Shown: one piece after another, positions 1 to 64,000 of the stretch
Numbering within the stretch: position 1 is the stretch's first letter
Layout of the letters: every line of letters begins with the position of its first letter
Assembly: GCA_900317585.1 (NCBI GenBank)
Contig: ONHG01000007.1
Span: forward strand, 50,417-114,416
Source of the DNA: an uncultured Lachnospiraceae bacterium
GTDB lineage: Bacteria; Bacillota; Clostridia; Lachnospirales; Lachnospiraceae
Direction: 5' to 3'
Length of the DNA stretch: 64,000 nt
Notes under the pieces: generated by a model
Database searches by the model: none
Told to the model about the DNA's origin: nothing
Seen by the model: only the letters and a program-made list of their open reading frames with translations
Program-made: the position numbers and the translations under genes

Positions 1-871
1 TATTTGCATTCTCGCCCGCGAGATCCTGAACATAGCTTGCTGCATCATTTGCATCCATAAGAGAAATATCTCCTGAGATATTGATGATGACATGTGTAGC
101 ACCATTAATCTTTGTCTCAAGAAGAGGAGATGCAACTGCAAGCTTAACTGCCTCTATTGCCTTGTCATCGCCCTGTGCACTACCGATACCGATATGAGCC
201 ATTCCCTTGTCCTTCATTACTGTCTGGACATCGGCAAAGTCAAGGTTAATAAGTGCCGGAAGGTTGATAAGATCAGTAATTCCCTGAACTGCCTGCTGTA
301 ATACCTCATCTGCCTTCTTAAGTGCATCCGGCATTGTTGTACGACGGTCTACAATCTCAAGAAGCTTGTCATTAGGAATGACAATAAGTGTATCGACGCT
401 CTCCTTAAGTCTGTCTATTCCCGAAACAGCGTTAATCATACGCTGCTTTGCCTCAAATTTGAAAGGCTTTGTGACAACTCCTACTGTAAGAATGCCCTGG
501 TCTTTTGCTATCTTTGCAACAACCGGAGCTGCACCTGTTCCTGTTCCGCCACCCATACCGCATGTGACGAATACCATATCAGCACCCTTAACCGCTGCCT
601 GAAGCTCCTCTGCGCTCTCCTCAGCCGCCTTCTGGCCAATCTCAGGCTGTGCACCGGCACCAAGTCCTTTTGTGAGCTTCTCTCCAATCTGTATCAGAGT
701 AGGGGCCTTACAAAGCTGTAATGCCTGCTTATCAGTATTGATACCTATAAATTCTACTCCACCTATATTCTCGTCAATCATTCTGTTGACTGCATTGTTA
801 CCGGCTCCACCGACTCCGATGACAATTATCTTTGCACTGTTATCTGCCTCGTTAGTTTTAATCTCAAGCAA
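1..871 (-). CDS. ftsZ: Cell division protein FtsZ (3' end beyond window)
   Basis: FtsZ is the tubulin-like GTPase that forms the cytokinetic ring. Translation of the minus strand gives the Rossmann start [17 protein letters not shown] and the tubulin signature [12 protein letters not shown], followed by VGVVTKPF, all typical of the FtsZ GTPase domain. About 290 residues are present and the C-terminal part runs off the left edge. I place the start at a TTG at 871 because AGAGGAGG sits just upstream and the protein then begins [11 protein letters not shown], like Bacillus FtsZ (MLEFETN). An in-frame ATG at 892 would add seven residues that overlap the ribosome binding site. It is the last gene of the division cluster here and has its own promoter about 80 bp upstream. 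Confidence 0.96.
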
Positions 872-948
872 GGTTCTTCCTCCTCTTTCCATCCAAATAT
901 TCTAAATTATATATTATAAATTCAAATATTCTGAAATCCATATACTCT

Positions 949-977
949 ATAATATAATTTTTCTATCAAATAATCAA
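949..977 (-). promoter_or_regulatory. Sigma-A type promoter for ftsZ
   Basis: On the minus strand TTGATT (972-977) and TATTAT (949-954) are separated by exactly 17 bp in an AT-rich gap between ftsQ and ftsZ. This fits a housekeeping promoter giving ftsZ transcription in addition to read-through from the division cluster. Prediction only. Confidence 0.55.
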
Positions 978-1001
978 CCTTTAAATGTGATTTTTTTTAT
1001 T

Positions 1002-1751
1002 TTATTGGGTCTTATCAAACACAATATTTGTGGTTTCCTCAGTCCAGTTCTCTAAATGTAGTGTACCTGAGAGTCCATCAAGAGATGGCATGATGGCTTT
1101 TAGCCTCTCTATCTTTCTGGTCAGCTTTGTTGTATCCCCGATAAGCACATTTATATTCCCGTAATGTACCTCAGGTGCATTGTCACCACCGTAATCAATG
1201 GAATCAGGCACCAGCTCTTGTCGCTTGAGAGACTGTGTTACCTCCAGAATTTCTCTTAATGTTGACTTTTTTATAGGCAGCTTTTCATACAGTACTACCT
1301 TATCGCAGCTTATACCGTCAATTCTCGGTACACCAGACACTGTATCTGACGATGTCTCAACTACAAACCCATCCTTGTCAAAATATGCGTTTTCATCTAT
1401 TCCCGGAATGTATATATACCCAAGCATTCCCTTTTCATATACTGATATATGAAGCGTATGAGGACTGTCTAAGCTGATGCTCATTGTATCAATAAACGGA
1501 ATCTTCCTTGTATCCTTGATTTTGTACTTTATGTATACATACAACGAATTCCATGAATACTTGTCATTTAATACAGCATCCTCAATAACCTTCTGCTCGT
1601 AAAGCTCATTTCCCTCAACTACGACATTTTTCACAGTAAAGAGCTTTAATGCTATAAGAAACATCACCGCAAGCACACATATCGTAATAAGGACTCCCAT
1701 AAGGAAATGCTTCAATCTCTTTTCATGTCTTCTTTTCTTCCTGATCATCAT
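1002..1751 (-). CDS. ftsQ: Cell division protein FtsQ/DivIB
   Basis: Bitopic membrane protein of the divisome that bridges FtsL/FtsB-type proteins and the septal synthase. A basic N-terminus (KKRRHEKRLKH) is followed by one membrane segment (about residues 17-40), then a POTRA domain beginning FTVKNVVVEGNELYEQKVIEDAV, then a beta-rich region, matching the family order. The length of about 250 residues is usual for DivIB. The start is uncertain: a TTG (1760), GTG (1757) and two ATGs (1751, 1748) cluster behind a weak GGTGA. It lies 15 bp after ftsW and before ftsZ, the expected place. Identity rests on topology plus context, because this family is weakly conserved in sequence. Confidence 0.88.
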   Translation of the reverse strand: MMIRKKRRHEKRLKHFLMGVLITICVLAVMFLIALKLFTVKNVVVEGNELYEQKVIEDAVLNDKYSWNSLYVYIKYKIKDTRKIPFIDTMSISLDSPHTLHISVYEKGMLGYIYIPGIDENAYFDKDGFVVETSSDTVSGVPRIDGISCDKVVLYEKLPIKKSTLREILEVTQSLKRQELVPDSIDYGGDNAPEVHYGNINVLIGDTTKLTRKIERLKAIMPSLDGLSGTLHLENWTEETTNIVFDKTQ

Positions 1752-1766
1752 CTTCACCAAGCCTAA

Positions 1767-2906
1767 CTATTGTACTTTTCCAAGTCTGATTCCCCTCGAC
1801 ACTGACAGTACTATACCAATCTCCGCCATCAGGAAAATGATGGATGTTCCTCCATAGCTGATAAACGGCAGGATTACACCTGTGTTCGGAATGGAATTTG
1901 TTACAACAGCAATATTCAATATAACCTGAATTGCAATGTGGCTCATGACTCCAATCACTAAAAGCGAACCGTATAAATCCCTGGCATTATTGGCAACAAC
2001 CATCATACGCCATATCAGAATTATAAACAGGAGTATAAGACATATGGCTCCAAACAATCCAAGTTCCTCACATATGATTGTAAAAATCATATCGTTTTGT
2101 GACTCCGGGACATTTCCAAGCTTTTGTAAGCTTTCTCCAAGTCCCTTGCCAAATAAACCGCCTGAGCCTATTGCATATAACCCCATCATTGTCTGGTAAA
2201 CCGCATCACTGCTGGCGGTTTCCGGATGCAGCCATGCCTCAATTCGTGTACTTCTGTAGCCTGCCAGCATTACAAATGCCACTGCAAATACAAGCACACC
2301 GATTCCGACCAGAATAAACTGCAGATATTTCGGACTGGCAACAAACATCATACAGACAGATATGCCTATTATGATAATTGCCGTACTTAAGTTACTGTAC
2401 GCAACGATTCCTATAAGCGGTGCAAGTATTATAAACATCTTTATGATACTTGAAAACCGGGTAAACTGCTTAGGAATCTTGTCAATTATCATTGCCATAA
2501 ATAAAATAACGGCTATCTTTGCCACCTCTGACGGCTGGAACTGTATCGGTCCTACACTAATCCATCTCGATGAACCATGTGAACTTGAACCTATTTTCGG
2601 CACAAATACAAGAATACACAGCAGAAACGACACTACATATGCTGTCACTCCCAGCTTCTTCCACCATCTGTAGTCTATTGCCGTCATGGCAGCCATGGCA
2701 ACCATTCCCAACAGAATATTTCGTATCTGAAGCTTCAAATAATGCATACTGTCGTTATATCTGTTAGCTGATGTATATGAGCTTGAGCTGTACAGCATTA
2801 CAAGACCAAAACAGAGCAAAAATATAACAATAAACAAAAGATTATAGTCAAAAAAAGGTATTCCTTTTTCCTTTTTTTCTTTTTGTTTTCTACGCTTTTC
2901 TGCCAA
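1767..2906 (-). CDS. ftsW: Septal peptidoglycan polymerase FtsW (SEDS family)
   Basis: SEDS glycosyltransferase that polymerises lipid II at the septum with a partner class B PBP. It is 379 residues with about ten hydrophobic segments. The family signatures QPSEVAKIAVI (about residue 125) and the C-terminal VILPFISYGGTS (about residue 345) are present. The start is a TTG at 2906, eight to nine bases after GAGGAG, which lies in the last codons of murD, so the two genes are probably translationally coupled. It is followed by ftsQ. The two neighbouring PBPs are the likely partners. RodA is the alternative SEDS paralogue, but the position beside murD and ftsQ favours FtsW. Confidence 0.94.
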   Translation of the reverse strand: MAEKRRKQKEKKEKGIPFFDYNLLFIVIFLLCFGLVMLYSSSSYTSANRYNDSMHYLKLQIRNILLGMVAMAAMTAIDYRWWKKLGVTAYVVSFLLCILVFVPKIGSSSHGSSRWISVGPIQFQPSEVAKIAVILFMAMIIDKIPKQFTRFSSIIKMFIILAPLIGIVAYSNLSTAIIIIGISVCMMFVASPKYLQFILVGIGVLVFAVAFVMLAGYRSTRIEAWLHPETASSDAVYQTMMGLYAIGSGGLFGKGLGESLQKLGNVPESQNDMIFTIICEELGLFGAICLILLFIILIWRMMVVANNARDLYGSLLVIGVMSHIAIQVILNIAVVTNSIPNTGVILPFISYGGTSIIFLMAEIGIVLSVSRGIRLGKVQ

Positions 2907-2912
2907 AATGAA

Positions 2913-4274
2913 TTACTCCTCTAATCCTTTTACTAATTCCTTGAAGATACGTCCTCTCTCCTCATAATTAGGGAACATTCCCCAGCTTGCACATGCAGGT
3001 GATAAAAGGACGGCATCGCCTGAAGCAGCATGCTCATAACAATAGCTGACAGCCTCCTCAAAGGTATCCTTCTTTACTGTATTCATGAATCCATGTCTGT
3101 GTGCACATTCCTCTATTTTGTCCGCTGTCTGACCGATGAGCACAAGCTCCTTGACCTTACCGTCAAAGGCCTCTATCCACTCGTCATATTCTGACTGTTT
3201 ATCATATCCTCCTCCGATAAGAAGTGTCGGTCTGTTCATGGCACGTATTCCCTGAATAGCCGCATCGGGATTGGTTCCCTTTGAATCATTGTAAAACTTA
3301 ACACCGCGCTTTTCTGTCACATATTCTATTCTGTGTTCAACCGCCTTAAATACCTTAAGCACCTCGACAATCTTATCCATAGGCACACCAAAGCTTAAGG
3401 ACATGGCACAGGCTGCCATAACATTCTCAAAATTGTGCTTTCCAAGCAGATTCAGGTCATTTACATTGATTATCTCATCGCGTGCACCATCGTGTGCATA
3501 CATGATGATGTCTCCATCCAGATAAAAGCCCTCTGAAAGCTCTGACTTACTGCTGAAAAACACAACCTTAGCCGGGCACTCTGCCGCAAAGCCTCTAAGT
3601 ACCTTATCCTCATAGTTTAAGATACAAAAATCATCCTTTGTCTGATTCTTTGTGATATCTTCTTTTGCCCTGATATAGTTTTCCATTGTGTGATGACGAT
3701 TAAGATGATCCGGTGTAATATTTAAGATTGCACTGATGTGCGGCTTGAAGGTATCAATTGTCTCAAGCTGGAAGCTGGATATCTCTGCTACTGTCACGGT
3801 CTCATCCGTGCTTCCTGTAACCATTGATGTATATGGTATTCCAATGTTTCCAACAACTCTTACATCCTTAAAGTAATTCTTCATTATCTCACCTGTAAGT
3901 GCCGTGGTCGTTGTCTTGCCGTTGGTTCCTGTAATAGCAATGATTCTGCCTGCGCCAAATGTGTATGCAAGCTCTATCTCACCCCAGATTTTAACGCCCT
4001 TATCTCTTAATGAATTGACCATAGGAATATCTGTTGGTACACCCGGACTGAGTACAGCCACATCAAACTCATCCATCTGTGCATCTGTCATATCTCCGAG
4101 TATTAGCGGTACTTCACGGATTGCCGGTACCTTCTCATAAAGTGCCTCTGTATCAAGCTCTTTATTTCCATCAAATAATACTGTATCTATATTATTGGCA
4201 CGTAAAAGCTCTGTAGCTGCGATTCCGCTTTTTCCTGTACCGACAACAAGTACTTTCTTTCCTTGTAAGCTCAT
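2913..4274 (-). CDS. murD: UDP-N-acetylmuramoylalanine--D-glutamate ligase MurD
   Basis: Cytoplasmic ATP-dependent ligase that adds D-glutamate to UDP-MurNAc-L-Ala. Visible Mur-ligase features are the N-terminal nucleotide fold (VLVVGTGKSGIAATELL), the P-loop ITGTNGKTTTTALTGE, the central ILNITPDHLNRH, and the C-terminal motif FYNDSKGTNPDAA. The start chosen is ATG at 4274 (MSLQGKKV) behind GGAGGAATAAAA; an in-frame ATG at 4295 adds seven residues and has no good site. The resulting length of 453 aa is normal. It follows the second PBP directly. In most Firmicutes mraY stands here between the PBP and murD, but there is no room for it. Confidence 0.96.
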   Translation of the reverse strand: MSLQGKKVLVVGTGKSGIAATELLRANNIDTVLFDGNKELDTEALYEKVPAIREVPLILGDMTDAQMDEFDVAVLSPGVPTDIPMVNSLRDKGVKIWGEIELAYTFGAGRIIAITGTNGKTTTTALTGEIMKNYFKDVRVVGNIGIPYTSMVTGSTDETVTVAEISSFQLETIDTFKPHISAILNITPDHLNRHHTMENYIRAKEDITKNQTKDDFCILNYEDKVLRGFAAECPAKVVFFSSKSELSEGFYLDGDIIMYAHDGARDEIINVNDLNLLGKHNFENVMAACAMSLSFGVPMDKIVEVLKVFKAVEHRIEYVTEKRGVKFYNDSKGTNPDAAIQGIRAMNRPTLLIGGGYDKQSEYDEWIEAFDGKVKELVLIGQTADKIEECAHRHGFMNTVKKDTFEEAVSYCYEHAASGDAVLLSPACASWGMFPNYEERGRIFKELVKGLEE

Positions 4275-4358
4275 TTTTATTCCTCCGTTTTCCATGTATT
4301 AAACCCTGATTTATACACTAAATTATAGTATACGTTATTTATCCGTATTTCGCAAGAG

Positions 4359-6038
4359 CTACTGTTCATCCACATATGGTATTATTTCCGTAAACACCTC
4401 CGCGGCAACCGGAGCGGCAATGGTACCTCCGTAGTATACTCCACCTTTGGGATTATTTATTTTAACAAGCACCATCAGTCTTGGGTCATCTGCAGGATAA
4501 AATCCCAGAAACGATGCTATATAGACATTATCACTGCGTGGAAGTGTCTGCGATGTAGCTGTCTTTCCACCTATTGCATACCCTTCTACCTGCGCGTTTT
4601 TGCCTGAGCCCTCAGATACCACGCCTTCAAGAAGCATTCTGAGTGTCTCAGAGGTTTTCTCTGTACAAATACCGGTTCTGGTATCAAAAGATATCTGTTT
4701 CTTTGTGGTGCCATCGGAATTCAATATCTCTTTGCCTATATGCGGTGTCACCCTGTTTCCTCCATTTATCAGGGAGGATACCGTGGTCATAAGCTCTATA
4801 GGTGTAATCTGAAATGACTGTCCAAATGAAATTGTAGCAAGCTCCACCTGTCCTATTTTGTCAGGCTGATGCATTATAGTACCTGCTTCTCCCGGCAGAT
4901 CTATTCCTGTTTTTTCCAACAGGCAAAAGCTTTTAAAATTCTCATAATACCTGTCACACCCTATGCGCAGTCCAAGATCTATGAATACCGGGTTACACGA
5001 ATTCTGTATTCCCTGTACAAAGGTTTCGCTGCCGTGACCACTCCTTTTATGACAGTGTATACGTCTATCCTCCACCGTAATATATCCGGGACAGTAAAAG
5101 CTGTCGTCCAGACTTACCACATTCTCTTCAAGTGCTATAGCGGCTGTTATAATTTTAAATGTTGACCCCGGCTCATAAGTATCGCTGACGCAGCCGTTTC
5201 TCCATGCCTCGTCATGATTTTCACAGGAAAACGGGTCATTGAGATTGTACTCGGGATAGTCAGACATAGCATAGATTTCACCATTCTCAGGATTCATGAC
5301 TATGATGCTCACACTGTCAGCAAGGTTTTCATTATATGCCGCAGCAGCCTTCTGCTCACAGATTCTTTGTATGTTTATATCCAGCGTTGTGACAAGTGTA
5401 TCTCCTTTTTTTGGTGCCTGTCGTCTCTCCTTATAGCCCTTCACCTCCACACCTCTACCATCACATACTGTATATATTTTTCCGGGTTTTCCGGAAAGGA
5501 CATCATCATAGGTTGCTTCAAGCCCGACAACACCCTGTCCATCAGCCCCGGAGAATCCAATAACTTTTGAAAACAGTTCATTTCCAGGATAGTATCTTAT
5601 GCTTGACTCATCTACCTTTACCCCGGCTAAACCGTAGGAGAGTATTCTGTCACCGGTTTCCCTTGAAACATTGTTTTTAATTTTTTCTATCGAGGTAACC
5701 TTTTCCACCTTTTTACGTATCTTCGATTCATCCATCGAAAGCTCTGTGCTCAGTGTCCTGATTACCGCTTCCTCATCAGTTATCTGATTATGTATCACTG
5801 AAATGTTGCAGGCTGTCTCATTTGCCGCTATAACACTTCCGTTTCTGTCTAATATATCTCCGCGTATGCCCGCTATTGTCCTCTCACGCTCCTGCAGTGC
5901 CCGGGCTTTTTTACTGTAATATTCTCCCTTTACAAGAATAAGATAACCCAAACGGACACATAATACCATAAGCATTATTGTTATCATCGCACACAGTACA
6001 CATATTTTCTTTCTATACCCGGTATTATTCAATATCAT
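4359..6038 (-). CDS. Class B penicillin-binding protein, transpeptidase with KTA motif
   Basis: Membrane-anchored peptidoglycan transpeptidase of the FtsI/SpoVD class. One N-terminal membrane segment (about 10-35) is followed by the PBP dimerisation domain (GIRGDILDRNGSVIA) and a transpeptidase domain with Ser292 in STFK and the second motif SCN at 347-349. The third motif, normally KTG, reads K492-T493-A494 in GGKTATSQT, an unusual substitution in the beta3 strand that faces the substrate. There is no PASTA domain after residue 540. Its start codon lies only eight bases after a strong hairpin that contains its GAGG, so expression may differ from that of the PBP upstream. It could be the sporulation type (SpoVD-like) or the division PBP; sequence alone does not decide. 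Confidence 0.9.
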   Translation of the reverse strand: MILNNTGYRKKICVLCAMITIMLMVLCVRLGYLILVKGEYYSKKARALQERERTIAGIRGDILDRNGSVIAANETACNISVIHNQITDEEAVIRTLSTELSMDESKIRKKVEKVTSIEKIKNNVSRETGDRILSYGLAGVKVDESSIRYYPGNELFSKVIGFSGADGQGVVGLEATYDDVLSGKPGKIYTVCDGRGVEVKGYKERRQAPKKGDTLVTTLDINIQRICEQKAAAAYNENLADSVSIIVMNPENGEIYAMSDYPEYNLNDPFSCENHDEAWRNGCVSDTYEPGSTFKIITAAIALEENVVSLDDSFYCPGYITVEDRRIHCHKRSGHGSETFVQGIQNSCNPVFIDLGLRIGCDRYYENFKSFCLLEKTGIDLPGEAGTIMHQPDKIGQVELATISFGQSFQITPIELMTTVSSLINGGNRVTPHIGKEILNSDGTTKKQISFDTRTGICTEKTSETLRMLLEGVVSEGSGKNAQVEGYAIGGKTATSQTLPRSDNVYIASFLGFYPADDPRLMVLVKINNPKGGVYYGGTIAAPVAAEVFTEIIPYVDEQ

Positions 6039-6045
6039 AAAAAAT

Positions 6046-6088
6046 GCCTCAATATTTTTACACTAATATATGCAAAAAATATTGAGGC
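6046..6088 (-). terminator. Hairpin with U-run between the two PBP genes
   Basis: A perfect 14-bp stem (6046-6059 with 6075-6088) with a 15-nt loop is followed on the minus strand by ATTTTTT and then at once by the ATG of the second PBP (6038). The 3' arm holds GAGG, the only visible ribosome binding site for that gene. It could act as an intrinsic terminator or attenuator, as a sequestering RNA structure, or both. Confidence 0.65.
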
Positions 6089-6094
6089 TATTCT

Positions 6095-8050
6095 CTATTC
6101 ACCCTGCTCGCCTTCCTGAGTTACCTTCTCTCCTGTCGGAGGATTTGCTCCCGTTATCGTAAGGTCAGCATTTACACCCGTCTGTTCCTCATCAGGGTAG
6201 ATATTCATATACGGAAGTACTTCCTTTAATATCTCTCTTGTAAGATTCTGTGCATAGTTACTGTGAGGCTGATCCTGCACGTTAGGCTGGTCAATTACAG
6301 AGTATATGACAAGCTGTGGATCCTGTGCCGGTACACAGCTGATAAACGATACAAGATAGCAGCCCCTTTTACGCAGATGGGTTGTCTCATCATACATCTG
6401 TGCCGTTCCGGTCTTGCCACCCATGGAATATCCATCAACCTTTGCAACCTTACCGGTTCCTTGTGCAACAACATTTTGCAGATAATTTTTCAAGGTCTGG
6501 CTGGTTGACTCTGACACAGTCTTTTTGAGCATCGTAGGCTCTATTGTCTTTACGGTATTTCCGTCCTCATCGGCAATTTTCTTTATCACATGCGGCTGAT
6601 AATAATTTCCGTCATTCACAAGTGAAGAGAACGCACCTGCCATCTCTATCATCGTACAGTTATAGTTCTGTCCGAATACATTTGTAGCTAAATCTACAGG
6701 CTTTATGTTGTCAAGTGTATACATAAGTGTCGACGTATTTGCCTCACCCGGTAAATCAATGCCGGTCTTTTGGCCAAATCCAAACACACTCTGATAATAC
6801 AGGAAATTTTCTGCTCCTATCCTATATGACATCTGCATGAGTGCATCATTGCAGGAATCCATGAGTGACTTTTCAAGTGTTTCTATACCATGTCCGTTTC
6901 GATTGACACATGACACCTTCTCACCGCCGAACATCTCATATCCATCGCACAAAAATGTCATATCCGTAGTGAGTGTTCCCGTATCAAGTCCACATGCAAC
7001 GGTAAACGGCTTCTGTACTGAACCCGGCTCATATGTGTGTGTAACACAGAAGTTCTGCCACAGCTTATTCAGAGTATTTAATGTATCATCATCACTCATT
7101 GCATCAAGCTGCTCTTGTGTATAGTAATTCTTCATATTCTTCGGATCGTTCAGATCAAAGTTTGGATAATTTGCCATGGCGAGTATCTCACCGTTTTTAG
7201 GATTTTCTATGATTACACCGATATTTTCTGCTCCCAGCCCTTCTCTTGCATTATTTGCATAGGTATCTGAGAAAAGCTTTATCTTGTCCTCCACAATTGA
7301 CTGTATATTTGCATCAATAGTTGTATAGATTGTATCTCCGTTTTCAGCAGGTATAACCGTCTTTTGAAAATCATTATCAGCGTTTAAGTATCCGTATTCT
7401 CTTCCGTTCACACCGTTTAATGTATCATTATAATAATTTTCAAGTCCTGTTGTACCAACGTCACCCGATGATGTAAATCCGATAACAGAGCTTGCCAGCG
7501 TGCCGAACGGATAGTTTCTCTGGTATTCTGTCTCAAACCAGACACCCTTGATATTTGGATTTTTGAGGTTTCCTTTTTTGTCAACCGCATCCTGCATCTG
7601 CACAAACGGCTGGATTGTGTCATATGACTGTTTTTTTAAAAGTACAATGTATTTTTTGTCCTTGCTGTTTTTAGCGTAATCCTCAAGTACAGCGCGGTCC
7701 AGCTCCGAAAAACACTGTGTAAGCGCATCAATTGTCGGCTCTATATACTCCTTCTTCCCGGTCATAACCGAACAGTCCAGCACAACATTATAAACAGCCA
7801 CACTCGTTGCAAGCACTGTACCATTTGAATCCACTATATTTCCGCGCTGGAATGGTATCGTTTTGCTGTCGTATGACTGTAGTGATAAAACCTTTTTTGT
7901 ATATGCATCTCCGCTTGTGTATTCAATATACATCAGTCTGCCGATAAGTCCAAGCATACCTGCAACAATAAACATAAACAACACAAACAGCTTTTTTTTC
8001 ATCTGACGGCCTATTTTTCTGACCGGTCTTTTCCTTGCTCTGGCTGCCAA
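6095..8050 (-). CDS. Class B penicillin-binding protein, PBP2-type transpeptidase
   Basis: Septal transpeptidase that crosslinks peptidoglycan and is expected to work with FtsW. A basic N-terminus and one membrane segment (about 20-40) precede the dimerisation domain (PFQRGNIVDSNGTVLA). The transpeptidase domain carries intact motifs: S344-V-Q-K347, S399-C-N and K546-T-G-T. The tail after about residue 620 is acidic and low in complexity, and no PASTA domain is seen. The start is a TTG at 8050, seven bases after GGAGGAAG. It sits 15 bp after ftsL and upstream of a second, divergent PBP. This one is the better candidate for the essential division PBP (FtsI/PBP2B role) because its catalytic motifs are canonical. 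Confidence 0.93.
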   Translation of the reverse strand: MAARARKRPVRKIGRQMKKKLFVLFMFIVAGMLGLIGRLMYIEYTSGDAYTKKVLSLQSYDSKTIPFQRGNIVDSNGTVLATSVAVYNVVLDCSVMTGKKEYIEPTIDALTQCFSELDRAVLEDYAKNSKDKKYIVLLKKQSYDTIQPFVQMQDAVDKKGNLKNPNIKGVWFETEYQRNYPFGTLASSVIGFTSSGDVGTTGLENYYNDTLNGVNGREYGYLNADNDFQKTVIPAENGDTIYTTIDANIQSIVEDKIKLFSDTYANNAREGLGAENIGVIIENPKNGEILAMANYPNFDLNDPKNMKNYYTQEQLDAMSDDDTLNTLNKLWQNFCVTHTYEPGSVQKPFTVACGLDTGTLTTDMTFLCDGYEMFGGEKVSCVNRNGHGIETLEKSLMDSCNDALMQMSYRIGAENFLYYQSVFGFGQKTGIDLPGEANTSTLMYTLDNIKPVDLATNVFGQNYNCTMIEMAGAFSSLVNDGNYYQPHVIKKIADEDGNTVKTIEPTMLKKTVSESTSQTLKNYLQNVVAQGTGKVAKVDGYSMGGKTGTAQMYDETTHLRKRGCYLVSFISCVPAQDPQLVIYSVIDQPNVQDQPHSNYAQNLTREILKEVLPYMNIYPDEEQTGVNADLTITGANPPTGEKVTQEGEQGE

Positions 8051-8065
8051 TATGCTTCCTCCAAT

Positions 8066-8542
8066 TTATTCCGGAATATCGTTATACTGATCCATATAGT
8101 TATTATTGTCAACTGAATAGTAAACTATCTGATCCTGTGTGGCACTCTTCATGCCAAGTCTGTTGATTGCCGCATCTTTAATGGCATTCAAATCTGTTGA
8201 TGTGGTAATTTTCTTATATCTGACATCATTATCTGCTTTGATGTCTGCTACCCTGCTCTCGAGTGCCGCCACTTCCTTCATCTGCTGGGTCACATTTGAT
8301 CTGGTCTGTATCACTGTAACAGAAACGAATGCTGATGCCAGCACACACGCTGTAAGAAATGTGACAAATGCACGATTCATTGAAAGTGCTCTTTCCTGAT
8401 TTCTGCGCGCTGCTCTTCTTCTGTTTTTTCTGCGTCTAGCATCCTCAAGTTCTCTTCTTGTACTGTGCTCGTGTCTTTGTGGCTCTGCCTCCTCAAGTTT
8501 TCTTACTGCATTCCCGTTTACATAATAAATTGTTTTATTCAT
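8066..8542 (-). CDS. ftsL: FtsL-like septum formation initiator protein
   Basis: Small bitopic divisome protein by position and topology. The N-terminal 55 residues are very basic (RRRKNRRRAARRNQ), one membrane segment follows (about 58-80), then a short coiled coil (about 82-112) and a conserved-looking segment DLNAIKDAAINRLGMKSAT that resembles the FtsL/DivIC end. The start ATG at 8542 has AAGGAGC in front. It lies between rsmH and the first PBP, exactly where ftsL stands in Firmicutes. FtsL proteins are poorly conserved, so the symbol depends on context. Confidence 0.85.
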   Translation of the reverse strand: MNKTIYYVNGNAVRKLEEAEPQRHEHSTRRELEDARRRKNRRRAARRNQERALSMNRAFVTFLTACVLASAFVSVTVIQTRSNVTQQMKEVAALESRVADIKADNDVRYKKITTSTDLNAIKDAAINRLGMKSATQDQIVYYSVDNNNYMDQYNDIPE

Positions 8543-8566
8543 TTAGCTGCTCCTTTTGCTGTAATT

Positions 8567-9511
8567 CTATAATTCATTTCTTTCAAATACCCGAAGCTTT
8601 GCGCTTTTGGAGCGTGAGTTTTCTTCAAGCTCCTTTTCGGATGGAAGGATTGGTTTTCTGGTGATAACCGTTCCTTTTGATTTATTACCGCATACACATA
8701 CCGGAAAGCTCGGTGGACATGTACATGGATTTTCGTTTTTTTTGAAATTGGATTTTACTATTCTGTCCTCGAGCGAGTGGAATGTGATAATACATATCCT
8801 GCCGCCCGGATTAAGTAAATCTATCATGTCATCCAGGTTGTCCCTTAGCACATCAAGCTCATGATTCAGCTCTATTCTGATAGCCTGATATGTTCTCTTT
8901 GACGGGTGACCACCGGTAGCTCTGACCTTTTTGGGTATCGCTGCCTTTATTATCTCGTTGAGCTCGCCTGTTGTCGTTATCTCTTGCTTTTGTCTTGCTG
9001 CTGCAATATGCTTTGCAATATTCTTTGCAAACTTGTCCTCACCGTAATCCCTGATGATACGGTACAGATCATTTTCGCTGTAGGTATTTACTATATCCCT
9101 TGCAGTAAGGACATTTCTGTCGTCCATACGCATATCAAGCGGTGCATCCTCACTCCTGTAGGTAAAACCCCTTTTTGGTGTGTCAAGCTGGAAGGATGAA
9201 ACTCCAAGATCCAGCATAATACCATCCACCTTTTCAATGCCGAGTGAATGAAGCACATTCTTCATATCAGAATAATTGCTTCTGACTATCGTTACCCTGT
9301 CTCCAAACTCTGCAAGTCTCTCTCCTGCTGCCTTTATAGCATCCGCATCCTGATCTATGCCAATCAGCCTGCCCTTGTCTGAGAGCCTCTTAGCTATCTC
9401 ATATGAGTGCCCGGCTCCTCCGAGAGTACCATCCACATATATCCCGTCAGGACGGATGTTTAAATTTTCAATTGTCTCGTCCCTTAAGACTGAATAATGC
9501 TTAAATTCCAT
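8567..9511 (-). CDS. rsmH: 16S rRNA (cytosine(1402)-N(4))-methyltransferase RsmH
   Basis: SAM-dependent methyltransferase that modifies C1402 of 16S rRNA in the ribosomal P site (older name MraW). At 314 aa it has the usual length. It opens [13 protein letters not shown], has the SAM-binding stretch [12 protein letters not shown] and the signature [20 protein letters not shown], and ends with the [12 protein letters not shown] tail typical of the family. The catalytic-domain insert reads [14 protein letters not shown] and [11 protein letters not shown]. It is the second gene of the division cluster, 19 bp after mraZ. Confidence 0.97.
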
Positions 9512-9530
9512 GTGGTCTCTCCATTTAATA

Positions 9531-9962
9531 TCAAATGCCTATGCCAAGCTCTGCCATATGATCTGCTATCTCATCCATATCGTCAAAATCAGAGTTCTCA
9601 AGGTATCTGTCTTTGCTCCAGATTTCTACTCTGCTGTATACTCCGACAGATACTACTTCCTTATCTATACCTGCGTATTCTCTAAGGTTCGCCGGTAAGA
9701 GGATTCTGCCCTGCTTGTCCACCTCACAGGTGGCTGCTCCTGCAAAAAAGAATCTCATAAATTTTCTTGCTTCTCTTGATGTGAGTGGTTTGTCGCGAAG
9801 ATTTTCCTCAATGCGATGCCATTCTTCGTTGGAATAGACGAACAGACAGCCATCTAAGCCCTTGGTAACTACAAACTCATTACCAAGCTGTTCACGGAAC
9901 TTCGCCGGGACAATCATACGGCCCTTGGCGTCTATTGAATGATTATATTCGCCCATGAACAT
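9531..9962 (-). CDS. mraZ: Transcriptional regulator MraZ
   Basis: AbrB-fold DNA-binding protein that represses its own division and cell-wall operon. Two copies of the family motif are visible, [22 protein letters not shown] near the N-terminus and [18 protein letters not shown] near residue 90. The ATG at 9962 (MFMGEYNH) is chosen because AAAGGAGG lies about nine bases upstream and the length then becomes 143 aa, the family norm; upstream in-frame ATGs run through the binding site. Its own promoter and four AAGGTGG-like operator boxes with 10-bp phasing (consensus AAGTGG) lie directly upstream. Confidence 0.96.
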
Positions 9963-10000
9963 GGCATCCATCCTCCTTTTCCTCATTTTGAAGCTTTCCA

Positions 10001-10047
10001 CCACTTCACTCCACTTATATGGTATTTCACTCCACTTTTCACCACTT
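10001..10047 (-). promoter_or_regulatory. MraZ operator: four phased AAGTGG boxes
   Basis: On the minus strand AAGTGG occurs at 10042-10047, 10032-10037, 10011-10016 and 10001-10006. Spacings are 10, 21 and 10 bp, so all boxes fall near one face of the helix. MraZ is known to bind short direct repeats of TGGG or GTGG type with about 10-bp phasing upstream of its own gene. The array lies just downstream of the predicted start of transcription, as expected for autorepression. Confidence 0.75.
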
Positions 10048-10054
10048 GGTTACA

Positions 10055-10083
10055 ATATTACACCTTACAGCCCACAAAATCAA
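10055..10083 (-). promoter_or_regulatory. Promoter of the mraZ (dcw) operon
   Basis: Minus-strand TTGATT (10078-10083), 17-bp spacer, TAATAT (10055-10060). The predicted start of transcription falls a few bases before the first MraZ box, so a bound repressor would block initiation or escape. Confidence 0.7.
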
Positions 10084-10111
10084 GGCTTTAAGACAAATTC
10101 CCATAAAAAAG

Positions 10112-10137
10112 CATTAAAAAAAGACGCTCCGTCTTTT
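10112..10137 (-). terminator. Intrinsic terminator of lgt
   Basis: An 8-bp stem (10119-10126 with 10130-10137) with a 3-nt loop, followed on the minus strand by a run of seven T. It separates lgt from the mraZ promoter. Confidence 0.8.
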
Positions 10138-10176
10138 CATGGACTTTGCGCCTTTTTTATAAAATACATATGAAAT

Positions 10177-11076
10177 TTACTCTTTAGTGGTGGATTGTGG
10201 TGGAGTGTCCACCATTTTGCCCATTTTCATCTGCTTATATCTGACAATACCTATCCATATGGCTGATACTGCCACCAAAGTGGCGGCGAGTGCCATAGAC
10301 ACCGGATAATTGATATGAGGGATAAGAAGCTGGTCTGTACGCAGGTTTTCTATCCAGAATCTTCCTATACCATAGCCTAATAAATATAGAAGAAACACCT
10401 CTCCGTCAAACCGTCTGTGCTTAAAATAAAGCATCAACAAAATAAACAGGCATAGATTCCAAAAGGATTCATACAAAAATGTAGGATGCACCGAGATATA
10501 CTCCACTCCGTCTATCACCGTTGTATGTGACATAAGCTTTTCAGTCAGATCCGATGTCCTGACAGCTGATACCGGAAGCTGCATGGCAAAGAGTCCGTCA
10601 TAATAATCGCCAAATGCCTCCCTGTTGCAGAAGTTTCCCCATCGGCCAATCGCCTGTCCCAGTATCAGTCCAAGCCCCGCCGTATCACACAACAGTGGAA
10701 ACGACAGCTTTCTGACCTTTGCAAAAACGAATGTGGTGATAATTGCTGCTATCACTCCTCCGTAAATTGCCAGTCCTCCCTGCCTGATATTGAATATGCT
10801 AAGCAGGTCATCCTTGTACAAATCCCACCTGAATACCACATAGTATATTCTTGCGCCTATCACCGAGCATATGATTGCCACAAGTGCCAGGTCAAAGTAT
10901 GTATCAGGATTTTGTCCTGATTTTTTTGCCACATAGCAGGCCACGCCCAGCCCCGCAAGCATACCACATGCTATTATTATGCCGTACATCGCAATATCAA
11001 AGCTTCCTATTGATATACTCTTTATCACATGCTGCAGATATATATGAAGATGTGGGAAGTTTATATTATAATCCAT
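10177..11076 (-). CDS. lgt: Prolipoprotein diacylglyceryl transferase
   Basis: Membrane enzyme that transfers diacylglycerol from phosphatidylglycerol to the lipobox cysteine of prolipoproteins. The sequence has about seven membrane segments and the Lgt signature GLILGQAIGRWGNFCNREAFG with its essential arginine and asparagine, plus HPTFLYESFWNL and a C-terminal GIGRFWIENLR. I start it at the ATG at 11076 (MDYNINFPHL) behind AGGAAAGGAAA, not at 11112, giving 299 aa. It stands alone upstream of the dcw promoter and ends in its own terminator. The window also holds a lipoprotein substrate candidate (62932-63510). Confidence 0.95.
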   Translation of the reverse strand: MDYNINFPHLHIYLQHVIKSISIGSFDIAMYGIIIACGMLAGLGVACYVAKKSGQNPDTYFDLALVAIICSVIGARIYYVVFRWDLYKDDLLSIFNIRQGGLAIYGGVIAAIITTFVFAKVRKLSFPLLCDTAGLGLILGQAIGRWGNFCNREAFGDYYDGLFAMQLPVSAVRTSDLTEKLMSHTTVIDGVEYISVHPTFLYESFWNLCLFILLMLYFKHRRFDGEVFLLYLLGYGIGRFWIENLRTDQLLIPHINYPVSMALAATLVAVSAIWIGIVRYKQMKMGKMVDTPPQSTTKE

Positions 11077-11150
11077 ATTTTTCCTTTCCTGACTGTAATT
11101 GCTGTCTGTCACACCATAATATATACGGCAGCAATCACAAATTTCGAAAA

Positions 11151-11213
11151 TATATGTACCCGGAGCACCATAAACCTGATACTCCGGGCAACTGTCATTA
11201 TGCGCTTCTTAGT
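11151..11213 (-). terminator. Possible weak terminator after the DUF1540 gene
   Basis: A 7-bp GC-rich inverted repeat (CCCGGAG with CTCCGGG) spans about 11159-11188 on the plus strand, downstream of the DUF1540 stop codon. The loop is long (about 16 nt) and the T-rich tail is poor, so this is a weak call. Confidence 0.35.
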
Positions 11214-11531
11214 CTACGCCTGACACTCAAAGCTTGCACACTCTGTACTGCACTTATTAGGTGTACAGTTTTTCTTGATGCCAATCTGATTGGCCATGCA
11301 GCTATTGTGGTCATTGTACTTACACTTTGCTGCATCACAGTGCACATCTGTCTCCTTGTGAATAGCTAGCTCTGCAGATGCCTCACAGTCACAGGCCTTA
11401 TTTGAAAAGCTGCCACACTGTGTATCGCAGGCTTTCTTTGCCTTAGTTCCTTTCACATCGATTTCTCTGAGCTTACAGCAGTTATCTGCATTATACGCAC
11501 ATTTTTCAACATTACAATCAAGTCTTGTCAT
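11214..11531 (-). CDS. Cysteine-rich DUF1540 protein, two repeats
   Basis: A small 105-aa protein with 18 cysteines and no membrane segment. Two DUF1540-type units are visible, C-x4-C-x-Y-N-x4-C-C near the N-terminus (CNVEKCAYNADNCC) and C-x4-C-x-Y-N-x4-C further on (CDAAKCKYNDHNSC), each followed by a short I-x-V/I-K/G segment and further cysteines. The cysteine spacing suggests metal binding, but the function of the family is not established. It is followed 100 bp later by lgt and preceded by thrS on the same strand. It has no other recognisable domain. Confidence 0.8.
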   Translation of the reverse strand: MTRLDCNVEKCAYNADNCCKLREIDVKGTKAKKACDTQCGSFSNKACDCEASAELAIHKETDVHCDAAKCKYNDHNSCMANQIGIKKNCTPNKCSTECASFECQA

Positions 11532-11600
11532 ACTTTTGCCTCCTTTGCTTATGCATAGGCTAGTATGTCCTGATTGATTTTTTTTATACTTTTTAATTGA

Positions 11601-13574
11601 TTATCTGTGTTTTTCCTCTTCCGGAAGCTCCACTCTGATTTCCTTTGTACGGATTTCCTTGCAAATCTGGTCGATGAAATCTGAAAGTGGCTTAACACCC
11701 TCATTTCCTTCAAAACGGCTTCTTACCGATACTGTGCCGTCTGCCTCCTCGTCTGCTCCAACAACAAGCATATATGGAAGCTTATCCATACGAGCCTCTC
11801 TGATCTTGTATCCGATCTTCTCAGCTCTGTTGTCAACTGTCACATCAACATCATTGCGCTTAAGCTCATCTGCTACCTTTTTAGCATAATCAGCATACTT
11901 CTCTGAGATAGGAAGCACTCTAACCTGCTCAGGGCAGAGCCATGTAGGGAACTTGCCTGCGTAGTGCTCGATAAGCCATGCAAGTGTACGCTCATAGCAG
12001 CCGAGTGATGTACGGTGGATGATGTATGGACGGATTTTATCGCCGTTTTGATCAATATAGTACAGATCAAAATTCTCAGCAATAGCACAGTCGAGCTGTA
12101 TTGTTACCATGGTATCCTCTTTACCGTATACGTTCTTGGCCTGAATATCAATCTTTGGTCCGTAGAATGCAGCCTCGCCGTCGGCCTCAACAAAAGGAAC
12201 ATTTTCCTCAACAAGGATGTTACGAAGAACCTCCTGTGTTGAGTTCCAGTACTCATCATCTCCTAAATACTTTTCTGTGTTCTTTGGATCCCATTTTGAA
12301 AGACGGTATGTCACATCATTCTCGAGTCCCAGCACCTTAAGGACATATCTGTTAAGACTGAAGCATGCCTTAAGTTCCTCCTCACACTGGTCAGGACGGA
12401 TAACATTGTGACCCTCTGAGATAGTAAACTGTCTGACACGTGTCAATCCATGCATCTCTCCCGAATCCTCGTTTCTAAACAATGTGGATGTCTCACCCAT
12501 TCTGTAAGGCAGATCTCTGTATGAGTGCTGCTTTGCCTTGTATACATAATACTGGAACGGACATGTCATCGGACGAAGTGCCATAACCTCTTCCTCGCCA
12601 TCCTTCTCAGGATCTCCGAGAACAAACATGCCGTCAAGATAATGATCCCAGTGTCCTGAAATCTTGTACAGGTCTGATTTTGCCATGAGTGGTGTCTTTG
12701 TACGCACATAGCCCCACTCCTTATCCTCGAGATCCTCAATCCATCTCTGCAGCTTCATAATCATCTTTGTGCCCTTTGGCATCATAAGCGGGAGTCCCTG
12801 TCCGATTACATCTACTGTTGTGAAAAGCTCCATCTCACGGCCAAGCTTATTGTGATCACGCTTCTTAGCCTCCTCCATTCTCTCAAGATGTGCCTTTAAA
12901 TCCTCTTTTTTATTGTAGGCTGTTCCGTAGATACGATGGAGTCTTGCCTTGTTTGAATCACCTCTCCAGTATGCCATTGATGATGATGTGAGCTTGAAAG
13001 CCTTTACTCCCTTTGTGCTCATAAGATGTGGTCCTGCACATAAATCTACAAATCCACCCTGGTCATAGAATGAAATCTCCTCACCCTCAGGAAGCTCCTC
13101 GATAAGCTCTACCTTGTATGGCTCATCCTTTTCCTTCATGAATTTGATTGCTTCCTCTCTAGGGAGTGTAAATCTTGTTATCTCATGCCCCTGTTTGATG
13201 ATTTTCTTCATCTCTGCCTCAAGTGCATCGAGATCCTCTCTTGAGAATGGCTGTGAATCGAAATCATAGTAGAAACCGTCATCAATTGCCGGTCCGATTG
13301 TGATTTTTGCATCCGGAAACAGATTCTTTACTGCCTGTGCCAGCACGTGTGATGCTGTATGTCTGATGACACGAAGTCCTTCCTCATCACTTGCTGTGAT
13401 TATATTGAGTGTGCAGTCCTTGTCAAGAACTGTTCTTAAGTCAACAATTTCTCCGTCAACCTCTCCTGCGCAGGCTGCTCTTGCAAGTCCCTCGCTTATA
13501 TCTTTTGCGATTTCATATACGCTTTTTGCTTCGCTGTACTCTTTTGATGAGCCATCCTTCAATGTTATCTTCAT
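11601..13574 (-). CDS. thrS: Threonyl-tRNA synthetase
   Basis: Class II synthetase that charges tRNA-Thr in the cytoplasm. Domain order is a TGS domain (1-60), the N2 editing domain (RHTASHVLAQAVKNL near residue 72 and GGFVDLCAGPHL near 180), the catalytic core (MRPMTCPFQYYVYK, RMGETSTLFRNEDSGEMHGL, GCYERTLAWLIEHYAG) and the anticodon-binding C-terminus (LPISEKYADYAKKV onward). At 657 aa it is full length. The ATG at 13574 is preceded by GGAGAG. A T-box leader with an ACC specifier stands immediately upstream, so expression should rise when tRNA-Thr is uncharged. Confidence 0.98.
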   Translation of the reverse strand: MKITLKDGSSKEYSEAKSVYEIAKDISEGLARAACAGEVDGEIVDLRTVLDKDCTLNIITASDEEGLRVIRHTASHVLAQAVKNLFPDAKITIGPAIDDGFYYDFDSQPFSREDLDALEAEMKKIIKQGHEITRFTLPREEAIKFMKEKDEPYKVELIEELPEGEEISFYDQGGFVDLCAGPHLMSTKGVKAFKLTSSSMAYWRGDSNKARLHRIYGTAYNKKEDLKAHLERMEEAKKRDHNKLGREMELFTTVDVIGQGLPLMMPKGTKMIMKLQRWIEDLEDKEWGYVRTKTPLMAKSDLYKISGHWDHYLDGMFVLGDPEKDGEEEVMALRPMTCPFQYYVYKAKQHSYRDLPYRMGETSTLFRNEDSGEMHGLTRVRQFTISEGHNVIRPDQCEEELKACFSLNRYVLKVLGLENDVTYRLSKWDPKNTEKYLGDDEYWNSTQEVLRNILVEENVPFVEADGEAAFYGPKIDIQAKNVYGKEDTMVTIQLDCAIAENFDLYYIDQNGDKIRPYIIHRTSLGCYERTLAWLIEHYAGKFPTWLCPEQVRVLPISEKYADYAKKVADELKRNDVDVTVDNRAEKIGYKIREARMDKLPYMLVVGADEEADGTVSVRSRFEGNEGVKPLSDFIDQICKEIRTKEIRVELPEEEKHR

Positions 13575-13599
13575 GGTTATCTCTCCTTTATTTTAATAT

Positions 13600-13875
13600 A
13601 AAAATCCCCGACACCGCATTGCTGCGACATCGGGGACGATAAGCTTTGTTACCGTGGTTCCACCCACATTCTTTCCGCCTGAAAACATACTGCTTGTCTG
13701 TATCCGACAGAAACTCATTTGACTATAACGGTATCACCGGGCTTTATTGGAGCCACTCCAAGCTGGTGTTCGGTATATCATCCACCGGGGAGCTTTCACC
13801 ACTCTTTGGACTTTGATTCTCGTCTTCCAAGGCTTCCCTCTCTGCTGCTTTTAATATACTTACTGTGCTCTTCAA
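13600..13875 (-). promoter_or_regulatory. T-box riboswitch leader of thrS (threonine, ACC specifier)
   Basis: The untranslated leader reads, in order on the minus strand, a Stem I with GAGAGGGA, a specifier loop GAACACCA in which ACC (13765-13767, threonine) follows GAAC, the conserved T-box GGGTGGAACCACGG (13652-13665), and an intrinsic terminator whose stem TCCCCGA/TCGGGGA spans 13605-13636 and ends in TTTTTA. The T-box sequence is complementary to the 5' side of the terminator region, giving the usual antiterminator. Uncharged tRNA-Thr pairing to the specifier and through its NCCA end is expected to permit read-through into thrS. The start of transcription was not placed with confidence. 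Confidence 0.93.
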
Positions 13876-14004
13876 CGTATTGTTATTATGCTGTTGCACA
13901 TATGTATGTAATATACGCAAACATGTGCCATACATATCTTTAGAACAATTAATGTTCCTTTCAAAAAATGATAATATACTTATTTTTCTAATCTGTAAAG
14001 TACT

Positions 14005-14511
14005 TTATGCATTTTTTCCGCAACATTTTTTATATTTCTTGCCCGAACCGCATGGACATGGGTCATTTCGGCCGATTTTCTTGCCTACTACCACTGTTCC
14101 TGACTTCTTCTGCTCGAGGTAAAGCGCATGCTTTGTCTCTGCGTCAAAGATTTCATCCCATGCCGGGAGATTGTAAAGCCAGTCTGCCTTTGCATCTACC
14201 ATGTTCTTATAGAGCTTTTCTTTATCGAATGCAAGGCTTACCTTTGTGTCCTCATCCATCTCCTCGATTGGGTTTGGTGTGACAAGGCTGTCATTGATTC
14301 CGTCTAAGAAGCCTGTCATCTCCATGATTGATAACTCATATTTCTCAGCAAGCTCTTTGACTGTTCCCTCTACTGCCTCATCCGGATTTGCAAGGAGCTT
14401 CTCATATACGCCCTTCTCCAAGAGGAAATAATGCTGCCAAAAACGCTGTAACTCTCCCTGATCTGCTTTGTCATTATAGGCAATCTTGTGCCACTCTTCT
14501 AATAAAGCCAT
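14005..14511 (-). CDS. SEC-C motif protein
   Basis: Soluble protein of about 168 aa. The last 22 residues form a SEC-C zinc-binding motif ([20 protein letters not shown]), also found at the end of SecA, where CxCx8CC ligates zinc and can bind SecB. The preceding part is acidic and helical with no recognised domain ([18 protein letters not shown] near the start). The ATG at 14511 is used because AAAGGTGG lies eight bases upstream. The gene is divergent from the plus-strand pair at 14669. The function is unknown; SEC-C marks zinc binding, not a reaction. Confidence 0.8.
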
Positions 14512-14599
14512 TTTTACTACCACCTTTATCTTTTATAAACTGATACGAGGCCAAACAGCCTCAACTTCACATATGGATATATTATACCAAAATAACAGC

Positions 14600-14628
14600 T
14601 TGACGTCAATTTTGTTTTTTTATATTAT
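14600..14628 (+). promoter_or_regulatory. Promoter of the 14669-15537 plus-strand operon
   Basis: TTGACG (14600-14605), 17-bp spacer, TATTAT (14623-14628), 40 bp before the first start codon of the plus-strand pair. Confidence 0.65.
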
Positions 14629-14638
14629 AATTATTAAA

Positions 14639-14663
14639 TAACTATTCAAAAACCACGGAGAAC
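14639..14663 (+). repeat. Fragment of the GTAACTATTCA repeat family that carries an RBS
   Basis: TAACTATTCAAAAACCACGG followed by AGAAC closely matches the terminal inverted repeat plus adjoining bases of the MITE-like element at 54232-54427 (TAACTATTCAGAACCACTGA then GAAC). The only visible ribosome binding site of the following gene, GGAG, lies inside this fragment. Confidence 0.5.
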
Positions 14664-14668
14664 AATTC

Positions 14669-14899
14669 ATGAAAAAGACAAAACGTATTCTGGCACTGAT
14701 TGGTGCCATCCTTTTATTATTTTTATATGTTGTGGCATTTTTTGCCACTGTGCTCGATCACACGAGCGACATGCGCTACTGGAAGGCTGCCGTTGCCGCA
14801 ACTATCATTATCCCGGTGCTTATCTGGGCGTATTCATTTGTATACAGACTTTTAAAGGGTTCTGATAAAGAATCTGATGATGTAACCAAAATACCATGA
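14669..14899 (+). CDS. Small two-helix membrane protein, unknown function
   Basis: A 76-aa protein with two clear membrane segments (about 8-29 and 41-62) separated by a short loop HTSDMRYWK, a basic start MKKTKR and a charged tail KGSDKESDDVTK. I do not recognise the family. It has its own promoter, and its stop codon overlaps the start of the next gene (ATGA), which suggests translational coupling and a shared role. GGAG stands seven to eight bases before the ATG. Confidence 0.7.
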   Translation: MKKTKRILALIGAILLLFLYVVAFFATVLDHTSDMRYWKAAVAATIIIPVLIWAYSFVYRLLKGSDKESDDVTKIP

Positions 14900-15537
14900 A
14901 ATGCAAAATCACACCTGAATTATCATCTAAAGACTGGAAAGAATTCTGCAGCCGCTTTCATTTTGATAACGATAAGCTGCCTCTTATCCGGGCAATATAC
15001 ACAGCAATGCTTCCATTGGTGGATGCCTTCGCATATTATTCCATAAAACAGGATTTGCCTGAGGTATCCCTGGCACACTATGCATACGGTCTCGTGACAC
15101 TCGGAAACGGTGCAGACGAGCTGTCAGAGCTGTATTTAAACCATGAGCAGCTTGAGGAAGCATACATCGCAGACTGTTTAAGCCTCATGCTTTTGTCAAA
15201 CGCATATGAGCAGTTTGCAAAGGCTATCGAAGAAGAAAGTTCTCTTTATGCCATTGAGCTGTCATTTTTAGGCGATGAATATCCGCTTGAGCTGCTGCCT
15301 GAGATTTTTGAGCACGTAAGCCCTGATGGCATACATCTCACCGGTTCAAATATGCTCATGCCACTTAAGACAGCCGCCCTCATAATAAAGCTTGACTCAC
15401 AAAAGCAGAAAAATATCAAAGAGCTCTGTAATACCTGCGCGAACTGTAAAAATCTGTCGTGCCCATCAAGAAAGGCCCCTGGTCCTAATCTGCCACACAC
15501 CTATGGTGCCATGCAGATTTTTAATATCAGACATTAA
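14896..15537 (+). CDS. Hypothetical protein, possibly related to the MetH AdoMet-activation domain
   Basis: A soluble 213-aa protein. A central segment (YAYGLVTLGNGADEL then a helical stretch AYIADCLSLMLLSNAYEQFA) looks like the start of the reactivation domain of cobalamin-dependent methionine synthase, where a TLG motif is followed by an ILDA-type helix. Near the C-terminus a cluster CNTCANCKNLSCPSRK could bind a metal or cluster. The resemblance is remote and I would not assign a reaction. It overlaps the small membrane protein by four bases at the front. At its end it overlaps the convergent P-type ATPase by 11 bases. Confidence 0.6.
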   Translation: MKCKITPELSSKDWKEFCSRFHFDNDKLPLIRAIYTAMLPLVDAFAYYSIKQDLPEVSLAHYAYGLVTLGNGADELSELYLNHEQLEEAYIADCLSLMLLSNAYEQFAKAIEEESSLYAIELSFLGDEYPLELLPEIFEHVSPDGIHLTGSNMLMPLKTAALIIKLDSQKQKNIKELCNTCANCKNLSCPSRKAPGPNLPHTYGAMQIFNIRH

Positions 15538-17953
15538 AGCCCTTCTTTTTCTCATATGAGCCTCTCAGTTTCTCAACCAGAAGTGTCAGATTCCTAAACA
15601 GTGACTCAGCCGCAAAGCCAAACACTATCATGAGAAGAATACATATATTTGACAAATCTGTCAGTGCAAACAGTTTCTTTAAGAAGAAACCCGAAAATAC
15701 CAGACCTGCTATATTTCCGATAATAACAGCATATTTCATTCTATTGAGCGGCTCACTGATTTTAAAAAGTATCATGAAGCCCACTACCGAAAGTACAAGC
15801 GTCGCTATCGTTCCTATGCTTGCATCTGATATACAAAATACTTCTCCGCATACGACAAGCGCTCCGACAGCTATTACATCCGTAAGTCCACCCGGCAGTG
15901 CCTTTAGCATGACATTGGTGATAAAGCGCCCCTTTATCCTTTCCTTATTCTGTTCCAGTGCCAATAAGAATCCCGGTACTCCTATGGTAAACATACTGAT
16001 GAGCGATACCTGTGCCGGCTCAAGCGGATACGTAACCATAAGAATAACTGAAAACAGTGAAAGTAACAGTGAGAATATATTTTTCACAAGAAACAGGCTG
16101 GCTGAGCGCTGGATATTGTTTACCACCCTGCGTCCCTCATATACCACATCCGGCATATGTGCAAAGTCAGAGTCCAAAAGGACAACCTGGGCTGCCTGGG
16201 CTGCCGCCTCACTTCCCGATGCCATAGCCACACTGCAGTCGGCGTCCTTCATGGCAAGTATATCGTTGACTCCGTCTCCTGTCATCGCAACTGTATGACC
16301 TTTAGCCTGCAAAGCCTTTACAAGCTGTTTTTTCTGCTTCGGTGTCACACGTCCGAATACAGTATATTTATTCACTGCATCGGCTATTTTATCCTCAGTA
16401 TCGAGTGTTGCCGCATCAACAAAGCTTTCTGCACTTTCTATTCCTGCCTGTATGGCAATCCTTGAAACGGTACGCGGATTGTCACCTGAAATAACCTTTA
16501 TCGCAACACCCTGACTCTTGAAATACTCAAAGGTCTTTACCGCATTCTCTCTGATAGGATTGGCAAGTGCCACAAATCCAAGTGGAGTAACGCTGCCATT
16601 TATGCCATTCTCCACGTTTTCTCCATCATACCTTGCAAACAAAAGTACTCTGTCACCTTTGTCAGCGTATGGTATGATTTCTTCCTCAATGCTCGCAAAG
16701 TCTTCGTGCATAATAAACTCCGGTGCTCCGAGCAGATATGTTCCATCAGAAAAGGTAACGCTGCCATATTTGAGACTCGACGAAAATGCCTGCTGTGAAA
16801 CCGCTGTACGATGCAGTGCAGATGTATTATTTGTCAAAGCATCCGACGCATATGCCTTTAGTGCGAGCATAGTCGCATTGTTGTCAACCGAAGCATTTGC
16901 ATAATCTAAAATAAGACTTTTAAGCTCATCTAATGTCAAAGCTGTCTGTGTGCCATCTGCTCCACTGTTTTTACAGAGAAAAATTTCCTTAAGCTTCATA
17001 TCAGGCTCAGTAATTGTGCCCGTTTTATCCACACAAAGCACATCCACACGCGCAAGCGTCTCAATACTTTTCATATCATGAAGCAAAACCTTTTTCCTTG
17101 CAAGCTTCATAGTGCTTAAGGCAAGCGCCACTGTTGTCAGCAGATATAATCCCTCCGGTATCATTCCTATAATCGCTGCAACTGTCGATGTAACACTCTT
17201 TGTGATAGACTCACCATTCACAAAATGGCTCTGCCAGAATAATATAAACCCAATCGGAATTATAACTATGCCAACCCATTTGACAATCAAATTGATGGAG
17301 CGTATCATCTCTGACTGCTCCTTGCCGCCCATTGATTTTGCCTCAAGGCTCAACTTTGAGATATATGATTCATTACCGACCTTTTCAAGCCGCGCATAGC
17401 ACTCTCCCGATACAACAAAGCTTCCCGACATGAGAGTACTGCCCTCTGTCTTTTCTACCTCATCAGCTTCACCTGTGAGCAGTGATTCATTTACCTGTAT
17501 ATTTCCGGATATCACAACCGCATCCGCACAAATCTGCTTTCCTGCGGTAAGTAAAATCACATCGTCCTTTACAAGTTCATCCGTACTAATCTGCTTTACG
17601 CTGCCGTTTCTGATGACATCCGCATGCGGAGCATTCAGTAAACTCATTTTTTCAAGAGTCTTTTTTGCGCGGATTTCCTGAACGATTCCGATTACCGTAT
17701 TTCCAATAATTATAGGCAGAAATGTCAGATTTCTGAAAGAACCTACCATTATGAGAAGTATCGTTATGACAAGAAATATAAGGTTAAAATATGTGAAAAC
17801 GTTTGAAATCACAATTTCCTTTGTCGTCTTGTCTGTAGATATATCAGCCCTGTTGGTAAGTCCTTCCTCCACTCTCTGCCTTACCTCTTCATCGGTAAGG
17901 CCCGTGATATTTATACTGTTGCTGTCTTTGTTCATCTGATTCATGCTATTCAC
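15527..17953 (-). CDS. Cation-transporting P-type ATPase, CtpE-like
   Basis: An 808-aa E1-E2 ATPase of the inner membrane. Present are the actuator motif LTGEADEVEK (TGEA at 160-163, where TGES is usual), the membrane-helix motif GMIPEGLYLLTT (PEGL at 266-269), the phosphorylation site D309-K-T-G-T, the hinge VFGRVTPKQKK and AMTGDGVNDILAMKDADCSVAMASGS. The PEGL motif and short N-terminus without metal-binding domains resemble mycobacterial CtpE, reported to take up calcium; the ion here is unproven. The start is a GTG at 17953 behind GAGGG. It converges on and overlaps the 14896-15537 gene and has no obvious partner. Confidence 0.88.
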   Translation of the reverse strand: MNSMNQMNKDSNSINITGLTDEEVRQRVEEGLTNRADISTDKTTKEIVISNVFTYFNLIFLVITILLIMVGSFRNLTFLPIIIGNTVIGIVQEIRAKKTLEKMSLLNAPHADVIRNGSVKQISTDELVKDDVILLTAGKQICADAVVISGNIQVNESLLTGEADEVEKTEGSTLMSGSFVVSGECYARLEKVGNESYISKLSLEAKSMGGKEQSEMIRSINLIVKWVGIVIIPIGFILFWQSHFVNGESITKSVTSTVAAIIGMIPEGLYLLTTVALALSTMKLARKKVLLHDMKSIETLARVDVLCVDKTGTITEPDMKLKEIFLCKNSGADGTQTALTLDELKSLILDYANASVDNNATMLALKAYASDALTNNTSALHRTAVSQQAFSSSLKYGSVTFSDGTYLLGAPEFIMHEDFASIEEEIIPYADKGDRVLLFARYDGENVENGINGSVTPLGFVALANPIRENAVKTFEYFKSQGVAIKVISGDNPRTVSRIAIQAGIESAESFVDAATLDTEDKIADAVNKYTVFGRVTPKQKKQLVKALQAKGHTVAMTGDGVNDILAMKDADCSVAMASGSEAAAQAAQVVLLDSDFAHMPDVVYEGRRVVNNIQRSASLFLVKNIFSLLLSLFSVILMVTYPLEPAQVSLISMFTIGVPGFLLALEQNKERIKGRFITNVMLKALPGGLTDVIAVGALVVCGEVFCISDASIGTIATLVLSVVGFMILFKISEPLNRMKYAVIIGNIAGLVFSGFFLKKLFALTDLSNICILLMIVFGFAAESLFRNLTLLVEKLRGSYEKKKGFNV

Positions 17954-18106
17954 CGTTTTCCCTCATTATTCTACATCATAATAATGATACATTTTGACCC
18001 TTTATTCATTATAATGGTACAACATCAGCACGATTTCAATACCTATTTCATAAAAAAAAGATGAACTATTTCTTAAAGTTATCATTTTTAAACTATTAAT
18101 CCATTG

Positions 18107-18474
18107 CTACTCACTTTCAGTCTCTGTACTCTCACTGTCTTCCGTTGCAATCATATCATCTATAGAATCCGGAATTGTTCCAAGGATTGTGGTACTTGAA
18201 AGATATACATCATCATTTACCTTGATATAGTACTCACCAAGCATAGCGTTTTTCTCACCGATTGTGATGGTATATGCCTTGTCATCGGTGCTTAGCTTTA
18301 CGACATTCTGTGGTTCATCCAGCCCAAAATCAGATGTATCCGCATCTGAATCAAATTTCTTTAAAGCTGTAATGCTTGTGGCGTTTCCAAGCAGCGATGT
18401 GACCTTGCTTGTATTGATTTTAAGAGAGGTATCACTATCGCAAGTATCACAAAGGTGCGTTTCTGCTTATTCAT
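18107..18474 (-). pseudogene. Remnant of a DUF4340 protein, internal deletion with frameshift
   Basis: An ATG at 18474 opens MNKQKRTFVILAIVI, a typical membrane-anchor start for DUF4340 proteins. The rest of the family-like sequence (DTSLKINTSKVTSLLGN, then FGLDEPQNVVKLSTDDKAY, YYIKVNDDVYL and an acidic tail to the stop at 18107) is in a different frame. The two parts meet around 18434-18445, where codons for AIVI and DSD overlap in sequence, suggesting a deletion of most of the gene. DUF4340 genes usually follow gldA-gldF-gldG type transporter genes, which is exactly the upstream context. About 120 codons remain, against the several hundred I expect. Confidence 0.75.
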
Positions 18475-18514
18475 TCATTTTTTCTCCTATTTCTTATACA
18501 CTTTTACCTGTAAT

Positions 18515-20641
18515 CTACTTCTTTCTCCTCATTGCCCATACAACGATTCCTATGATAATAAGCAGTATTGGTACAGCTATCATTATGATAAGTCCCGTAA
18601 TAACCGCCTGCAGCGTATTTATAGTGATATTGCTTAAGGTGTACTCCTTCACAGGTATCACACTTGATGCAAGCTCAACATTTCCGGTCATTGATGTGAT
18701 AACATCCTTGAACATGTCTGCATTGTTGCCGGAAACAGCATTATCATATGAATCATCAACCACATAAGGCGTACCAAACACAACAATCGATGCGCCGGTG
18801 CTTGAATCATTTACAGCAAGACCTGTAGTAAACGGTCCGTTCTCATCTGCGTCCTCTGCCTTCGATGTGGTGATATTCTTCCAGTCCTTCTTTAAAACTG
18901 CGCTGTCTGATGTAGAAAGCAGCTTTGTATATGTCACATCATCTGTATCCTCAGGATAATTGATTGCACAGCTTCCTGCCAGGAATACATATCCGTCTGT
19001 TGCATCTGAGGTGTAATCTGTTGTCTCAACCGTTGGAAGCAGGTAGAGAGGATTCTGATAATATTTTGAGCTGTCATTTTCAGCTACCACACCGGTCTTG
19101 AAGCTGACCTTGTAAGCCGCAAGTATCTTGTTAAAGTTTGTAAGCTCGTCATTATATGCGTAGCAGCCGACAATCAGTGCCTTTCCACCGTCATTTAAAT
19201 AATCAATCACCTTCTGTGCGTCTTCCTCGTTGAAATCAACGGTCGGAGAATTAATGATAATGGCTGTTGCATCCTCCGGCACCTTTTCCTCGTTAAAGAG
19301 CTCTAAACTCTTAAGATTTGCATTTGCCTTGCTTACAACACTCTGGAAATTGCTTCCTATTTCCGTTTCATTGTGTCCCGTTATCTGATAAATTACCGGG
19401 AGCTCATCTGCATCCATTGTGACATACTCTATAGCACTTGTAATCTGTCCCTCGGCATCATAGCCTGTGATGCTAGACTGCGACTGGTATCCGTAATAAT
19501 ATGATGAGCTGTCATATTCATATATATCATTGTAATCAATCACCTTTGAACGGTTTTTGCTCTCGATGATAAGGCTGTTTGTGGTAGGTGTCGTGTCTGT
19601 GTAATCCTGATAAAACTTCGGGCTTGTCGCCGGGTCTACATATTTTACCTTTATATGACTCGAAAGATCCTTGTATCTGTTGATTGTCTCATCTATCTTT
19701 GCATCCTTTGATTTCCTGGAATTTAAAACATAGATTGTGATATCCTCATCGAGCTTACTTATCCTGTCCTTTGTATCGCTTGTGAGCGAGTACAGCTTTG
19801 TAGCCGAACAGTCAATTGATGTGTACCTGGTAGGAAGCGCTGTCACTACAAGATTTACCACCACACAGATTGCACACATTATGACAATCATTCCTGCTGA
19901 AAATGCCCCTGTGCCTATCATCTTCTTTGAAAATGCCCATCTTCTCTTCTGGATAGATTGAGTCGTCAAGAAGCATAAAAGCAAAATAACCGTCACATAA
20001 TAAGCTGCCGATGTGACACTAAAGCAGCCACTTACAAAATTCTCAAATGGTGTGTACAAATCAAAGCAATTAAGCACCTTTGTGAGCAGATTCCCACTTG
20101 ACGAGATGAGCCCTGTAATGGACTGCATCATGTATGAGAGGAATAATGCCGCAAATGTAAGTATTGCAGATATTATCACACTATCAGATATGGACGATAT
20201 AAAAAGTCCCACGGCGATGCATGATAAACCGTAAAGCCAGTAGCCAAACAAAGCCACATACGCTTCACTGAGCGCCACCTTGCCGTAAATTGACAACACG
20301 AGCGGTGAAAGTGCAAAAAGTGCTATGTCTATGGTGTATACTGCTGCCATCGCTAAATATTTTCCTGCTACAATCCTTCCGACAGATACAGGCGATGTCA
20401 GCATGAGCTGATCTGTCTTTGTCTTTTTCTCATCAGAAAGCGATCTCATCGTGAGAATTGGCACTGCAATCATCATAATAAAACCGATTCCCTTTAAATC
20501 ATATGAGATATACGGATAACCGTTTTTCAGATTGTATACATAAAAATATAAGCCATACACTGCAAGAAGTGCTGCAACAAACAGCCATCCTATAACGTTT
20601 TGGAAATATGATTTGAATTCTCTTTTAAATATTGCAAGCAT
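18515..20641 (-). CDS. Fused ABC-2 permease and GldG-type substrate-domain protein
   Basis: A 708-aa fusion. Residues 1-235 form an ABC-2 permease of the GldF/NosY kind (MLAIFKREFKSYFQN, then six or so membrane segments, with SLSDEKKTKTDQLMLTSPVS). After a further membrane helix (about 245-270) comes a large soluble region (about 275-670) like GldG and IFT52-type proteins (PVIYQITGHNETEIG, IIINSPTVDFNEEDAQKVIDYLNDGGKALIVG) and a last membrane helix at the C-terminus (about 675-702) ending MRRKK. In Bacteroidetes GldA, GldF and GldG are separate and linked to gliding; here no gliding genes are present, so the role is unknown. It overlaps the ATPase gene by one base. Confidence 0.88.
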   Translation of the reverse strand: MLAIFKREFKSYFQNVIGWLFVAALLAVYGLYFYVYNLKNGYPYISYDLKGIGFIMMIAVPILTMRSLSDEKKTKTDQLMLTSPVSVGRIVAGKYLAMAAVYTIDIALFALSPLVLSIYGKVALSEAYVALFGYWLYGLSCIAVGLFISSISDSVIISAILTFAALFLSYMMQSITGLISSSGNLLTKVLNCFDLYTPFENFVSGCFSVTSAAYYVTVILLLCFLTTQSIQKRRWAFSKKMIGTGAFSAGMIVIMCAICVVVNLVVTALPTRYTSIDCSATKLYSLTSDTKDRISKLDEDITIYVLNSRKSKDAKIDETINRYKDLSSHIKVKYVDPATSPKFYQDYTDTTPTTNSLIIESKNRSKVIDYNDIYEYDSSSYYYGYQSQSSITGYDAEGQITSAIEYVTMDADELPVIYQITGHNETEIGSNFQSVVSKANANLKSLELFNEEKVPEDATAIIINSPTVDFNEEDAQKVIDYLNDGGKALIVGCYAYNDELTNFNKILAAYKVSFKTGVVAENDSSKYYQNPLYLLPTVETTDYTSDATDGYVFLAGSCAINYPEDTDDVTYTKLLSTSDSAVLKKDWKNITTSKAEDADENGPFTTGLAVNDSSTGASIVVFGTPYVVDDSYDNAVSGNNADMFKDVITSMTGNVELASSVIPVKEYTLSNITINTLQAVITGLIIMIAVPILLIIIGIVVWAMRRKK

Positions 20642-21585
20642 TATTTCTCATCTCCTTCCCCTGTAAGCTCAAGGAATACGTCCTCGAGTGACTTCACAAC
20701 AGTATGCATCTCAAGGATTGGCATATGCATTGCACTTGCAAGCTCAAATATTTCCTCACGTATATCGCAGTTTGCTTTTGCTATAATCAAAGCCTTCACT
20801 GTTTTCTCTTCCTCAGACTTTTCAAATGTGACCTTATCAACATTTACTATCTTCTCAAGCATTCCTCTAGCACCAATCTCGTCTGATTTGAGGACAAGGT
20901 TAATTTCCTGGTTCTTTGACATGAGATTAATCAGGTTCTCTGTGGCATCACTTGCTACAAGCTTACCCTTTGATATGATAAACACATGATCACACACTGC
21001 ACTTATCTCACTTAAAATATGCGAGCTAAGTATCACCGTATGATTTTCTCCAAGCTTTTTAATAAGCTCACGAATCTCTATTATCTGCTTTGGATCAAGT
21101 CCAACTGTAGGCTCATCCAATATGATGATTTCCGGGTAGCCAAGAAGTGCCTGGGCGAAGCCCACTCTTTGTCTGTAGCCCTTGGAAAGGTTCTTTATGA
21201 GACGGTTTTTCACCTCCGTGATGCCGGTCATGTCCATGGCATCTGCTATCATTTCTTTTCTCTTTTTCCTGTCGAGCTTTTTGAGCTCTGCCACAAATTT
21301 GAGATACTCATATACCGTCATATCCACGTAAAGCGGTGGTATCTCCGGCAGGTATCCGATACATTTTTTTGCCTCCTCAGGCTGTGCAAATATATCATAG
21401 CCGTTTATTTTTACTGTTCCACCATCAGCACCGATATATCCGGTAACAATATTCATGGTGGTTGACTTTCCGGCGCCGTTTGGTCCCAAAAGTCCGTATA
21501 TCTTTCCCGGCTCAACAGTCAGTGAAAGCTGATCTACGGCCATATGGTCGCCATATTTCTTTACGAGATTACTAATTTCTATCAC
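20641..21585 (-). CDS. ABC transporter ATP-binding protein, GldA/CcmA-type
   Basis: A 314-aa ATPase that should energise the fused permease encoded next. It has Walker A GPNGAGKST (about 34-42), the signature NLSKGYRQRVGFAQAL, Walker B IIILDEPTVGLDP and the switch SSHILSE. The C-terminal 90 residues are the usual DUF4162-like extension. The stop codon shares a base with the permease start (TAATG), so the two are coupled. Together with the decayed DUF4340 gene they form a Gld-like ABC export operon. Confidence 0.93.
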   Translation of the reverse strand: MIEISNLVKKYGDHMAVDQLSLTVEPGKIYGLLGPNGAGKSTTMNIVTGYIGADGGTVKINGYDIFAQPEEAKKCIGYLPEIPPLYVDMTVYEYLKFVAELKKLDRKKRKEMIADAMDMTGITEVKNRLIKNLSKGYRQRVGFAQALLGYPEIIILDEPTVGLDPKQIIEIRELIKKLGENHTVILSSHILSEISAVCDHVFIISKGKLVASDATENLINLMSKNQEINLVLKSDEIGARGMLEKIVNVDKVTFEKSEEEKTVKALIIAKANCDIREEIFELASAMHMPILEMHTVVKSLEDVFLELTGEGDEK

Positions 21586-21627
21586 AGTAATACTCCTCCT
21601 ACTAAATTGTTATGATATCAGAATAAA

Positions 21628-21665
21628 AAAAGAGTGTTCAATTTGTGAATTTTGAACACTCTTTT
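21628..21665 (-). terminator. Terminator of purA
   Basis: A perfect 14-bp stem (21628-21641 with 21652-21665) and 10-nt loop, flanked by A and T runs on both sides. On the minus strand it ends in seven T and lies 40 bp after the purA stop. Confidence 0.85.
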
Positions 21666-21707
21666 GTACATTATTTAAAATTTTAATACTATAGCATTTT
21701 AGCTTTA

Positions 21708-23093
<1,386 letters not shown>

Positions 23094-23103
23094 CTATTAA
23101 TAA

Positions 23104-23979
23104 TTATTTATTACAATACTCTATCTTCTTAGAGCAGGCTATTGCAAGCGCTCCGGGTCCTATATGGCATGAGACCGAAAGTGAAAGCGGATTCATGACT
23201 ATCTCGTTATTTGGAAATGCTGCCTGAACCTCTTCCTTAAATGTCTCCGCTGCTGCAATATCATGCGTGTATGCCATTTCAAGATTTATCTGGCTGCCAT
23301 CCGGATTATTGAAGCGCTTCTCAAAATCCGACTTCATGGCATCTATCATGATGCTCTTTGCCTGCTTTACGGTACGTGCCTTTGCAAATGCATCAAGCTT
23401 CTCACCCTGAATCTGAAGCACCGGTTTAAGCTTTAAAAGTGTGCCAAGAGCTGCCGCTGCAGGCGTGATTCTACCACCCTTTTTGAGGTAGTTAAGCGTA
23501 TCTACCATGATATATATGGAAGACTCAAACTTTGCATCCTCTAATATCTGCTTTATCTCAGCTGCATTTTTTCCTGCTTCTGCCAGATTCTTCGCATCTA
23601 TAACCGACTGGCGCATTGTAACTGATATTCTCTGATTATTGACTACCTGCACTTTGCCGTCATAATCCTGCGAGAGCATATATGCTGTCTCACATGAGCT
23701 TGAAAGACCTGATGACATTGGAATGTATACAATCTCATCATTTTCCTTTAAAAACTCATCCCATTTATCTGTTACATCACCAACCAAAGGCATAGATGTC
23801 TTGATATCGCCGCCTGCCGTAAGCTTCTCATAGAACTGCTCCTGCGTCAGATCGATATTCTCATAATACATCTGCTCATCGATGTAAAAAGGCATTGGAA
23901 TCACCTCAACTCCAAGCTTCTTTGCCTCGTCAGGTGTGATACCGCTGTTTGAATCGGTAACTACTATAACCTTACTCAT
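23104..23979 (-). CDS. DegV family fatty-acid-binding protein
   Basis: A 291-aa soluble protein that binds a fatty acid; in staphylococci such proteins (FakB) present it to a kinase (FakA). Family features are VVTDSNSGITPDEAKKLGVEVIPM at the N-terminus, SGLSSSCETAYML where the carboxylate is bound, and GTLLKLKPVLQIQGEK in the middle, with HIGPGALAI at the end. No fakA gene is nearby. The gene follows the tandem repeat block upstream and precedes purA. Confidence 0.92.
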   Translation of the reverse strand: MSKVIVVTDSNSGITPDEAKKLGVEVIPMPFYIDEQMYYENIDLTQEQFYEKLTAGGDIKTSMPLVGDVTDKWDEFLKENDEIVYIPMSSGLSSSCETAYMLSQDYDGKVQVVNNQRISVTMRQSVIDAKNLAEAGKNAAEIKQILEDAKFESSIYIMVDTLNYLKKGGRITPAAAALGTLLKLKPVLQIQGEKLDAFAKARTVKQAKSIMIDAMKSDFEKRFNNPDGSQINLEMAYTHDIAAAETFKEEVQAAFPNNEIVMNPLSLSVSCHIGPGALAIACSKKIEYCNK

Positions 23980-24094
23980 TAATTCTCACTCCGATATAAA
24001 TATTCGTTGTCGTATTTTTTCCAACACCGCTCATTATACCATAGGTGTAATTGTTTGAAAAGAAGTTTTTGATGTACTTCGGCATTATTCCACC

Positions 24095-24474
24095 TACATC
24101 GTAGACACGGCTGGCTTACACCAGCCTCCGTATATTCGTGGTCCGCACAGTAGGTGCTACTTGCTCATATCCGGACATTCGTCAAATAAAAAATCAGAGG
24201 CAAGCGAGCTTGTAGCGTTTTTTTACTTACATCGTAGACACGGCTGGCTTACACCAGCCTCCGTATATTCGCAATCCGCACTTAGGTGCTTCTTGCTCAT
24301 ATCCGGACATTCGTCAAATAAAAAATCAGAGGCAAGCGAGCTTATGGTGTTATTTTACTTACATCGTAGACACGGCTGGATTCTCCAGCCTCCGTATATT
24401 CGCAATCCGCACTTAGGTGCTTCTTGCTCATATCCGGACATTCGTCAAATAAAAAATCAGAGGCAAGCGAGCTT
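24095..24474. repeat. Three tandem 132-133 bp repeats
   Basis: Units begin TACATCGTAGACACGGCTGG at 24095, 24228 and 24360 (periods 133 and 132 bp). Each has a hairpin GGCTGG/CCAGCC, a core ATATTCG..CCGCAC..GGTGCT..TTGCTCATATCCGGAC and a tail AAAAAATCAGAGGCAAGCGA. Units 2 and 3 are nearly identical, and unit 1 differs most in the core. The third unit continues into the second arm of the groEL terminator, which units 1 and 2 lack. The core shares blocks in the same order with the interior of the element at 54232-54427. The indels do not keep frame, so I read the array as noncoding. Confidence 0.9.
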
Positions 24475-24492
24475 GCCTCTGATTTTTTATTT
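24447..24492 (-). terminator. Terminator of groEL
   Basis: A perfect 22-bp stem (24447-24468 with 24471-24492) with A and T runs at its ends lies 17 bp after the groEL stop. Its left arm on the plus strand is the tail of the third tandem repeat. Confidence 0.88.
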
Positions 24493-24508
24493 TCCTCATT
24501 GTCTACGA

Positions 24509-26137
<1,629 letters not shown>

Positions 26138-26250
26138 TTATACGACCTTTCTATTTATTTATATATTTGATATTTAATTCCAAAATGTAAGCAGCTATGA
26201 CCGGATATGTAAAACGTACCGGATCTTTAGCTTCTATCCGTAAATTAATC

Positions 26251-26535
26251 TTACTCTACTACTGCAAGAATATCATTCTGTCTAACGATGATGTACTCTT
26301 CTCCGTCAAGCTTAACCTCTGTGCCTGCGTATTTAGAATAAATAACCTTCTGTCCGACTGTTACCTGCATCTTAACTTCCTTGCCGTCAACCATTCCGCC
26401 AGGTCCTACTGCGATAACCTCAGCCTCCTGTGGCTTCTCCTGTGCTGAACTTGTAAGGATGATTCCAGATTTTGTTGTTTCCTCTGCTTCTAACTGCTTT
26501 AATACTACTCTGTCTGATAATGGAACTAATTTCAT
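26251..26535 (-). CDS. groS: Co-chaperonin GroES
   Basis: Heptameric lid of the GroEL chamber. The protein reads MKLVPLSDRVVLKQLEAEETTKSGIIL at its start, with the mobile loop TTKSGIILTSSAQEKPQ and the usual VGQKVIYSKYAGTEVKLDGEEY. The ATG at 26535 gives 94 aa, the family norm, and has AAAGGAGG nine bases upstream. An upstream in-frame ATG at 26565 lies within the CIRCE repeat and is rejected. Controlled by CIRCE and a sigma-A promoter. Confidence 0.98.
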   Translation of the reverse strand: MKLVPLSDRVVLKQLEAEETTKSGIILTSSAQEKPQEAEVIAVGPGGMVDGKEVKMQVTVGQKVIYSKYAGTEVKLDGEEYIIVRQNDILAVVE

Positions 26536-26558
26536 AGTATTGCCTCCTTTTATCTTTG

Positions 26559-26585
26559 TTAGCACTCATTTCTTTCGAGTGCTAA
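26559..26585 (-). promoter_or_regulatory. CIRCE operator (HrcA binding site)
   Basis: TTAGCACTC, nine-base spacer, GAGTGCTAA: a perfect match to the CIRCE consensus, between the promoter and the groES start. HrcA is expected to repress groESL here and release it on heat stress. hrcA is not in this window. Confidence 0.97.
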
Positions 26586-26600
26586 TTTCTTTATGTAAAT

Positions 26601-26629
26601 AAAATATCACTATTGCATTTCAATGTCAA
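26601..26629 (-). promoter_or_regulatory. groESL promoter overlapping a terminator-like inverted repeat
   Basis: Minus-strand TTGACA (26624-26629), 17-bp spacer, TATTTT (26601-26606). Both hexamers lie within or at the edge of a 14-bp inverted repeat (26602-26615 with 26627-26640, one mismatch) that on the minus strand is followed by a T-rich tract and can terminate the upstream phosphatase transcript. Confidence 0.75.
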
Positions 26630-26640
26630 CAGTGATATTT
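26602..26640 (-). terminator. Probable terminator of the Cof phosphatase gene
   Basis: Stem arms 26602-26615 and 26627-26640 pair at 13 of 14 positions around an 11-nt loop and are followed by TTTATTT on the minus strand. It is 26 bp after the stop of the upstream gene. Confidence 0.6.
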
Positions 26641-26665
26641 CATTTTAATATTTATTTTACATTTT

Positions 26666-27451
26666 CTATATCAATCCGTAATGCTTTAACGCATTTTTCA
26701 CTCCATCATCTGAAATATCCGATGTGACATATTCCGCAATTTCTTTAACCGGTGGCATTGAGTTGCCCATCGCGATTCCATGTCCTACACTCTCAAGCAT
26801 TTCAAGGTCATTTACACTGTCGCCTATCGCATAGGTTTCATCAAGCGGGATATCCAGATGATTGCACAGCCATTTGATGCCGGTTGCCTTTGAGGTTCCC
26901 TTCGGCACGAACTCCACTACATTTTCCACATGCTCAAGTATCAGAAAATCATCGGCAAACTCTGCCTTCACACGCTCATAATCAGTACCATCTATCACGT
27001 CAGCGGAGAATTTATTAATTCTTATCTCGCCGTCATATCCTCTTATTATATGTGCATGCTCACCAAGTGACTCAAAAAGGTAATCCACATACGGATCATT
27101 CTCAAAGCCCTCGTCATCTATCCAGTAGTCTGTGGAGCCCTCAAGCACTACAGGCATTTTACACTCAGAAAGCACCCTTATGACCTTTTGTACCATATCT
27201 GCGCTCAGGTCATTTTCGTATATTACTTTGCCATCCATTTCAATATAGTTGCCACATGCCGCAATTATTCCATCAAAACCCATATTTAATAGCTTCTCTG
27301 ACCTCACACTGGCTCTGGCACGTCCTGTACATATAAATGCCAGATGTCCGTTTGCCTTGAGAGCTGCCACAGCCTCTAGGGTGCTTTCAGGAATTACCAT
27401 GTCATCGTCCCATATTGTTCCATCTATGTCAAAAAATACTGTTTTACTCAT
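26666..27451 (-). CDS. Cof-type HAD-IIB phosphatase
   Basis: A 261-aa HAD hydrolase, probably acting on small sugar or nucleotide phosphates. Motif I is FFDIDGTIWDDD, motif II FICTGRARASV, and motifs III and IV are KATGIKWLCNHL and AIGDSVNDLEML, with the C2 cap between them as in the Cof/YwpJ group. The substrate cannot be inferred. It is a single gene between gltBD and groESL. Confidence 0.9.
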   Translation of the reverse strand: MSKTVFFDIDGTIWDDDMVIPESTLEAVAALKANGHLAFICTGRARASVRSEKLLNMGFDGIIAACGNYIEMDGKVIYENDLSADMVQKVIRVLSECKMPVVLEGSTDYWIDDEGFENDPYVDYLFESLGEHAHIIRGYDGEIRINKFSADVIDGTDYERVKAEFADDFLILEHVENVVEFVPKGTSKATGIKWLCNHLDIPLDETYAIGDSVNDLEMLESVGHGIAMGNSMPPVKEIAEYVTSDISDDGVKNALKHYGLI

Positions 27452-27573
27452 TTGCTGCTCCTAATATTATTATTATCATGTCAAACACTGCTATCTTAAC
27501 ATCTTATAAATCAAATTTCAATCAGTTTATCCACAGTACCAGCACCTTTAGAAAGCAGTAATTTTGTATGTCA

Positions 27574-27602
27574 AAAATCCCGGTGCAATGCACCGGGATT
27601 TT
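27574..27602 (-). terminator. Terminator of gltBD
   Basis: A GC-rich stem of about 13 bp (CCCGGTGC with GCACCGGG at its core) with a tiny loop, flanked by A and T runs; 54 bp after the gltD stop. Confidence 0.85.
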
Positions 27603-27655
27603 GATATAAAATGTATGAAATAAAATTTATTAAGGAGAATTGCTACAATAATTTG

Positions 27656-29149
27656 TTACTGTACTGAGAGATATGAATATCCCATGAGACTCTCATCAAC
27701 CTCTCTGGCAGCCTCACGTCCCTCTCTGATAGCCCATACTACAAGGGACTGTCCACGGTGGTTATCACCTGCCACGTATACGTTTTTTACGTTTGTAGCG
27801 TAATGTCCCTCCTGTGTACTTACGTTTGTTCTGGCATCGAGCTCTACACCAAATGCCTTTGCCACATAGCTTTCTGTTCCAAGGAAGCCTGCTGCTATAA
27901 GCACAAGCTCTGCCGGAAGCTTTTTCTCTGATCCCTCTACAGGAACCATCATGAATCTGCCTGTCTTCTCGTCCTTTTTACTCTCAAGACTTACAATTGT
28001 AAGCTCCTTTAGGTTGCCGTTTTTGTCCTTGTGGAACTCTTTTACGGTTGTCTTGTAGATACGTGGGTCATGTCCGAATACTGCAATGGCTTCCTCCTGG
28101 CCGTAGTCTGTCTTTAAGACCTTTGGCCACTCCGGCCACGGATTGTTTGCGGCACGCTCTGTAGGCGGACAAGGCATCATCTCAAGCTGTGTGACCGATT
28201 TGGCACCCTGACGGATTGCAGTTCCGACACAGTCGTTTCCTGTGTCACCGCCACCGATAATGACTACATTTTTGCCCTTTGCAGATACAAACTTGCCATC
28301 TGTCAGGTTAGAGTTCAAAAGACTCTTTGTATTCTGGGTAAGGTAATCAACAGCAAAGTAAATACCCTTTGCATCTCTTCCGTCTGCCTTTATGTCTCTT
28401 GGATTTTTGGCACCACAGCAAAGGATTACCCTGTCATACTTCTTGTAAAGCTCTGCCGGCTTTATATCCTTTCCGACATCACAGCCTGTGACAAAATGAA
28501 TGCCCTCTTCCTTCATTATATTAACTTTTCTGTCAATAATGCTCTTATCAAGCTTCATATTTGGAATACCATACATGAGCAGGCCACCGACGCGGTCCTC
28601 TCTCTCATATACTGTAACATCATGGCCTCTCTGGTTAAGCTGGTCTGCTGCCGCAAGTCCTGAAGGACCTGAACCAATGATTGCCACCTTCTTGCCGGTT
28701 CTGACCTTTGGTGGCTTTGGAGCTGCATATCCGTTTGCATATGCAGTCTCTATTACACCATGCTCATTGTCCCTGACTGATACCGGACTGCCCCAGTGTC
28801 CGCATGTACATGCCTTCTCGCACAGTGCCGGGCAGACTCTTGATGTAAACTCAGGGAAATTATTGGTCTTGTGCAGACGATTATATGCCTGCTCCCAGTT
28901 GCCGGTATATACAAGGTCGTTCCACTCCGGAACCAGGTTGTGCAGAGGACAGCCTGATGTCATGCCTGCTATTGTCATTCCCGACTGGCAGAAAGGAACT
29001 CCGCAGTCCATACAACGGGCAGCCTGTTTCTGTTGATCTTCTTTTGAAAGGAACACATGAAACTCGTTAAAGTTCTTAATACGCTCCTTTGGCTCTACAG
29101 ACGCTGCTTCGCATCTGTCATATTCCATAAATCCTGTTGGTTTTCCCAT
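27656..29149 (-). CDS. gltD: Glutamate synthase (NADPH) small subunit
   Basis: Electron-input subunit of glutamate synthase: it takes electrons from NADPH via FAD and passes them through Fe-S clusters to GltB. The N-terminal part has cysteine motifs CMDCGVPFC, CPLHNLVPEW and CPALCEKACTCG, then the FAD-binding Rossmann motif KVAIIGSGPSGLAAADQL and the NADPH-binding VIIGGGDTGNDCVGTA, and a C-terminal VYVAGDNHRGQSLVVWAI. The length of 497 aa is typical. It follows gltB with a 14-bp gap, forming an ammonium-assimilation operon. Confidence 0.97.
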   Translation of the reverse strand: MGKPTGFMEYDRCEAASVEPKERIKNFNEFHVFLSKEDQQKQAARCMDCGVPFCQSGMTIAGMTSGCPLHNLVPEWNDLVYTGNWEQAYNRLHKTNNFPEFTSRVCPALCEKACTCGHWGSPVSVRDNEHGVIETAYANGYAAPKPPKVRTGKKVAIIGSGPSGLAAADQLNQRGHDVTVYEREDRVGGLLMYGIPNMKLDKSIIDRKVNIMKEEGIHFVTGCDVGKDIKPAELYKKYDRVILCCGAKNPRDIKADGRDAKGIYFAVDYLTQNTKSLLNSNLTDGKFVSAKGKNVVIIGGGDTGNDCVGTAIRQGAKSVTQLEMMPCPPTERAANNPWPEWPKVLKTDYGQEEAIAVFGHDPRIYKTTVKEFHKDKNGNLKELTIVSLESKKDEKTGRFMMVPVEGSEKKLPAELVLIAAGFLGTESYVAKAFGVELDARTNVSTQEGHYATNVKNVYVAGDNHRGQSLVVWAIREGREAAREVDESLMGYSYLSVQ

Positions 29150-29163
29150 TATCTGCGTCCTCC

Positions 29164-32100
29164 TTAGCCTTTTGTGCTGGCATAAAATGCCTCAATCTGT
29201 GCCTGCTCTGCGTTAAGACCCTTTTCTTCCATCTGTACAATAGCCATCTGCATACGGTTGTAATCGTAAGGAATAACCTTCTTGAACTTAGGAAGATACT
29301 CACTGAAATGATCAAGGATTTCCTTACCCTTTTCTGAGTTTGTAAGTGTTACATGCTCTTTTATCATTTCCTTAAGCTCTAATACATCGTACTTGTTTGA
29401 GACCTCCTCAGTAAATACCATCTGCTTGTTGGTTCTCATGTAAAGATCATTGTCCTCATCAAGCACATATGCTATTCCACCGCTCATACCTGCTGCAAAG
29501 TTTTTTCCGGTCTTTCCAAGGATAACTACGCGGCCACCTGTCATGTACTCACAGCCATGATCGCCGACACCCTCAACTACTGCTGTTGCACCGGAATTTC
29601 TTACGCAGAAACGCTCACCGGCAACACCGTTTATGAAGGCCTTACCGCTTGTAGCTCCGTAAAGTGCCACGTTTCCGATGATGATATTATCATCCTTCTC
29701 AAACTTTACTCCTGCCGGTGGATATACGATGAGCTTTCCACCTGAAAGACCCTTTCCGAAGTAATCATTTGAATCTCCGACAAGCTCAAGTGTAAGTCCC
29801 TTAGGGATAAATGCTCCAAAGCTCTGTCCGCCTGCACCGTTACACTTGATGACAAATGTGTCGTCATCCAGAGTATCGTCATATTTCTTTGTAATCTCAG
29901 AACCAAATATCGTTCCGAGAGATCTGTTTGTATTTGTTACCTCAATCTCAATCGCACGCTTTTGTCCGCTCTCAAGTGCGCTCTTAAGCTGTGTCATGAT
30001 CTCAGTCATATCCTTTGTCTTTGAAAGTTCAAAATCATATACCTGCTTAGGATCGAAGATAACACTCTGCTTTTTGCCGTCAAACGGATTATTAAGCATG
30101 CAATCAAGGTCAATCTTTGACTGTCTCTCGCTTAGATTATCACGCTTCTTTAAGAGATCTCCACGTCCAACGAGCTCATCCACTGTCTTTACGCCAAGCT
30201 TTGCCATATACTCACGAAGCTCTTCAGCGATGAAACGCATGAAGTTCTCAACGTACTCCGGCTTTCCTGCAAAGCGCTTACGAAGCTCAGGGTTTTGTGT
30301 AGCAATTCCTGCCGGACATGTATCTAAGTTACATACTCTCATCATTACACAGCCCATTGTTACAAGCGGAGCTGTCGCAAAACCGAATTCCTCGGCTCCA
30401 AGACACGCTGCTATTGCCACATCACGGCCACTCATCAGCTTACCGTCTGTCTCAATTCTTACTTTATTTCTAAGACCATTCATAAGAAGAGTCTGGTGTG
30501 TCTCTGCAAGTCCAAGCTCCCATGGAAGTCCCGCATTGTGGATTGAGCTGCTAGGTGCGGCTCCTGTTCCTCCGTCGTAGCCTGAGATAAGCACTACCTG
30601 TGCTCCGGCCTTTGCAACGCCTGCCGCAACAGTTCCTACACCGGCCTCAGAAACGAGCTTGACTGAGATTCTTGCATCTCTGTTTGCATTCTTTAAGTCG
30701 AATATAAGCTGCTCCAAATCCTCGATAGAATAAATATCGTGGTGTGGTGGTGGAGAGATGAGTGCAACACCCGGTGTTGAAAGTCTTGTCTTTGCAATCC
30801 AAGGATAAACCTTCTTTCCAGGTAAGTGTCCGCCCTCACCCGGCTTAGCACCCTGTGCCATCTTAATCTGAATCTCCTGTGCGCTTGTTAAGTATCTGCT
30901 TGTGACACCAAAACGTCCTGAAGCAACCTGCTTGATTGCTGAGCAGCGGTTCTTTCCGTCTTTTCCGATTGTGAGACGATCCTTGTCCTCTCCACCTTCA
31001 CCGGTATTTGATTTTCCGTGCAGATGGTTCATGGCAATTGCAAGTGTCTCATGTGCTTCCTTTGAAATAGATCCGTATGACATAGCACCTGTCTTGAAAC
31101 GTGTCACAATTGAGTCAACGCTCTCAACTTCCTCGAGCTTGACACCCTTCTTAGGATAATTGAAATCCATGAGTCCACGAATGTTTGTATTTTTCTCTTC
31201 CTCGTCCACAAGTGCTGTGTACTGCTTGAACAGATTGTAGTCACCGCGCTGTGTCGACTGCTGGAGAAGATGAATTGTAGCCGGATTGTACAGATGGTCA
31301 TCAGCTCCGCTTCTCATCTTGTGTCTGCCCTTGCTGTCAAGTGTAACATCTGTCTCAAGTCCGAGCGGATCGTAGGCCGCAGAGTGAAGCTCATCCACAT
31401 CGTTCTCGATATCCTGTAATGTAATTCCACCTATACGGCTTACTGTATTTGTGAAATACTTATCAATAACACTCTTGTCAATACCGATTGCCTCAAAAAT
31501 CTTTGAGCCCTGATATGACTGGATGGTTGAAATACCCATCTTTGCTGCAATTTTTACGATACCTGTGATGATTGCATGGTTGTAATCATCGATTGCTGCA
31601 TAATAATCCTTGTCAAGCATATGCTCGTCAACAAGCTGCTTAACTGTATCCTGTGCCAGATAAGGGTTGATTGCACTTGCACCAAAGCCAAGCAGTGTAG
31701 CAAAATGATGAACTTCTCTCGGCTCTCCTGACTCAAGAATGAGAGAAAGAGATGTTCTCTTTTTTGTCTTTACAAGATACTGCTGCAATGCAGCAACTGC
31801 AAGCAGTGAAGGAATTGCAACGTGGTTCTCATCAACACCCCTGTCTGAAAGGATAATAATGTTGGCTCCGTCCCTGTATGCACGGTCAGCCTCTATATAA
31901 AGTCTGTCTACAGCTTTCTCAAGACTTGTGTTCTTGTAATATATAATAGGTAAAACCTCTACCTTAAAGCCATCTGCCTTTAAATTCTTAATCTTCATAA
32001 GGTCGGTGTTTGTAAGGATTGGGTTGTTAATCTTAAGTACACGGCAGTTTTCCGGCTTCTCCTCAAGCACGTTTCCGGCCTCACCGATATAGAGTGTGGT

Positions 32101-33717
32101 TGATGTGACAACCTCCTCACGGATTGAATCGATAGGCGGGTTTGTTACCTGTGCGAAGCGCTGTTTAAAGTAGTTGAATAACGGCTCCCTGTTACCTGAT
32201 AAAGCTGCAAGCGGTGTATCAGTACCCATGGCTGCTGTGCCCTCAACACCATTTTTAGCCATAGGAAGGATTGAATCCTTGAGTGACTCATATGTGTAAC
32301 CGAAGGCTCTCTGCATTCTCTGGCGCTCTTCCTTTGTATACTCAGGTACTCTCTGGTTAGGAATCTTTAAATCCTTAAGATTTACCATGTATCTGTCAAT
32401 CCACTCACCATAAGGCTGCTTGTCTGCATATCTCTCCTTGAGCTCATCATCATCTATGATTTTTCCTGCAACAGTATCCACAAGGAGCATCTTTCCCGGA
32501 CGGAGACGATCCTTTTTCACAATCTTTGTAGGGTCAATCTCAAGTACTCCGACCTCAGATGAAAGAATAAGGTAATCATCATCTGTCACATAGTAACGTG
32601 ATGGACGAAGTCCGTTTCTGTCAAGCACTGCTCCGACTAAATCACCATCTGAGAATACGATTGAAGCCGGACCATCCCATGGCTCCATCATTGTAGCGTA
32701 ATACTGGTAGAAATCCTTCTTCTTCTGAGTCATGATTGAATTGTTTGCCCATGGCTCAGGAATCATTATCATAACGGCAAGTGGAAGCTCCATACCACTC
32801 ATTACCAGGAATTCAAGCGCATTATCAAGCATTGCTGAGTCAGATCCTGCCGCATTGATAACCGGCAAAACCTTCTGGAACTCTTTTTTAAGCTTAGGAG
32901 ACTCCATGTTCTCCTCACGTGCTGACATCTTGTCAGAGTTTCCAAGAATAGTGTTAATCTCACCATTGTGTACGATAAATCTGTTTGGATGAGATCTCTC
33001 CCAGCTTGGGTTTGTATTTGTAGAGAATCTTGAATGTACTGTGGCGATTGCTGACTCATAATCAGGATCCTGTAAATCCATGAAGAACTGTCTGAGCTGC
33101 TCTACAAGGAACATTCCCTTATATACTATTGTTCTGCTTGAGAAGGAAACCACATATGTATTGTCGTTTGACTGCTCGAAAACACGTCTTGCAACATAAA
33201 GCTTTCTGTCAAACTCAAGTCCTCTCTCAACATCCTCAGGTCTCTTTACAAAGCACTGCATGATGCATGGCATACAGTCTCTGGCTTTTTTAGAAAGCTT
33301 ATCAGGCTCTGTAGGCACTTCTCTCCATCCGAGAAATTCAAGGCCTTCCTTCTCCACGATAACCTCAAGCATCTTCTTTGCCTGAATAGTCTTAAACTCA
33401 TCATTAGGGAAGAAAAACATTCCCACACCGTAATCTCTCTCATCTCCAAGCTCTATTCCAAGTGGCTTTGTAACCTTCTTAAAAAACTTATGAGAAATCT
33501 GAAGCAGGATGCCGACACCGTCTCCCGTCTTACCATCAGCGTCTTTTCCGGCTCTGTGCTTTAAGTTCTCAACAATCTTTAAAGCATTCTCGACTGTCTC
33601 ATGTGTTTTGATACCTTTGATATTTACTACTGCACCAATTCCACAGTTATCATGCTCATAGCGTGGATCATATAATCCCTTAGCTGTGGCTGTGCTTTCA
33701 TTCCATTGTTTACTCAT
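29164..33717 (-). CDS. gltB: Glutamate synthase (NADPH) large subunit
   Basis: Converts 2-oxoglutarate and glutamine to two glutamates. The order is a short propeptide (1-24), Cys25 as the glutaminase nucleophile (DNCGIGAVVNI), the class II amidotransferase domain (to about 400), the central domain, and the FMN-binding synthase domain containing GEGGEDKDRLT and KMAQGAKPGEGGHLPG, followed by ISGYDGGTGAAPSSS and the Fe-S motif CNLDTCPAGIATQ. The C-terminal right-handed beta-helix (GNVALYGATSGKAFINGVAGERF) completes it. Full length at 1517 aa. The upstream 320 bp is AT-rich without a recognised riboswitch. Confidence 0.98.
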   Translation of the reverse strand: MSKQWNESTATAKGLYDPRYEHDNCGIGAVVNIKGIKTHETVENALKIVENLKHRAGKDADGKTGDGVGILLQISHKFFKKVTKPLGIELGDERDYGVGMFFFPNDEFKTIQAKKMLEVIVEKEGLEFLGWREVPTEPDKLSKKARDCMPCIMQCFVKRPEDVERGLEFDRKLYVARRVFEQSNDNTYVVSFSSRTIVYKGMFLVEQLRQFFMDLQDPDYESAIATVHSRFSTNTNPSWERSHPNRFIVHNGEINTILGNSDKMSAREENMESPKLKKEFQKVLPVINAAGSDSAMLDNALEFLVMSGMELPLAVMIMIPEPWANNSIMTQKKKDFYQYYATMMEPWDGPASIVFSDGDLVGAVLDRNGLRPSRYYVTDDDYLILSSEVGVLEIDPTKIVKKDRLRPGKMLLVDTVAGKIIDDDELKERYADKQPYGEWIDRYMVNLKDLKIPNQRVPEYTKEERQRMQRAFGYTYESLKDSILPMAKNGVEGTAAMGTDTPLAALSGNREPLFNYFKQRFAQVTNPPIDSIREEVVTSTTLYIGEAGNVLEEKPENCRVLKINNPILTNTDLMKIKNLKADGFKVEVLPIIYYKNTSLEKAVDRLYIEADRAYRDGANIIILSDRGVDENHVAIPSLLAVAALQQYLVKTKKRTSLSLILESGEPREVHHFATLLGFGASAINPYLAQDTVKQLVDEHMLDKDYYAAIDDYNHAIITGIVKIAAKMGISTIQSYQGSKIFEAIGIDKSVIDKYFTNTVSRIGGITLQDIENDVDELHSAAYDPLGLETDVTLDSKGRHKMRSGADDHLYNPATIHLLQQSTQRGDYNLFKQYTALVDEEEKNTNIRGLMDFNYPKKGVKLEEVESVDSIVTRFKTGAMSYGSISKEAHETLAIAMNHLHGKSNTGEGGEDKDRLTIGKDGKNRCSAIKQVASGRFGVTSRYLTSAQEIQIKMAQGAKPGEGGHLPGKKVYPWIAKTRLSTPGVALISPPPHHDIYSIEDLEQLIFDLKNANRDARISVKLVSEAGVGTVAAGVAKAGAQVVLISGYDGGTGAAPSSSIHNAGLPWELGLAETHQTLLMNGLRNKVRIETDGKLMSGRDVAIAACLGAEEFGFATAPLVTMGCVMMRVCNLDTCPAGIATQNPELRKRFAGKPEYVENFMRFIAEELREYMAKLGVKTVDELVGRGDLLKKRDNLSERQSKIDLDCMLNNPFDGKKQSVIFDPKQVYDFELSKTKDMTEIMTQLKSALESGQKRAIEIEVTNTNRSLGTIFGSEITKKYDDTLDDDTFVIKCNGAGGQSFGAFIPKGLTLELVGDSNDYFGKGLSGGKLIVYPPAGVKFEKDDNIIIGNVALYGATSGKAFINGVAGERFCVRNSGATAVVEGVGDHGCEYMTGGRVVILGKTGKNFAAGMSGGIAYVLDEDNDLYMRTNKQMVFTEEVSNKYDVLELKEMIKEHVTLTNSEKGKEILDHFSEYLPKFKKVIPYDYNRMQMAIVQMEEKGLNAEQAQIEAFYASTKG

Positions 33718-34040
33718 AGGTTCTTCCTTTCCTAGTGTAAATTTGTTAACGGATAACTTATTAAGAAGTGAATCATTTCCTGTTTATGATTTTACAACTA
33801 TGAAAGCTCAATGTAAATAGTTTTTTTCTCGCTATTGTCTGATTATTTGATAACTTAATATTATAAAGTTATTTTTCTGAATATATTCGTATTTTTATCT
33901 TTTTCATAAGGTTATACGCACAATTTACTTTTTAAAATTCCAAAACTTTTTTCAATAACTCATGTTAAAAATCGCCCTTATAACAAATTGTGTCTGAATT
34001 GTGTATGTGTTACAGTAGCTTTTCATGTCTTATATCATAA
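33718..34040 (-). other. AT-rich upstream region of gltB
   Basis: No gene seen. A 23-nt inverted repeat (33850-33872, arms ATAACTT and AAGTTAT) contains TATAAT on the minus strand, but no good -35 stands at the right distance. The region may hold the gltB promoter and a regulator site; I cannot name the regulator. Confidence 0.35.
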
Positions 34041-34078
34041 AAAAATCAGCTATACTTTTTATTGTATAGCTGATTTTT
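34041..34078. terminator. Bidirectional terminator after the CPBP gene
   Basis: A perfect 15-bp stem AAAAATCAGCTATAC (34041-34055) with its complement (34064-34078) and an 8-nt loop. A and T runs on both sides let it work in either direction; on the minus strand it ends transcription of the CPBP protease gene. Confidence 0.85.
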
Positions 34079-34089
34079 ATAAACATCCA

Positions 34090-34169
34090 GTAACTATCCT
34101 AAATCACATTGCTCATATTCGTAAAACTGCACGATACTCGTATTTTGTCTGCGCTCCGTTTTGCTCCTG
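34090..34169. repeat. Diverged partial copy of the 54232-54427 element
   Basis: It starts GTAACTATCC and contains CATATTCGTAAAACTGCACG, ATACTCGT and a later TTTTGCTC, matching in order the left half of the MITE-like element (GTAACTATTC, CATTCGCAAAACCGCACG, ATACTCGT, TTTTGCTC). The right terminal repeat is missing. It ends at the CPBP stop codon. Confidence 0.6.
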
Positions 34170-34949
34170 CTAAACAGTTCCTTCTGTGTGCTTCGCATAA
34201 TAATAAAATATCACAATACCAATACCAAGGCACATGACAGATACCACCCATGCCATTACACTGCCATCAACAGTCCACTTCAAAATGCCGGTCTCTGTCC
34301 TTATAACAGCAAACGCATTTGCGGTAATATGACCAATCATAGCCGCATACACATGCCCTGACTTATACATAAAAGCAGCAAGCACAAGGCCAAGTAAAAA
34401 CGCATAGACAAACTGCACTATATTAAAATGAATGAACCCAAACAAAAGTGCCGACAAAAATACCGCCTGTGGCACATTCATTATTTTGCGCATATTTCCA
34501 AATACAATGCCTCTGAAAACGAGCTCCTCCATAATCGGAGAAAGAATTGCCGAGCCTATCAGCTCAATTACAAGAGTGCTTGCATAAAAGCTCTCATTCG
34601 CCCTGGCATATCCTTCTGAGAGCCCGATAAGCGGTGACATGGTGATGATATTATTGAGCGCAAATGAAATGAAAAGTGTAATCACAATCACCCAGAGCAC
34701 ATTTATAAAAAGAGCCCTGTCTATCCTTGGTTTTTTAACAAACATCTGCTGTGTCGGCTTATAGCTTGCAAAATACATAAATGGTATTGTAATTGCTGCA
34801 GATATTATCTGCGCTATCATGTATGTCGAAGCTGTGTGTCCGATAAACGCAAAAATAAAGTACATTGCGCTCAGAAAAACAATGTAGTAAAGCACAATCG
34901 GGACAATTATCTCCCACACTATCACTCTTAATTTTAAATTCTTATTCAT
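34170..34949 (-). CDS. CPBP family intramembrane glutamic endopeptidase
   Basis: Integral membrane protein of 259 aa with about seven to eight hydrophobic segments. Motif 1 EELVFRGIVFGNM and motif 2 SALLFGFIHFN contain the paired glutamates, arginine and histidine of the CAAX-protease/bacteriocin-processing family. In Gram-positives such proteins often give immunity to or mature a peptide, but no peptide gene is seen nearby, so the substrate is unknown. It is followed by a bidirectional terminator and a repeat fragment. Confidence 0.88.
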   Translation of the reverse strand: MNKNLKLRVIVWEIIVPIVLYYIVFLSAMYFIFAFIGHTASTYMIAQIISAAITIPFMYFASYKPTQQMFVKKPRIDRALFINVLWVIVITLFISFALNNIITMSPLIGLSEGYARANESFYASTLVIELIGSAILSPIMEELVFRGIVFGNMRKIMNVPQAVFLSALLFGFIHFNIVQFVYAFLLGLVLAAFMYKSGHVYAAMIGHITANAFAVIRTETGILKWTVDGSVMAWVVSVMCLGIGIVIFYYYAKHTEGTV

Positions 34950-35012
34950 GAAATCCCGTTCCTATCTACTGTTTATAACCTCAGGTCTCAATGCATTGCA
35001 TTTTCATAAAAG

Positions 35013-35666
35013 CTAATCGAAAAGCTTGGAAAGTACATCAGGAAGCTGCCTTATATCATCTATCACTGCTTTTGCACCGGCACTCACCATCTCGTTAACC
35101 TCTCCAAAGCCAAAGCTTACCGCTATGCTTGGCACATTGACACGATTTGCTCCCTCGATATCAAACATAGTATCTCCGATTAAACACATCTCATCCCTTG
35201 GAATGTCTGACCACCGGCGCATCACCTCGTTAAGCACCTCTTCCTTTGTATCTATCCTGCCGTCAAATGTAGCTCCGACCACCTCATCAAACATATCAAG
35301 TATTCCAAAATGCTCCAAAATACGCTCACACGATCTTTCCGGCTTCGATGATGCAAGTCCTATCCTATAGCCGGCTGCTTTAAGCGCCTCTATGCATTCC
35401 TTTACTCCCGGAAAAAGCGAACATTCAAATATACCTATTTTGTTATAGCGCTCTCTGTACTTTTCGACCGCTTCAAGTGCCCTCTCCTTAGTAAATCCGT
35501 AATGCTCCATAAATGTGTTTATGAGCGGCGGTCCTATAAAGAAAAACAGGCTGTTTCTGTCAGGCTCATCTATGCCAAAGTGTGAAAGTGCATATTGTGC
35601 CGACTTTGTGATGCCCTCTGATGAGTCAATCAGCGTTCCATCCAAATCAAATAATATTGCTTTCAT
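35013..35666 (-). CDS. HAD-IA hydrolase, phosphoglycolate phosphatase-like
   Basis: A 217-aa HAD phosphatase with motif I FDLDGTLIDSSEGI, motif II GLASSKPERS, the lysine of motif III in DGRIDTKEEVL and motif IV MCLIGDTMFDIEGA. The C1-type helical cap (FIGPPLINTFMEHYG) fits the phosphoglycolate/pyrophosphate phosphatase group. The real substrate is not deducible. It follows the VWA gene by 34 bp on the same strand. Confidence 0.88.
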   Translation of the reverse strand: MKAILFDLDGTLIDSSEGITKSAQYALSHFGIDEPDRNSLFFFIGPPLINTFMEHYGFTKERALEAVEKYRERYNKIGIFECSLFPGVKECIEALKAAGYRIGLASSKPERSCERILEHFGILDMFDEVVGATFDGRIDTKEEVLNEVMRRWSDIPRDEMCLIGDTMFDIEGANRVNVPSIAVSFGFGEVNEMVSAGAKAVIDDIRQLPDVLSKLFD

Positions 35667-35700
35667 TTGTTATCTCCATTGCTTTAAATTTATTGTACTT

Positions 35701-37455
35701 TTAATTAAAATGCCAGGTCAGTATCTCATTTAACACACGTCCGACAGCATCGGCAAACTCGTTAATACTCTTTATCTTCACTAGACTTCTGCCGAATATC
35801 TTTGTTGCAAGCTCACTGTCATGCGCACTTCCCATGAAGATGCCAATTACGTCTATTCCATGGTTTTTAAGCCTCTGCACCTCATTTACGGTGTCCTTAA
35901 CAGCAAGAGCATCAGTGTACTCCCTGTCCTTATAAAAGGCTCCCTCCCCTGCTATCTGATCATCCTGGGGACTTGCATCCGAAAACATGAAAAGTAACTT
36001 CCTGGGCTTTGGACTTAGCTCCATCAGATGTGATGCCGCGCGCAGAGCAAGGCCATCCCTGTTATTTCCTGCCGCAACAAAATGAAATAATTCATCCTCC
36101 ACACCATAATCATCATATTCCTTAAAAATATGCATCACCGTGTAGCCTCTTATGCTGCAGTATGAGTAAATCTGCACCGGTATGCCACAATTAGTCAGGC
36201 TCTTTGACAGTACATATGCCTGTGCCGCTATCTTCTGCTGCATCTGTTTTCTGGAAGAAGACGCATCCATCAGTATGTCTACAGAAAAGCCCGGCGTCTC
36301 CACCTCATCTTTTCGCTCAAAAACACGCGGATTGTCCAGATAAAGGGCCTTCCATACTCTCGCAGGCTTTATACGACCGTGTGTTGAAGCATCCATAAAT
36401 GTCTCATCTGCCGTCTCCAGGTGCATTCTAAGGCTTTCTGTAAGTCTCCTTATACTGTTTTGATACACTGCCATGTTTTTTTCAAAATGCTCTTTATTCT
36501 TGTCGTATTGCATGGCTGTCTCTTTTGTAAATGCAAGAATTTCCCTGCGCTCTCTTTTGTTGTCAATCTCATCAGGTACAGTCTGCTTTTTCTCCGATGA
36601 AATACCTCTGGTAAAAAGCAAGTGACAGTTTTTGTGATTTCCTACACAGAGTTTTTTCTCCATCTCGGCCTGCTGCCTGTCAGAATACATGCTTTTTCCA
36701 AAGCAGGCTGTCACATACCGCTTCGCTTCTATTGGATCTTTCTGCAGTGCAAACTGCAGCAGATATCTCTTTGAATGCTCCATAGACAAAGCTGCTGTGT
36801 CCGAGGCCATATTTTTATCATAAAAGCTATTCGCTCTGACATACTGTGTGCTGACTTTTCCTATTGAGTGAAATGCTCCTGCTACCTTCTGTAAAAAATA
36901 TATACCCTGTGGCTTTGCCACCTTTATCGGCTTATACGAGAAATACTTCCACAGATTTTCTCTCGTTTTCACTATAATCTCATCCGTTGTCATATCAGGT
37001 GTAAAACAAAAAGCATGCAGTATCTCTTCATCCTCTTTGCAAAGGCCTGATGGCTTTCCAAGTATCTTTCTGCAATGTGCATTTCTGATTATATCAATCC
37101 TCGAATACTCCCTGTTTTTATTGACTCCTGCAAGGCTCTTTTTCGCGTACTCAAGCCTTAAATCATATAAGGCAGGCCTCGTTTGTCTCTCCTTTTCATA
37201 CAGGGCATTTTCCAAACCTATCCATAAAAGACCCTCATAAAGCATGGCGTTTTTTCCTGTCAGCTGATTGAATAAGGCATCTATCTTGTCATGCTCATAC
37301 CACTTGTATTCAAGCCCAATAATCAGATTCAGATAAATATCAGCGGATCCATCAGGTGCAAATGCCAGAAAAAGCGGCTCTATGTCATAGTCACAGGCCG
37401 CCATCCATATGAAGTTTCTTGCTCTTTTTGCTTCCTTTATATCCTGTTCTTCCAT
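35701..37455 (-). CDS. VWA-domain protein paired with a MoxR ATPase
   Basis: A 584-aa soluble protein. The C-terminal part is a von Willebrand A domain: strand SVDILMDASSSRKQMQQ with MIDAS residues D397-x-S399-x-S401, then LLFMFSDASPQDDQ and GIDVIGIFMGS, ending near residue 575. The N-terminal 380 residues are helical, with no recognised domain, but carry a conserved-looking RVWKALYLDNPRVFE linker just before the VWA. The pattern of a large helical part plus C-terminal VWA next to MoxR recalls NorD/CoxE-type partners that help metalloenzyme assembly. No client enzyme is nearby. It overlaps the MoxR gene by 19 bases. Confidence 0.8.
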   Translation of the reverse strand: MEEQDIKEAKRARNFIWMAACDYDIEPLFLAFAPDGSADIYLNLIIGLEYKWYEHDKIDALFNQLTGKNAMLYEGLLWIGLENALYEKERQTRPALYDLRLEYAKKSLAGVNKNREYSRIDIIRNAHCRKILGKPSGLCKEDEEILHAFCFTPDMTTDEIIVKTRENLWKYFSYKPIKVAKPQGIYFLQKVAGAFHSIGKVSTQYVRANSFYDKNMASDTAALSMEHSKRYLLQFALQKDPIEAKRYVTACFGKSMYSDRQQAEMEKKLCVGNHKNCHLLFTRGISSEKKQTVPDEIDNKRERREILAFTKETAMQYDKNKEHFEKNMAVYQNSIRRLTESLRMHLETADETFMDASTHGRIKPARVWKALYLDNPRVFERKDEVETPGFSVDILMDASSSRKQMQQKIAAQAYVLSKSLTNCGIPVQIYSYCSIRGYTVMHIFKEYDDYGVEDELFHFVAAGNNRDGLALRAASHLMELSPKPRKLLFMFSDASPQDDQIAGEGAFYKDREYTDALAVKDTVNEVQRLKNHGIDVIGIFMGSAHDSELATKIFGRSLVKIKSINEFADAVGRVLNEILTWHFN

Positions 37456-38255
37456 ATGTATATATTTAAGCCCTTTTCCATCATACCAATTGAACCAATG
37501 AGACCACGCAGATCAAGTGCCTTTGATGATATCTCGCCATTCTCACACTTTGCATGCAGCTCAAGAAATACCTCCGCAAGCTCATTCGCACCTGCCTCTC
37601 GTATTGCAGGATAATGCTCCTTTATGAGCTTCACAAGGCTCTCTTTTGAAATCATAGGCATCCGGATTACCGCAAAACGTGATACAAGGGCCTCGTTCAG
37701 CTCCTTTGTGCCTGCGTAGCCGTAATTCATCGTGGCAATAAATCTTGTTGCCGGATGAAGCGACAGTCTGTCATAGCCCGGCACATCTATTGTACGTCTG
37801 AAATCAAGTGTGGCATGAAGCACTGCCATAGCCTCACTTTTTGCCATATTTATCTCGTCAAGCACTGCAAAGCCGCCTGTTTTTGCGGCTGTATACACAG
37901 GTCCCGGCCTGAAGGTTACTTCTCCGGCGCTAAACGTATCGGTTCCGATAAGTGATGCTGCATCCATATTTACGTGAAATGACACATCCCAGCGTGGTCT
38001 GTTAAATACACCTGCCAGATTCTCTGCGAAAAGATTCTTTCCTGTGGCCTTTTCTCCTACTAAAAGCAGATTTTCTCCACACAAAACAGCCGTTATAGCC
38101 TGCTCCCACACATCGCTTCCGTAATAAAACTGTGTAAGCACGGGGATTCTTGACTCATACTCCTTGTCCACCGGATACTGCGAGCGAAACTTTTCAATTT
38201 CCTTAATCAGATTTTCTGAAATGCCAAGCTCTCTTAATTTGTCCAACAAGCTCAT
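37437..38255 (-). CDS. MoxR-type AAA ATPase
   Basis: A 272-aa AAA+ ATPase of the MoxR/NorQ/CbbQ type. Walker A is GEKATGK73-N74, with asparagine where threonine or serine coordinates Mg in almost all P-loops. Walker B is FAVLDE134, sensor 1 lies in FIATMNYGYAGTKELN, and the arginine finger region is ALVSRFAVIRMP. Such ATPases act on a VWA partner, which is encoded immediately downstream with a 19-bp overlap. The ASCE core is otherwise complete, so the asparagine may be a subfamily trait and not proof of inactivity. Confidence 0.87.
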   Translation of the reverse strand: MSLLDKLRELGISENLIKEIEKFRSQYPVDKEYESRIPVLTQFYYGSDVWEQAITAVLCGENLLLVGEKATGKNLFAENLAGVFNRPRWDVSFHVNMDAASLIGTDTFSAGEVTFRPGPVYTAAKTGGFAVLDEINMAKSEAMAVLHATLDFRRTIDVPGYDRLSLHPATRFIATMNYGYAGTKELNEALVSRFAVIRMPMISKESLVKLIKEHYPAIREAGANELAEVFLELHAKCENGEISSKALDLRGLIGSIGMMEKGLNIYIWKNRI

Positions 38256-38351
38256 CGCTTCCTTTCATGTCAGATATTTTAACTGTTCCAGGCCATACAT
38301 ACTCAAAACCGTACACAGTTTATGCTTTACGTTATATTGTCATGCGATATA

Positions 38352-40607
38352 TTATTTCTTCACGCCCTTAGTGTCACGGTTTGCAATGTGCAGCCTGTGA
38401 AGCGCCACCTGCTTTCCCTTTACCTCGACCTCTTTTTCCTCCTGATCATTAAGCAGATAAATGTCAGTAAGCTCATCCTCTCTGTCAAGCCTCATTCCCC
38501 TGACACCTACTGCTGCCTTTTTCTTTTCAGGAATAGTGCCACAGTCGATTCGAAGGAACATTTCCTTCTTTGAACGCATTACCATTGTAGCATTCTCTGA
38601 AAGCATGTCAACAAACAACAGCTCATCATCATCCATGAGTTTTGTAGCCTGCGAGGTCTTTCGTGTCACCACAAACTCAGCACCATCCACAAGCTTTATC
38701 ATGGCTGACTTTGTTCCAAATATAAGCTTGTGCTTTTCAACATCCATAAGAGGCGCTATAAATACTATATCCTCCTTACTGCTGTCATAGTTGCTTACAT
38801 TGTCAATAGGTGTGCCCTTGTCACGGAATTTGCCGTAAGGCAGGTCTAACACCTTGACAAGATGCATGTTTCCGTTGTTTGTGAAAATGCACAGCTTATC
38901 TATATTTTTGACCTTTAATATCAGCTTGTTCTCTGCGTCAGCTGTATCTTTGTTTCTATCATAGGTTGAAGTATCTACTGTCTTCACATAACCGAAGCGA
39001 TCCATAAGCAGCACTACATCCGATACCTCAAGCTCTTTTTTGACCACAACAGCTTCCTCGAGATTGTCAAGCTCCGTGCGTCTGTCCCTTGCATACTCCT
39101 TGCGGAACGCTTTAAGCTCCTTCATAATGACCTTTGCCATGGATGAGCGATGCTCTAAAATATCGCTGTACTCTGCAATCTTTGCCCTGGTCTCCTCGTG
39201 CTCCTTAATCAGAGCCTCAATTTCGAGTCCAATCAGCTTGTACAGACGCATTTCAAGGATAGCAGCTGCCTGCCGCTCAGTAAAGCAAAGCTGGGCTGCC
39301 ATGGCTTCTGAAGCCTTTGACTTGAATTTAATTCCCTCTGTCTCTCCGTTTATGAGACATGCCTTTGCCATTTTCTGGTCACGGCTTCCTCTTAATATTT
39401 CAATAATCAGATCTATCACGTTACAGGCCTTTATGAGTCCCTGCTGTATTTCTTCTTTCTCCTGCTCCTTTGCAAGAAGTGTCTCATACTTTCTTTTTGC
39501 AATCTCATACTGGAAATTGACATGATGCCTTATTATTGGTACAAGACCAAGCGTCTCAGGTCTTCCATTTGCAACGGCCAGCATATTTACACCGAATGTA
39601 TCCTCCAGCTTTGTCTTTTTATACAAAAGGTTCTTAAGTGCCTCAACATCAGCACCCTTTTTAAGCTCTAAGACAATTCTTATTCCCTCTTTCGATGACT
39701 GGTTGGTTATATCCACAATATCCGTTGTCGCTTTTGACTCGACAAGTGAATAGACATCATTTAAGAATTTTCCTATATTGGCACCAATCATTGTGTATGG
39801 GATTTCTGTAATGACAAGCTTATCCTTTCCTGCCTTTCCCTTTTCTATTTCGATTCTTCCACGGATTTTTATCTTTCCCTGTCCGGTCTCATATATTGCT
39901 GCAAGATCATCCCGATTTGCAACAATGCCTCCTGTCGGAAAATCCGGTCCCTTTATATACTGCATCATCTCGGCTGTGGTGATATCAGGATTTTTCATAT
40001 AAGCAATCACACCGTCCACCACCTCGCCAAAATTGTGTGGCGGAATGCTTGTCGCCATGCCTACTGCTATACCCTCAGCTCCATTTATCAAAAGGTTCGG
40101 CACCTTGACCGGAAGCACCTCTGGCTCTTTTTCTGTCTCGTCGTAGTTTGGAATGAAATCAACCACATTTTTGTCAAGATCAGCAAGGTAGGCTTCCTGT
40201 GTGATTTTTTGAAGTCTTGCCTCAGTATAACGCATGGCAGCGGCTCCGTCTCCTTCGATTGAGCCAAAATTACCGTGTCCATCGATAAGCGGCATGCCCT
40301 TTTTGAAGTCCTGTGCCAAAACAACCATCGCATCATAGATTGACGAATCACCATGTGGATGATATTTACCCATTGTATCACCGACTATACGCGCACTCTT
40401 TCGGTATGGCTTGTCGTACCTGATGCCCAGCTCATGCATATCATAAAGTGTACGCCTTTGTACAGGCTTAAGCCCATCGCGCACATCCGGCAGGGCTCTT
40501 GCTATAATGACACTCATCGCATAGTCAATATATGATTTCTGCATCAGCTCCGAATATTCGGTCTGAATTATATTGTTGTCTACATTGTTATCTATATTTC
40601 TATCCAT
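38352..40607 (-). CDS. Type II topoisomerase subunit A, ParC/GyrA-like
   Basis: DNA cleavage subunit, 751 aa, homologous to GyrA/ParC. Catalytic Tyr127 lies in [11 protein letters not shown]. The quinolone-site region [15 protein letters not shown] keeps serine 88 and aspartate 92. The C-terminal beta-pinwheel is short and shows [12 protein letters not shown] but no QRRGGKG GyrA box, which argues for a topoisomerase IV-like enzyme. It pairs with the B subunit 70 bp upstream; a repeat fragment lies in the gap. Whether the cell calls this gyrase or topo IV cannot be settled here. Confidence 0.9.
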
Positions 40608-40632
40608 GTCTTTCTCCGATTATAAATACTGC

Positions 40633-40683
40633 TTAACTATTCAGAACCACTGAGAACCAAAAGCAGAAGCGTCATGCTTACAC
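40633..40683. repeat. Repeat-family fragment across the topoisomerase B stop codon
   Basis: From TTAACTATTCAGAACCACTG through GAGAACC, AAAAGCAGAAGCGTCATGCTT this matches the right arm of the 54232-54427 element (read in reverse: TAACTATTCAGAACCACTGA, GAAC, then GCGTCATGCTTGCA). The similarity reaches into the stop codon of the B subunit gene (TAA at 40678-40680, where the element has CAA). Confidence 0.65.
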
Positions 40684-42600
40684 ATCCAGCTCCGCGTCAT
40701 GCGCATGCTCGTATATGAACTCTTTTCTCGGTGGCACATCACTACCCATAAGCAGTGATGTTACATCATTTGCCAGGCGCCCATCCTCTATTTCAATACG
40801 CTTTAGCATCCTTGTTGCGGGATTTAGTGTGGTATCCCAGAGCTGATCCGCATCCATCTCTCCAAGACCCTTATATCTTTGCAACGTAAACTTGCCTGTA
40901 TGTGTCTTTCTGTACTTGTCAAGCTCCGCATCGTCATACAAATATTTTTCCTCGCCCTTTGACGGAATAGCCTTGTAAAGCGGAGGCATGGCAACATATA
41001 CATGTCCCTCTAAAATAAGCTCAGGCATAAACCTGAAGAACAGAGTCAAAAGCAGTGTGGAGATATGAGCTCCGTCCACATCGGCATCGGCCATAATGAT
41101 GATTTTGTCATAGCGAAGCTTTGTTATATCAAAATCATTTCCATACCCTTCCGAAAATCCGCAGCCAAACGCATTTATCATTGTCTTTATTTCAGCGTTT
41201 GCCAGTACCTTATCAATACTTGCCTTTTCAACATTCAAAATCTTGCCTCGAATCGGCATGATTGCCTGAAACATACGGTTTCTTGCCATCTTTGCCGAGC
41301 CTCCGGCCGAATCTCCCTCGACTATAAAAATCTCGCACTTAGAAGCATCCCTGCTCTCACAGTTTGCAAGCTTTCCGTTTGAATCAAAGGAAAACTTCTG
41401 CTTTGTGAGCAGATTGGTCTTTGCCTTCTCCTCAGCTTTTCTAATCTTTGCTGCCTTCTCGGCACATGATATTACCGTCTTTAAGACCTCAAGATTCTTG
41501 TCAAAATAAAGCGGTACCTCATCATTTGTCACCTTGGCAGTAGCACGGTTTGCATCCTGATTATCAAGCTTTGTCTTTGTCTGACCCTCGAATCTAGGGT
41601 CAGGATGCTTTACTGACACTACAGCAGTCATGCCGTTTCTGACATCTGCTCCGTTGAAATTCGCATCCTTGTCCTTTAATATACCAAGCTCTCTGGCATA
41701 TGAATTTATAATACCTGTAAAGGCTGTCTTAAAACCTGTGATATGCGCTCCACCCTCAGAATTGTATATATTGTTGCAAAAACCTAGAATATTCTCATGG
41801 AACTCGCTTGTATACTGAAAAGCCACCTCAACCTTTATATTCTCACTCTCTCCTGTAAAGTAAATGACATCATGCAGCTTTTCTATATTTTTATTCAAAT
41901 CCTTTACAAAACCGATAATACCCTCAGGCTCATGATACTCAATATGCTCTGTCTCATCGCCTCGTTTGTCCTCGTATATGATGGTAAGCTTCGGATTGAG
42001 ATACGCTGTCTCCTTCAGTCTGTTCTTTACATCCTCTTCTTTGAATCTCGTCTTCTCAAAAATCTCAGGATCCGGCAGGAAATTAATCCTTGTTCCTGTC
42101 TTTTTGGTTTTGCCTAAAGTAGGAAGCAGTCCATTTTCAAGCTCAACAACAGGAACACCCTTTTCATATCTGTCATGGTGGATAAAGCCATCTCTGCATA
42201 TCTCCACATCCATATATGTGGATAATGCATTTACAACCGACGAACCAACTCCGTGCAGACCTCCACTGGTCTTGTATACAGAATTGTCGAATTTTCCTCC
42301 GGCGTGCAGTGTAGAAAATACAACTCGTGCCGCAGATACGCCCTTTGCATGCATACCTACAGGTATTCCACGTCCGTTATCCTCTACCGTACACGAACCA
42401 TTTTTCTCAAGAGTTACTCTTATGGTATCACAGGCACCTGCGAGATGCTCATCTACTGAGTTGTCCACAATCTCATATATCAGATGGTTTAGTCCCTTGG
42501 TTGTGACACTTCCTATATACATACCCGGTCTTTTTCTGACTGCCTCAAGTCCTTCTAAAATTGCTATACTCTTCTCATCGTATGTTTGCTTCTTGGCCAT
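40678..42600 (-). CDS. Type II topoisomerase subunit B, ParE/GyrB-like
   Basis: ATPase and Toprim subunit, 640 aa. The GHKL ATPase is seen in EAVRKRPGMYIGS and YEIVDNSVDEHLAG, with GGLHGVGSSVVNALS; the Toprim domain has FIVEGDSAGGSAKMARNR and MADADVDGAHI; the C-terminal LQRYKGLGEMDADQLWDTT is standard. It is the upstream partner of the A subunit. The gene ends inside a fragment of the repeat family, so its last codons may have been altered by that insertion. Confidence 0.94.
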   Translation of the reverse strand: MAKKQTYDEKSIAILEGLEAVRKRPGMYIGSVTTKGLNHLIYEIVDNSVDEHLAGACDTIRVTLEKNGSCTVEDNGRGIPVGMHAKGVSAARVVFSTLHAGGKFDNSVYKTSGGLHGVGSSVVNALSTYMDVEICRDGFIHHDRYEKGVPVVELENGLLPTLGKTKKTGTRINFLPDPEIFEKTRFKEEDVKNRLKETAYLNPKLTIIYEDKRGDETEHIEYHEPEGIIGFVKDLNKNIEKLHDVIYFTGESENIKVEVAFQYTSEFHENILGFCNNIYNSEGGAHITGFKTAFTGIINSYARELGILKDKDANFNGADVRNGMTAVVSVKHPDPRFEGQTKTKLDNQDANRATAKVTNDEVPLYFDKNLEVLKTVISCAEKAAKIRKAEEKAKTNLLTKQKFSFDSNGKLANCESRDASKCEIFIVEGDSAGGSAKMARNRMFQAIMPIRGKILNVEKASIDKVLANAEIKTMINAFGCGFSEGYGNDFDITKLRYDKIIIMADADVDGAHISTLLLTLFFRFMPELILEGHVYVAMPPLYKAIPSKGEEKYLYDDAELDKYRKTHTGKFTLQRYKGLGEMDADQLWDTTLNPATRMLKRIEIEDGRLANDVTSLLMGSDVPPRKEFIYEHAHDAELDV

Positions 42601-42638
42601 ACTTGTCTCCTACTTCTTTAAATTGCGTAATAATTCTA

Positions 42639-43736
42639 TTATCTGCCTTGCCTGCTATCCTTGATATGTGCTAACACCATCGTAGCTATTTTGAATATCA
42701 TAGCATCATCAAAGGTTCTTATATCAAGCCCTATCGCCTTCTCAATACGCTCAAGTCTGTAAACAAGCGTATTTCTATGCACATAAAGCTGTCTTGCCGT
42801 TTCTGAAATGTTCAGATTGTTCTCGAAGAACTTGGAGATTGTAGACATTGCCTCCTCGTCATCAAGTATCTGTGGCACCTCATCACCAAATACCTCACGG
42901 ATAAACATCTCACACAGACTCATTGGAAGCTGATAAATAAGTCTTCCTATGCCCAGCCTGCCATATGCCATAATTTCCTTTTCCACGTAAAACAGCCTGC
43001 CGACCTCAAGCGCCATTTTTGCCTCCTGATAAGACTCTGCAATCTTTGGAAGAATCTCCGTCGGATTGCCATAGCCCACCCGTACCTTAATCATAGCTTC
43101 TGCAAGCAGATTGTCAACCAGACTTCCTGCAATAGATGAAAGCTTTTCCTGAAGCTTTGGTGAATCTATGTCCTCAACATCCTTTACCAGCACAGCATTA
43201 TGTTCATCCATCGCCACCACAAAATCACCGCTTTTGATATCAGCCAGATTCTTTACAAGCTCAACAGCTATCTCATTGCTGTTCTTTCCGGTATCTATAA
43301 CATATACTACTCGTTTTCTGTTTTCAATATGTAATTTCTTGGCACGGTTTATTATATCAGAACCAAGCATATTGCCAAGAAGAATATTCTGAATAAAATT
43401 ATTTCTGTCATATCGCTCTGACTCACCGTGCACAAGTGTACGAATCTGACAAACTGCCATCCTGCCTATTACAAGATTCTCACTTGTATACGGACAGAAC
43501 ATTACGAGCACATACTCAAGCTCTGAATCAATTTCAACCGCAAATGCTATTGCACCGTTTTTTTCCCTAACATCCTCTTCGGATACTATAAACTCCTTCA
43601 CAAAAATGTCGCTATGTTCCGGCTCTTCCACCGTACCTGTCAGATGCTTTCCCTTGGCTGAGTATAAAATCGCATCAAACGAAGTAATATTTTTTATTTC
43701 CTCAAGTGATTTTTTCAGTTTCTGATTCGTAATCAT
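42639..43736 (-). CDS. CdaR/PucR-family transcriptional regulator
   Basis: A 365-aa regulator. The C-terminal HTH_30 domain reads LNISETARQLYVHRNTLVYRLERIEKAIGLDIRTFDD, typical of CdaR and PucR regulators. The middle has a GGDEF-like-derived CdaR domain (IKVRVGYGNPTEILPKIAESYQEA). The N-terminal sensor-like part (1-130) is weakly conserved. CdaR senses sugar acids in E. coli. Here it lies between an MsmK-type ATPase gene and the topoisomerase genes, all on one strand, and the inducer is unknown. Confidence 0.88.
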   Translation of the reverse strand: MITNQKLKKSLEEIKNITSFDAILYSAKGKHLTGTVEEPEHSDIFVKEFIVSEEDVREKNGAIAFAVEIDSELEYVLVMFCPYTSENLVIGRMAVCQIRTLVHGESERYDRNNFIQNILLGNMLGSDIINRAKKLHIENRKRVVYVIDTGKNSNEIAVELVKNLADIKSGDFVVAMDEHNAVLVKDVEDIDSPKLQEKLSSIAGSLVDNLLAEAMIKVRVGYGNPTEILPKIAESYQEAKMALEVGRLFYVEKEIMAYGRLGIGRLIYQLPMSLCEMFIREVFGDEVPQILDDEEAMSTISKFFENNLNISETARQLYVHRNTLVYRLERIEKAIGLDIRTFDDAMIFKIATMVLAHIKDSRQGR

Positions 43737-43828
43737 ATTCTTATCCTCTCATTACTGTTCTGACGCAGGCAAGTAAAAAGCTTCCACAAGTCATAAGCTG
43801 TAACCCTGCTATAATTTAACACCATAAC

Positions 43829-43863
43829 TTAACTTTTCAGAACCTCACACACATTAGCAAAAG
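43829..43863. repeat. Short diverged repeat-family fragment
   Basis: TTAACTTTTCAGAACCTCAC then ACACATTAGCAAAAG resembles the left end of the 54232-54427 element (TAACTATTCACAACCACC..CATTCGCAAAA). It lies next to the MsmK terminator. The match is imperfect. Confidence 0.4.
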
Positions 43864-43867
43864 AAAA

Positions 43868-43892
43868 CCGGGTGTAAATTATACACCCGGTC
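43868..43892 (-). terminator. Terminator of the MsmK-type gene
   Basis: Stem ACCGGGTGTA/TACACCCGGT with a 5-nt loop, followed on the minus strand by TTTTCTTTT; 30 bp after the stop codon. Confidence 0.85.
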
Positions 43893-43923
43893 TGTCAATT
43901 TACAACTATTTAATTTTAACGAA

Positions 43924-45036
43924 CTAGTTGGTAATTGTCAATTCAGTTTCTTTGTCAAATACATGAATCTTGTTTGGATCAAATGCAAGCTCAATGTGAT
44001 CACCGTAACGAGCCGGTGTATCTGAATCAACTCTTGCTGACATATTTGCACCTGCAACTGTAAAGTATAATAATACCTCTGCACCAAGTAACTCATATCC
44101 TGTAACATCTGAATCAATCTTGCATGAAGCAAATTTATCAAGATGCTCTGCTGAATCGTAGATATCCTCTGGTCTGATACCGAATACTACATTCTTTCCA
44201 GCATATCCGCCATCGATAAGCTTCTTAGCCTTTGCCTCAGGAAGCTCAACCTGATATTTGTCAAATTTAAGGAATGCCTTTGCTCCCTCAACAACACACT
44301 GAGCATCTACAAAGTTCATCTGTGGTGATCCGATGAATCCTGCAACGAACAGGTTGTTTGGCTGATTGTAAAGCTTCTGTGGGCTGTCTACCTGCATGAT
44401 AACACCATCTTTAAGAACAACGATTCTTGTTCCAAGTGTCATAGCCTCTGTCTGATCATGTGTAACGTAGATAATTGTTGCACCTAATCTGTTATGTAAT
44501 GAAGAAATCTCAGATCTCATCTGTACACGAAGCTTTGCATCAAGGTTTGATAAAGGCTCATCCATAAGGAATACCTTAGGATTACGAACGATTGCACGAC
44601 CCATGGCAACTCGCTGTCTCTGTCCACCTGAAAGAGCCTTTGGCTTACGGTCTAATAATTTCTCAAGGTCAAGGATTCTTGCTGCCTCCTCAACTTTTGC
44701 CTTAATCTCATCCTTTGGAACTTTTCTGAGCTTAAGTCCAAATGCCATGTTGTCAAATACTGTCATATGTGGGTAAAGAGCGTAGTTCTGGAATACCATT
44801 GCGATATCACGGTCCTTAGGCTCTACGTCATTCATAAGCTTTCCGTCGATGATAAGCTCTCCTGAAGAAATCTCCTCAAGACCTGCAATCATACGAAGTG
44901 TTGTTGATTTTCCACATCCTGAAGGTCCTACGAAGATGATGAACTCCTTATCTTCTACTTCAAGGTTGAAATCCTTAACTGCCTCAAATCCGTTTGGATA
45001 AACTTTGCAAATGTTCTTTAATGATAAACTTGCCAT
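43924..45036 (-). CDS. msmK: Sugar ABC transporter ATPase, MsmK/UgpC type
   Basis: A shared ATP-binding subunit for carbohydrate importers. Walker A is FVGPSGCGKSTTLRMIAG, the signature LSGGQRQRVAMGRAIVRNP, Walker B VFLMDEPLSNLDAKLR, and the C-terminal 130 residues form the TOBE/OB regulatory fold of the MalK type. It stands alone without permease or binding-protein genes, as does msmK in many Firmicutes where one ATPase serves several transporters. Upstream is a paired TTGACGATA repeat and a palindrome, so regulation by a carbohydrate signal is possible. Confidence 0.92.
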   Translation of the reverse strand: MASLSLKNICKVYPNGFEAVKDFNLEVEDKEFIIFVGPSGCGKSTTLRMIAGLEEISSGELIIDGKLMNDVEPKDRDIAMVFQNYALYPHMTVFDNMAFGLKLRKVPKDEIKAKVEEAARILDLEKLLDRKPKALSGGQRQRVAMGRAIVRNPKVFLMDEPLSNLDAKLRVQMRSEISSLHNRLGATIIYVTHDQTEAMTLGTRIVVLKDGVIMQVDSPQKLYNQPNNLFVAGFIGSPQMNFVDAQCVVEGAKAFLKFDKYQVELPEAKAKKLIDGGYAGKNVVFGIRPEDIYDSAEHLDKFASCKIDSDVTGYELLGAEVLLYFTVAGANMSARVDSDTPARYGDHIELAFDPNKIHVFDKETELTITN

Positions 45037-45120
45037 TTTAAAAATACCTCCTAAGTATTATGTACATATATGTAACTGTTCAGCGTTCTGACTGTCTGTT
45101 ACCTTGTTTCTTTGTATCTT

Positions 45121-45200
45121 TATAATACAAAACTTATCGTCAATTGGCTATCGTCAATCCGCCAAATAATTTAACAGGTTGTTGTCATTATGACGAAACA
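45121..45200 (-). promoter_or_regulatory. Possible operator region of msmK
   Basis: On the minus strand TTGACGATA occurs twice with a 14-bp period (45135-45158 region), and a palindrome GTCATTATGAC lies about 25 bp further upstream (about 45183-45194). Both are within 160 bp of the msmK start. No -10 element was placed with confidence. Confidence 0.3.
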
Positions 45201-45251
45201 CAGTCTGATATCAAACCACTTACAGGGCGATTACCGCAATAAACGTACTAC

Positions 45252-45890
45252 TTACAGCTTAGAATATCCAAAACCATTGACCATAGCCTCAATCGGCAGC
45301 CCCTTCTTACAGAATGGACACTCAGTAACAGGATATGTCTGATAGTTTACCACATCATCATCATCAAACAGCTTATCAATCTTCACTCCATTGACCTCAT
45401 CGATGGTTGAGAATATGGATGCAACACATGTGACCATACCGCCATAATAGTTGATACACTCCATCGCTCTTCTGATTGTCTCACCTGTTGTGGTAGTTGC
45501 CAGAAGAAGTACAACATGCTTGCCATCTATAGCACCCTTATTATTATCTCTGAAAAGCATCTGTCCGTTGTTAATCTCAGGCGATACAACGTAAATTGTC
45601 TCGTGCTTATTCACAGACATAAGTCCGTTTCTCTCAATCTCCTGACTTAAGAATGCACCAATCATTTCTGTTCCATCCATACATACGATTGTATCTATAT
45701 ATGAATGATGCGGTACCTTGGTGTAAAGAGCCTTTGCAGCTTCCTTTGCCTCGGACACACGGGTCTTGATGCTTGTCACATCTACATAATAATTAATATG
45801 TGAATGACTTGTAGCAAAATGTCCCGGTATAGCATGCAGATTTAAGCCTGCACTCTCCTTTGATTTAAATTTTACAATACGATTTTCCAT
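45252..45890 (-). CDS. PRTase-fold protein, orotate phosphoribosyltransferase-like
   Basis: A 212-aa protein of the phosphoribosyltransferase fold. The PRPP loop reads HVVLLLATTTTGETI: the TTGET turn is intact, but the two acidic residues that precede it by two positions in active enzymes are replaced by leucine and alanine. A C-terminal CPFC motif and MVNGFGYSKL follow. The loss of the acidic pair suggests a binding or regulatory role and not orotate conversion. It is a single gene between msmK and dut, behind a short AT-rich tandem repeat and a 20-bp palindrome. Confidence 0.7.
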   Translation of the reverse strand: MENRIVKFKSKESAGLNLHAIPGHFATSHSHINYYVDVTSIKTRVSEAKEAAKALYTKVPHHSYIDTIVCMDGTEMIGAFLSQEIERNGLMSVNKHETIYVVSPEINNGQMLFRDNNKGAIDGKHVVLLLATTTTGETIRRAMECINYYGGMVTCVASIFSTIDEVNGVKIDKLFDDDDVVNYQTYPVTECPFCKKGLPIEAMVNGFGYSKL

Positions 45891-45924
45891 GATAAGTCCC
45901 CCTTTTCAAGTAAAGATTAGTTTT

Positions 45925-45944
45925 AGTTGTAACTATGTACAACT
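45925..45944. promoter_or_regulatory. Palindrome upstream of the PRTase-like gene
   Basis: AGTTGTA, six-base spacer, TACAACT, 35 bp upstream of the start codon. It has the shape of an operator for a dimeric regulator, but no family can be named. Confidence 0.3.
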
Positions 45945-45985
45945 GTATATATGTATATATGTATATATGTATATATGTATTTATA
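45944..45985. repeat. Short tandem repeat (TATATATG)n
   Basis: About four and a half copies of an 8-bp unit, followed by two copies of a TTTAATATATCTA-like unit ending near 46018. Noncoding, between dut and the PRTase-like gene. Confidence 0.8.
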
Positions 45986-46066
45986 TATCTGTTTAATATA
46001 TCTATTTAATATATCTATTATTTGTTTATCTCTATATTTTTTTTCATTATACAGCTTCATTTGTGA

Positions 46067-46504
46067 TTAATTAGATCCTGTAGAACCGAATCCACAGGCA
46101 CCACGCTTCGTATCAGAAAGCTCTGACACCTCATTAAACTCAACAGCCAGATATGGCATAACCACAAGCTGCGCTATACGATCCCCTGGATTAATAGTGC
46201 GTGCCTGCGTTCCATCATTGTGAAGAGCCACAATATACTCTCCCCTGTAATCACTGTCACACACACCCACGCAGTTTGCCGGGCGAAGTGCCTGCTTTGC
46301 TGCCAGACCGCTTCTGGCAAAGACTGCTCCAAAATATCCGTCAGGAATCTCTATGGAAAGCCCAGTGCCTATCTTTGCTGTCTCATGAGGCTCTATGACA
46401 ACCTCCTCTGTAATGTCGGCATATAAATCATAGCCTGCTGCATATTCACTTCCCCTTGTAGGGATTTTTGCTGTAGTTGTCAGTTTTTTTATATTTATTT
46501 TCAT
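46067..46504 (-). CDS. dut: dUTP diphosphatase
   Basis: Trimeric enzyme that hydrolyses dUTP to dUMP, keeping uracil out of DNA. Motifs are AAGYDLYADI (1), ARSGLAAKQ (2), VGVCDSDYRGEYIVALHN (3), GDRIAQLVVMP (4) and the C-terminal RGACGFGSTG (5). The ATG at 46504 behind AAGGGAAA gives 145 aa, the family norm; the longer frame to 46561 is not supported by similarity. It precedes gpsA in orientation and is 70 bp downstream of it. Confidence 0.96.
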   Translation of the reverse strand: MKINIKKLTTTAKIPTRGSEYAAGYDLYADITEEVVIEPHETAKIGTGLSIEIPDGYFGAVFARSGLAAKQALRPANCVGVCDSDYRGEYIVALHNDGTQARTINPGDRIAQLVVMPYLAVEFNEVSELSDTKRGACGFGSTGSN

Positions 46505-46574
46505 TTTATAATTTCCCTTGATGCTATTTATATATGACTGTCTATAGCCATTTAATACCAAACCTATGTGCTAA

Positions 46575-47585
46575 TTATTCCCACTCAAGACTTGAGTGCT
46601 CAATCTTCCTGTCACGAAGCATAAGCTCAGAGACAGCCTCCTTTGCAGGCTTATCCTCAAAAAGCACTCTGTTTACTTCCTCGATAATCGGCATCCTGAC
46701 ATCATATTTCTCTGCAAGGGCAAGTGCAGCCTTTGCTGAATAGATACCCTCTACAACCATCTTGACTTCTTTTGTTGCTTCATCCATTGTGTATCCCTGG
46801 CCTATAAGCATTCCAGCCTTTCTATTTCGGCTATGACGGCTCTCACATGTAACAATAAGGTCGCCGATACCAGTCAGTCCAAAAAGTGTCTCCGCCTTTG
46901 CTCCCATCTCAATCGCAAGCACAGATATTTCTGCAATTCCTCTGGTAATAAGCGCTGCCTTTGTATTATCCCCATAGCCAAGTCCGTCTGCCATGCCTGC
47001 TGCAAGTGCTATGACATTCTTGAGGGAGCCTCCCAGCTCCATTCCAAGTACATCAGGACTGGTATACACACGAAATACCTCATTCATAAAAAGATCCTGT
47101 ACTATCTCAGCGGTCTTCTGTGTCCTTGCTCCTGCAACAACAGTCGTAGGAAGCAGCTGTCCGACCTCCTCTGCATGTGAAGGTCCACACATTACAGCCA
47201 CATCAGCGCAAGGTATCTCACTCTCTACCACATCAGATATGGTCATAAGAGTGTTTTCTTCAATTCCCTTTGCCACACAGACAATTATCTGCCCATCCTT
47301 CACAAAAGGAGCCATCACCTTTGCTGTGCTTCTGGTAAAAACAGACGGTACCGCAAGTACAAGTATATCGTTATTTTTGATTGTTTCCTCTATATCTGTT
47401 GTAAAGGTAATGCTATCCGGAAGCTTTACTCCAGGAAGCTTATCAATATGCTCATGCTTTTCTTTAAGCATATCAATCTCGCTCTCCACTATTGACCATA
47501 TTTCAACATAATGTCCGTTATTTGCAAGCACCAGGGATAATGCTGTTCCCCAGCTTCCTGCACCTATAATACCAACTCTACTCAT
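46575..47585 (-). CDS. gpsA: Glycerol-3-phosphate dehydrogenase (NAD(P)+)
   Basis: Makes sn-glycerol 3-phosphate from DHAP for phospholipid synthesis. The N-terminal Rossmann motif VGIIGAGSWGTALS and the catalytic-lysine region MELGGSLKNVIALAAGMADGLGYGDN are clear, with CESRHSRNRKAG after it. The length of 336 aa is normal. It belongs to a phospholipid block with plsY and der upstream, the same order seen in other Clostridia (der-plsY-gpsA). Confidence 0.97.
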   Translation of the reverse strand: MSRVGIIGAGSWGTALSLVLANNGHYVEIWSIVESEIDMLKEKHEHIDKLPGVKLPDSITFTTDIEETIKNNDILVLAVPSVFTRSTAKVMAPFVKDGQIIVCVAKGIEENTLMTISDVVESEIPCADVAVMCGPSHAEEVGQLLPTTVVAGARTQKTAEIVQDLFMNEVFRVYTSPDVLGMELGGSLKNVIALAAGMADGLGYGDNTKAALITRGIAEISVLAIEMGAKAETLFGLTGIGDLIVTCESRHSRNRKAGMLIGQGYTMDEATKEVKMVVEGIYSAKAALALAEKYDVRMPIIEEVNRVLFEDKPAKEAVSELMLRDRKIEHSSLEWE

Positions 47586-47708
47586 TTCCTATGCCTCATA
47601 TTTTATATAATTTATTGTAATCGAAAAACTACTATTTGTATATATCAAAACTTCTCTGTTATTGCATATATCAAAACAGCAATGTTAATTACTTATTAAT
47701 AAAGATTC

Positions 47709-48362
47709 TTACTTTGCCTTCTGACCAAATTTATTTTCAGTTCCGCTTAAAAGTCTCTTGATATTGGCTCTGTGTCGCCAGATAGCCATCGCCGTAAAAC
47801 AAGCAGCAAGTATATCAAACTCGACCGCATAATTGCCACTTACTCCAAGCAGCCCCATATGGTTAAACACAATTGCCTGAATCAGAAACGATATAACAAC
47901 CAGTATAGAACCAAGCGAGACATATCTTGTTATGGCTACAGCAAAAATAAACAATACCAGGCATATCGGAGCCGCAATCGGACATACGGCAAGTATTACA
48001 CCTGATGTACATGCTATTCCCTTTCCTCCCTTAAAATTAAGAAAGAACGGAAAATTGTGTCCAAGCACCGCTCCAAAGCCTGCATAAAGCTCTATGCATT
48101 TAACAGCCTGTGGGTATGTATTTCTATATATGAAATAAAATATCAAAACCGCTATGATTGCCTTGAACAAATCACCAAAGAAAGTAACTGCACCAGCCTT
48201 CCATCCAAGTGTCCGAAGCGTATTGGTGGTGCCTGAATTACCGCTTCCATGCTCTCTTACATCTATTCCATGTGCCTTACCATAAAAATATCCGGTCTGA
48301 AAGGTTCCAAAGAAATACCCTACGACCAATGCTAAAATCCTAGCCAGTATCATTTTACTCAT
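47709..48362 (-). CDS. plsY: Glycerol-3-phosphate acyltransferase PlsY
   Basis: Membrane acyltransferase that uses acyl-phosphate to make lysophosphatidic acid. About five membrane segments are seen, with the conserved loops [34 protein letters not shown] and the C-terminal [13 protein letters not shown]. The ATG at 48362 is chosen because its first eight bases overlap the end of der (ATGAGTAA), giving translational coupling and 217 aa; the longer frame reads through der. GpsA, the next gene, makes its substrate. Confidence 0.95.
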
Positions 48363-49680
48363 TTTCCTTTCGTTCTCTTGTAATAAACTTAAGTGCAGTT
48401 CCCCTGAAACCAAATGTATCCCTGATTCTATTCTCAAGATATCTGGTATATGAGAAATGCATAAGATTCTTGTCGTTTACAAAGATTACAAAGGTAGGCG
48501 GCTTAACAGAAACCTGAGTCACATAGTATATCTTTAGTCTCTTGCCCTTGTCTGTAGGTGGCTGCTGCATGGCAACTGCCTCCGTAACTATCTCATTTAA
48601 CACTCCTGTTGCAACACGCATTGAGTTATTTTCTATAACAACATCGATGAGCTCAAATATCTTGTTGAGTCTCTGACCTGATTTTGCCGAAATAAAAAGT
48701 ATCTCTGCATATGGTATAAAGCTTAATATCTGTCTGATTTTCTCTGTGTGCTGCTTTACGGTATTATTATCCTTTTCAATGGCATCCCATTTATTGACAG
48801 CAATGATAATTCCCTTTCCTCTTTCATGGGCAATACCCGCAATTTTAGCATCCTGCTCGGTAACTCCCTCTGTAGCATCTATCACTACAATGACAACATC
48901 AGCTCTCTCAACTGCGGAAACTGCACGTATAATACTGTATCGCTCTATATCCTCTTTTATCTTATTCTTACGCCTGAGACCGGCTGTATCGATAAATATA
49001 TATTCCTTACCATCATATTTTATGGCTGTATCGATAGCATCTCTCGTGGTGCCTGCTATATCTGACACTATTACCCTGTCCTCACGGGCAAGCTTGTTGA
49101 TAAGTGATGACTTACCTACATTAGGCTTACCTACTATAGCAACCCTCGGTCTGTCATCCTCATCGTCCTGCTTAGATGAATCCGGAAAATGCTTTACAAC
49201 CTCATCAAGCATATCTCCGAGTCCGAGCATCGAAGCTGCAGATATAGGATGTGGATCACCAATTCCTAAGTTATAAAACTCATACACATCAGTCATATAC
49301 TTTTCAAAGCTGTCCACCTTATTGACAACCAATACAACCGGCTTGTGTGAACGACGAAGCATGTCCGCCACCTTTGAATCTGAATCAACAAGCCCCTGCT
49401 TCACGTCTGTGATAAAAATAATAACATCTGCGGTGTCTATAGCAATCTGTGCCTGCTCTCTCATCTGTGACAGTATCACGTCTCCGGATTCCGGCTCAAT
49501 ACCACCTGTATCAATCATGGTAAAATTGTAATCAAGCCATGATACATCTGCATAGATTCTGTCTCTTGTGACACCCGGAGTGTCCTTTACTATAGATATC
49601 CTCTCTCCTGCAAGCGCGTTGAAGAGAGTAGATTTTCCAACATTTGGACGGCCTACGATGGCCACTACTGGTCTGCTCAT
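48355..49680 (-). CDS. der: GTPase Der (EngA)
   Basis: Essential GTPase with two tandem G domains, needed for 50S ribosome assembly. G domain 1 has [14 protein letters not shown] and NKVD; G domain 2 has [18 protein letters not shown] and NKWD. A C-terminal KH-like domain follows ([20 protein letters not shown]). The length of 441 aa is typical. It overlaps plsY by eight bases. Confidence 0.98.
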
Positions 49681-49722
49681 ATACTCTCCTGTTCTAAATT
49701 CATATTAGATTATAGATTAATT

Positions 49723-49736
49723 GTAACTATTCAGAA
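49723..49736. repeat. Terminal-repeat-like sequence GTAACTATTCAGAA
   Basis: Exact match to 14 bases of the terminal inverted repeat of the 54232-54427 element, standing alone upstream of der. It may be a relic or the site of an excision. Confidence 0.35.
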
Positions 49737-49805
49737 TAATGATAAAATAATAAACAAAACATCTATAACAGAGTAATTATATCACAATACCATTTACAGA
49801 GACAA

Positions 49806-51731
49806 CTATTCATATGTCAAAAGTGGTTCTTTTGATGAAATTAATCCATTTTCTTTAAGAACAGCTATCAGATTAGTACAGTTTTCACCCAAACTAATGT
49901 TGACCGAATACATCTCAATACCATCGGAACGGGCATCACCAAAATCAGAATACTCCTTTGTCACACCAAGCATATCCAACAGCTCCTCATACCATGTGGC
50001 GCCATAGACATTCCAGTTTTTTTCAATCCTGTTTCCCTTTGGCACTGTAAAATTCAGCATAAGATTGTACATATAGCTGTTATCCTTATCCACTCCGTCA
50101 AGCATTCTCTGCAAATTATATTCCTGCATCACACCGGCCTCAACATCCTTCTTCACAGCCTCAAAAATATCCGCTGCAACTTTTCCGTTAAAGCTCTCAT
50201 GCAGCACATCTACATATTTATCATCATACTGCTCTGCCGAGCCATTGATAAAGGTAATACCTGTCGTATCACACTGCATTATGGCATTAATAATATTCTG
50301 TGGTTTATTTTCCTCCGCCATAATCGCCTTGCACTGCTTATGTGGATTAAAATCATCGGTTGTATGATATACACGGTTGACCTTTTCTCCATTTTTTAAT
50401 GTATATGAGATTGTAATATACCAGGAATCATTATATCTCTTTTTAAAATAATCCTTTTTCTGCGCCATAAGTATCTTTTGAGTCTCTAAAATCTTTTCAA
50501 CATCCTTTCCCTCCAGGTTGATATCAAAATCTATGACTATACTGGCAGAATCAATATCAGCAAGCTTCGGTATATAGTTTTCCTGCACATTTCCGTAAAC
50601 TGTTATACCTCCAAATACAACTACAACAAACCCACCAAAAGCAATGATTTCCTTAAATAGTGCCTTAGAAAAAATTTTAAAATTCTTCCTTATAATCATC
50701 TCTAAAAGTAAGAATGCTATGATTCCAAGCACCACTGCAAGCATCATAATTGCAGGAACTCCAATGCTGATTCTAAGTCCAAGCAGAAGCGACGCTGTAA
50801 CAGTAGATAAAATCAGTCCTCCAAGACAGCCAAGCACCCATCTGAAAACCGGCTTAAGTTTTGGAATGGCAATAAAGCTTCCTGCATTTTCCAAATCTCT
50901 GTGCTTATAAATCTTATAAGAAATAAAGTATATAACTGCCGCCGCGATGACATAGACTACGATAGTATTTGTACCTCTGAAGGTATATTTAATACAGTAA
51001 TAATCATCCCCTGCTTCCTTCATGCCAGGATGAAATCCTACACGATTGAGAAGCTGCAACATGGGTGCAAACCACGTAGCACTTATTTTCCTTACAAATT
51101 CCATATATGGAAGCCCGTATGATACATATGTGAGCACATTGGCAATGGCAATAACCGCTCCTCCATACAGCAGATTGACAACCGCATACATCACAGCCAC
51201 AGAAACAAGCTGTCCCGTAATCATTGCGCACAGACACACCAGGCTGTACATAAAAAACGATATTCCCATTGCAGCAAGCAGATTGATTCCAATATGCACC
51301 ACCTTAGTATTTCCATATGATATACATATAACAAACGACATAATATACTTAATTATCTGCGGAATCCACATAAACAGCAGTCCTGTCAACACATTGGTCG
51401 AAAAAAGCTGACGTCTTGTCACAGGCATCGAGTGAATCATATTACATGCTCTCGAATTATACAGGTAACTGAACATTGCCATGCCTGTAACCAATGCCAT
51501 GACAAAAATAAAAATCATATCTGCCTCCATGCTGATAGCCGGGGATATTATATCAAGCATATACTTATGCCAGTTTTTGCCATAAATAAACTCTGCATTC
51601 TTAAATCTGCTCCATATGGAAAACGGACCGTTGAGTAATAGCACTATTGTATACAGTGTCCAGATTGGCCAGTAAAGCTTTACATTCTTTTGCAGCATTG
51701 TTCTATTAATAAATGATATCTTTGACTTCAT
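49806..51731 (-). CDS. ABC-2 type permease with large soluble C-terminal region
   Basis: A 641-aa membrane protein. Residues 1-400 hold about ten membrane segments (opening KISFINRTMLQKNVKLYWP). After about residue 400 there is a soluble region of some 220 residues with no recognised domain. The ATG at 51731 has GGGAGGAG seven bases upstream and begins 26 bases inside the end of the ATPase gene. It is the third gene of a GntR-ATPase-permease operon of the YtrA kind, which in Bacillus responds to cell-wall antibiotics. What it exports is unknown. Confidence 0.85.
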   Translation of the reverse strand: MKSKISFINRTMLQKNVKLYWPIWTLYTIVLLLNGPFSIWSRFKNAEFIYGKNWHKYMLDIISPAISMEADMIFIFVMALVTGMAMFSYLYNSRACNMIHSMPVTRRQLFSTNVLTGLLFMWIPQIIKYIMSFVICISYGNTKVVHIGINLLAAMGISFFMYSLVCLCAMITGQLVSVAVMYAVVNLLYGGAVIAIANVLTYVSYGLPYMEFVRKISATWFAPMLQLLNRVGFHPGMKEAGDDYYCIKYTFRGTNTIVVYVIAAAVIYFISYKIYKHRDLENAGSFIAIPKLKPVFRWVLGCLGGLILSTVTASLLLGLRISIGVPAIMMLAVVLGIIAFLLLEMIIRKNFKIFSKALFKEIIAFGGFVVVVFGGITVYGNVQENYIPKLADIDSASIVIDFDINLEGKDVEKILETQKILMAQKKDYFKKRYNDSWYITISYTLKNGEKVNRVYHTTDDFNPHKQCKAIMAEENKPQNIINAIMQCDTTGITFINGSAEQYDDKYVDVLHESFNGKVAADIFEAVKKDVEAGVMQEYNLQRMLDGVDKDNSYMYNLMLNFTVPKGNRIEKNWNVYGATWYEELLDMLGVTKEYSDFGDARSDGIEMYSVNISLGENCTNLIAVLKENGLISSKEPLLTYE

Positions 51732-52611
51732 AGTCCTCTCCTCCCATCTCATAGATAAATATTTCCTCCAGAGTAAGAGGCAGTACATCCACTACCTGCG
51801 GACTATCCTTGCCATCTATAATAGCCTTTACAACAGCATCTGGCTCTCCACGTACTATAACAGTGTATACTCTTCCTATATTTGACATATGAAGCACTTT
51901 AAAATCCTGCGGTATCTTAGGCATACCATACGGACACGCAATCTGAATCTTTGAAATATTGCCCTGCAGCTCCGTAAGTGACCGCTCTATTATAATCTTT
52001 CCATTATTGAGAATACCTACATGATCACATACATCCTCCAGCTCACGCAGATTATGGGACGATACAACAACTGTGGTATTATTAACAGCTACATCATCAA
52101 GCATGATAGACCATATCTGTCTTCTCATAACAGGATCAAGACCATCAACAGGCTCATCGAGTACAATAAGCTTTGGTTTGCAGCACAGTGCAAGCCAGAA
52201 GGCAACCTGCTTCTGCATCCCCTTCGAAAGCTTTCTGATATTTCTTTTAACATCTATAGATGGGAAAAACTCCTGCATCCTGTAAAACTGCTTCTCATCA
52301 AAATTTGGATACATTCCCTTATAATAATGCATCATATTAATTGTATCAGACTGCAAAAAATAAAACATATCATCCGGTATATAAGCCATCTGTCCTTTAA
52401 TCCTTGCATTTTCATATACAGGCTCACCATCAATAAACACTTCCCCTGCATCCTGTCTCATTACTCCTGTAATATGCCTGATAAGTGTAGATTTGCCGGC
52501 TCCGTTTGGGCCTACAAGTCCATAGACAGCTCCTTTTTCCACGTTCATATTCACACCATCAAGTGCCGTAAAATCGTCAAATTTTTTCACTAAATTATTT
52601 ATCTGTATCAT
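51706..52611 (-). CDS. ABC transporter ATP-binding protein, YtrB/YhcG-like
   Basis: A 301-aa ATPase that drives the permease encoded next. Walker A is GLVGPNGAGKSTLIRH, the signature is KLSKGMQKQVAFWLALC (SKGMQ in place of SGGQ), Walker B is LIVLDEPVDGLDPVMR and the switch VVSSHNLRELEDVCDH. Two adjacent ATGs (52614, 52611) follow GAGGG; I take the second. It overlaps the regulator by 17 bases and the permease by 26, so the three genes are coupled. Confidence 0.92.
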   Translation of the reverse strand: MIQINNLVKKFDDFTALDGVNMNVEKGAVYGLVGPNGAGKSTLIRHITGVMRQDAGEVFIDGEPVYENARIKGQMAYIPDDMFYFLQSDTINMMHYYKGMYPNFDEKQFYRMQEFFPSIDVKRNIRKLSKGMQKQVAFWLALCCKPKLIVLDEPVDGLDPVMRRQIWSIMLDDVAVNNTTVVVSSHNLRELEDVCDHVGILNNGKIIIERSLTELQGNISKIQIACPYGMPKIPQDFKVLHMSNIGRVYTVIVRGEPDAVVKAIIDGKDSPQVVDVLPLTLEEIFIYEMGGEDYEVKDIIY

Positions 52612-53044
52612 CATTACCCTCTGTCACAACATCTTCTGTCTGCATATCTTGTGTTACAAATCTGACTAAGTCATCTTCCATGCTCAGCTGCTCTTTCGCA
52701 TCATCCATTCTTGTTCTCAATTCCTCAACAGGTGTTTCCAACACAAATAACTCTGTCACCACCTGGTCAAAGAGTATTTTCAAATCCCTTGTCAGACTCT
52801 GCCTGGCTGTCTTAGCATCAGCAACAAAGGTTCCTTTACCACTTTTAGTATAAAGATAGCCTTCCTCCTCAAGTTCCCTGTATGCTTTTGCGATAGTATT
52901 AGGATTGATTGCATACTTGCAGGCAAGTACACGGACAGACGGAAGCTTTTCGTCCTGTTTAATAACATTCATAACAATCATTCGTCTGATGCTTTCCTTA
53001 ATTTGTTCATAAATAGGCTTTGAATCTCGATAATTTAACTTCAT
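52595..53044 (-). CDS. GntR family regulator, YtrA subfamily
   Basis: A 149-aa repressor. The winged helix is clear: PIYEQIKESIRRMIV, KLPSVRVLACKYAINPNTIAKAYRELEEEGYLYTKSGKGTFV (residues 11-75). The short C-terminal helical region of about 70 residues is typical of YtrA regulators, which lack the large effector domain of other GntR proteins. It heads an operon with the ABC genes and should repress it through the palindrome just upstream. The tail is acidic (TEGNDDTDK). Confidence 0.93.
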   Translation of the reverse strand: MKLNYRDSKPIYEQIKESIRRMIVMNVIKQDEKLPSVRVLACKYAINPNTIAKAYRELEEEGYLYTKSGKGTFVADAKTARQSLTRDLKILFDQVVTELFVLETPVEELRTRMDDAKEQLSMEDDLVRFVTQDMQTEDVVTEGNDDTDK

Positions 53045-53068
53045 ATCGTTCTCCCCGGTTCATATAAG

Positions 53069-53094
53069 ACAGTACAACTGTGACTTTTATATTA
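53069..53094 (-). promoter_or_regulatory. Operator and -10 of the GntR-ABC operon
   Basis: A perfect 13-bp palindrome ACAGTTGTACTGT (53069-53081) lies between a TAATAT -10-like box (53089-53094) and the regulator gene, where an autorepressor would bind. A related half-site ACAGTGTACT is found about 65 bp further upstream (about 53137-53146). Confidence 0.5.
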
Positions 53095-53223
53095 TCTCAA
53101 AAAACCAAAAAACTGTCTGGCAGCATCAGTTCCCGCACAGTGTACTATTCAATGCGATACACCTATTTTAACATATATAGCTTTAGGCGTTTCTTATTAT
53201 TTCCTTAATAGATTGTGCGAAAA

Positions 53224-54162
53224 TTACTTAAGAAACATAAAAGCTCCAAGATTTCCCCGCTTTCCATGACTTGCTCTATGCGAAAATAAAAGAGAAGGAT
53301 TACAACAGGTACATATATTGGTCATGGCAATATTGGCTTCCTGCACTCCTGCCTCCACAAGCACTCTCCTGTTACATTCCCAAAGGTTTAGCTGATATTT
53401 GCCAGCTCCCTTATAGAGCAGAATATCACTCGCATGAGGATCGTCTGTTGTCGCAAACTCATCCACAAAATGCTCTGCAACATCCTGACTTATCTCATAG
53501 CAGTCCTGACATATTGAAGGTCCTATCGCAGCTATGACATCATGTGCCTCGGTACCAAACTCCCTGTTCATAGCAATAAGTGTCTCTTTTCCCATACGAT
53601 TTACAGTACCTCTCCAGCCTGAATGGCTAAGCCCTATTGCCCTATGTACCGGATCAACAAAATAAAGCGGTACACAATCAGCATAAAATGTGGCAAGCAC
53701 AACATTTGGCTCATTCGTGATAAGTCCGTCCACATCTGTATATGGTCTCTTTCTTGTTACACCGATGCCACACTGTTTTTTTCCAACTCTCAAAACATTG
53801 GTAGTATGTGTCTGGTCTGTCGTAACAATCTGTCCTGCCTCTGCTCCGATTGCCTCCGCCACTCTTTTATAGTTTTCTAAGACCTTTTCCTCGTCATCTC
53901 CACGTGTAAAGCTTAAATTTAAGCTATCAAACATTCCTGTACTGAGGCCACCAATACGCGTTGTAAAGCAATGCTCTATCATAGAAAGCTCATTTAGCTT
54001 CTTAAAATGTAACAAAGGAACAACACTTCCGCTTGAAAGGACGTGCTTTTTTAATTCCAGAACATCTTTATCATTCTTTGCAACAAAATCATTTATAGTA
54101 ATTTCATCAATACCTTTGTGTATGTTTTCAGCCTGTATATTCTTATTAATCTCTGTCTTCAT
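53224..54162 (-). CDS. pgeF: Peptidoglycan editing factor PgeF (YfiH family)
   Basis: Multicopper-oxidase-fold enzyme of the laccase-domain family, reported to remove faulty amino acids from muropeptide precursors. Metal-site motifs are TTDQTHTTNVLRV, FYADCVPLYFVDPVHRAIGLSHSGWRGTV and GPSICQDCYEIS, ending TNICTCCNPSLLFSHR. At 312 aa it is about 40 residues longer than most relatives, and no good ribosome binding site precedes the ATG at 54162, so the true start may be further in (the conserved part starts near residue 60). Upstream lies the MITE-like element. Confidence 0.92.
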   Translation of the reverse strand: MKTEINKNIQAENIHKGIDEITINDFVAKNDKDVLELKKHVLSSGSVVPLLHFKKLNELSMIEHCFTTRIGGLSTGMFDSLNLSFTRGDDEEKVLENYKRVAEAIGAEAGQIVTTDQTHTTNVLRVGKKQCGIGVTRKRPYTDVDGLITNEPNVVLATFYADCVPLYFVDPVHRAIGLSHSGWRGTVNRMGKETLIAMNREFGTEAHDVIAAIGPSICQDCYEISQDVAEHFVDEFATTDDPHASDILLYKGAGKYQLNLWECNRRVLVEAGVQEANIAMTNICTCCNPSLLFSHRASHGKRGNLGAFMFLK

Positions 54163-54223
54163 ATTTATATCTATTCAATTATATATTGCCGGTAACTATT
54201 GCTGTTTATAATTACTATTTATA

Positions 54224-54231
54224 GTTACTTT
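54224..54231. repeat. Left copy of 8-bp flanking duplication (GTTACTTT)
   Basis: GTTACTTT directly abuts the left terminal inverted repeat at 54232. An identical copy abuts the right terminal repeat (54428-54435). This is the pattern of a target-site duplication. Confidence 0.7.
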
Positions 54232-54427
54232 GTAACTATTCACAACCACCCCACATACATTCGCAAAACCGCACGATACTCGTGCTTTCCCGCTGCTTTG
54301 CAGCTAATTTTGCTCATATATGTGGGGGGTGGCTCTATTCGAGCCACCTTGAGAACAAGAAAACCTGCCGCTTACATGCAAGCATGACGCATCAGCTTTT
54401 TTGTTCTCAGTGGTTCTGAATAGTTAC
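54232..54427. mobile_element. 196-bp MITE-like element
   Basis: The ends are 18-bp inverted repeats, GTAACTATTCACAACCAC (54232-54249) and GTGGTTCTGAATAGTTAC (54410-54427), differing at one position. An identical 8-bp sequence flanks both ends. The interior has nested palindromes, CACGATACTCGTG, GCTGCTTTGCAGC, a CCACATA/TATGTGG pair and GGCTCTATTCGAGCC, and no gene. It would be mobilised in trans by a transposase, which is not in this window. Fragments occur at 14639, 34090, 40633 and 43829, and a related core is in the array at 24095. Confidence 0.78.
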
Positions 54428-54435
54428 GTTACTTT
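54428..54435. repeat. Right copy of 8-bp flanking duplication (GTTACTTT)
   Basis: Identical to 54224-54231 and directly adjacent to the right terminal repeat. Confidence 0.7.
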
Positions 54436-54536
54436 TTATAATTGCCTGCTCCTTATCGGTTTTCATGAAATAGTCTGGTCAAATGTTTATAAATTAACGG
54501 TTCAATAATGCCTGTCCAGCACTGCCGAGCCAATAG

Positions 54537-54890
54537 CTATTGACTGCCCTCAAATGCATTTTTCAACACAGTAACCTCCTCATCATCCACTGCTATCACA
54601 TCAAATCTGCAGGGCGTCCATTCATTCAGACCATGTGTCATAAGATAATACCTTGCAACTGATATGATTTTTTTCTGTTTGCTGTAGCCAACTGCTTCAA
54701 GAGCGCTGCCACAGCCATTATCCCTACGGTATTTCACCTCACAAAAACAGATTGTATCCCCTTCCTTTGCTATTATATCTATCTCTCCAAAGCGGTTTCT
54801 GTAATTGCGGGCAAGTACCCTGTATCCCATATTTATTAACTGCTCTGTCGCAAGCTGCTCATATATACTTCCAACACTTCTTTTATTCAT
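54537..54890 (-). CDS. YraN family endonuclease-fold protein (UPF0102)
   Basis: A 117-aa protein with a restriction-endonuclease-like fold. The catalytic pattern is ARNYRNRFGEIDIIAKEG followed by ICFCEVKYR, giving the acidic and EVK residues of Holliday-junction-resolvase relatives. The cellular role is not settled. It lies 29 bp after the FlhB-C-like gene on the same strand, as in many Firmicutes. Confidence 0.9.
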   Translation of the reverse strand: MNKRSVGSIYEQLATEQLINMGYRVLARNYRNRFGEIDIIAKEGDTICFCEVKYRRDNGCGSALEAVGYSKQKKIISVARYYLMTHGLNEWTPCRFDVIAVDDEEVTVLKNAFEGSQ

Positions 54891-54919
54891 AACTGCCTCA
54901 AATACTATAAACCTTCACA

Positions 54920-55231
54920 TTATCTTTGATCAATCTTTGCCTTAAGCTTATCCAGATCATTAACAAAAACAAGTATCTCCGCAACAACCTCATACAACTC
55001 CGGTGGAATCATATCACCTATTTTAAGCTTAGACAGTGTATCAGCAAGCTTATCGTCCTTATATGTAGGCACATTGCTTTCCTTTGCCCTCTCAATAATC
55101 TTGTCAGCTACAGCACCCTTGCCTGTAGCTAGTATTTTGGGTGCTGCTTCTCCCGGCACATACTCTATAGCTACGGCTGTTTTTCCTGTGTCTATTCCAT
55201 TATTGTTGCGATTATCCTTTTCGCCATGCAT
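54920..55231 (-). CDS. FlhB C-terminal-like protein (EscU/YscU family, YlqH-like)
   Basis: A 103-aa soluble protein matching the cytoplasmic domain of type III export switch proteins, with AVAIEYVPGEAAPKILATG and VPTYKDDKLADTLSKLKIGDMIPPELYEVVAEILVFV. It has no membrane part and no NPTH autocleavage motif. Bacillus YlqH is similar and follows ylqG, as here. The ATG at 55231 is preceded by AGGTGA; a GTG at 55240 is the alternative. It is encoded next to a FliK-like protein, the natural partner of FlhB, but the rest of the flagellar export system is not in this window. Confidence 0.88.
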   Translation of the reverse strand: MHGEKDNRNNNGIDTGKTAVAIEYVPGEAAPKILATGKGAVADKIIERAKESNVPTYKDDKLADTLSKLKIGDMIPPELYEVVAEILVFVNDLDKLKAKIDQR

Positions 55232-55300
55232 ACAACTCACCTGTCTTTCTGAAGTAAGCTTTAATCATCTGTGACTATTCGTAAATTATCTTATACACCG

Positions 55301-57208
55301 CTATGCTCTCATATCAAAGGAATATCTATGTACCTGACCTGTAGGTGGCAAATCCTTTTTAAGAAACCCATCAACAAAATTCATCTGTTTCGAATCACTA
55401 TTTACATTCAATTCACAATTATAACCCTTATCCTGCAGTCTTTTTTCCAAAACAGGCAGAAATTGCTTTACAAGTGCATATGACTCATCACTATCCAAAT
55501 AGAAATTAGTTGTCACCTTCTTATGTAACATTTTAATTGACACATCTGTTCCCCCGAGATGCTCTAAATCCAAATGTAAAAATGCTGATAATTCTTTGTC
55601 CGGATCAGACATGCTTTTCTTATTTGTGTAAACATACAACTGTCCGCTGGCATTTTTTTCGTTCATCCTCAGTGGAACCTGCACGTATGTATATGCCTCG
55701 TTTATCTGATTCATAAATTCAATATTTCCACGAATATTATCTGCCAGCGCCTCTGCTTTGGAATTTACAGTTCCTGATGCTTTCAAAATATTTTCCATAT
55801 TTGTTATCTGTTTTTCAATTTTATCGTACAAGCCATCCAGCTTCTTAGGATTCTTTTCTAAATCACCGGGTTTAATCATCCATTGCTGTTCCAATGCTTC
55901 CCTTAACATAATCCTAAATGCATTTCCCGAAAATAAATGTCTCAGAGCATTTGCATTTGCCGGCGTATTTTCCAGCATATTTTTTATATCATTAAGTATT
56001 CCAACAACACTGCTGTCCTTTGAATATAAAGAAATATTATTTTCCTGTAAATCCGGAAGCAGTTTCTTAACCTGTTCATTAAGCTCTTCTATCTGCTTAT
56101 CTGATAAAATACAACCAATAGTATTTGCTGCTGTTTCTACCTTTTTATTAATTATAGCAGTATCTGTTTTCTCCGGTGCCCCTTGTAATGTAACCGGTTC
56201 ATTGGATATAACTGATTCATTAGACGAAACCGATTCATTAAGCAAAACCGGTTCATTGGATGCAATTGATTCATTGGATGCAATTGATTCATTAGGTGCA
56301 ACTGATTCATTCCCCTGCATAAGCATATTATCTATTTTCAGAAAATTATTTAATTTCTGCATTATCTGAATGCCCTGTGATTCCCCTGAAACACTGTTTA
56401 ATGATTCAAATAATTCAGCAATATTAAAATGTTTTTTTGCTATAGGTGCTGATTGATTATCACTCATTATCGCTTCATACTGCTTTAGATCATAGCCTTC
56501 ATTTGAAATAATAACATTTTCAGAAAGTCCGTCTGTAACAATATTTAGAACATCCCTTGCCTGGGTTACAAGCTTATACATTGATAAATCCTCTGCTGAA
56601 AGAGCATTCGGCAGCTCGTCTATCAAGCTATCCATAGCAATTGTAATAGCCTGTTTGTCATTGGAATAATTTTCAAACTGAGCTGCATTTACCGGATTAA
56701 TATCAATTCCAAGTCGTTTTAACTCCACAAGTGTAGTTACATTAATGTCCTTATTGTCCTGTACAAGCTGATACATCTGATTGAGGCTTACCTTATCAAT
56801 TGACATCTGTTCTTCCATCATCTTGTTCACCATCGACAAATTGCTGCCATCTACCGGTAATCCGGCAGCCTTTAGTGCATCCATCAGCGTGAGGTTGGCT
56901 CCTTCACCATCAACTGTATATGGTTTTATTTCTATAGTGCCTCCATCATTATTTTTCACCTGAAAAAAAACTGACTGTCCCTGTTCAAATGAAAACTTTC
57001 CTGCAAGCCGTGCTAAAATCTGCTGCCCATTTGACAAGGCAAGCTTCACCTGATTACCGTGAACACTGCTTACTGTTCCCTCAAATATCATTCCTCTGGA
57101 CATTTCATTCAAAGAAGATACCAGTTTCTCAACGCCCTTTGCTCCTGTCATAGGCTCACCATTTGCCACTGAATTATTATATTGACTTACCAAATTTGAT
57201 ATCTGCAT
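55301..57208 (-). CDS. FliK-like protein (YlqG type)
   Basis: A 635-aa protein, the likely partner of the FlhB-C-like protein. Residues 35-105 look like a small beta-barrel (MIFEGTVSSVHGNQVKLALSNGQQI). The C-terminal 150 residues resemble the FliK hook-length-control domain (YVQVPLRMNEKNASGQLYVY, LDLEHLGGTDVSIKM, NFYLDSDESYALVKQ). Between lies a helical region, and a run of seven six-residue repeats NE(S/P)(I/V).. near residues 300-340, encoded by an exact 18-bp period. The true FliK controls hook length; these paralogues are of unknown function. Confidence 0.8.
   Translation of the reverse strand: MQISNLVSQYNNSVANGEPMTGAKGVEKLVSSLNEMSRGMIFEGTVSSVHGNQVKLALSNGQQILARLAGKFSFEQGQSVFFQVKNNDGGTIEIKPYTVDGEGANLTLMDALKAAGLPVDGSNLSMVNKMMEEQMSIDKVSLNQMYQLVQDNKDINVTTLVELKRLGIDINPVNAAQFENYSNDKQAITIAMDSLIDELPNALSAEDLSMYKLVTQARDVLNIVTDGLSENVIISNEGYDLKQYEAIMSDNQSAPIAKKHFNIAELFESLNSVSGESQGIQIMQKLNNFLKIDNMLMQGNESVAPNESIASNESIASNEPVLLNESVSSNESVISNEPVTLQGAPEKTDTAIINKKVETAANTIGCILSDKQIEELNEQVKKLLPDLQENNISLYSKDSSVVGILNDIKNMLENTPANANALRHLFSGNAFRIMLREALEQQWMIKPGDLEKNPKKLDGLYDKIEKQITNMENILKASGTVNSKAEALADNIRGNIEFMNQINEAYTYVQVPLRMNEKNASGQLYVYTNKKSMSDPDKELSAFLHLDLEHLGGTDVSIKMLHKKVTTNFYLDSDESYALVKQFLPVLEKRLQDKGYNCELNVNSDSKQMNFVDGFLKKDLPPTGQVHRYSFDMRA
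56195..56310 (-). repeat. 18-bp tandem repeat inside the FliK-like gene
   Basis: The TTC of the repeat motif recurs at positions ending 56200, 56218, 56236, 56254, 56272, 56290 and 56308: seven units, period exactly 18 bp. Each encodes six residues of the type NE(S/P)(V/I)xS. In-frame expansion or contraction would change only the length of a linker. Confidence 0.85.
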
Positions 57209-57339
57209 AGCATCACCCTAATATAGTATCGTTTATGTTTAAGTATACATTTATAAATTGTATCATTTATTGGTATTTCTGTCACTATATTACTGTTCAC
57301 ACCACAGTGTAACCGGCAACAATTACTTTCTTTCAAAAC

Positions 57340-58122
57340 TCAGGTAAATTCCACCATATTCTTCCTATACCACTTTGGACATAGATTACGCTGACACTGT
57401 GGATTGAACCGTTCCTTTATATCAGTGTACTCAAAATACACCTTCCATAACTGTTCAAAATTATCTGTCTTCACCGGCACACTTCTCTCAAGCTGCTTAA
57501 ATTCACTTTCATTGATATAAAAACACTCCTTAAGCCTCGGGTGAACCACTGCATACCTTCTTCTCACATCATAGATCACAAAATTCTCTCCTGGATACCT
57601 ATCCACAAAATGCCACATAACAACCGGTATCAAATCACATTTTGGCTCAAACTGTGCCATCAGATAGTTTCCATTATCATTGAAACGAATAAAGCCTCTT
57701 ATCTTGTCAGCTTCTTTATTTACCTTTCTTGAAAGCTCAAATACCTCCATAACATATTTATCGGTCATGTGCTCCATAATCCTTTGCCCCATCTTAAATG
57801 CTCTGACAAGAAATCCAAGCACTATTGTTGCTCTATTATCAGAATAATGGCACAAAGCATCAAATACAGTCTCATATATCTTAAAACCAAGCTTCTTTTG
57901 AATTGTCAAAATTGTCTTTTGTACCTTTACCTCATCTGTTTCAATATCTATCATCTTTGAAAAAAGTGTATAGTTTCCTCCAATGCCTATCTCAATAGAA
58001 ATATTGTCCCGGTATACTTCGTGATTTTCTTTTTGGATTTGGTTTTTATATACAAAAGCATCATAAATAGCGCTAAAAATCCCATTTATATTGTTATCGC
58101 ATCTCAATATTATATTATCCAT
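57340..58122 (-). CDS. DUF4130 / TIGR03915 protein, partner of DNA-repair radical SAM
   Basis: A 260-aa soluble protein of the DUF4130 family. The signature segments are LLVRAFK-like GFLVRAFKMGQRIMEHM, the FRDMGNYL-like FNDNGNYLMAQFEPKCDLIPVVMWHFVDRYPGENFVIYD, and the C-terminal WKVYFEYTDIKERFNPQCQRNLCPKWYRKNM. In other bacteria this family always stands with a radical SAM protein (TIGR03916), and the family has been named as putative DNA modification or repair. That partner is the gene immediately upstream with a 38-bp gap. The biochemical function is unknown. Confidence 0.9.
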   Translation of the reverse strand: MDNIILRCDNNINGIFSAIYDAFVYKNQIQKENHEVYRDNISIEIGIGGNYTLFSKMIDIETDEVKVQKTILTIQKKLGFKIYETVFDALCHYSDNRATIVLGFLVRAFKMGQRIMEHMTDKYVMEVFELSRKVNKEADKIRGFIRFNDNGNYLMAQFEPKCDLIPVVMWHFVDRYPGENFVIYDVRRRYAVVHPRLKECFYINESEFKQLERSVPVKTDNFEQLWKVYFEYTDIKERFNPQCQRNLCPKWYRKNMVEFT

Positions 58123-58160
58123 GCATACTTCTCCTTGTAAGTTTACAAAAATATTAGTAA

Positions 58161-59636
58161 TTATCCGGATATAAAATCAAATATACTCATCTGCTCATAT
58201 GTGCATGATTTATTGTCAGCTAAAAGCATGGTATCCGGTCTTTCGTTATATATAAGGTGCCTTGTAATATAGCTTTCCTCAAGCTTTGTATTGTACATCA
58301 TACGACCATCACAGGTGATAAAGTACAGTGCTCTTTTGAGCACGACCCCCATCTTCTTCAAATCATTAAACGAAAGCTTTGCATACTTTCTGGCTTTTAT
58401 AATCCGCCTGACACTGTTAGTGCCTATGCCCGGAACCCTGAGAAGTGTATAATAATCTGCAGTCATAATCTCTACCGGAAAACACTCCAGATGACTTACA
58501 GCCCACTGACACTTTGGATCAATATAATCGTTAAAGCTCTGATTATCCTCCGACAAAAGCTCTCCCGCCTTAAACCCATAAAATCTCATAAGAAAGTCTG
58601 CCTGATAAAGCCTATGCTCTCTCCTTAGCTGTGGTGGCTGCCCGATACCCGGCAATGACTCATCCATATTGACATTCACAAAAGCCGAGTAAAATACTCT
58701 CTTCATATCAAACCTGTTGTACATTGCCTCTGCTACTGATATAATCTGATAATCACTCTCTCCGGTTGCTCCCACAATCATCTGTGTACTCTGCCCAGCC
58801 GGCACATAATATCTGTCCGGTCTTTTGATACTTAAGCTTGATTCCCAGCTTTTTTCAGCAAGCCTATCTGCCTTCTCACAATCTGAAGTAACCCCAAGCC
58901 TTCTGTGATACTCTGACAATCTTGCAGCGCTATCCTTTATTTCGTCCATCTGCTCATAATATGTATGCTCATCGATATACATACGGTTTTTCATACTGCT
59001 ATTACCATGATACATCCGGCTGTCCTTTATACCATTTTGAATAAATCTCATAGGTGTAAGAATGTTCTTACGCACCTTATTCGGAGCAACTGCCCTAAGC
59101 CCATCCGCGGTAGGCAGCTCAAGATTAATGCTCATTCTATCACAAAGATATCCAATCATCTCAAGTATCTCAGATGAAGCGCCCGGAATACCCTTGATGT
59201 GTATATACCCATTGAAATGATATTTGTTTCTCAAAAGAAAAAGTGTATTATATAAAAGCTGCATGGTATGCTCAGGCGATTTTATAATACCGGAGCTTAA
59301 GAAAAGTCCTTCTATATAATTGCGTCTGTAAAACTCAATGGTGAACTTACATACCTCCTCAGGCGTAAATGTCACTCTTTCAACATCATTGCTACATCTG
59401 TTGATACAGTACTTGCAATCATAAATACATTCATTTGTAAAAAGTATCTTTAGAAGCGATATGCACCTGCCATCAGCCGTAAAAGAATGACATATCCCGC
59501 TGGCAAATGCACTCCCCATATCCTTTCCATTGCCCAAACGAGATGTACCACTGGAAGTACATGCAACATCAAACTTCGCCGCATCAGACAGAATCTTAAG
59601 TTTTTCCATAATATCAGCATTGACTGACGTTAACAT
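58161..59636 (-). CDS. Putative DNA modification/repair radical SAM protein (TIGR03916)
   Basis: A 491-aa radical SAM enzyme. The Fe-S cluster motif is C70-x3-C74-x2-C77 (CIYDCKYC). A SAM-binding region GYIHIKGIPGASSEILEMI and a QSTQMIVGATGESDYQII segment follow. Near residues 395-430 a helix-hairpin-helix DNA-binding motif is seen (LLRVPGIGTNSVRRIIKARKY). It starts MLTSVNADIMEKLKILSDAAKFDVACTSSG, the start typical of the family. GGAGG stands five bases before ATG. Two LexA-like boxes lie 20-53 bp upstream, so the pair is probably induced by DNA damage. The lesion it acts on is unknown. Confidence 0.92.
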   Translation of the reverse strand: MLTSVNADIMEKLKILSDAAKFDVACTSSGTSRLGNGKDMGSAFASGICHSFTADGRCISLLKILFTNECIYDCKYCINRCSNDVERVTFTPEEVCKFTIEFYRRNYIEGLFLSSGIIKSPEHTMQLLYNTLFLLRNKYHFNGYIHIKGIPGASSEILEMIGYLCDRMSINLELPTADGLRAVAPNKVRKNILTPMRFIQNGIKDSRMYHGNSSMKNRMYIDEHTYYEQMDEIKDSAARLSEYHRRLGVTSDCEKADRLAEKSWESSLSIKRPDRYYVPAGQSTQMIVGATGESDYQIISVAEAMYNRFDMKRVFYSAFVNVNMDESLPGIGQPPQLRREHRLYQADFLMRFYGFKAGELLSEDNQSFNDYIDPKCQWAVSHLECFPVEIMTADYYTLLRVPGIGTNSVRRIIKARKYAKLSFNDLKKMGVVLKRALYFITCDGRMMYNTKLEESYITRHLIYNERPDTMLLADNKSCTYEQMSIFDFISG

Positions 59637-59655
59637 AATGCCTCCTTATAATAAT

Positions 59656-59669
59656 CGAACATCTGTTTG
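59656..59669. promoter_or_regulatory. LexA (SOS) box 1
   Basis: CGAACATCTGTTTG matches the Firmicute SOS box CGAACN4GTTCG at all but one position. It lies 20 bp upstream of the radical SAM start codon. Confidence 0.7.
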
Positions 59670-59675
59670 TATTAT

Positions 59676-59689
59676 ATAACATATGTTCG
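59676..59689. promoter_or_regulatory. LexA (SOS) box 2, weaker
   Basis: ATAACATATGTTCG: the right half is perfect and the left differs at two positions. Its centre is 20 bp from that of box 1, about two helical turns, allowing cooperative binding. Confidence 0.55.
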
Positions 59690-59827
59690 AGAAAATCAAG
59701 TGGTATTTTATGGAGAAAATATCGTGATAATCATAACTGTTACTTCATAACAATTTTTCTTTTAAGTTAACAAAAATGTCAAATCACTTTCGGCAATACT
59801 TAATATTTCCATAGATTTCAAAAATAA

Positions 59828-59869
59828 AAAACCATAGATGTCTTAAACGAATTAAGATACTATGGTTTT
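59828..59869 (-). terminator. Terminator after the esterase gene
   Basis: Stem AAAACCATAG/CTATGGTTTT (59828-59837 with 59860-59869), extended inside by a further TCTTAA/TTAAGA pairing, with A and T runs outside. About 120 bp after the esterase stop. Confidence 0.7.
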
Positions 59870-59989
59870 ATATTTATCATCAATATGTTTGTTCGTAATT
59901 ATTCAGTTGCAAAAATATGCCATAGCCTTTATCATCATACTTTACATCCACTTGAAATAAGATTCTTAAAAGCTGCAATTTGACATAAT

Positions 59990-60838
59990 TTATCCTAATT
60001 TAGTCTTGAAAAAATCGATTATCCTATCCCATAGCTCATCCTGGAAAAACTGCAGATCAGCATGGTCAGCTCCTTCCAATGCAATCAAATCAGCGTCACA
60101 CCCATTTTCAATAAGCTTATCGTAAAGCTCCTCGCTCTGTTCAAATGAAACTGTCTGATCATTTATACCATGGATAATCAAAAATGGTGGTGCATCCTTC
60201 GTTACCTTGGATACCGGTGAACTGTTGTATGCATCCTTGATATTTCTCATAATATTATATCCGAGTAAAAGCGACTCCATAGATGCTGCGCTCTCCTCGG
60301 CATCTTTATACTTAAATGTGCTAAGGTTAGTCGGTGGATACCATGGACATGCTGCCTGAATACTGCTTGATTCCTCAAGATAGTCCCCGACATCATGATT
60401 CTTATCATGATCCAATGCTGCCATACACGTCAAAAATCCTCCGGCTGATTCTCCCATCGCACCAAAATGTTCCTTGTCAATTCTGTATCTATCTGCATGT
60501 GCCTTCAAATACCTGATTGCAGCCTTCACATCCTCTATCTGCATAGGATAGCAGCCCTCATTTGATGTGCGGTATTCCACACTGCAAACAACAAAACCCT
60601 GATGAGCAAGCGTGCTAAGATATGATAGATGTGCTGACTTGTCCATCCTCATCCATGCACCACCGCATATCCATACTATACAAGGATAACGCTTGTCAGA
60701 CATATCTTCCGGATATATTAAATCGAGTTTTAAATCTCTGCGACAGTGATCATACCACGAATCCACCTGCGCATATGTAATATCAGATACCTGCACATAT
60801 TGTGGCTTCGTCACATTAATCTTAAGCTTTTCCTTCAT
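59990..60838 (-). CDS. Alpha/beta hydrolase (BD-FAE-like esterase/lipase)
   Basis: A 282-aa alpha/beta hydrolase. The oxyanion hole is in WICGGAWMRMDKSAHLSYL, the nucleophile elbow is GE-S131-AGG, an acidic residue lies in IIHGINDQTVSFEQSEELYDKL and the catalytic histidine in EGADHADLQFF. It has no signal peptide, so it acts inside the cell. The layout resembles the BD-FAE and acetylxylan/feruloyl esterase group, fitting a gut degrader of plant fibre, but the substrate is uncertain. The gene has AAGGAGG before its ATG. Confidence 0.88.
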   Translation of the reverse strand: MKEKLKINVTKPQYVQVSDITYAQVDSWYDHCRRDLKLDLIYPEDMSDKRYPCIVWICGGAWMRMDKSAHLSYLSTLAHQGFVVCSVEYRTSNEGCYPMQIEDVKAAIRYLKAHADRYRIDKEHFGAMGESAGGFLTCMAALDHDKNHDVGDYLEESSSIQAACPWYPPTNLSTFKYKDAEESAASMESLLLGYNIMRNIKDAYNSSPVSKVTKDAPPFLIIHGINDQTVSFEQSEELYDKLIENGCDADLIALEGADHADLQFFQDELWDRIIDFFKTKLG

Positions 60839-60949
60839 TTAAAATCCTCCTTACATTTATAATCTATTTTGAAATACAAAATTAATATCATTTAAAATAA
60901 ATACTTTATACCCATTATAATACATCTCTTTTCATTTTTATACATAAAA

Positions 60950-60982
60950 AAACCTTGAAACAACTATCTTGCTTCAAGGTTT
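60950..60982 (-). terminator. Ancestral tRNA-Trp terminator / integrase terminator
   Basis: Stem AAACCTTGAA/TTCAAGGTTT, loop of 13 nt, followed on the minus strand by a T-run. It directly abuts the right att copy (60983). Before integration it would have followed the tRNA-Trp; now it follows the integrase end. Confidence 0.7.
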
Positions 60983-61009
60983 AATAACAGGGGATGAGAG
61001 AATCGAACT
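60983..61009. repeat. att copy distal to tRNA-Trp (27-bp direct repeat)
   Basis: These 27 bases are identical to 63685-63711, which include the 3' end of the tRNA-Trp gene (T-arm and acceptor). The match starts AATAACAGGGGATGAGAGAA. It lies 97 bp beyond the integrase stop, as expected for one end of a tRNA-integrated element. Confidence 0.88.
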
Positions 61010-61105
61010 GCAAAGTGAAATTTTCAATAACCTCTGCAAGCCTTGATTTTACTGCATTCCATCACTATTGTACTTACACAAATCCTGTTCCTCTGTGTTC
61101 CTTTT

Positions 61106-62341
61106 CTAAAAACTAATTGCACCACTAATTTGATTAAGCTTTGTCTTATAACTTTTATTACTATAATAATATAATTTTCTGGTTGTTGACACATCTGTAT
61201 GCCCCATTTGTTCTGCAACAAAGCTATCGTTCACATCGCTATCAAGAAGCGTTGTTCCATAAGTCTTTCTAATCTTATGTGTAGTTCTGTGAGGAATATT
61301 TAATTTTTCACATATTCTATTCAATCTCTTATTATAAGTGTTCTCTCTGATACGTTTTCCTTTATCCATAAATAGAAAATCTCCATTTGGATTAAGTTCC
61401 AAAATTTTAGAAATCGTCCATTGCGCTGATGGTGGAAGAATTATTTCTCTATATCCTGCATCTGTCTTTGGCAATTCAGAAACAACCATTTTCCATACGT
61501 CATCAATTTTAATTTTAACCTCTGTCCTACGTATCAGAATACTGTGCTTTTTTATATCCTCTTTTTTTAGAGTTGAAATTTCACCGATACGTGCTCCAGT
61601 CTCAAACTGCAAGAGTAACGCTAAATTCCATATATCTGGATTTTCTTTCAAATACCCAATAATAACAGGAATTTCATCCTCCATGAATACTTCTGTTTTT
61701 TTATCTTTAAAATTCTTTTTAAAAATATTCTTAGGCAAATATAAATCCTTGATGAATGTTGAAATACTTATTGTAGTACATCCCATCTTTTTTCCATACT
61801 TAAATATTCCATTAAGTAAAGTTACAAGACCAGAATACGCTTTTCTTGTTAATTCCATATCTCGAATTGTAGTTTTAATAAAACGTTCCAAATCTTCCTC
61901 TGTGATATTTTTCATTTTCTTAATACATATGAAACTATCTTTAGTGAAAAATCTTTTGAACTCTGCACAATACTTATCATAAGACTGCTTTTTTATTTCT
62001 CCATAATCGAGTTTTTCATTCATCCATTTCCAGAAAACATCTTTAATATAAATAGATTTTTTAAGTTCCTTATAATAATTAACTAAATAGTCCTCCAGCT
62101 CCTCTCTGGTTTTACGATGTCTAACAGCACTTGTCCCATCATCAAGAGGAACTCGTGTAGACCATCTACCGTCACTACCTTGTACAATTGCATATTTATG
62201 TTGCGCCAATATCTCTTTTTTTGTCATATCGTCTACAACATTCTTAATACTTTCTAAATTGATTATACCACTATCGACCGCATATTGTAATATTTCTTTT
62301 TTGTCAGATACATTCGTCTGATTGTTCATAATAGATACCAT
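61106..62341 (-). CDS. Tyrosine recombinase (integrase)
   Basis: A 411-aa site-specific recombinase. An AP2-like or SAM-like N-terminal arm domain (QGSDGRWSTRVPLDDGTSAVRHRKTREEL, about 50-85) precedes a core-binding domain (about 95-190) and the catalytic domain with R251 (ETGARIGE), K292, H355-x-x-R358, H381 and Y391. All six expected catalytic residues are present, so it is probably active. The start is an ATG at 62341 or 62329; neither has a good ribosome binding site, and the first is within an inverted repeat. It probably mediates insertion into tRNA-Trp. Confidence 0.95.
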   Translation of the reverse strand: MVSIMNNQTNVSDKKEILQYAVDSGIINLESIKNVVDDMTKKEILAQHKYAIVQGSDGRWSTRVPLDDGTSAVRHRKTREELEDYLVNYYKELKKSIYIKDVFWKWMNEKLDYGEIKKQSYDKYCAEFKRFFTKDSFICIKKMKNITEEDLERFIKTTIRDMELTRKAYSGLVTLLNGIFKYGKKMGCTTISISTFIKDLYLPKNIFKKNFKDKKTEVFMEDEIPVIIGYLKENPDIWNLALLLQFETGARIGEISTLKKEDIKKHSILIRRTEVKIKIDDVWKMVVSELPKTDAGYREIILPPSAQWTISKILELNPNGDFLFMDKGKRIRENTYNKRLNRICEKLNIPHRTTHKIRKTYGTTLLDSDVNDSFVAEQMGHTDVSTTRKLYYYSNKSYKTKLNQISGAISF

Positions 62342-62354
62342 AAGGATATCTATT
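62330..62354 (-). promoter_or_regulatory. Inverted repeat across the integrase start
   Basis: AATAGATA, nine-base spacer, TATCTATT. The spacer contains the integrase ATG at 62341. It could be an operator for autoregulation or an RNA hairpin that hides the start. Confidence 0.4.
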
Positions 62355-62931
62355 TGAGTAGGATAGATTGTAATGATTTAGACTCGTCATATCGTTATTT
62401 CCTTTCATTAAAATTTTGTGATTTATATAAAAAGCTGTTTTACGCAGTAAATAAAACAGTTTGAAAGAGGGTAGATACAGCCGTATCAGTCAGTCGCACA
62501 TAAGAGGATAAAATACATCCTCTAAGTGCTTTGTGACAGCCTAGACGCTAGGCGTTTTGCGAACAGAGGAAAGGCTGATATCGGCTTTTACAAGTGCATT
62601 ATAATATATATAGGTTTTAAAATCTTTCAGAAAAAGGAGAAAAAAATGGGGACAAAAAAAGTGCTCGTGTGTTTGAACACGAACACATAGGGGATGTGTT
62701 GAGTATGAAGTTGGAAAGGCTTGTAAATAGTGGGGTTGGAGAGTGTAACACAGAACACAAAGGTTCGGGGTAATACTATGCCCGAACCTCCCCCCTCTGG
62801 GGGAATGCGCCGGTGTGCTCGGACGCTACGCCATCCTGTGCTCGACAGCTCCACCTCCGTTACGCCTGTCTGCGTCAAGAATGCCTGCGTCTGTCCGCAC
62901 TGTGGGCGATAGATAAATTCATATATTAATT
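62342..62931. other. Hairpin-rich noncoding tract in the element
   Basis: About 590 bp without a convincing gene. Hairpins are CTGTTTTA/TAAAACAG, GATAC/GTATC, GAGGAT/ATCCTC, GCCTAG/CTAGGC, GGTTCGGG/CCCGAACC and CCCCC/GGGGG, spread from about 62440 to 62805. The right half (62770-62910) is much richer in GC than its surroundings. It could hold an origin of transfer or replication, a structured RNA, the integrase control region or a deletion scar. Confidence 0.5.
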
Positions 62932-63510
62932 TTAATCGCCTGAGTATGTTCCAAGAAGCTCCTGCATTTGACTATATGTAAGATCATACACACTATTTAA
63001 GTTATTATCAAGCTCATATTGAACCAAAACATCATCTGATTTACTATCACCATATAAAGAGCCATCTGGCATTGTCATGCCTGAGTAGTAAACCCTACCT
63101 GTATTTGTATCATACATTACTGTAAATCCCTTATCAGTTGTACGCTCTTGTAAGATTGTTCCATACGGATCATATCCTGTAGGTCCATAGTAAGGGAAGT
63201 CATTTTGAACTTTACCCTTTGTTGTTGTACCATAATCAGATTCATTCCAATTTTCTTTGAAGTTATCCCATGCTTTTTGATGTTGTGGATTATTATCAGG
63301 GTAATCATCGTTTGCTGGCTGTTCTGTTGATTTCTCTGTATTTATGTTTTCTGTTGAAATTTCGGCTACAGTTTCTGTGGTGGTTTCCGTTACGCTTTCT
63401 GTTGCTGTAGCTTTTTCAGTTGATGGTGTAGTAGAGTCTTTATTGCCACAAGCTACGATAGATAAACCCATTATTAAACATAAAAATGTAATTATTATTT
63501 TTCTTTTCAT
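62932..63510 (-). CDS. Lipoprotein of unknown function (element cargo)
   Basis: A 192-aa secreted lipoprotein. The signal peptide MKRKIIITFLCLIMGLSIVAC ends in a lipobox with Cys21. A threonine/glutamate-rich linker follows (about 25-70), then a compact domain of about 120 residues with YGPTGYDPYGTILQERTTDKG and VYYSGMTMPDGSLYG. I do not recognise the domain. AAGGGAGA precedes the ATG and TATAAT stands about 35 bp further upstream. It is the only cargo gene of the element and should be processed by Lgt. Confidence 0.75.
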   Translation of the reverse strand: MKRKIIITFLCLIMGLSIVACGNKDSTTPSTEKATATESVTETTTETVAEISTENINTEKSTEQPANDDYPDNNPQHQKAWDNFKENWNESDYGTTTKGKVQNDFPYYGPTGYDPYGTILQERTTDKGFTVMYDTNTGRVYYSGMTMPDGSLYGDSKSDDVLVQYELDNNLNSVYDLTYSQMQELLGTYSGD

Positions 63511-63641
63511 TTGATTGTCTCCCTTTCGCTATTTTCTAATTATACCATAATTCCAGAGAAACAAGAAGAAAATATTAAGAATGTATCTCCTTTCATGCCT
63601 TGTTCCTTTAGTGTTCCTTTTCTTTTTTATAACCAAAACAA

Positions 63642-63683
63642 AAAAGACCAGAACACTTGAATTTGCAAGTATTCTAGCCTTTT
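63642..63683 (-). terminator. Terminator of tRNA-Trp, brought by the element
   Basis: A 14-bp stem (63646-63659 with 63666-63679) with several G-U pairs, loop of 6 nt and a T-run, 7 bp after the tRNA. It is inside the element, so it replaced the terminator now at 60950. Confidence 0.75.
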
Positions 63684-63684
63684 A

Positions 63685-63711
63685 AATAACAGGGGATGAG
63701 AGAATCGAACT
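63685..63711. repeat. att copy in the tRNA-Trp 3' end (27-bp direct repeat)
   Basis: Identical to 60983-61009; covers the T-arm, acceptor 3' strand and 5 bp past the tRNA. The tRNA is intact because the element carries the matching 3' end. Confidence 0.88.
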
Positions 63712-63760
63712 CCCGCTAAAAGTTTTGGAGACTTCTGTCATACCATTTGACCAATCCCCT
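63690..63760 (-). tRNA. tRNA-Trp (CCA)
   Basis: Cloverleaf on the minus strand: acceptor AGGGGAT/ATCCCCT, D stem GTCA/TGAC, anticodon loop CTCCAAA with CCA at 63726-63728, T stem GGGAG/CTCTC with loop TTCGATT. The discriminator is G and CCA is not encoded. It lies about 205 bp after the 23S gene. Confidence 0.95.
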
Positions 63761-63965
63761 ATATTTAGATACTATATCAAATATAGAAAACGGACGCAAT
63801 AGGAATTACGTCTTATTTTTAATGTACCTTCAAAACTTCATACAAATTTGATTTGTTTTTCTGTAATCCACACCGAAAAAATCATCTCGATTCAAATCCA
63901 GATTTATGCAGACACATCTGCAAAATCCGTATTTCATTGTACTTGTTTTTCTCAGTTATTAACCA
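63761..63965 (-). other. Spacer between 23S rRNA and tRNA-Trp, no 5S seen
   Basis: AT-rich spacer with no 5S-like sequence (no GGTGGC-type 5' end or conserved GAAC-CGAA core). A small hairpin (GCAGA/TCTGC) lies at about 63909-63922 and may be a processing signal. Confidence 0.6.
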
Positions 63966-64000
63966 GATTAAGCCCTCGACCTATTAGTAACAGTCAGCTC
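63966..64000 (-). rRNA. 23S rRNA, 3' end (partial)
   Basis: The minus strand reads GAGCTGACTGTTACTAATAG then GTCGAGGGCTTAA, the conserved 3' terminus of Firmicute 23S rRNA. The rest lies beyond the right edge. The exact 3' nucleotide is approximate. Confidence 0.9.

Follow-up and report, generated by a model that had tools for sequence, protein, structure and literature searches.

Introduction

What is an integrated element of about 2.7 kb (60983..63711) that encodes nothing with which to replicate or to transfer itself, and could it still move? The question is raised by a locus in a 64,000-nucleotide stretch of DNA from an uncultured Lachnospiraceae bacterium (here called the window), in which two 27-bp repeats bracket the genes of a tyrosine integrase and of a lipoprotein (Table 1).

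Table 1. Features of the element and of its insertion site, in window coordinates.
Feature	Position	Strand	Basis or remark
Original tRNA-Trp terminator, displaced by insertion	about 60948-60982	-	hairpin and U run, z -7.2
att repeat, host-distal copy	60983..61009		27/27 identical to 63685-63711; a single copy joins both flanks in genome G306
Tyrosine integrase, 411 aa	61106..62341	-	PF00589, 1.9e-21
Candidate single-strand origin (sso); hairpins, TAGCGT in the first	62481..62571	-	homology to the G343 and G227 elements
Junction, 26 bp	62572..62597		G343 element has 5.0 kb with a Rep gene here
Origin region	62598..62907	-	homologous to L064 7755-8084
CRESS-type double-strand origin stem-loop (possible oriT)	62761..62789	-	AGGTTCGGG-CATAGTATTAC-CCCGAACCT, 9-bp stem
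G+C hairpin CCCCC-loop-GGGGG beside the origin	62791..62803		likewise adjoins the origin in L064 and L044
Cargo, predicted lipoprotein, 192 aa	62932..63510	-	ORF; signal peptide/Cys and lipobox by eye
Replacement tRNA-Trp terminator, carried by the element	about 63645-63683	-	hairpin and U run, z -7.9
att repeat, tRNA copy	63685..63711		identical to 60983-61009
tRNA-Trp (CCA), intact integration target	63689..63761	-	ARAGORN; Rfam 63.3 bits

Insertion into the tRNA-Trp gene

An earlier reading of this DNA, made from the sequence alone, had described perfect direct repeats, one of them the 3' end of tRNA-Trp, and a new terminator for the restored tRNA, all of which we find in place. In random sequence of the same length (64 kb) and composition, the expected number of such 27-bp pairs no more than 5 kb apart is about 4e-8, and the tRNA-side repeat comprises the 3' 23 nt of the intact tRNA gene and 4 nt beyond it. 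The same reading had named the lack of any strain with a single att copy as what would speak against its proposal. Such a strain is G306, a relative and not a member of the same species, which presents a precise empty site: our flanks, joined without the element, match it over 561 bp at 96.4%, unbroken across the junction, and it has a single att copy there, while the ortholog of the neighboring gene (an esterase, as called by eye) is 97% identical. The hairpin found past the far repeat in the window has its counterpart in G306 directly behind the tRNA. The rRNA operon placed beside the element by the earlier reading is reached along this flank in G306, where it runs into the 23S rRNA, but the window merely touches it, because it stops at the end of contig C7 (114416 bases). 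The genome itself is in 52 contigs and 86.6% complete.

The 22-bp end of tRNA-Trp, searched with up to 2 mismatches, was found in 41 of the 62 genomes of the genus (once in 35, twice in 6), and all 47 places listed are exact. Only in our genome, among the six with two copies, does the pair bracket the 2.7-kb element. A second element at tRNA-Trp was considered for G310 and G332 and rejected, their close pairs being two whole tRNA-Trp genes. Whole tRNAs lie on two contigs in G327, and the one of the two places examined in G307 is also a whole tRNA. In G330 the tRNA and an att copy are on different contigs, and the att copy lies beside an integrase that belongs, as judged by eye, to a larger prophage-like element with the same att as ours. 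The left flank is common only to our locus and G306 among 36 loci compared (30 of the 47 places listed, our own included, and L105-L110; several are cut by contig ends). Finally, the ORFs between the att sites include no replication or transfer gene, as had been claimed, and in particular neither a Rep/relaxase of the Viral_Rep type nor a TcpA/FtsK coupling protein, the latter being usual though not universal in the IMEs discussed below.

A noncoding core with two structured modules

Although the sequence-only reading was right about the element, its site, the terminator and the missing genes, it had overlooked a noncoding core of 0.5 kb (62400-62931) with putative replication signals. On either strand, none of 100 shuffles folds as well as this core (z of -4.4 and -3.6), which holds two structured modules, both with homologs in other elements.

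The first module is a candidate origin. Its stem-loop, read on the minus strand from 62789 to 62761, is perfectly paired and displays TAGTATTAC, the nonanucleotide at which nanovirus Reps nick a stem-loop of this kind (PMC10434203). A stem of 9 with NANTATTAC was obtained in none of 300 dinucleotide-preserving shuffles of the window, a stem of at least 8 in one and of at least 7 in eight. The surrounding region is homologous to that of an element of genome G343 (locus L064): BLAST aligns 62907-62640 over 283 columns with 75% identity and an E of 3e-44, and by local alignment the homology extends to 62598, with a score of 295 where 100 letter shuffles reach no more than 57. A search for NANYATTRC on a stem of at least 7 covered 780 kb in 174 overlapping sequences, namely the window and 173 loci. 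It matched only our genome and G343, G227, G304, G317 and G337, and all five of these other genomes bear a Rep of the CRESS kind. The hairpin class is thus present in 5 of 7 Rep-bearing genomes, adjoining the Rep gene in G304, G317 and G337 and lying about 3 kb from it in G343 and G227; it was found neither in the other two (G307 and G357) nor in the plasmid p4M, whose Rep is 27% identical. Between elements the letters of the stem vary and its pairing is kept. In G337 and G304 the hairpin sits between a gene of the FtsK/SpoIIIE type (PF01580 in G337, just under the cut-off in G304) and the Rep gene, which is the place expected from the IME layout given in PMC5357655, where the tcpA gene precedes those for relaxase, excisionase and integrase; we infer that the oriT of such IMEs lies in the gap between tcpA and relaxase.

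A further 126 loci fetched by pattern yielded three matches outside our genome, one of them (L205) an 11-bp stem with exactly TAGTATTAC and the two others 7-bp stems with different loops. A pattern of a G run and TAGTATTACC, tried for Rep-less copies, matched 4 of 299 genomes of the family, against 19 for the reversed control, so that the pattern alone is without signal; a paired stem was present in our genome only among the four. In viral contigs the same pattern fetched at least 120 stretches, with L205 the one strong paired stem among those listed. Plasmid records gave no match to the window's noncoding DNA at E 0.01 or to the G343 origin at E 0.1.

The second module, 0.2 kb from the origin stem-loop, is 88% identical to the G343 element over 91 bp (62571-62481 against L064 2710-2622), where the same stretch also lies upstream of the integrase, and 88% identical over 86 bp (62471-62556) to the G227 element, where it lies beside a Rep-like gene. 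Its helices have 97% of their cells paired and 3 pairs changed on both sides in an alignment of three sequences, few for covariation; shuffles gave a mean of 1.0, and 16 of 500 reached 3. The loop region of its first hairpin contains TAGCGT, which we take to be a feature of ssoA-type origins, and the strand displaced in replication from the origin would be the one that carries the module. We regard 62481-62571 as a probable single-strand origin. In ICEBs1 an sso aids both replication and establishment (PMC4595007).

A covariance model of this module was run on 299 genomes of the family and 62 of the genus, which have 2 in common and so number 359. It matched three of them strongly, with E of about 1e-25: our own, G343 and G227. 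These three made up the count. At E 0.1 some match occurs in 46 of the 299 and 9 of the 62 genomes, and the remaining matches, none above 37 bits and most of them short (model positions 40-73), were dropped. By this measure our element is the single Rep-less copy. In viral contigs the core of the module had one match, inside a phage coding region and read as chance, and a longer pattern had none; the G343 sso had no match in plasmid records at E 0.1.

Two other readings of the core were weighed. That the element is a satellite of a filamentous phage, packaged via a shared hairpin region, is suggested by 36 bp at 89% to the intergenic region of the inovirus PQ006180 (E 4e-3), a weak match and the one among 50,697 phage records; CRESS elements match the remainder of the region, and the G227 sso has no phage record at E 0.1, which leaves this reading very improbable. 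Neither of the element's two proteins is of a capsid-hijacking or packaging kind. We give still less credence to a P-type oriT (CATCCTG) serving a classical relaxase, which is suggested by the likeness of ACGCCATCCTGTGC to the P-type nick site. With one mismatch allowed, this motif occurs in 6 of 299 genomes (ours included) and its reversed control likewise in 6, its matches elsewhere share no surrounding sequence, the one for which ORFs were listed falls inside a gene, and the G343 homolog reads CGTCCTG at that place; for the equal control, the lack of shared context and the differing letters we rejected it.

Rep-bearing relatives and the missing block

The two elements that share both modules are larger and are also integrated into tRNA genes. 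That of G343, from the same genus, occupies tRNA-Leu and has att copies of 27 nt (93%) separated by 9.2 kb. That of G227, from another genus of the family, occupies tRNA-Lys, and its att copies of 22 nt (100%) are separated by 8.6 kb. Origin, sso and integrase have the same order and strand in both as in the window, and in both the origin and sso modules are 4-5 kb apart with a gene for a CRESS-type Rep between them. In the window, homology to the G343 element stops at 62598 and restarts at 62571, the corresponding ends in L064 being 7755 and 2710. The 5.0 kb between them contains the Rep gene (3322-4473) and seven other ORFs of at least 60 codons on the same strand, in place of which our element has 26 bp. 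With order and strand equal, the element has the G343/G227 architecture without the Rep block. The G343 Rep matches PF02407 (Viral_Rep) at 2.9e-9 and PF00910 at 0.0005, just under the cut-off; the G227 Rep matches PF02407 below the cut-off; the most distant, that of G337, is 27% identical to the G343 Rep and matches only PF00910, below the cut-off. The G337 contig, 7.3 kb long, showed no att repeats.

A faulty assembly, in which separate stretches of some larger element were fused in one contig, is another reading of the junction, and the genome is in 52 contigs. We consider this hardly credible, given that no repeat able to misjoin was seen at the junction and that att repeats and flanks fit a complete insertion when set against G306. 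Far more serious is the reading in which a larger tRNA-Trp element with a CRESS Rep lost its Rep block and was left stranded, immobile or capable only of excision, with its origins as relics. The clean loss between both origins speaks for it, as do the single Rep-less copy counted above and the lack of a helper in our genome, where no CRESS Rep was seen, either by protein search (P0003, E 1e-10) or with PF02407 (E 0.01). Among the 62 genomes of the genus, 6 carry a CRESS Rep by protein search and 5 by PF02407, one of the latter (G303) in a broken frame, so that possible helpers exist in the genus. An intact integrase frame, identical att repeats and an origin stem still perfectly paired argue against a stranded remnant, which we hold to be possible, though not probable.

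Integrase and cargo

The integrase also bears on the history of the element. The claim that it has its catalytic residues withstood analysis: besides the domain match, it has R251, K292, H355, R358 and Y391 in common with all five relatives aligned to it (6 integrases), and we take these to be the catalytic residues of a tyrosine integrase. It is 53% identical to that of L002, an uncultured Lachnospiraceae assembly with a MobA/MobL relaxase gene 2.3 kb upstream of the integrase gene, and 50% to that of G330. Identity falls to 34% with the integrase of the G337 CRESS element and to 28% and 23% with those of G343 and G227, respectively; viral contigs contain two distant matches of 28%. Since the integrase is nearer to other elements than to the relatives that share its origin, modules appear to have been shuffled, and these identities, which also count against the stranded remnant, suggest module exchange beyond a single deletion from an element like those of G343 and G227.

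The cargo was correctly described as a lipoprotein gene insofar as its lipobox, read by eye, can tell. Matches to it occur in 26 of the 62 genus genomes at E 0.001, almost all through the first 60-90 residues, mainly of a signal-peptide type or short, so that none is a convincing relative; viral contigs had none. The elements of G343, G227 and G304 likewise have genes for predicted lipoproteins or secreted proteins (by eye) close to the end away from the integrase, and the similarity of the two cargoes compared, those of G343 and G227, to the 192-aa protein is not convincing. Surface exclusion would be a guess at its role.

Comparison with known systems

The pCRESS integrated plasmids (Kazlauskas et al. 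2019, PMC6668415) resemble the element in their site-specific integration and att repeats; the words 'nonanucleotide' and 'stem-loop' do not occur in the main text of that paper. The Rel_PF02407 IMEs (Coluzzi et al. 2017, PMC5357655; Guedon et al. 2017, PMC5704250) share with it a tyrosine integrase, a DNA signal of rolling-circle type and, for some IMEs, the tRNA 3' end as target, but possess a relaxase/Rep and TcpA, whereas our element has neither; pCRESS plasmids likewise carry Rep. With these groups the element has in common an integrase with att direct repeats and an origin homologous to those of Rep-bearing members, of the same class as in G343, G227, G304, G317 and G337. Like the iOriT elements (PLoS Biol 2024, PMC11389934), it is integrative, has an integrase, lacks a relaxase and would be moved by a helper, but unlike them it has a CRESS-type replication origin and a probable sso, with a putative oriT action. 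A CIME has lost both integration and transfer genes and kept its att sites, whereas this element retains its integrase. Relaxase-less integrative hitchers (iOriT) and PF02407 IMEs are known classes (PMC11389934, PMC5704250, PMC5357655), and our searches of open-licence papers showed no Rep-less member with a CRESS origin and an sso.

The Rfam family RF03070 ("ssNA-helicase RNA"), filed as sRNA, has as its consensus the same TAGTATTAC hairpin, with UAGUAUUAC. The G304 origin scores 42.6 against a gathering score of 41.5; those of G337 (35.1) and G317 (31.9) fall below that mark, as do G343 and G227, while G307 and G357 give nothing. The window has 22.1 bits (E 0.67, not significant alone), and our element is absent from a listing at E up to 1 with more sequence searched. 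To us the family looks like the DNA origin of such elements, a reading that its authors may already have considered.

Proposed mechanism

The element retains homologous modules and lacks the Rep block, and we consider it reasonably probable that it is a Rep-less relative of the integrative elements with a Viral_Rep initiator (pCRESS/IME) and depends on a Rep acting in trans. Against this stand the single Rep-less copy, with no second one to show spread, the negative searches for a CRESS Rep in our own genome and for the hairpin in G307, G357 and p4M, and the small numbers of strong sso matches and of sequences behind the covariation. The alternative left by the sequence-only reading, a deletion derivative or a satellite in need of a helper, is sharpened by the comparison with its kin, in which one block, that with Rep, is absent. 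The element's own integrase would insert it into the tRNA-Trp 3' end, and the same enzyme presumably excises it as a 2.7-kb circle. A CRESS (Viral_Rep) initiator would then nick the stem-loop of the double-strand origin within TAGTATT/AC, and the probable single-strand origin would act on the displaced strand, so that the Rep of a larger co-resident element could replicate the circle in trans. The replication signals point to helpers with a PF02407 initiator, and mobility is proposed only where a helper supplies it. As these Reps are proposed relaxases of IMEs, the same Rep may also start conjugative transfer through the pore of a third element.

A narrower version of this proposal makes the element a dedicated satellite of integrative CRESS plasmids, with its own integrase, borrowed replication and perhaps borrowed initiation of transfer. 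The Rep-less satellites of plant ssDNA viruses are circles with a Rep-type stem-loop origin, and the dedicated satellite would be their bacterial counterpart, differing in that it is integrative and has its own integrase. We regard dedication as a tentative and rather doubtful addition to dependence on Rep in trans.

Significance

The bacterial relatives of circovirus-type Reps have, as far as we are aware, been described mainly through their proteins, and their origins now become visible. The element offers a Rep-less substrate from nature, together with a predicted site of nicking and an accompanying sso, so that two questions about these Reps can be put to the test: do they serve satellites in trans, and do they function as relaxases? 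If RF03070 is a DNA origin, the family could help to find such origins, including those of Rep-less elements.

Integrative elements and the tRNA-Trp att

The tRNA-Trp att flanking the 2.7-kb element is also used by a prophage-like element (L046, genome G330, 9984-17155), whose integrase is 50% identical to that of the window element and whose ORFs, judged by eye, are nrdD-, nrdG-, dUTPase- and DNA-ligase-like. In locus L002 (4035-15066) the core of this att is present as a 20-bp copy, and two integrase genes converge on it, with a MobA/MobL-like relaxase outward of each (one by Pfam, one by eye); the arrangement is apparently a tandem of IMEs. On a 4.1-kb contig from a faecal phage collection (L325, MT839696.1), an integrase immediately follows a replication-protein-like ORF (2027-4088; by eye), and this is perhaps a different type of small integrative rolling-circle element.

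Origin hairpins and RF03070

In L113 (genome G307, 3669-9302) a CRESS Rep gene adjoins an integrase and transposase-like ORFs (the latter IS66-like by eye), and no TAGTATTAC hairpin was found in this locus. A 4.8-kb IMG/VR contig (L205) displays TAGTATTAC on an 11-bp stem at 4699(-).

RNA matches and paired tRNA-Trp genes
Feature	Locus	Positions	Remark
RF03070 'ssNA-helicase RNA'	L111	9097-9139	near Rep gene
RF03070	L073	2496-2540	
RF03070	L071	1700-1740	
RF03070	window	62744-62788	
Clostridiales-1 RNA (RF01699)	window	24365-24507	93.7 bits
Two whole tRNA-Trp genes, few kb between	L105	1915-4829	G310
Two whole tRNA-Trp genes, few kb between	L106	1566-7088	G332

All four RF03070 matches coincide with a CRESS-type origin hairpin, which in L073 and L071, as in L111, has a Rep gene nearby. 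The gathering score was passed in L111 alone, the other three falling below it. RF03070, filed as an sRNA, is probably a DNA origin.
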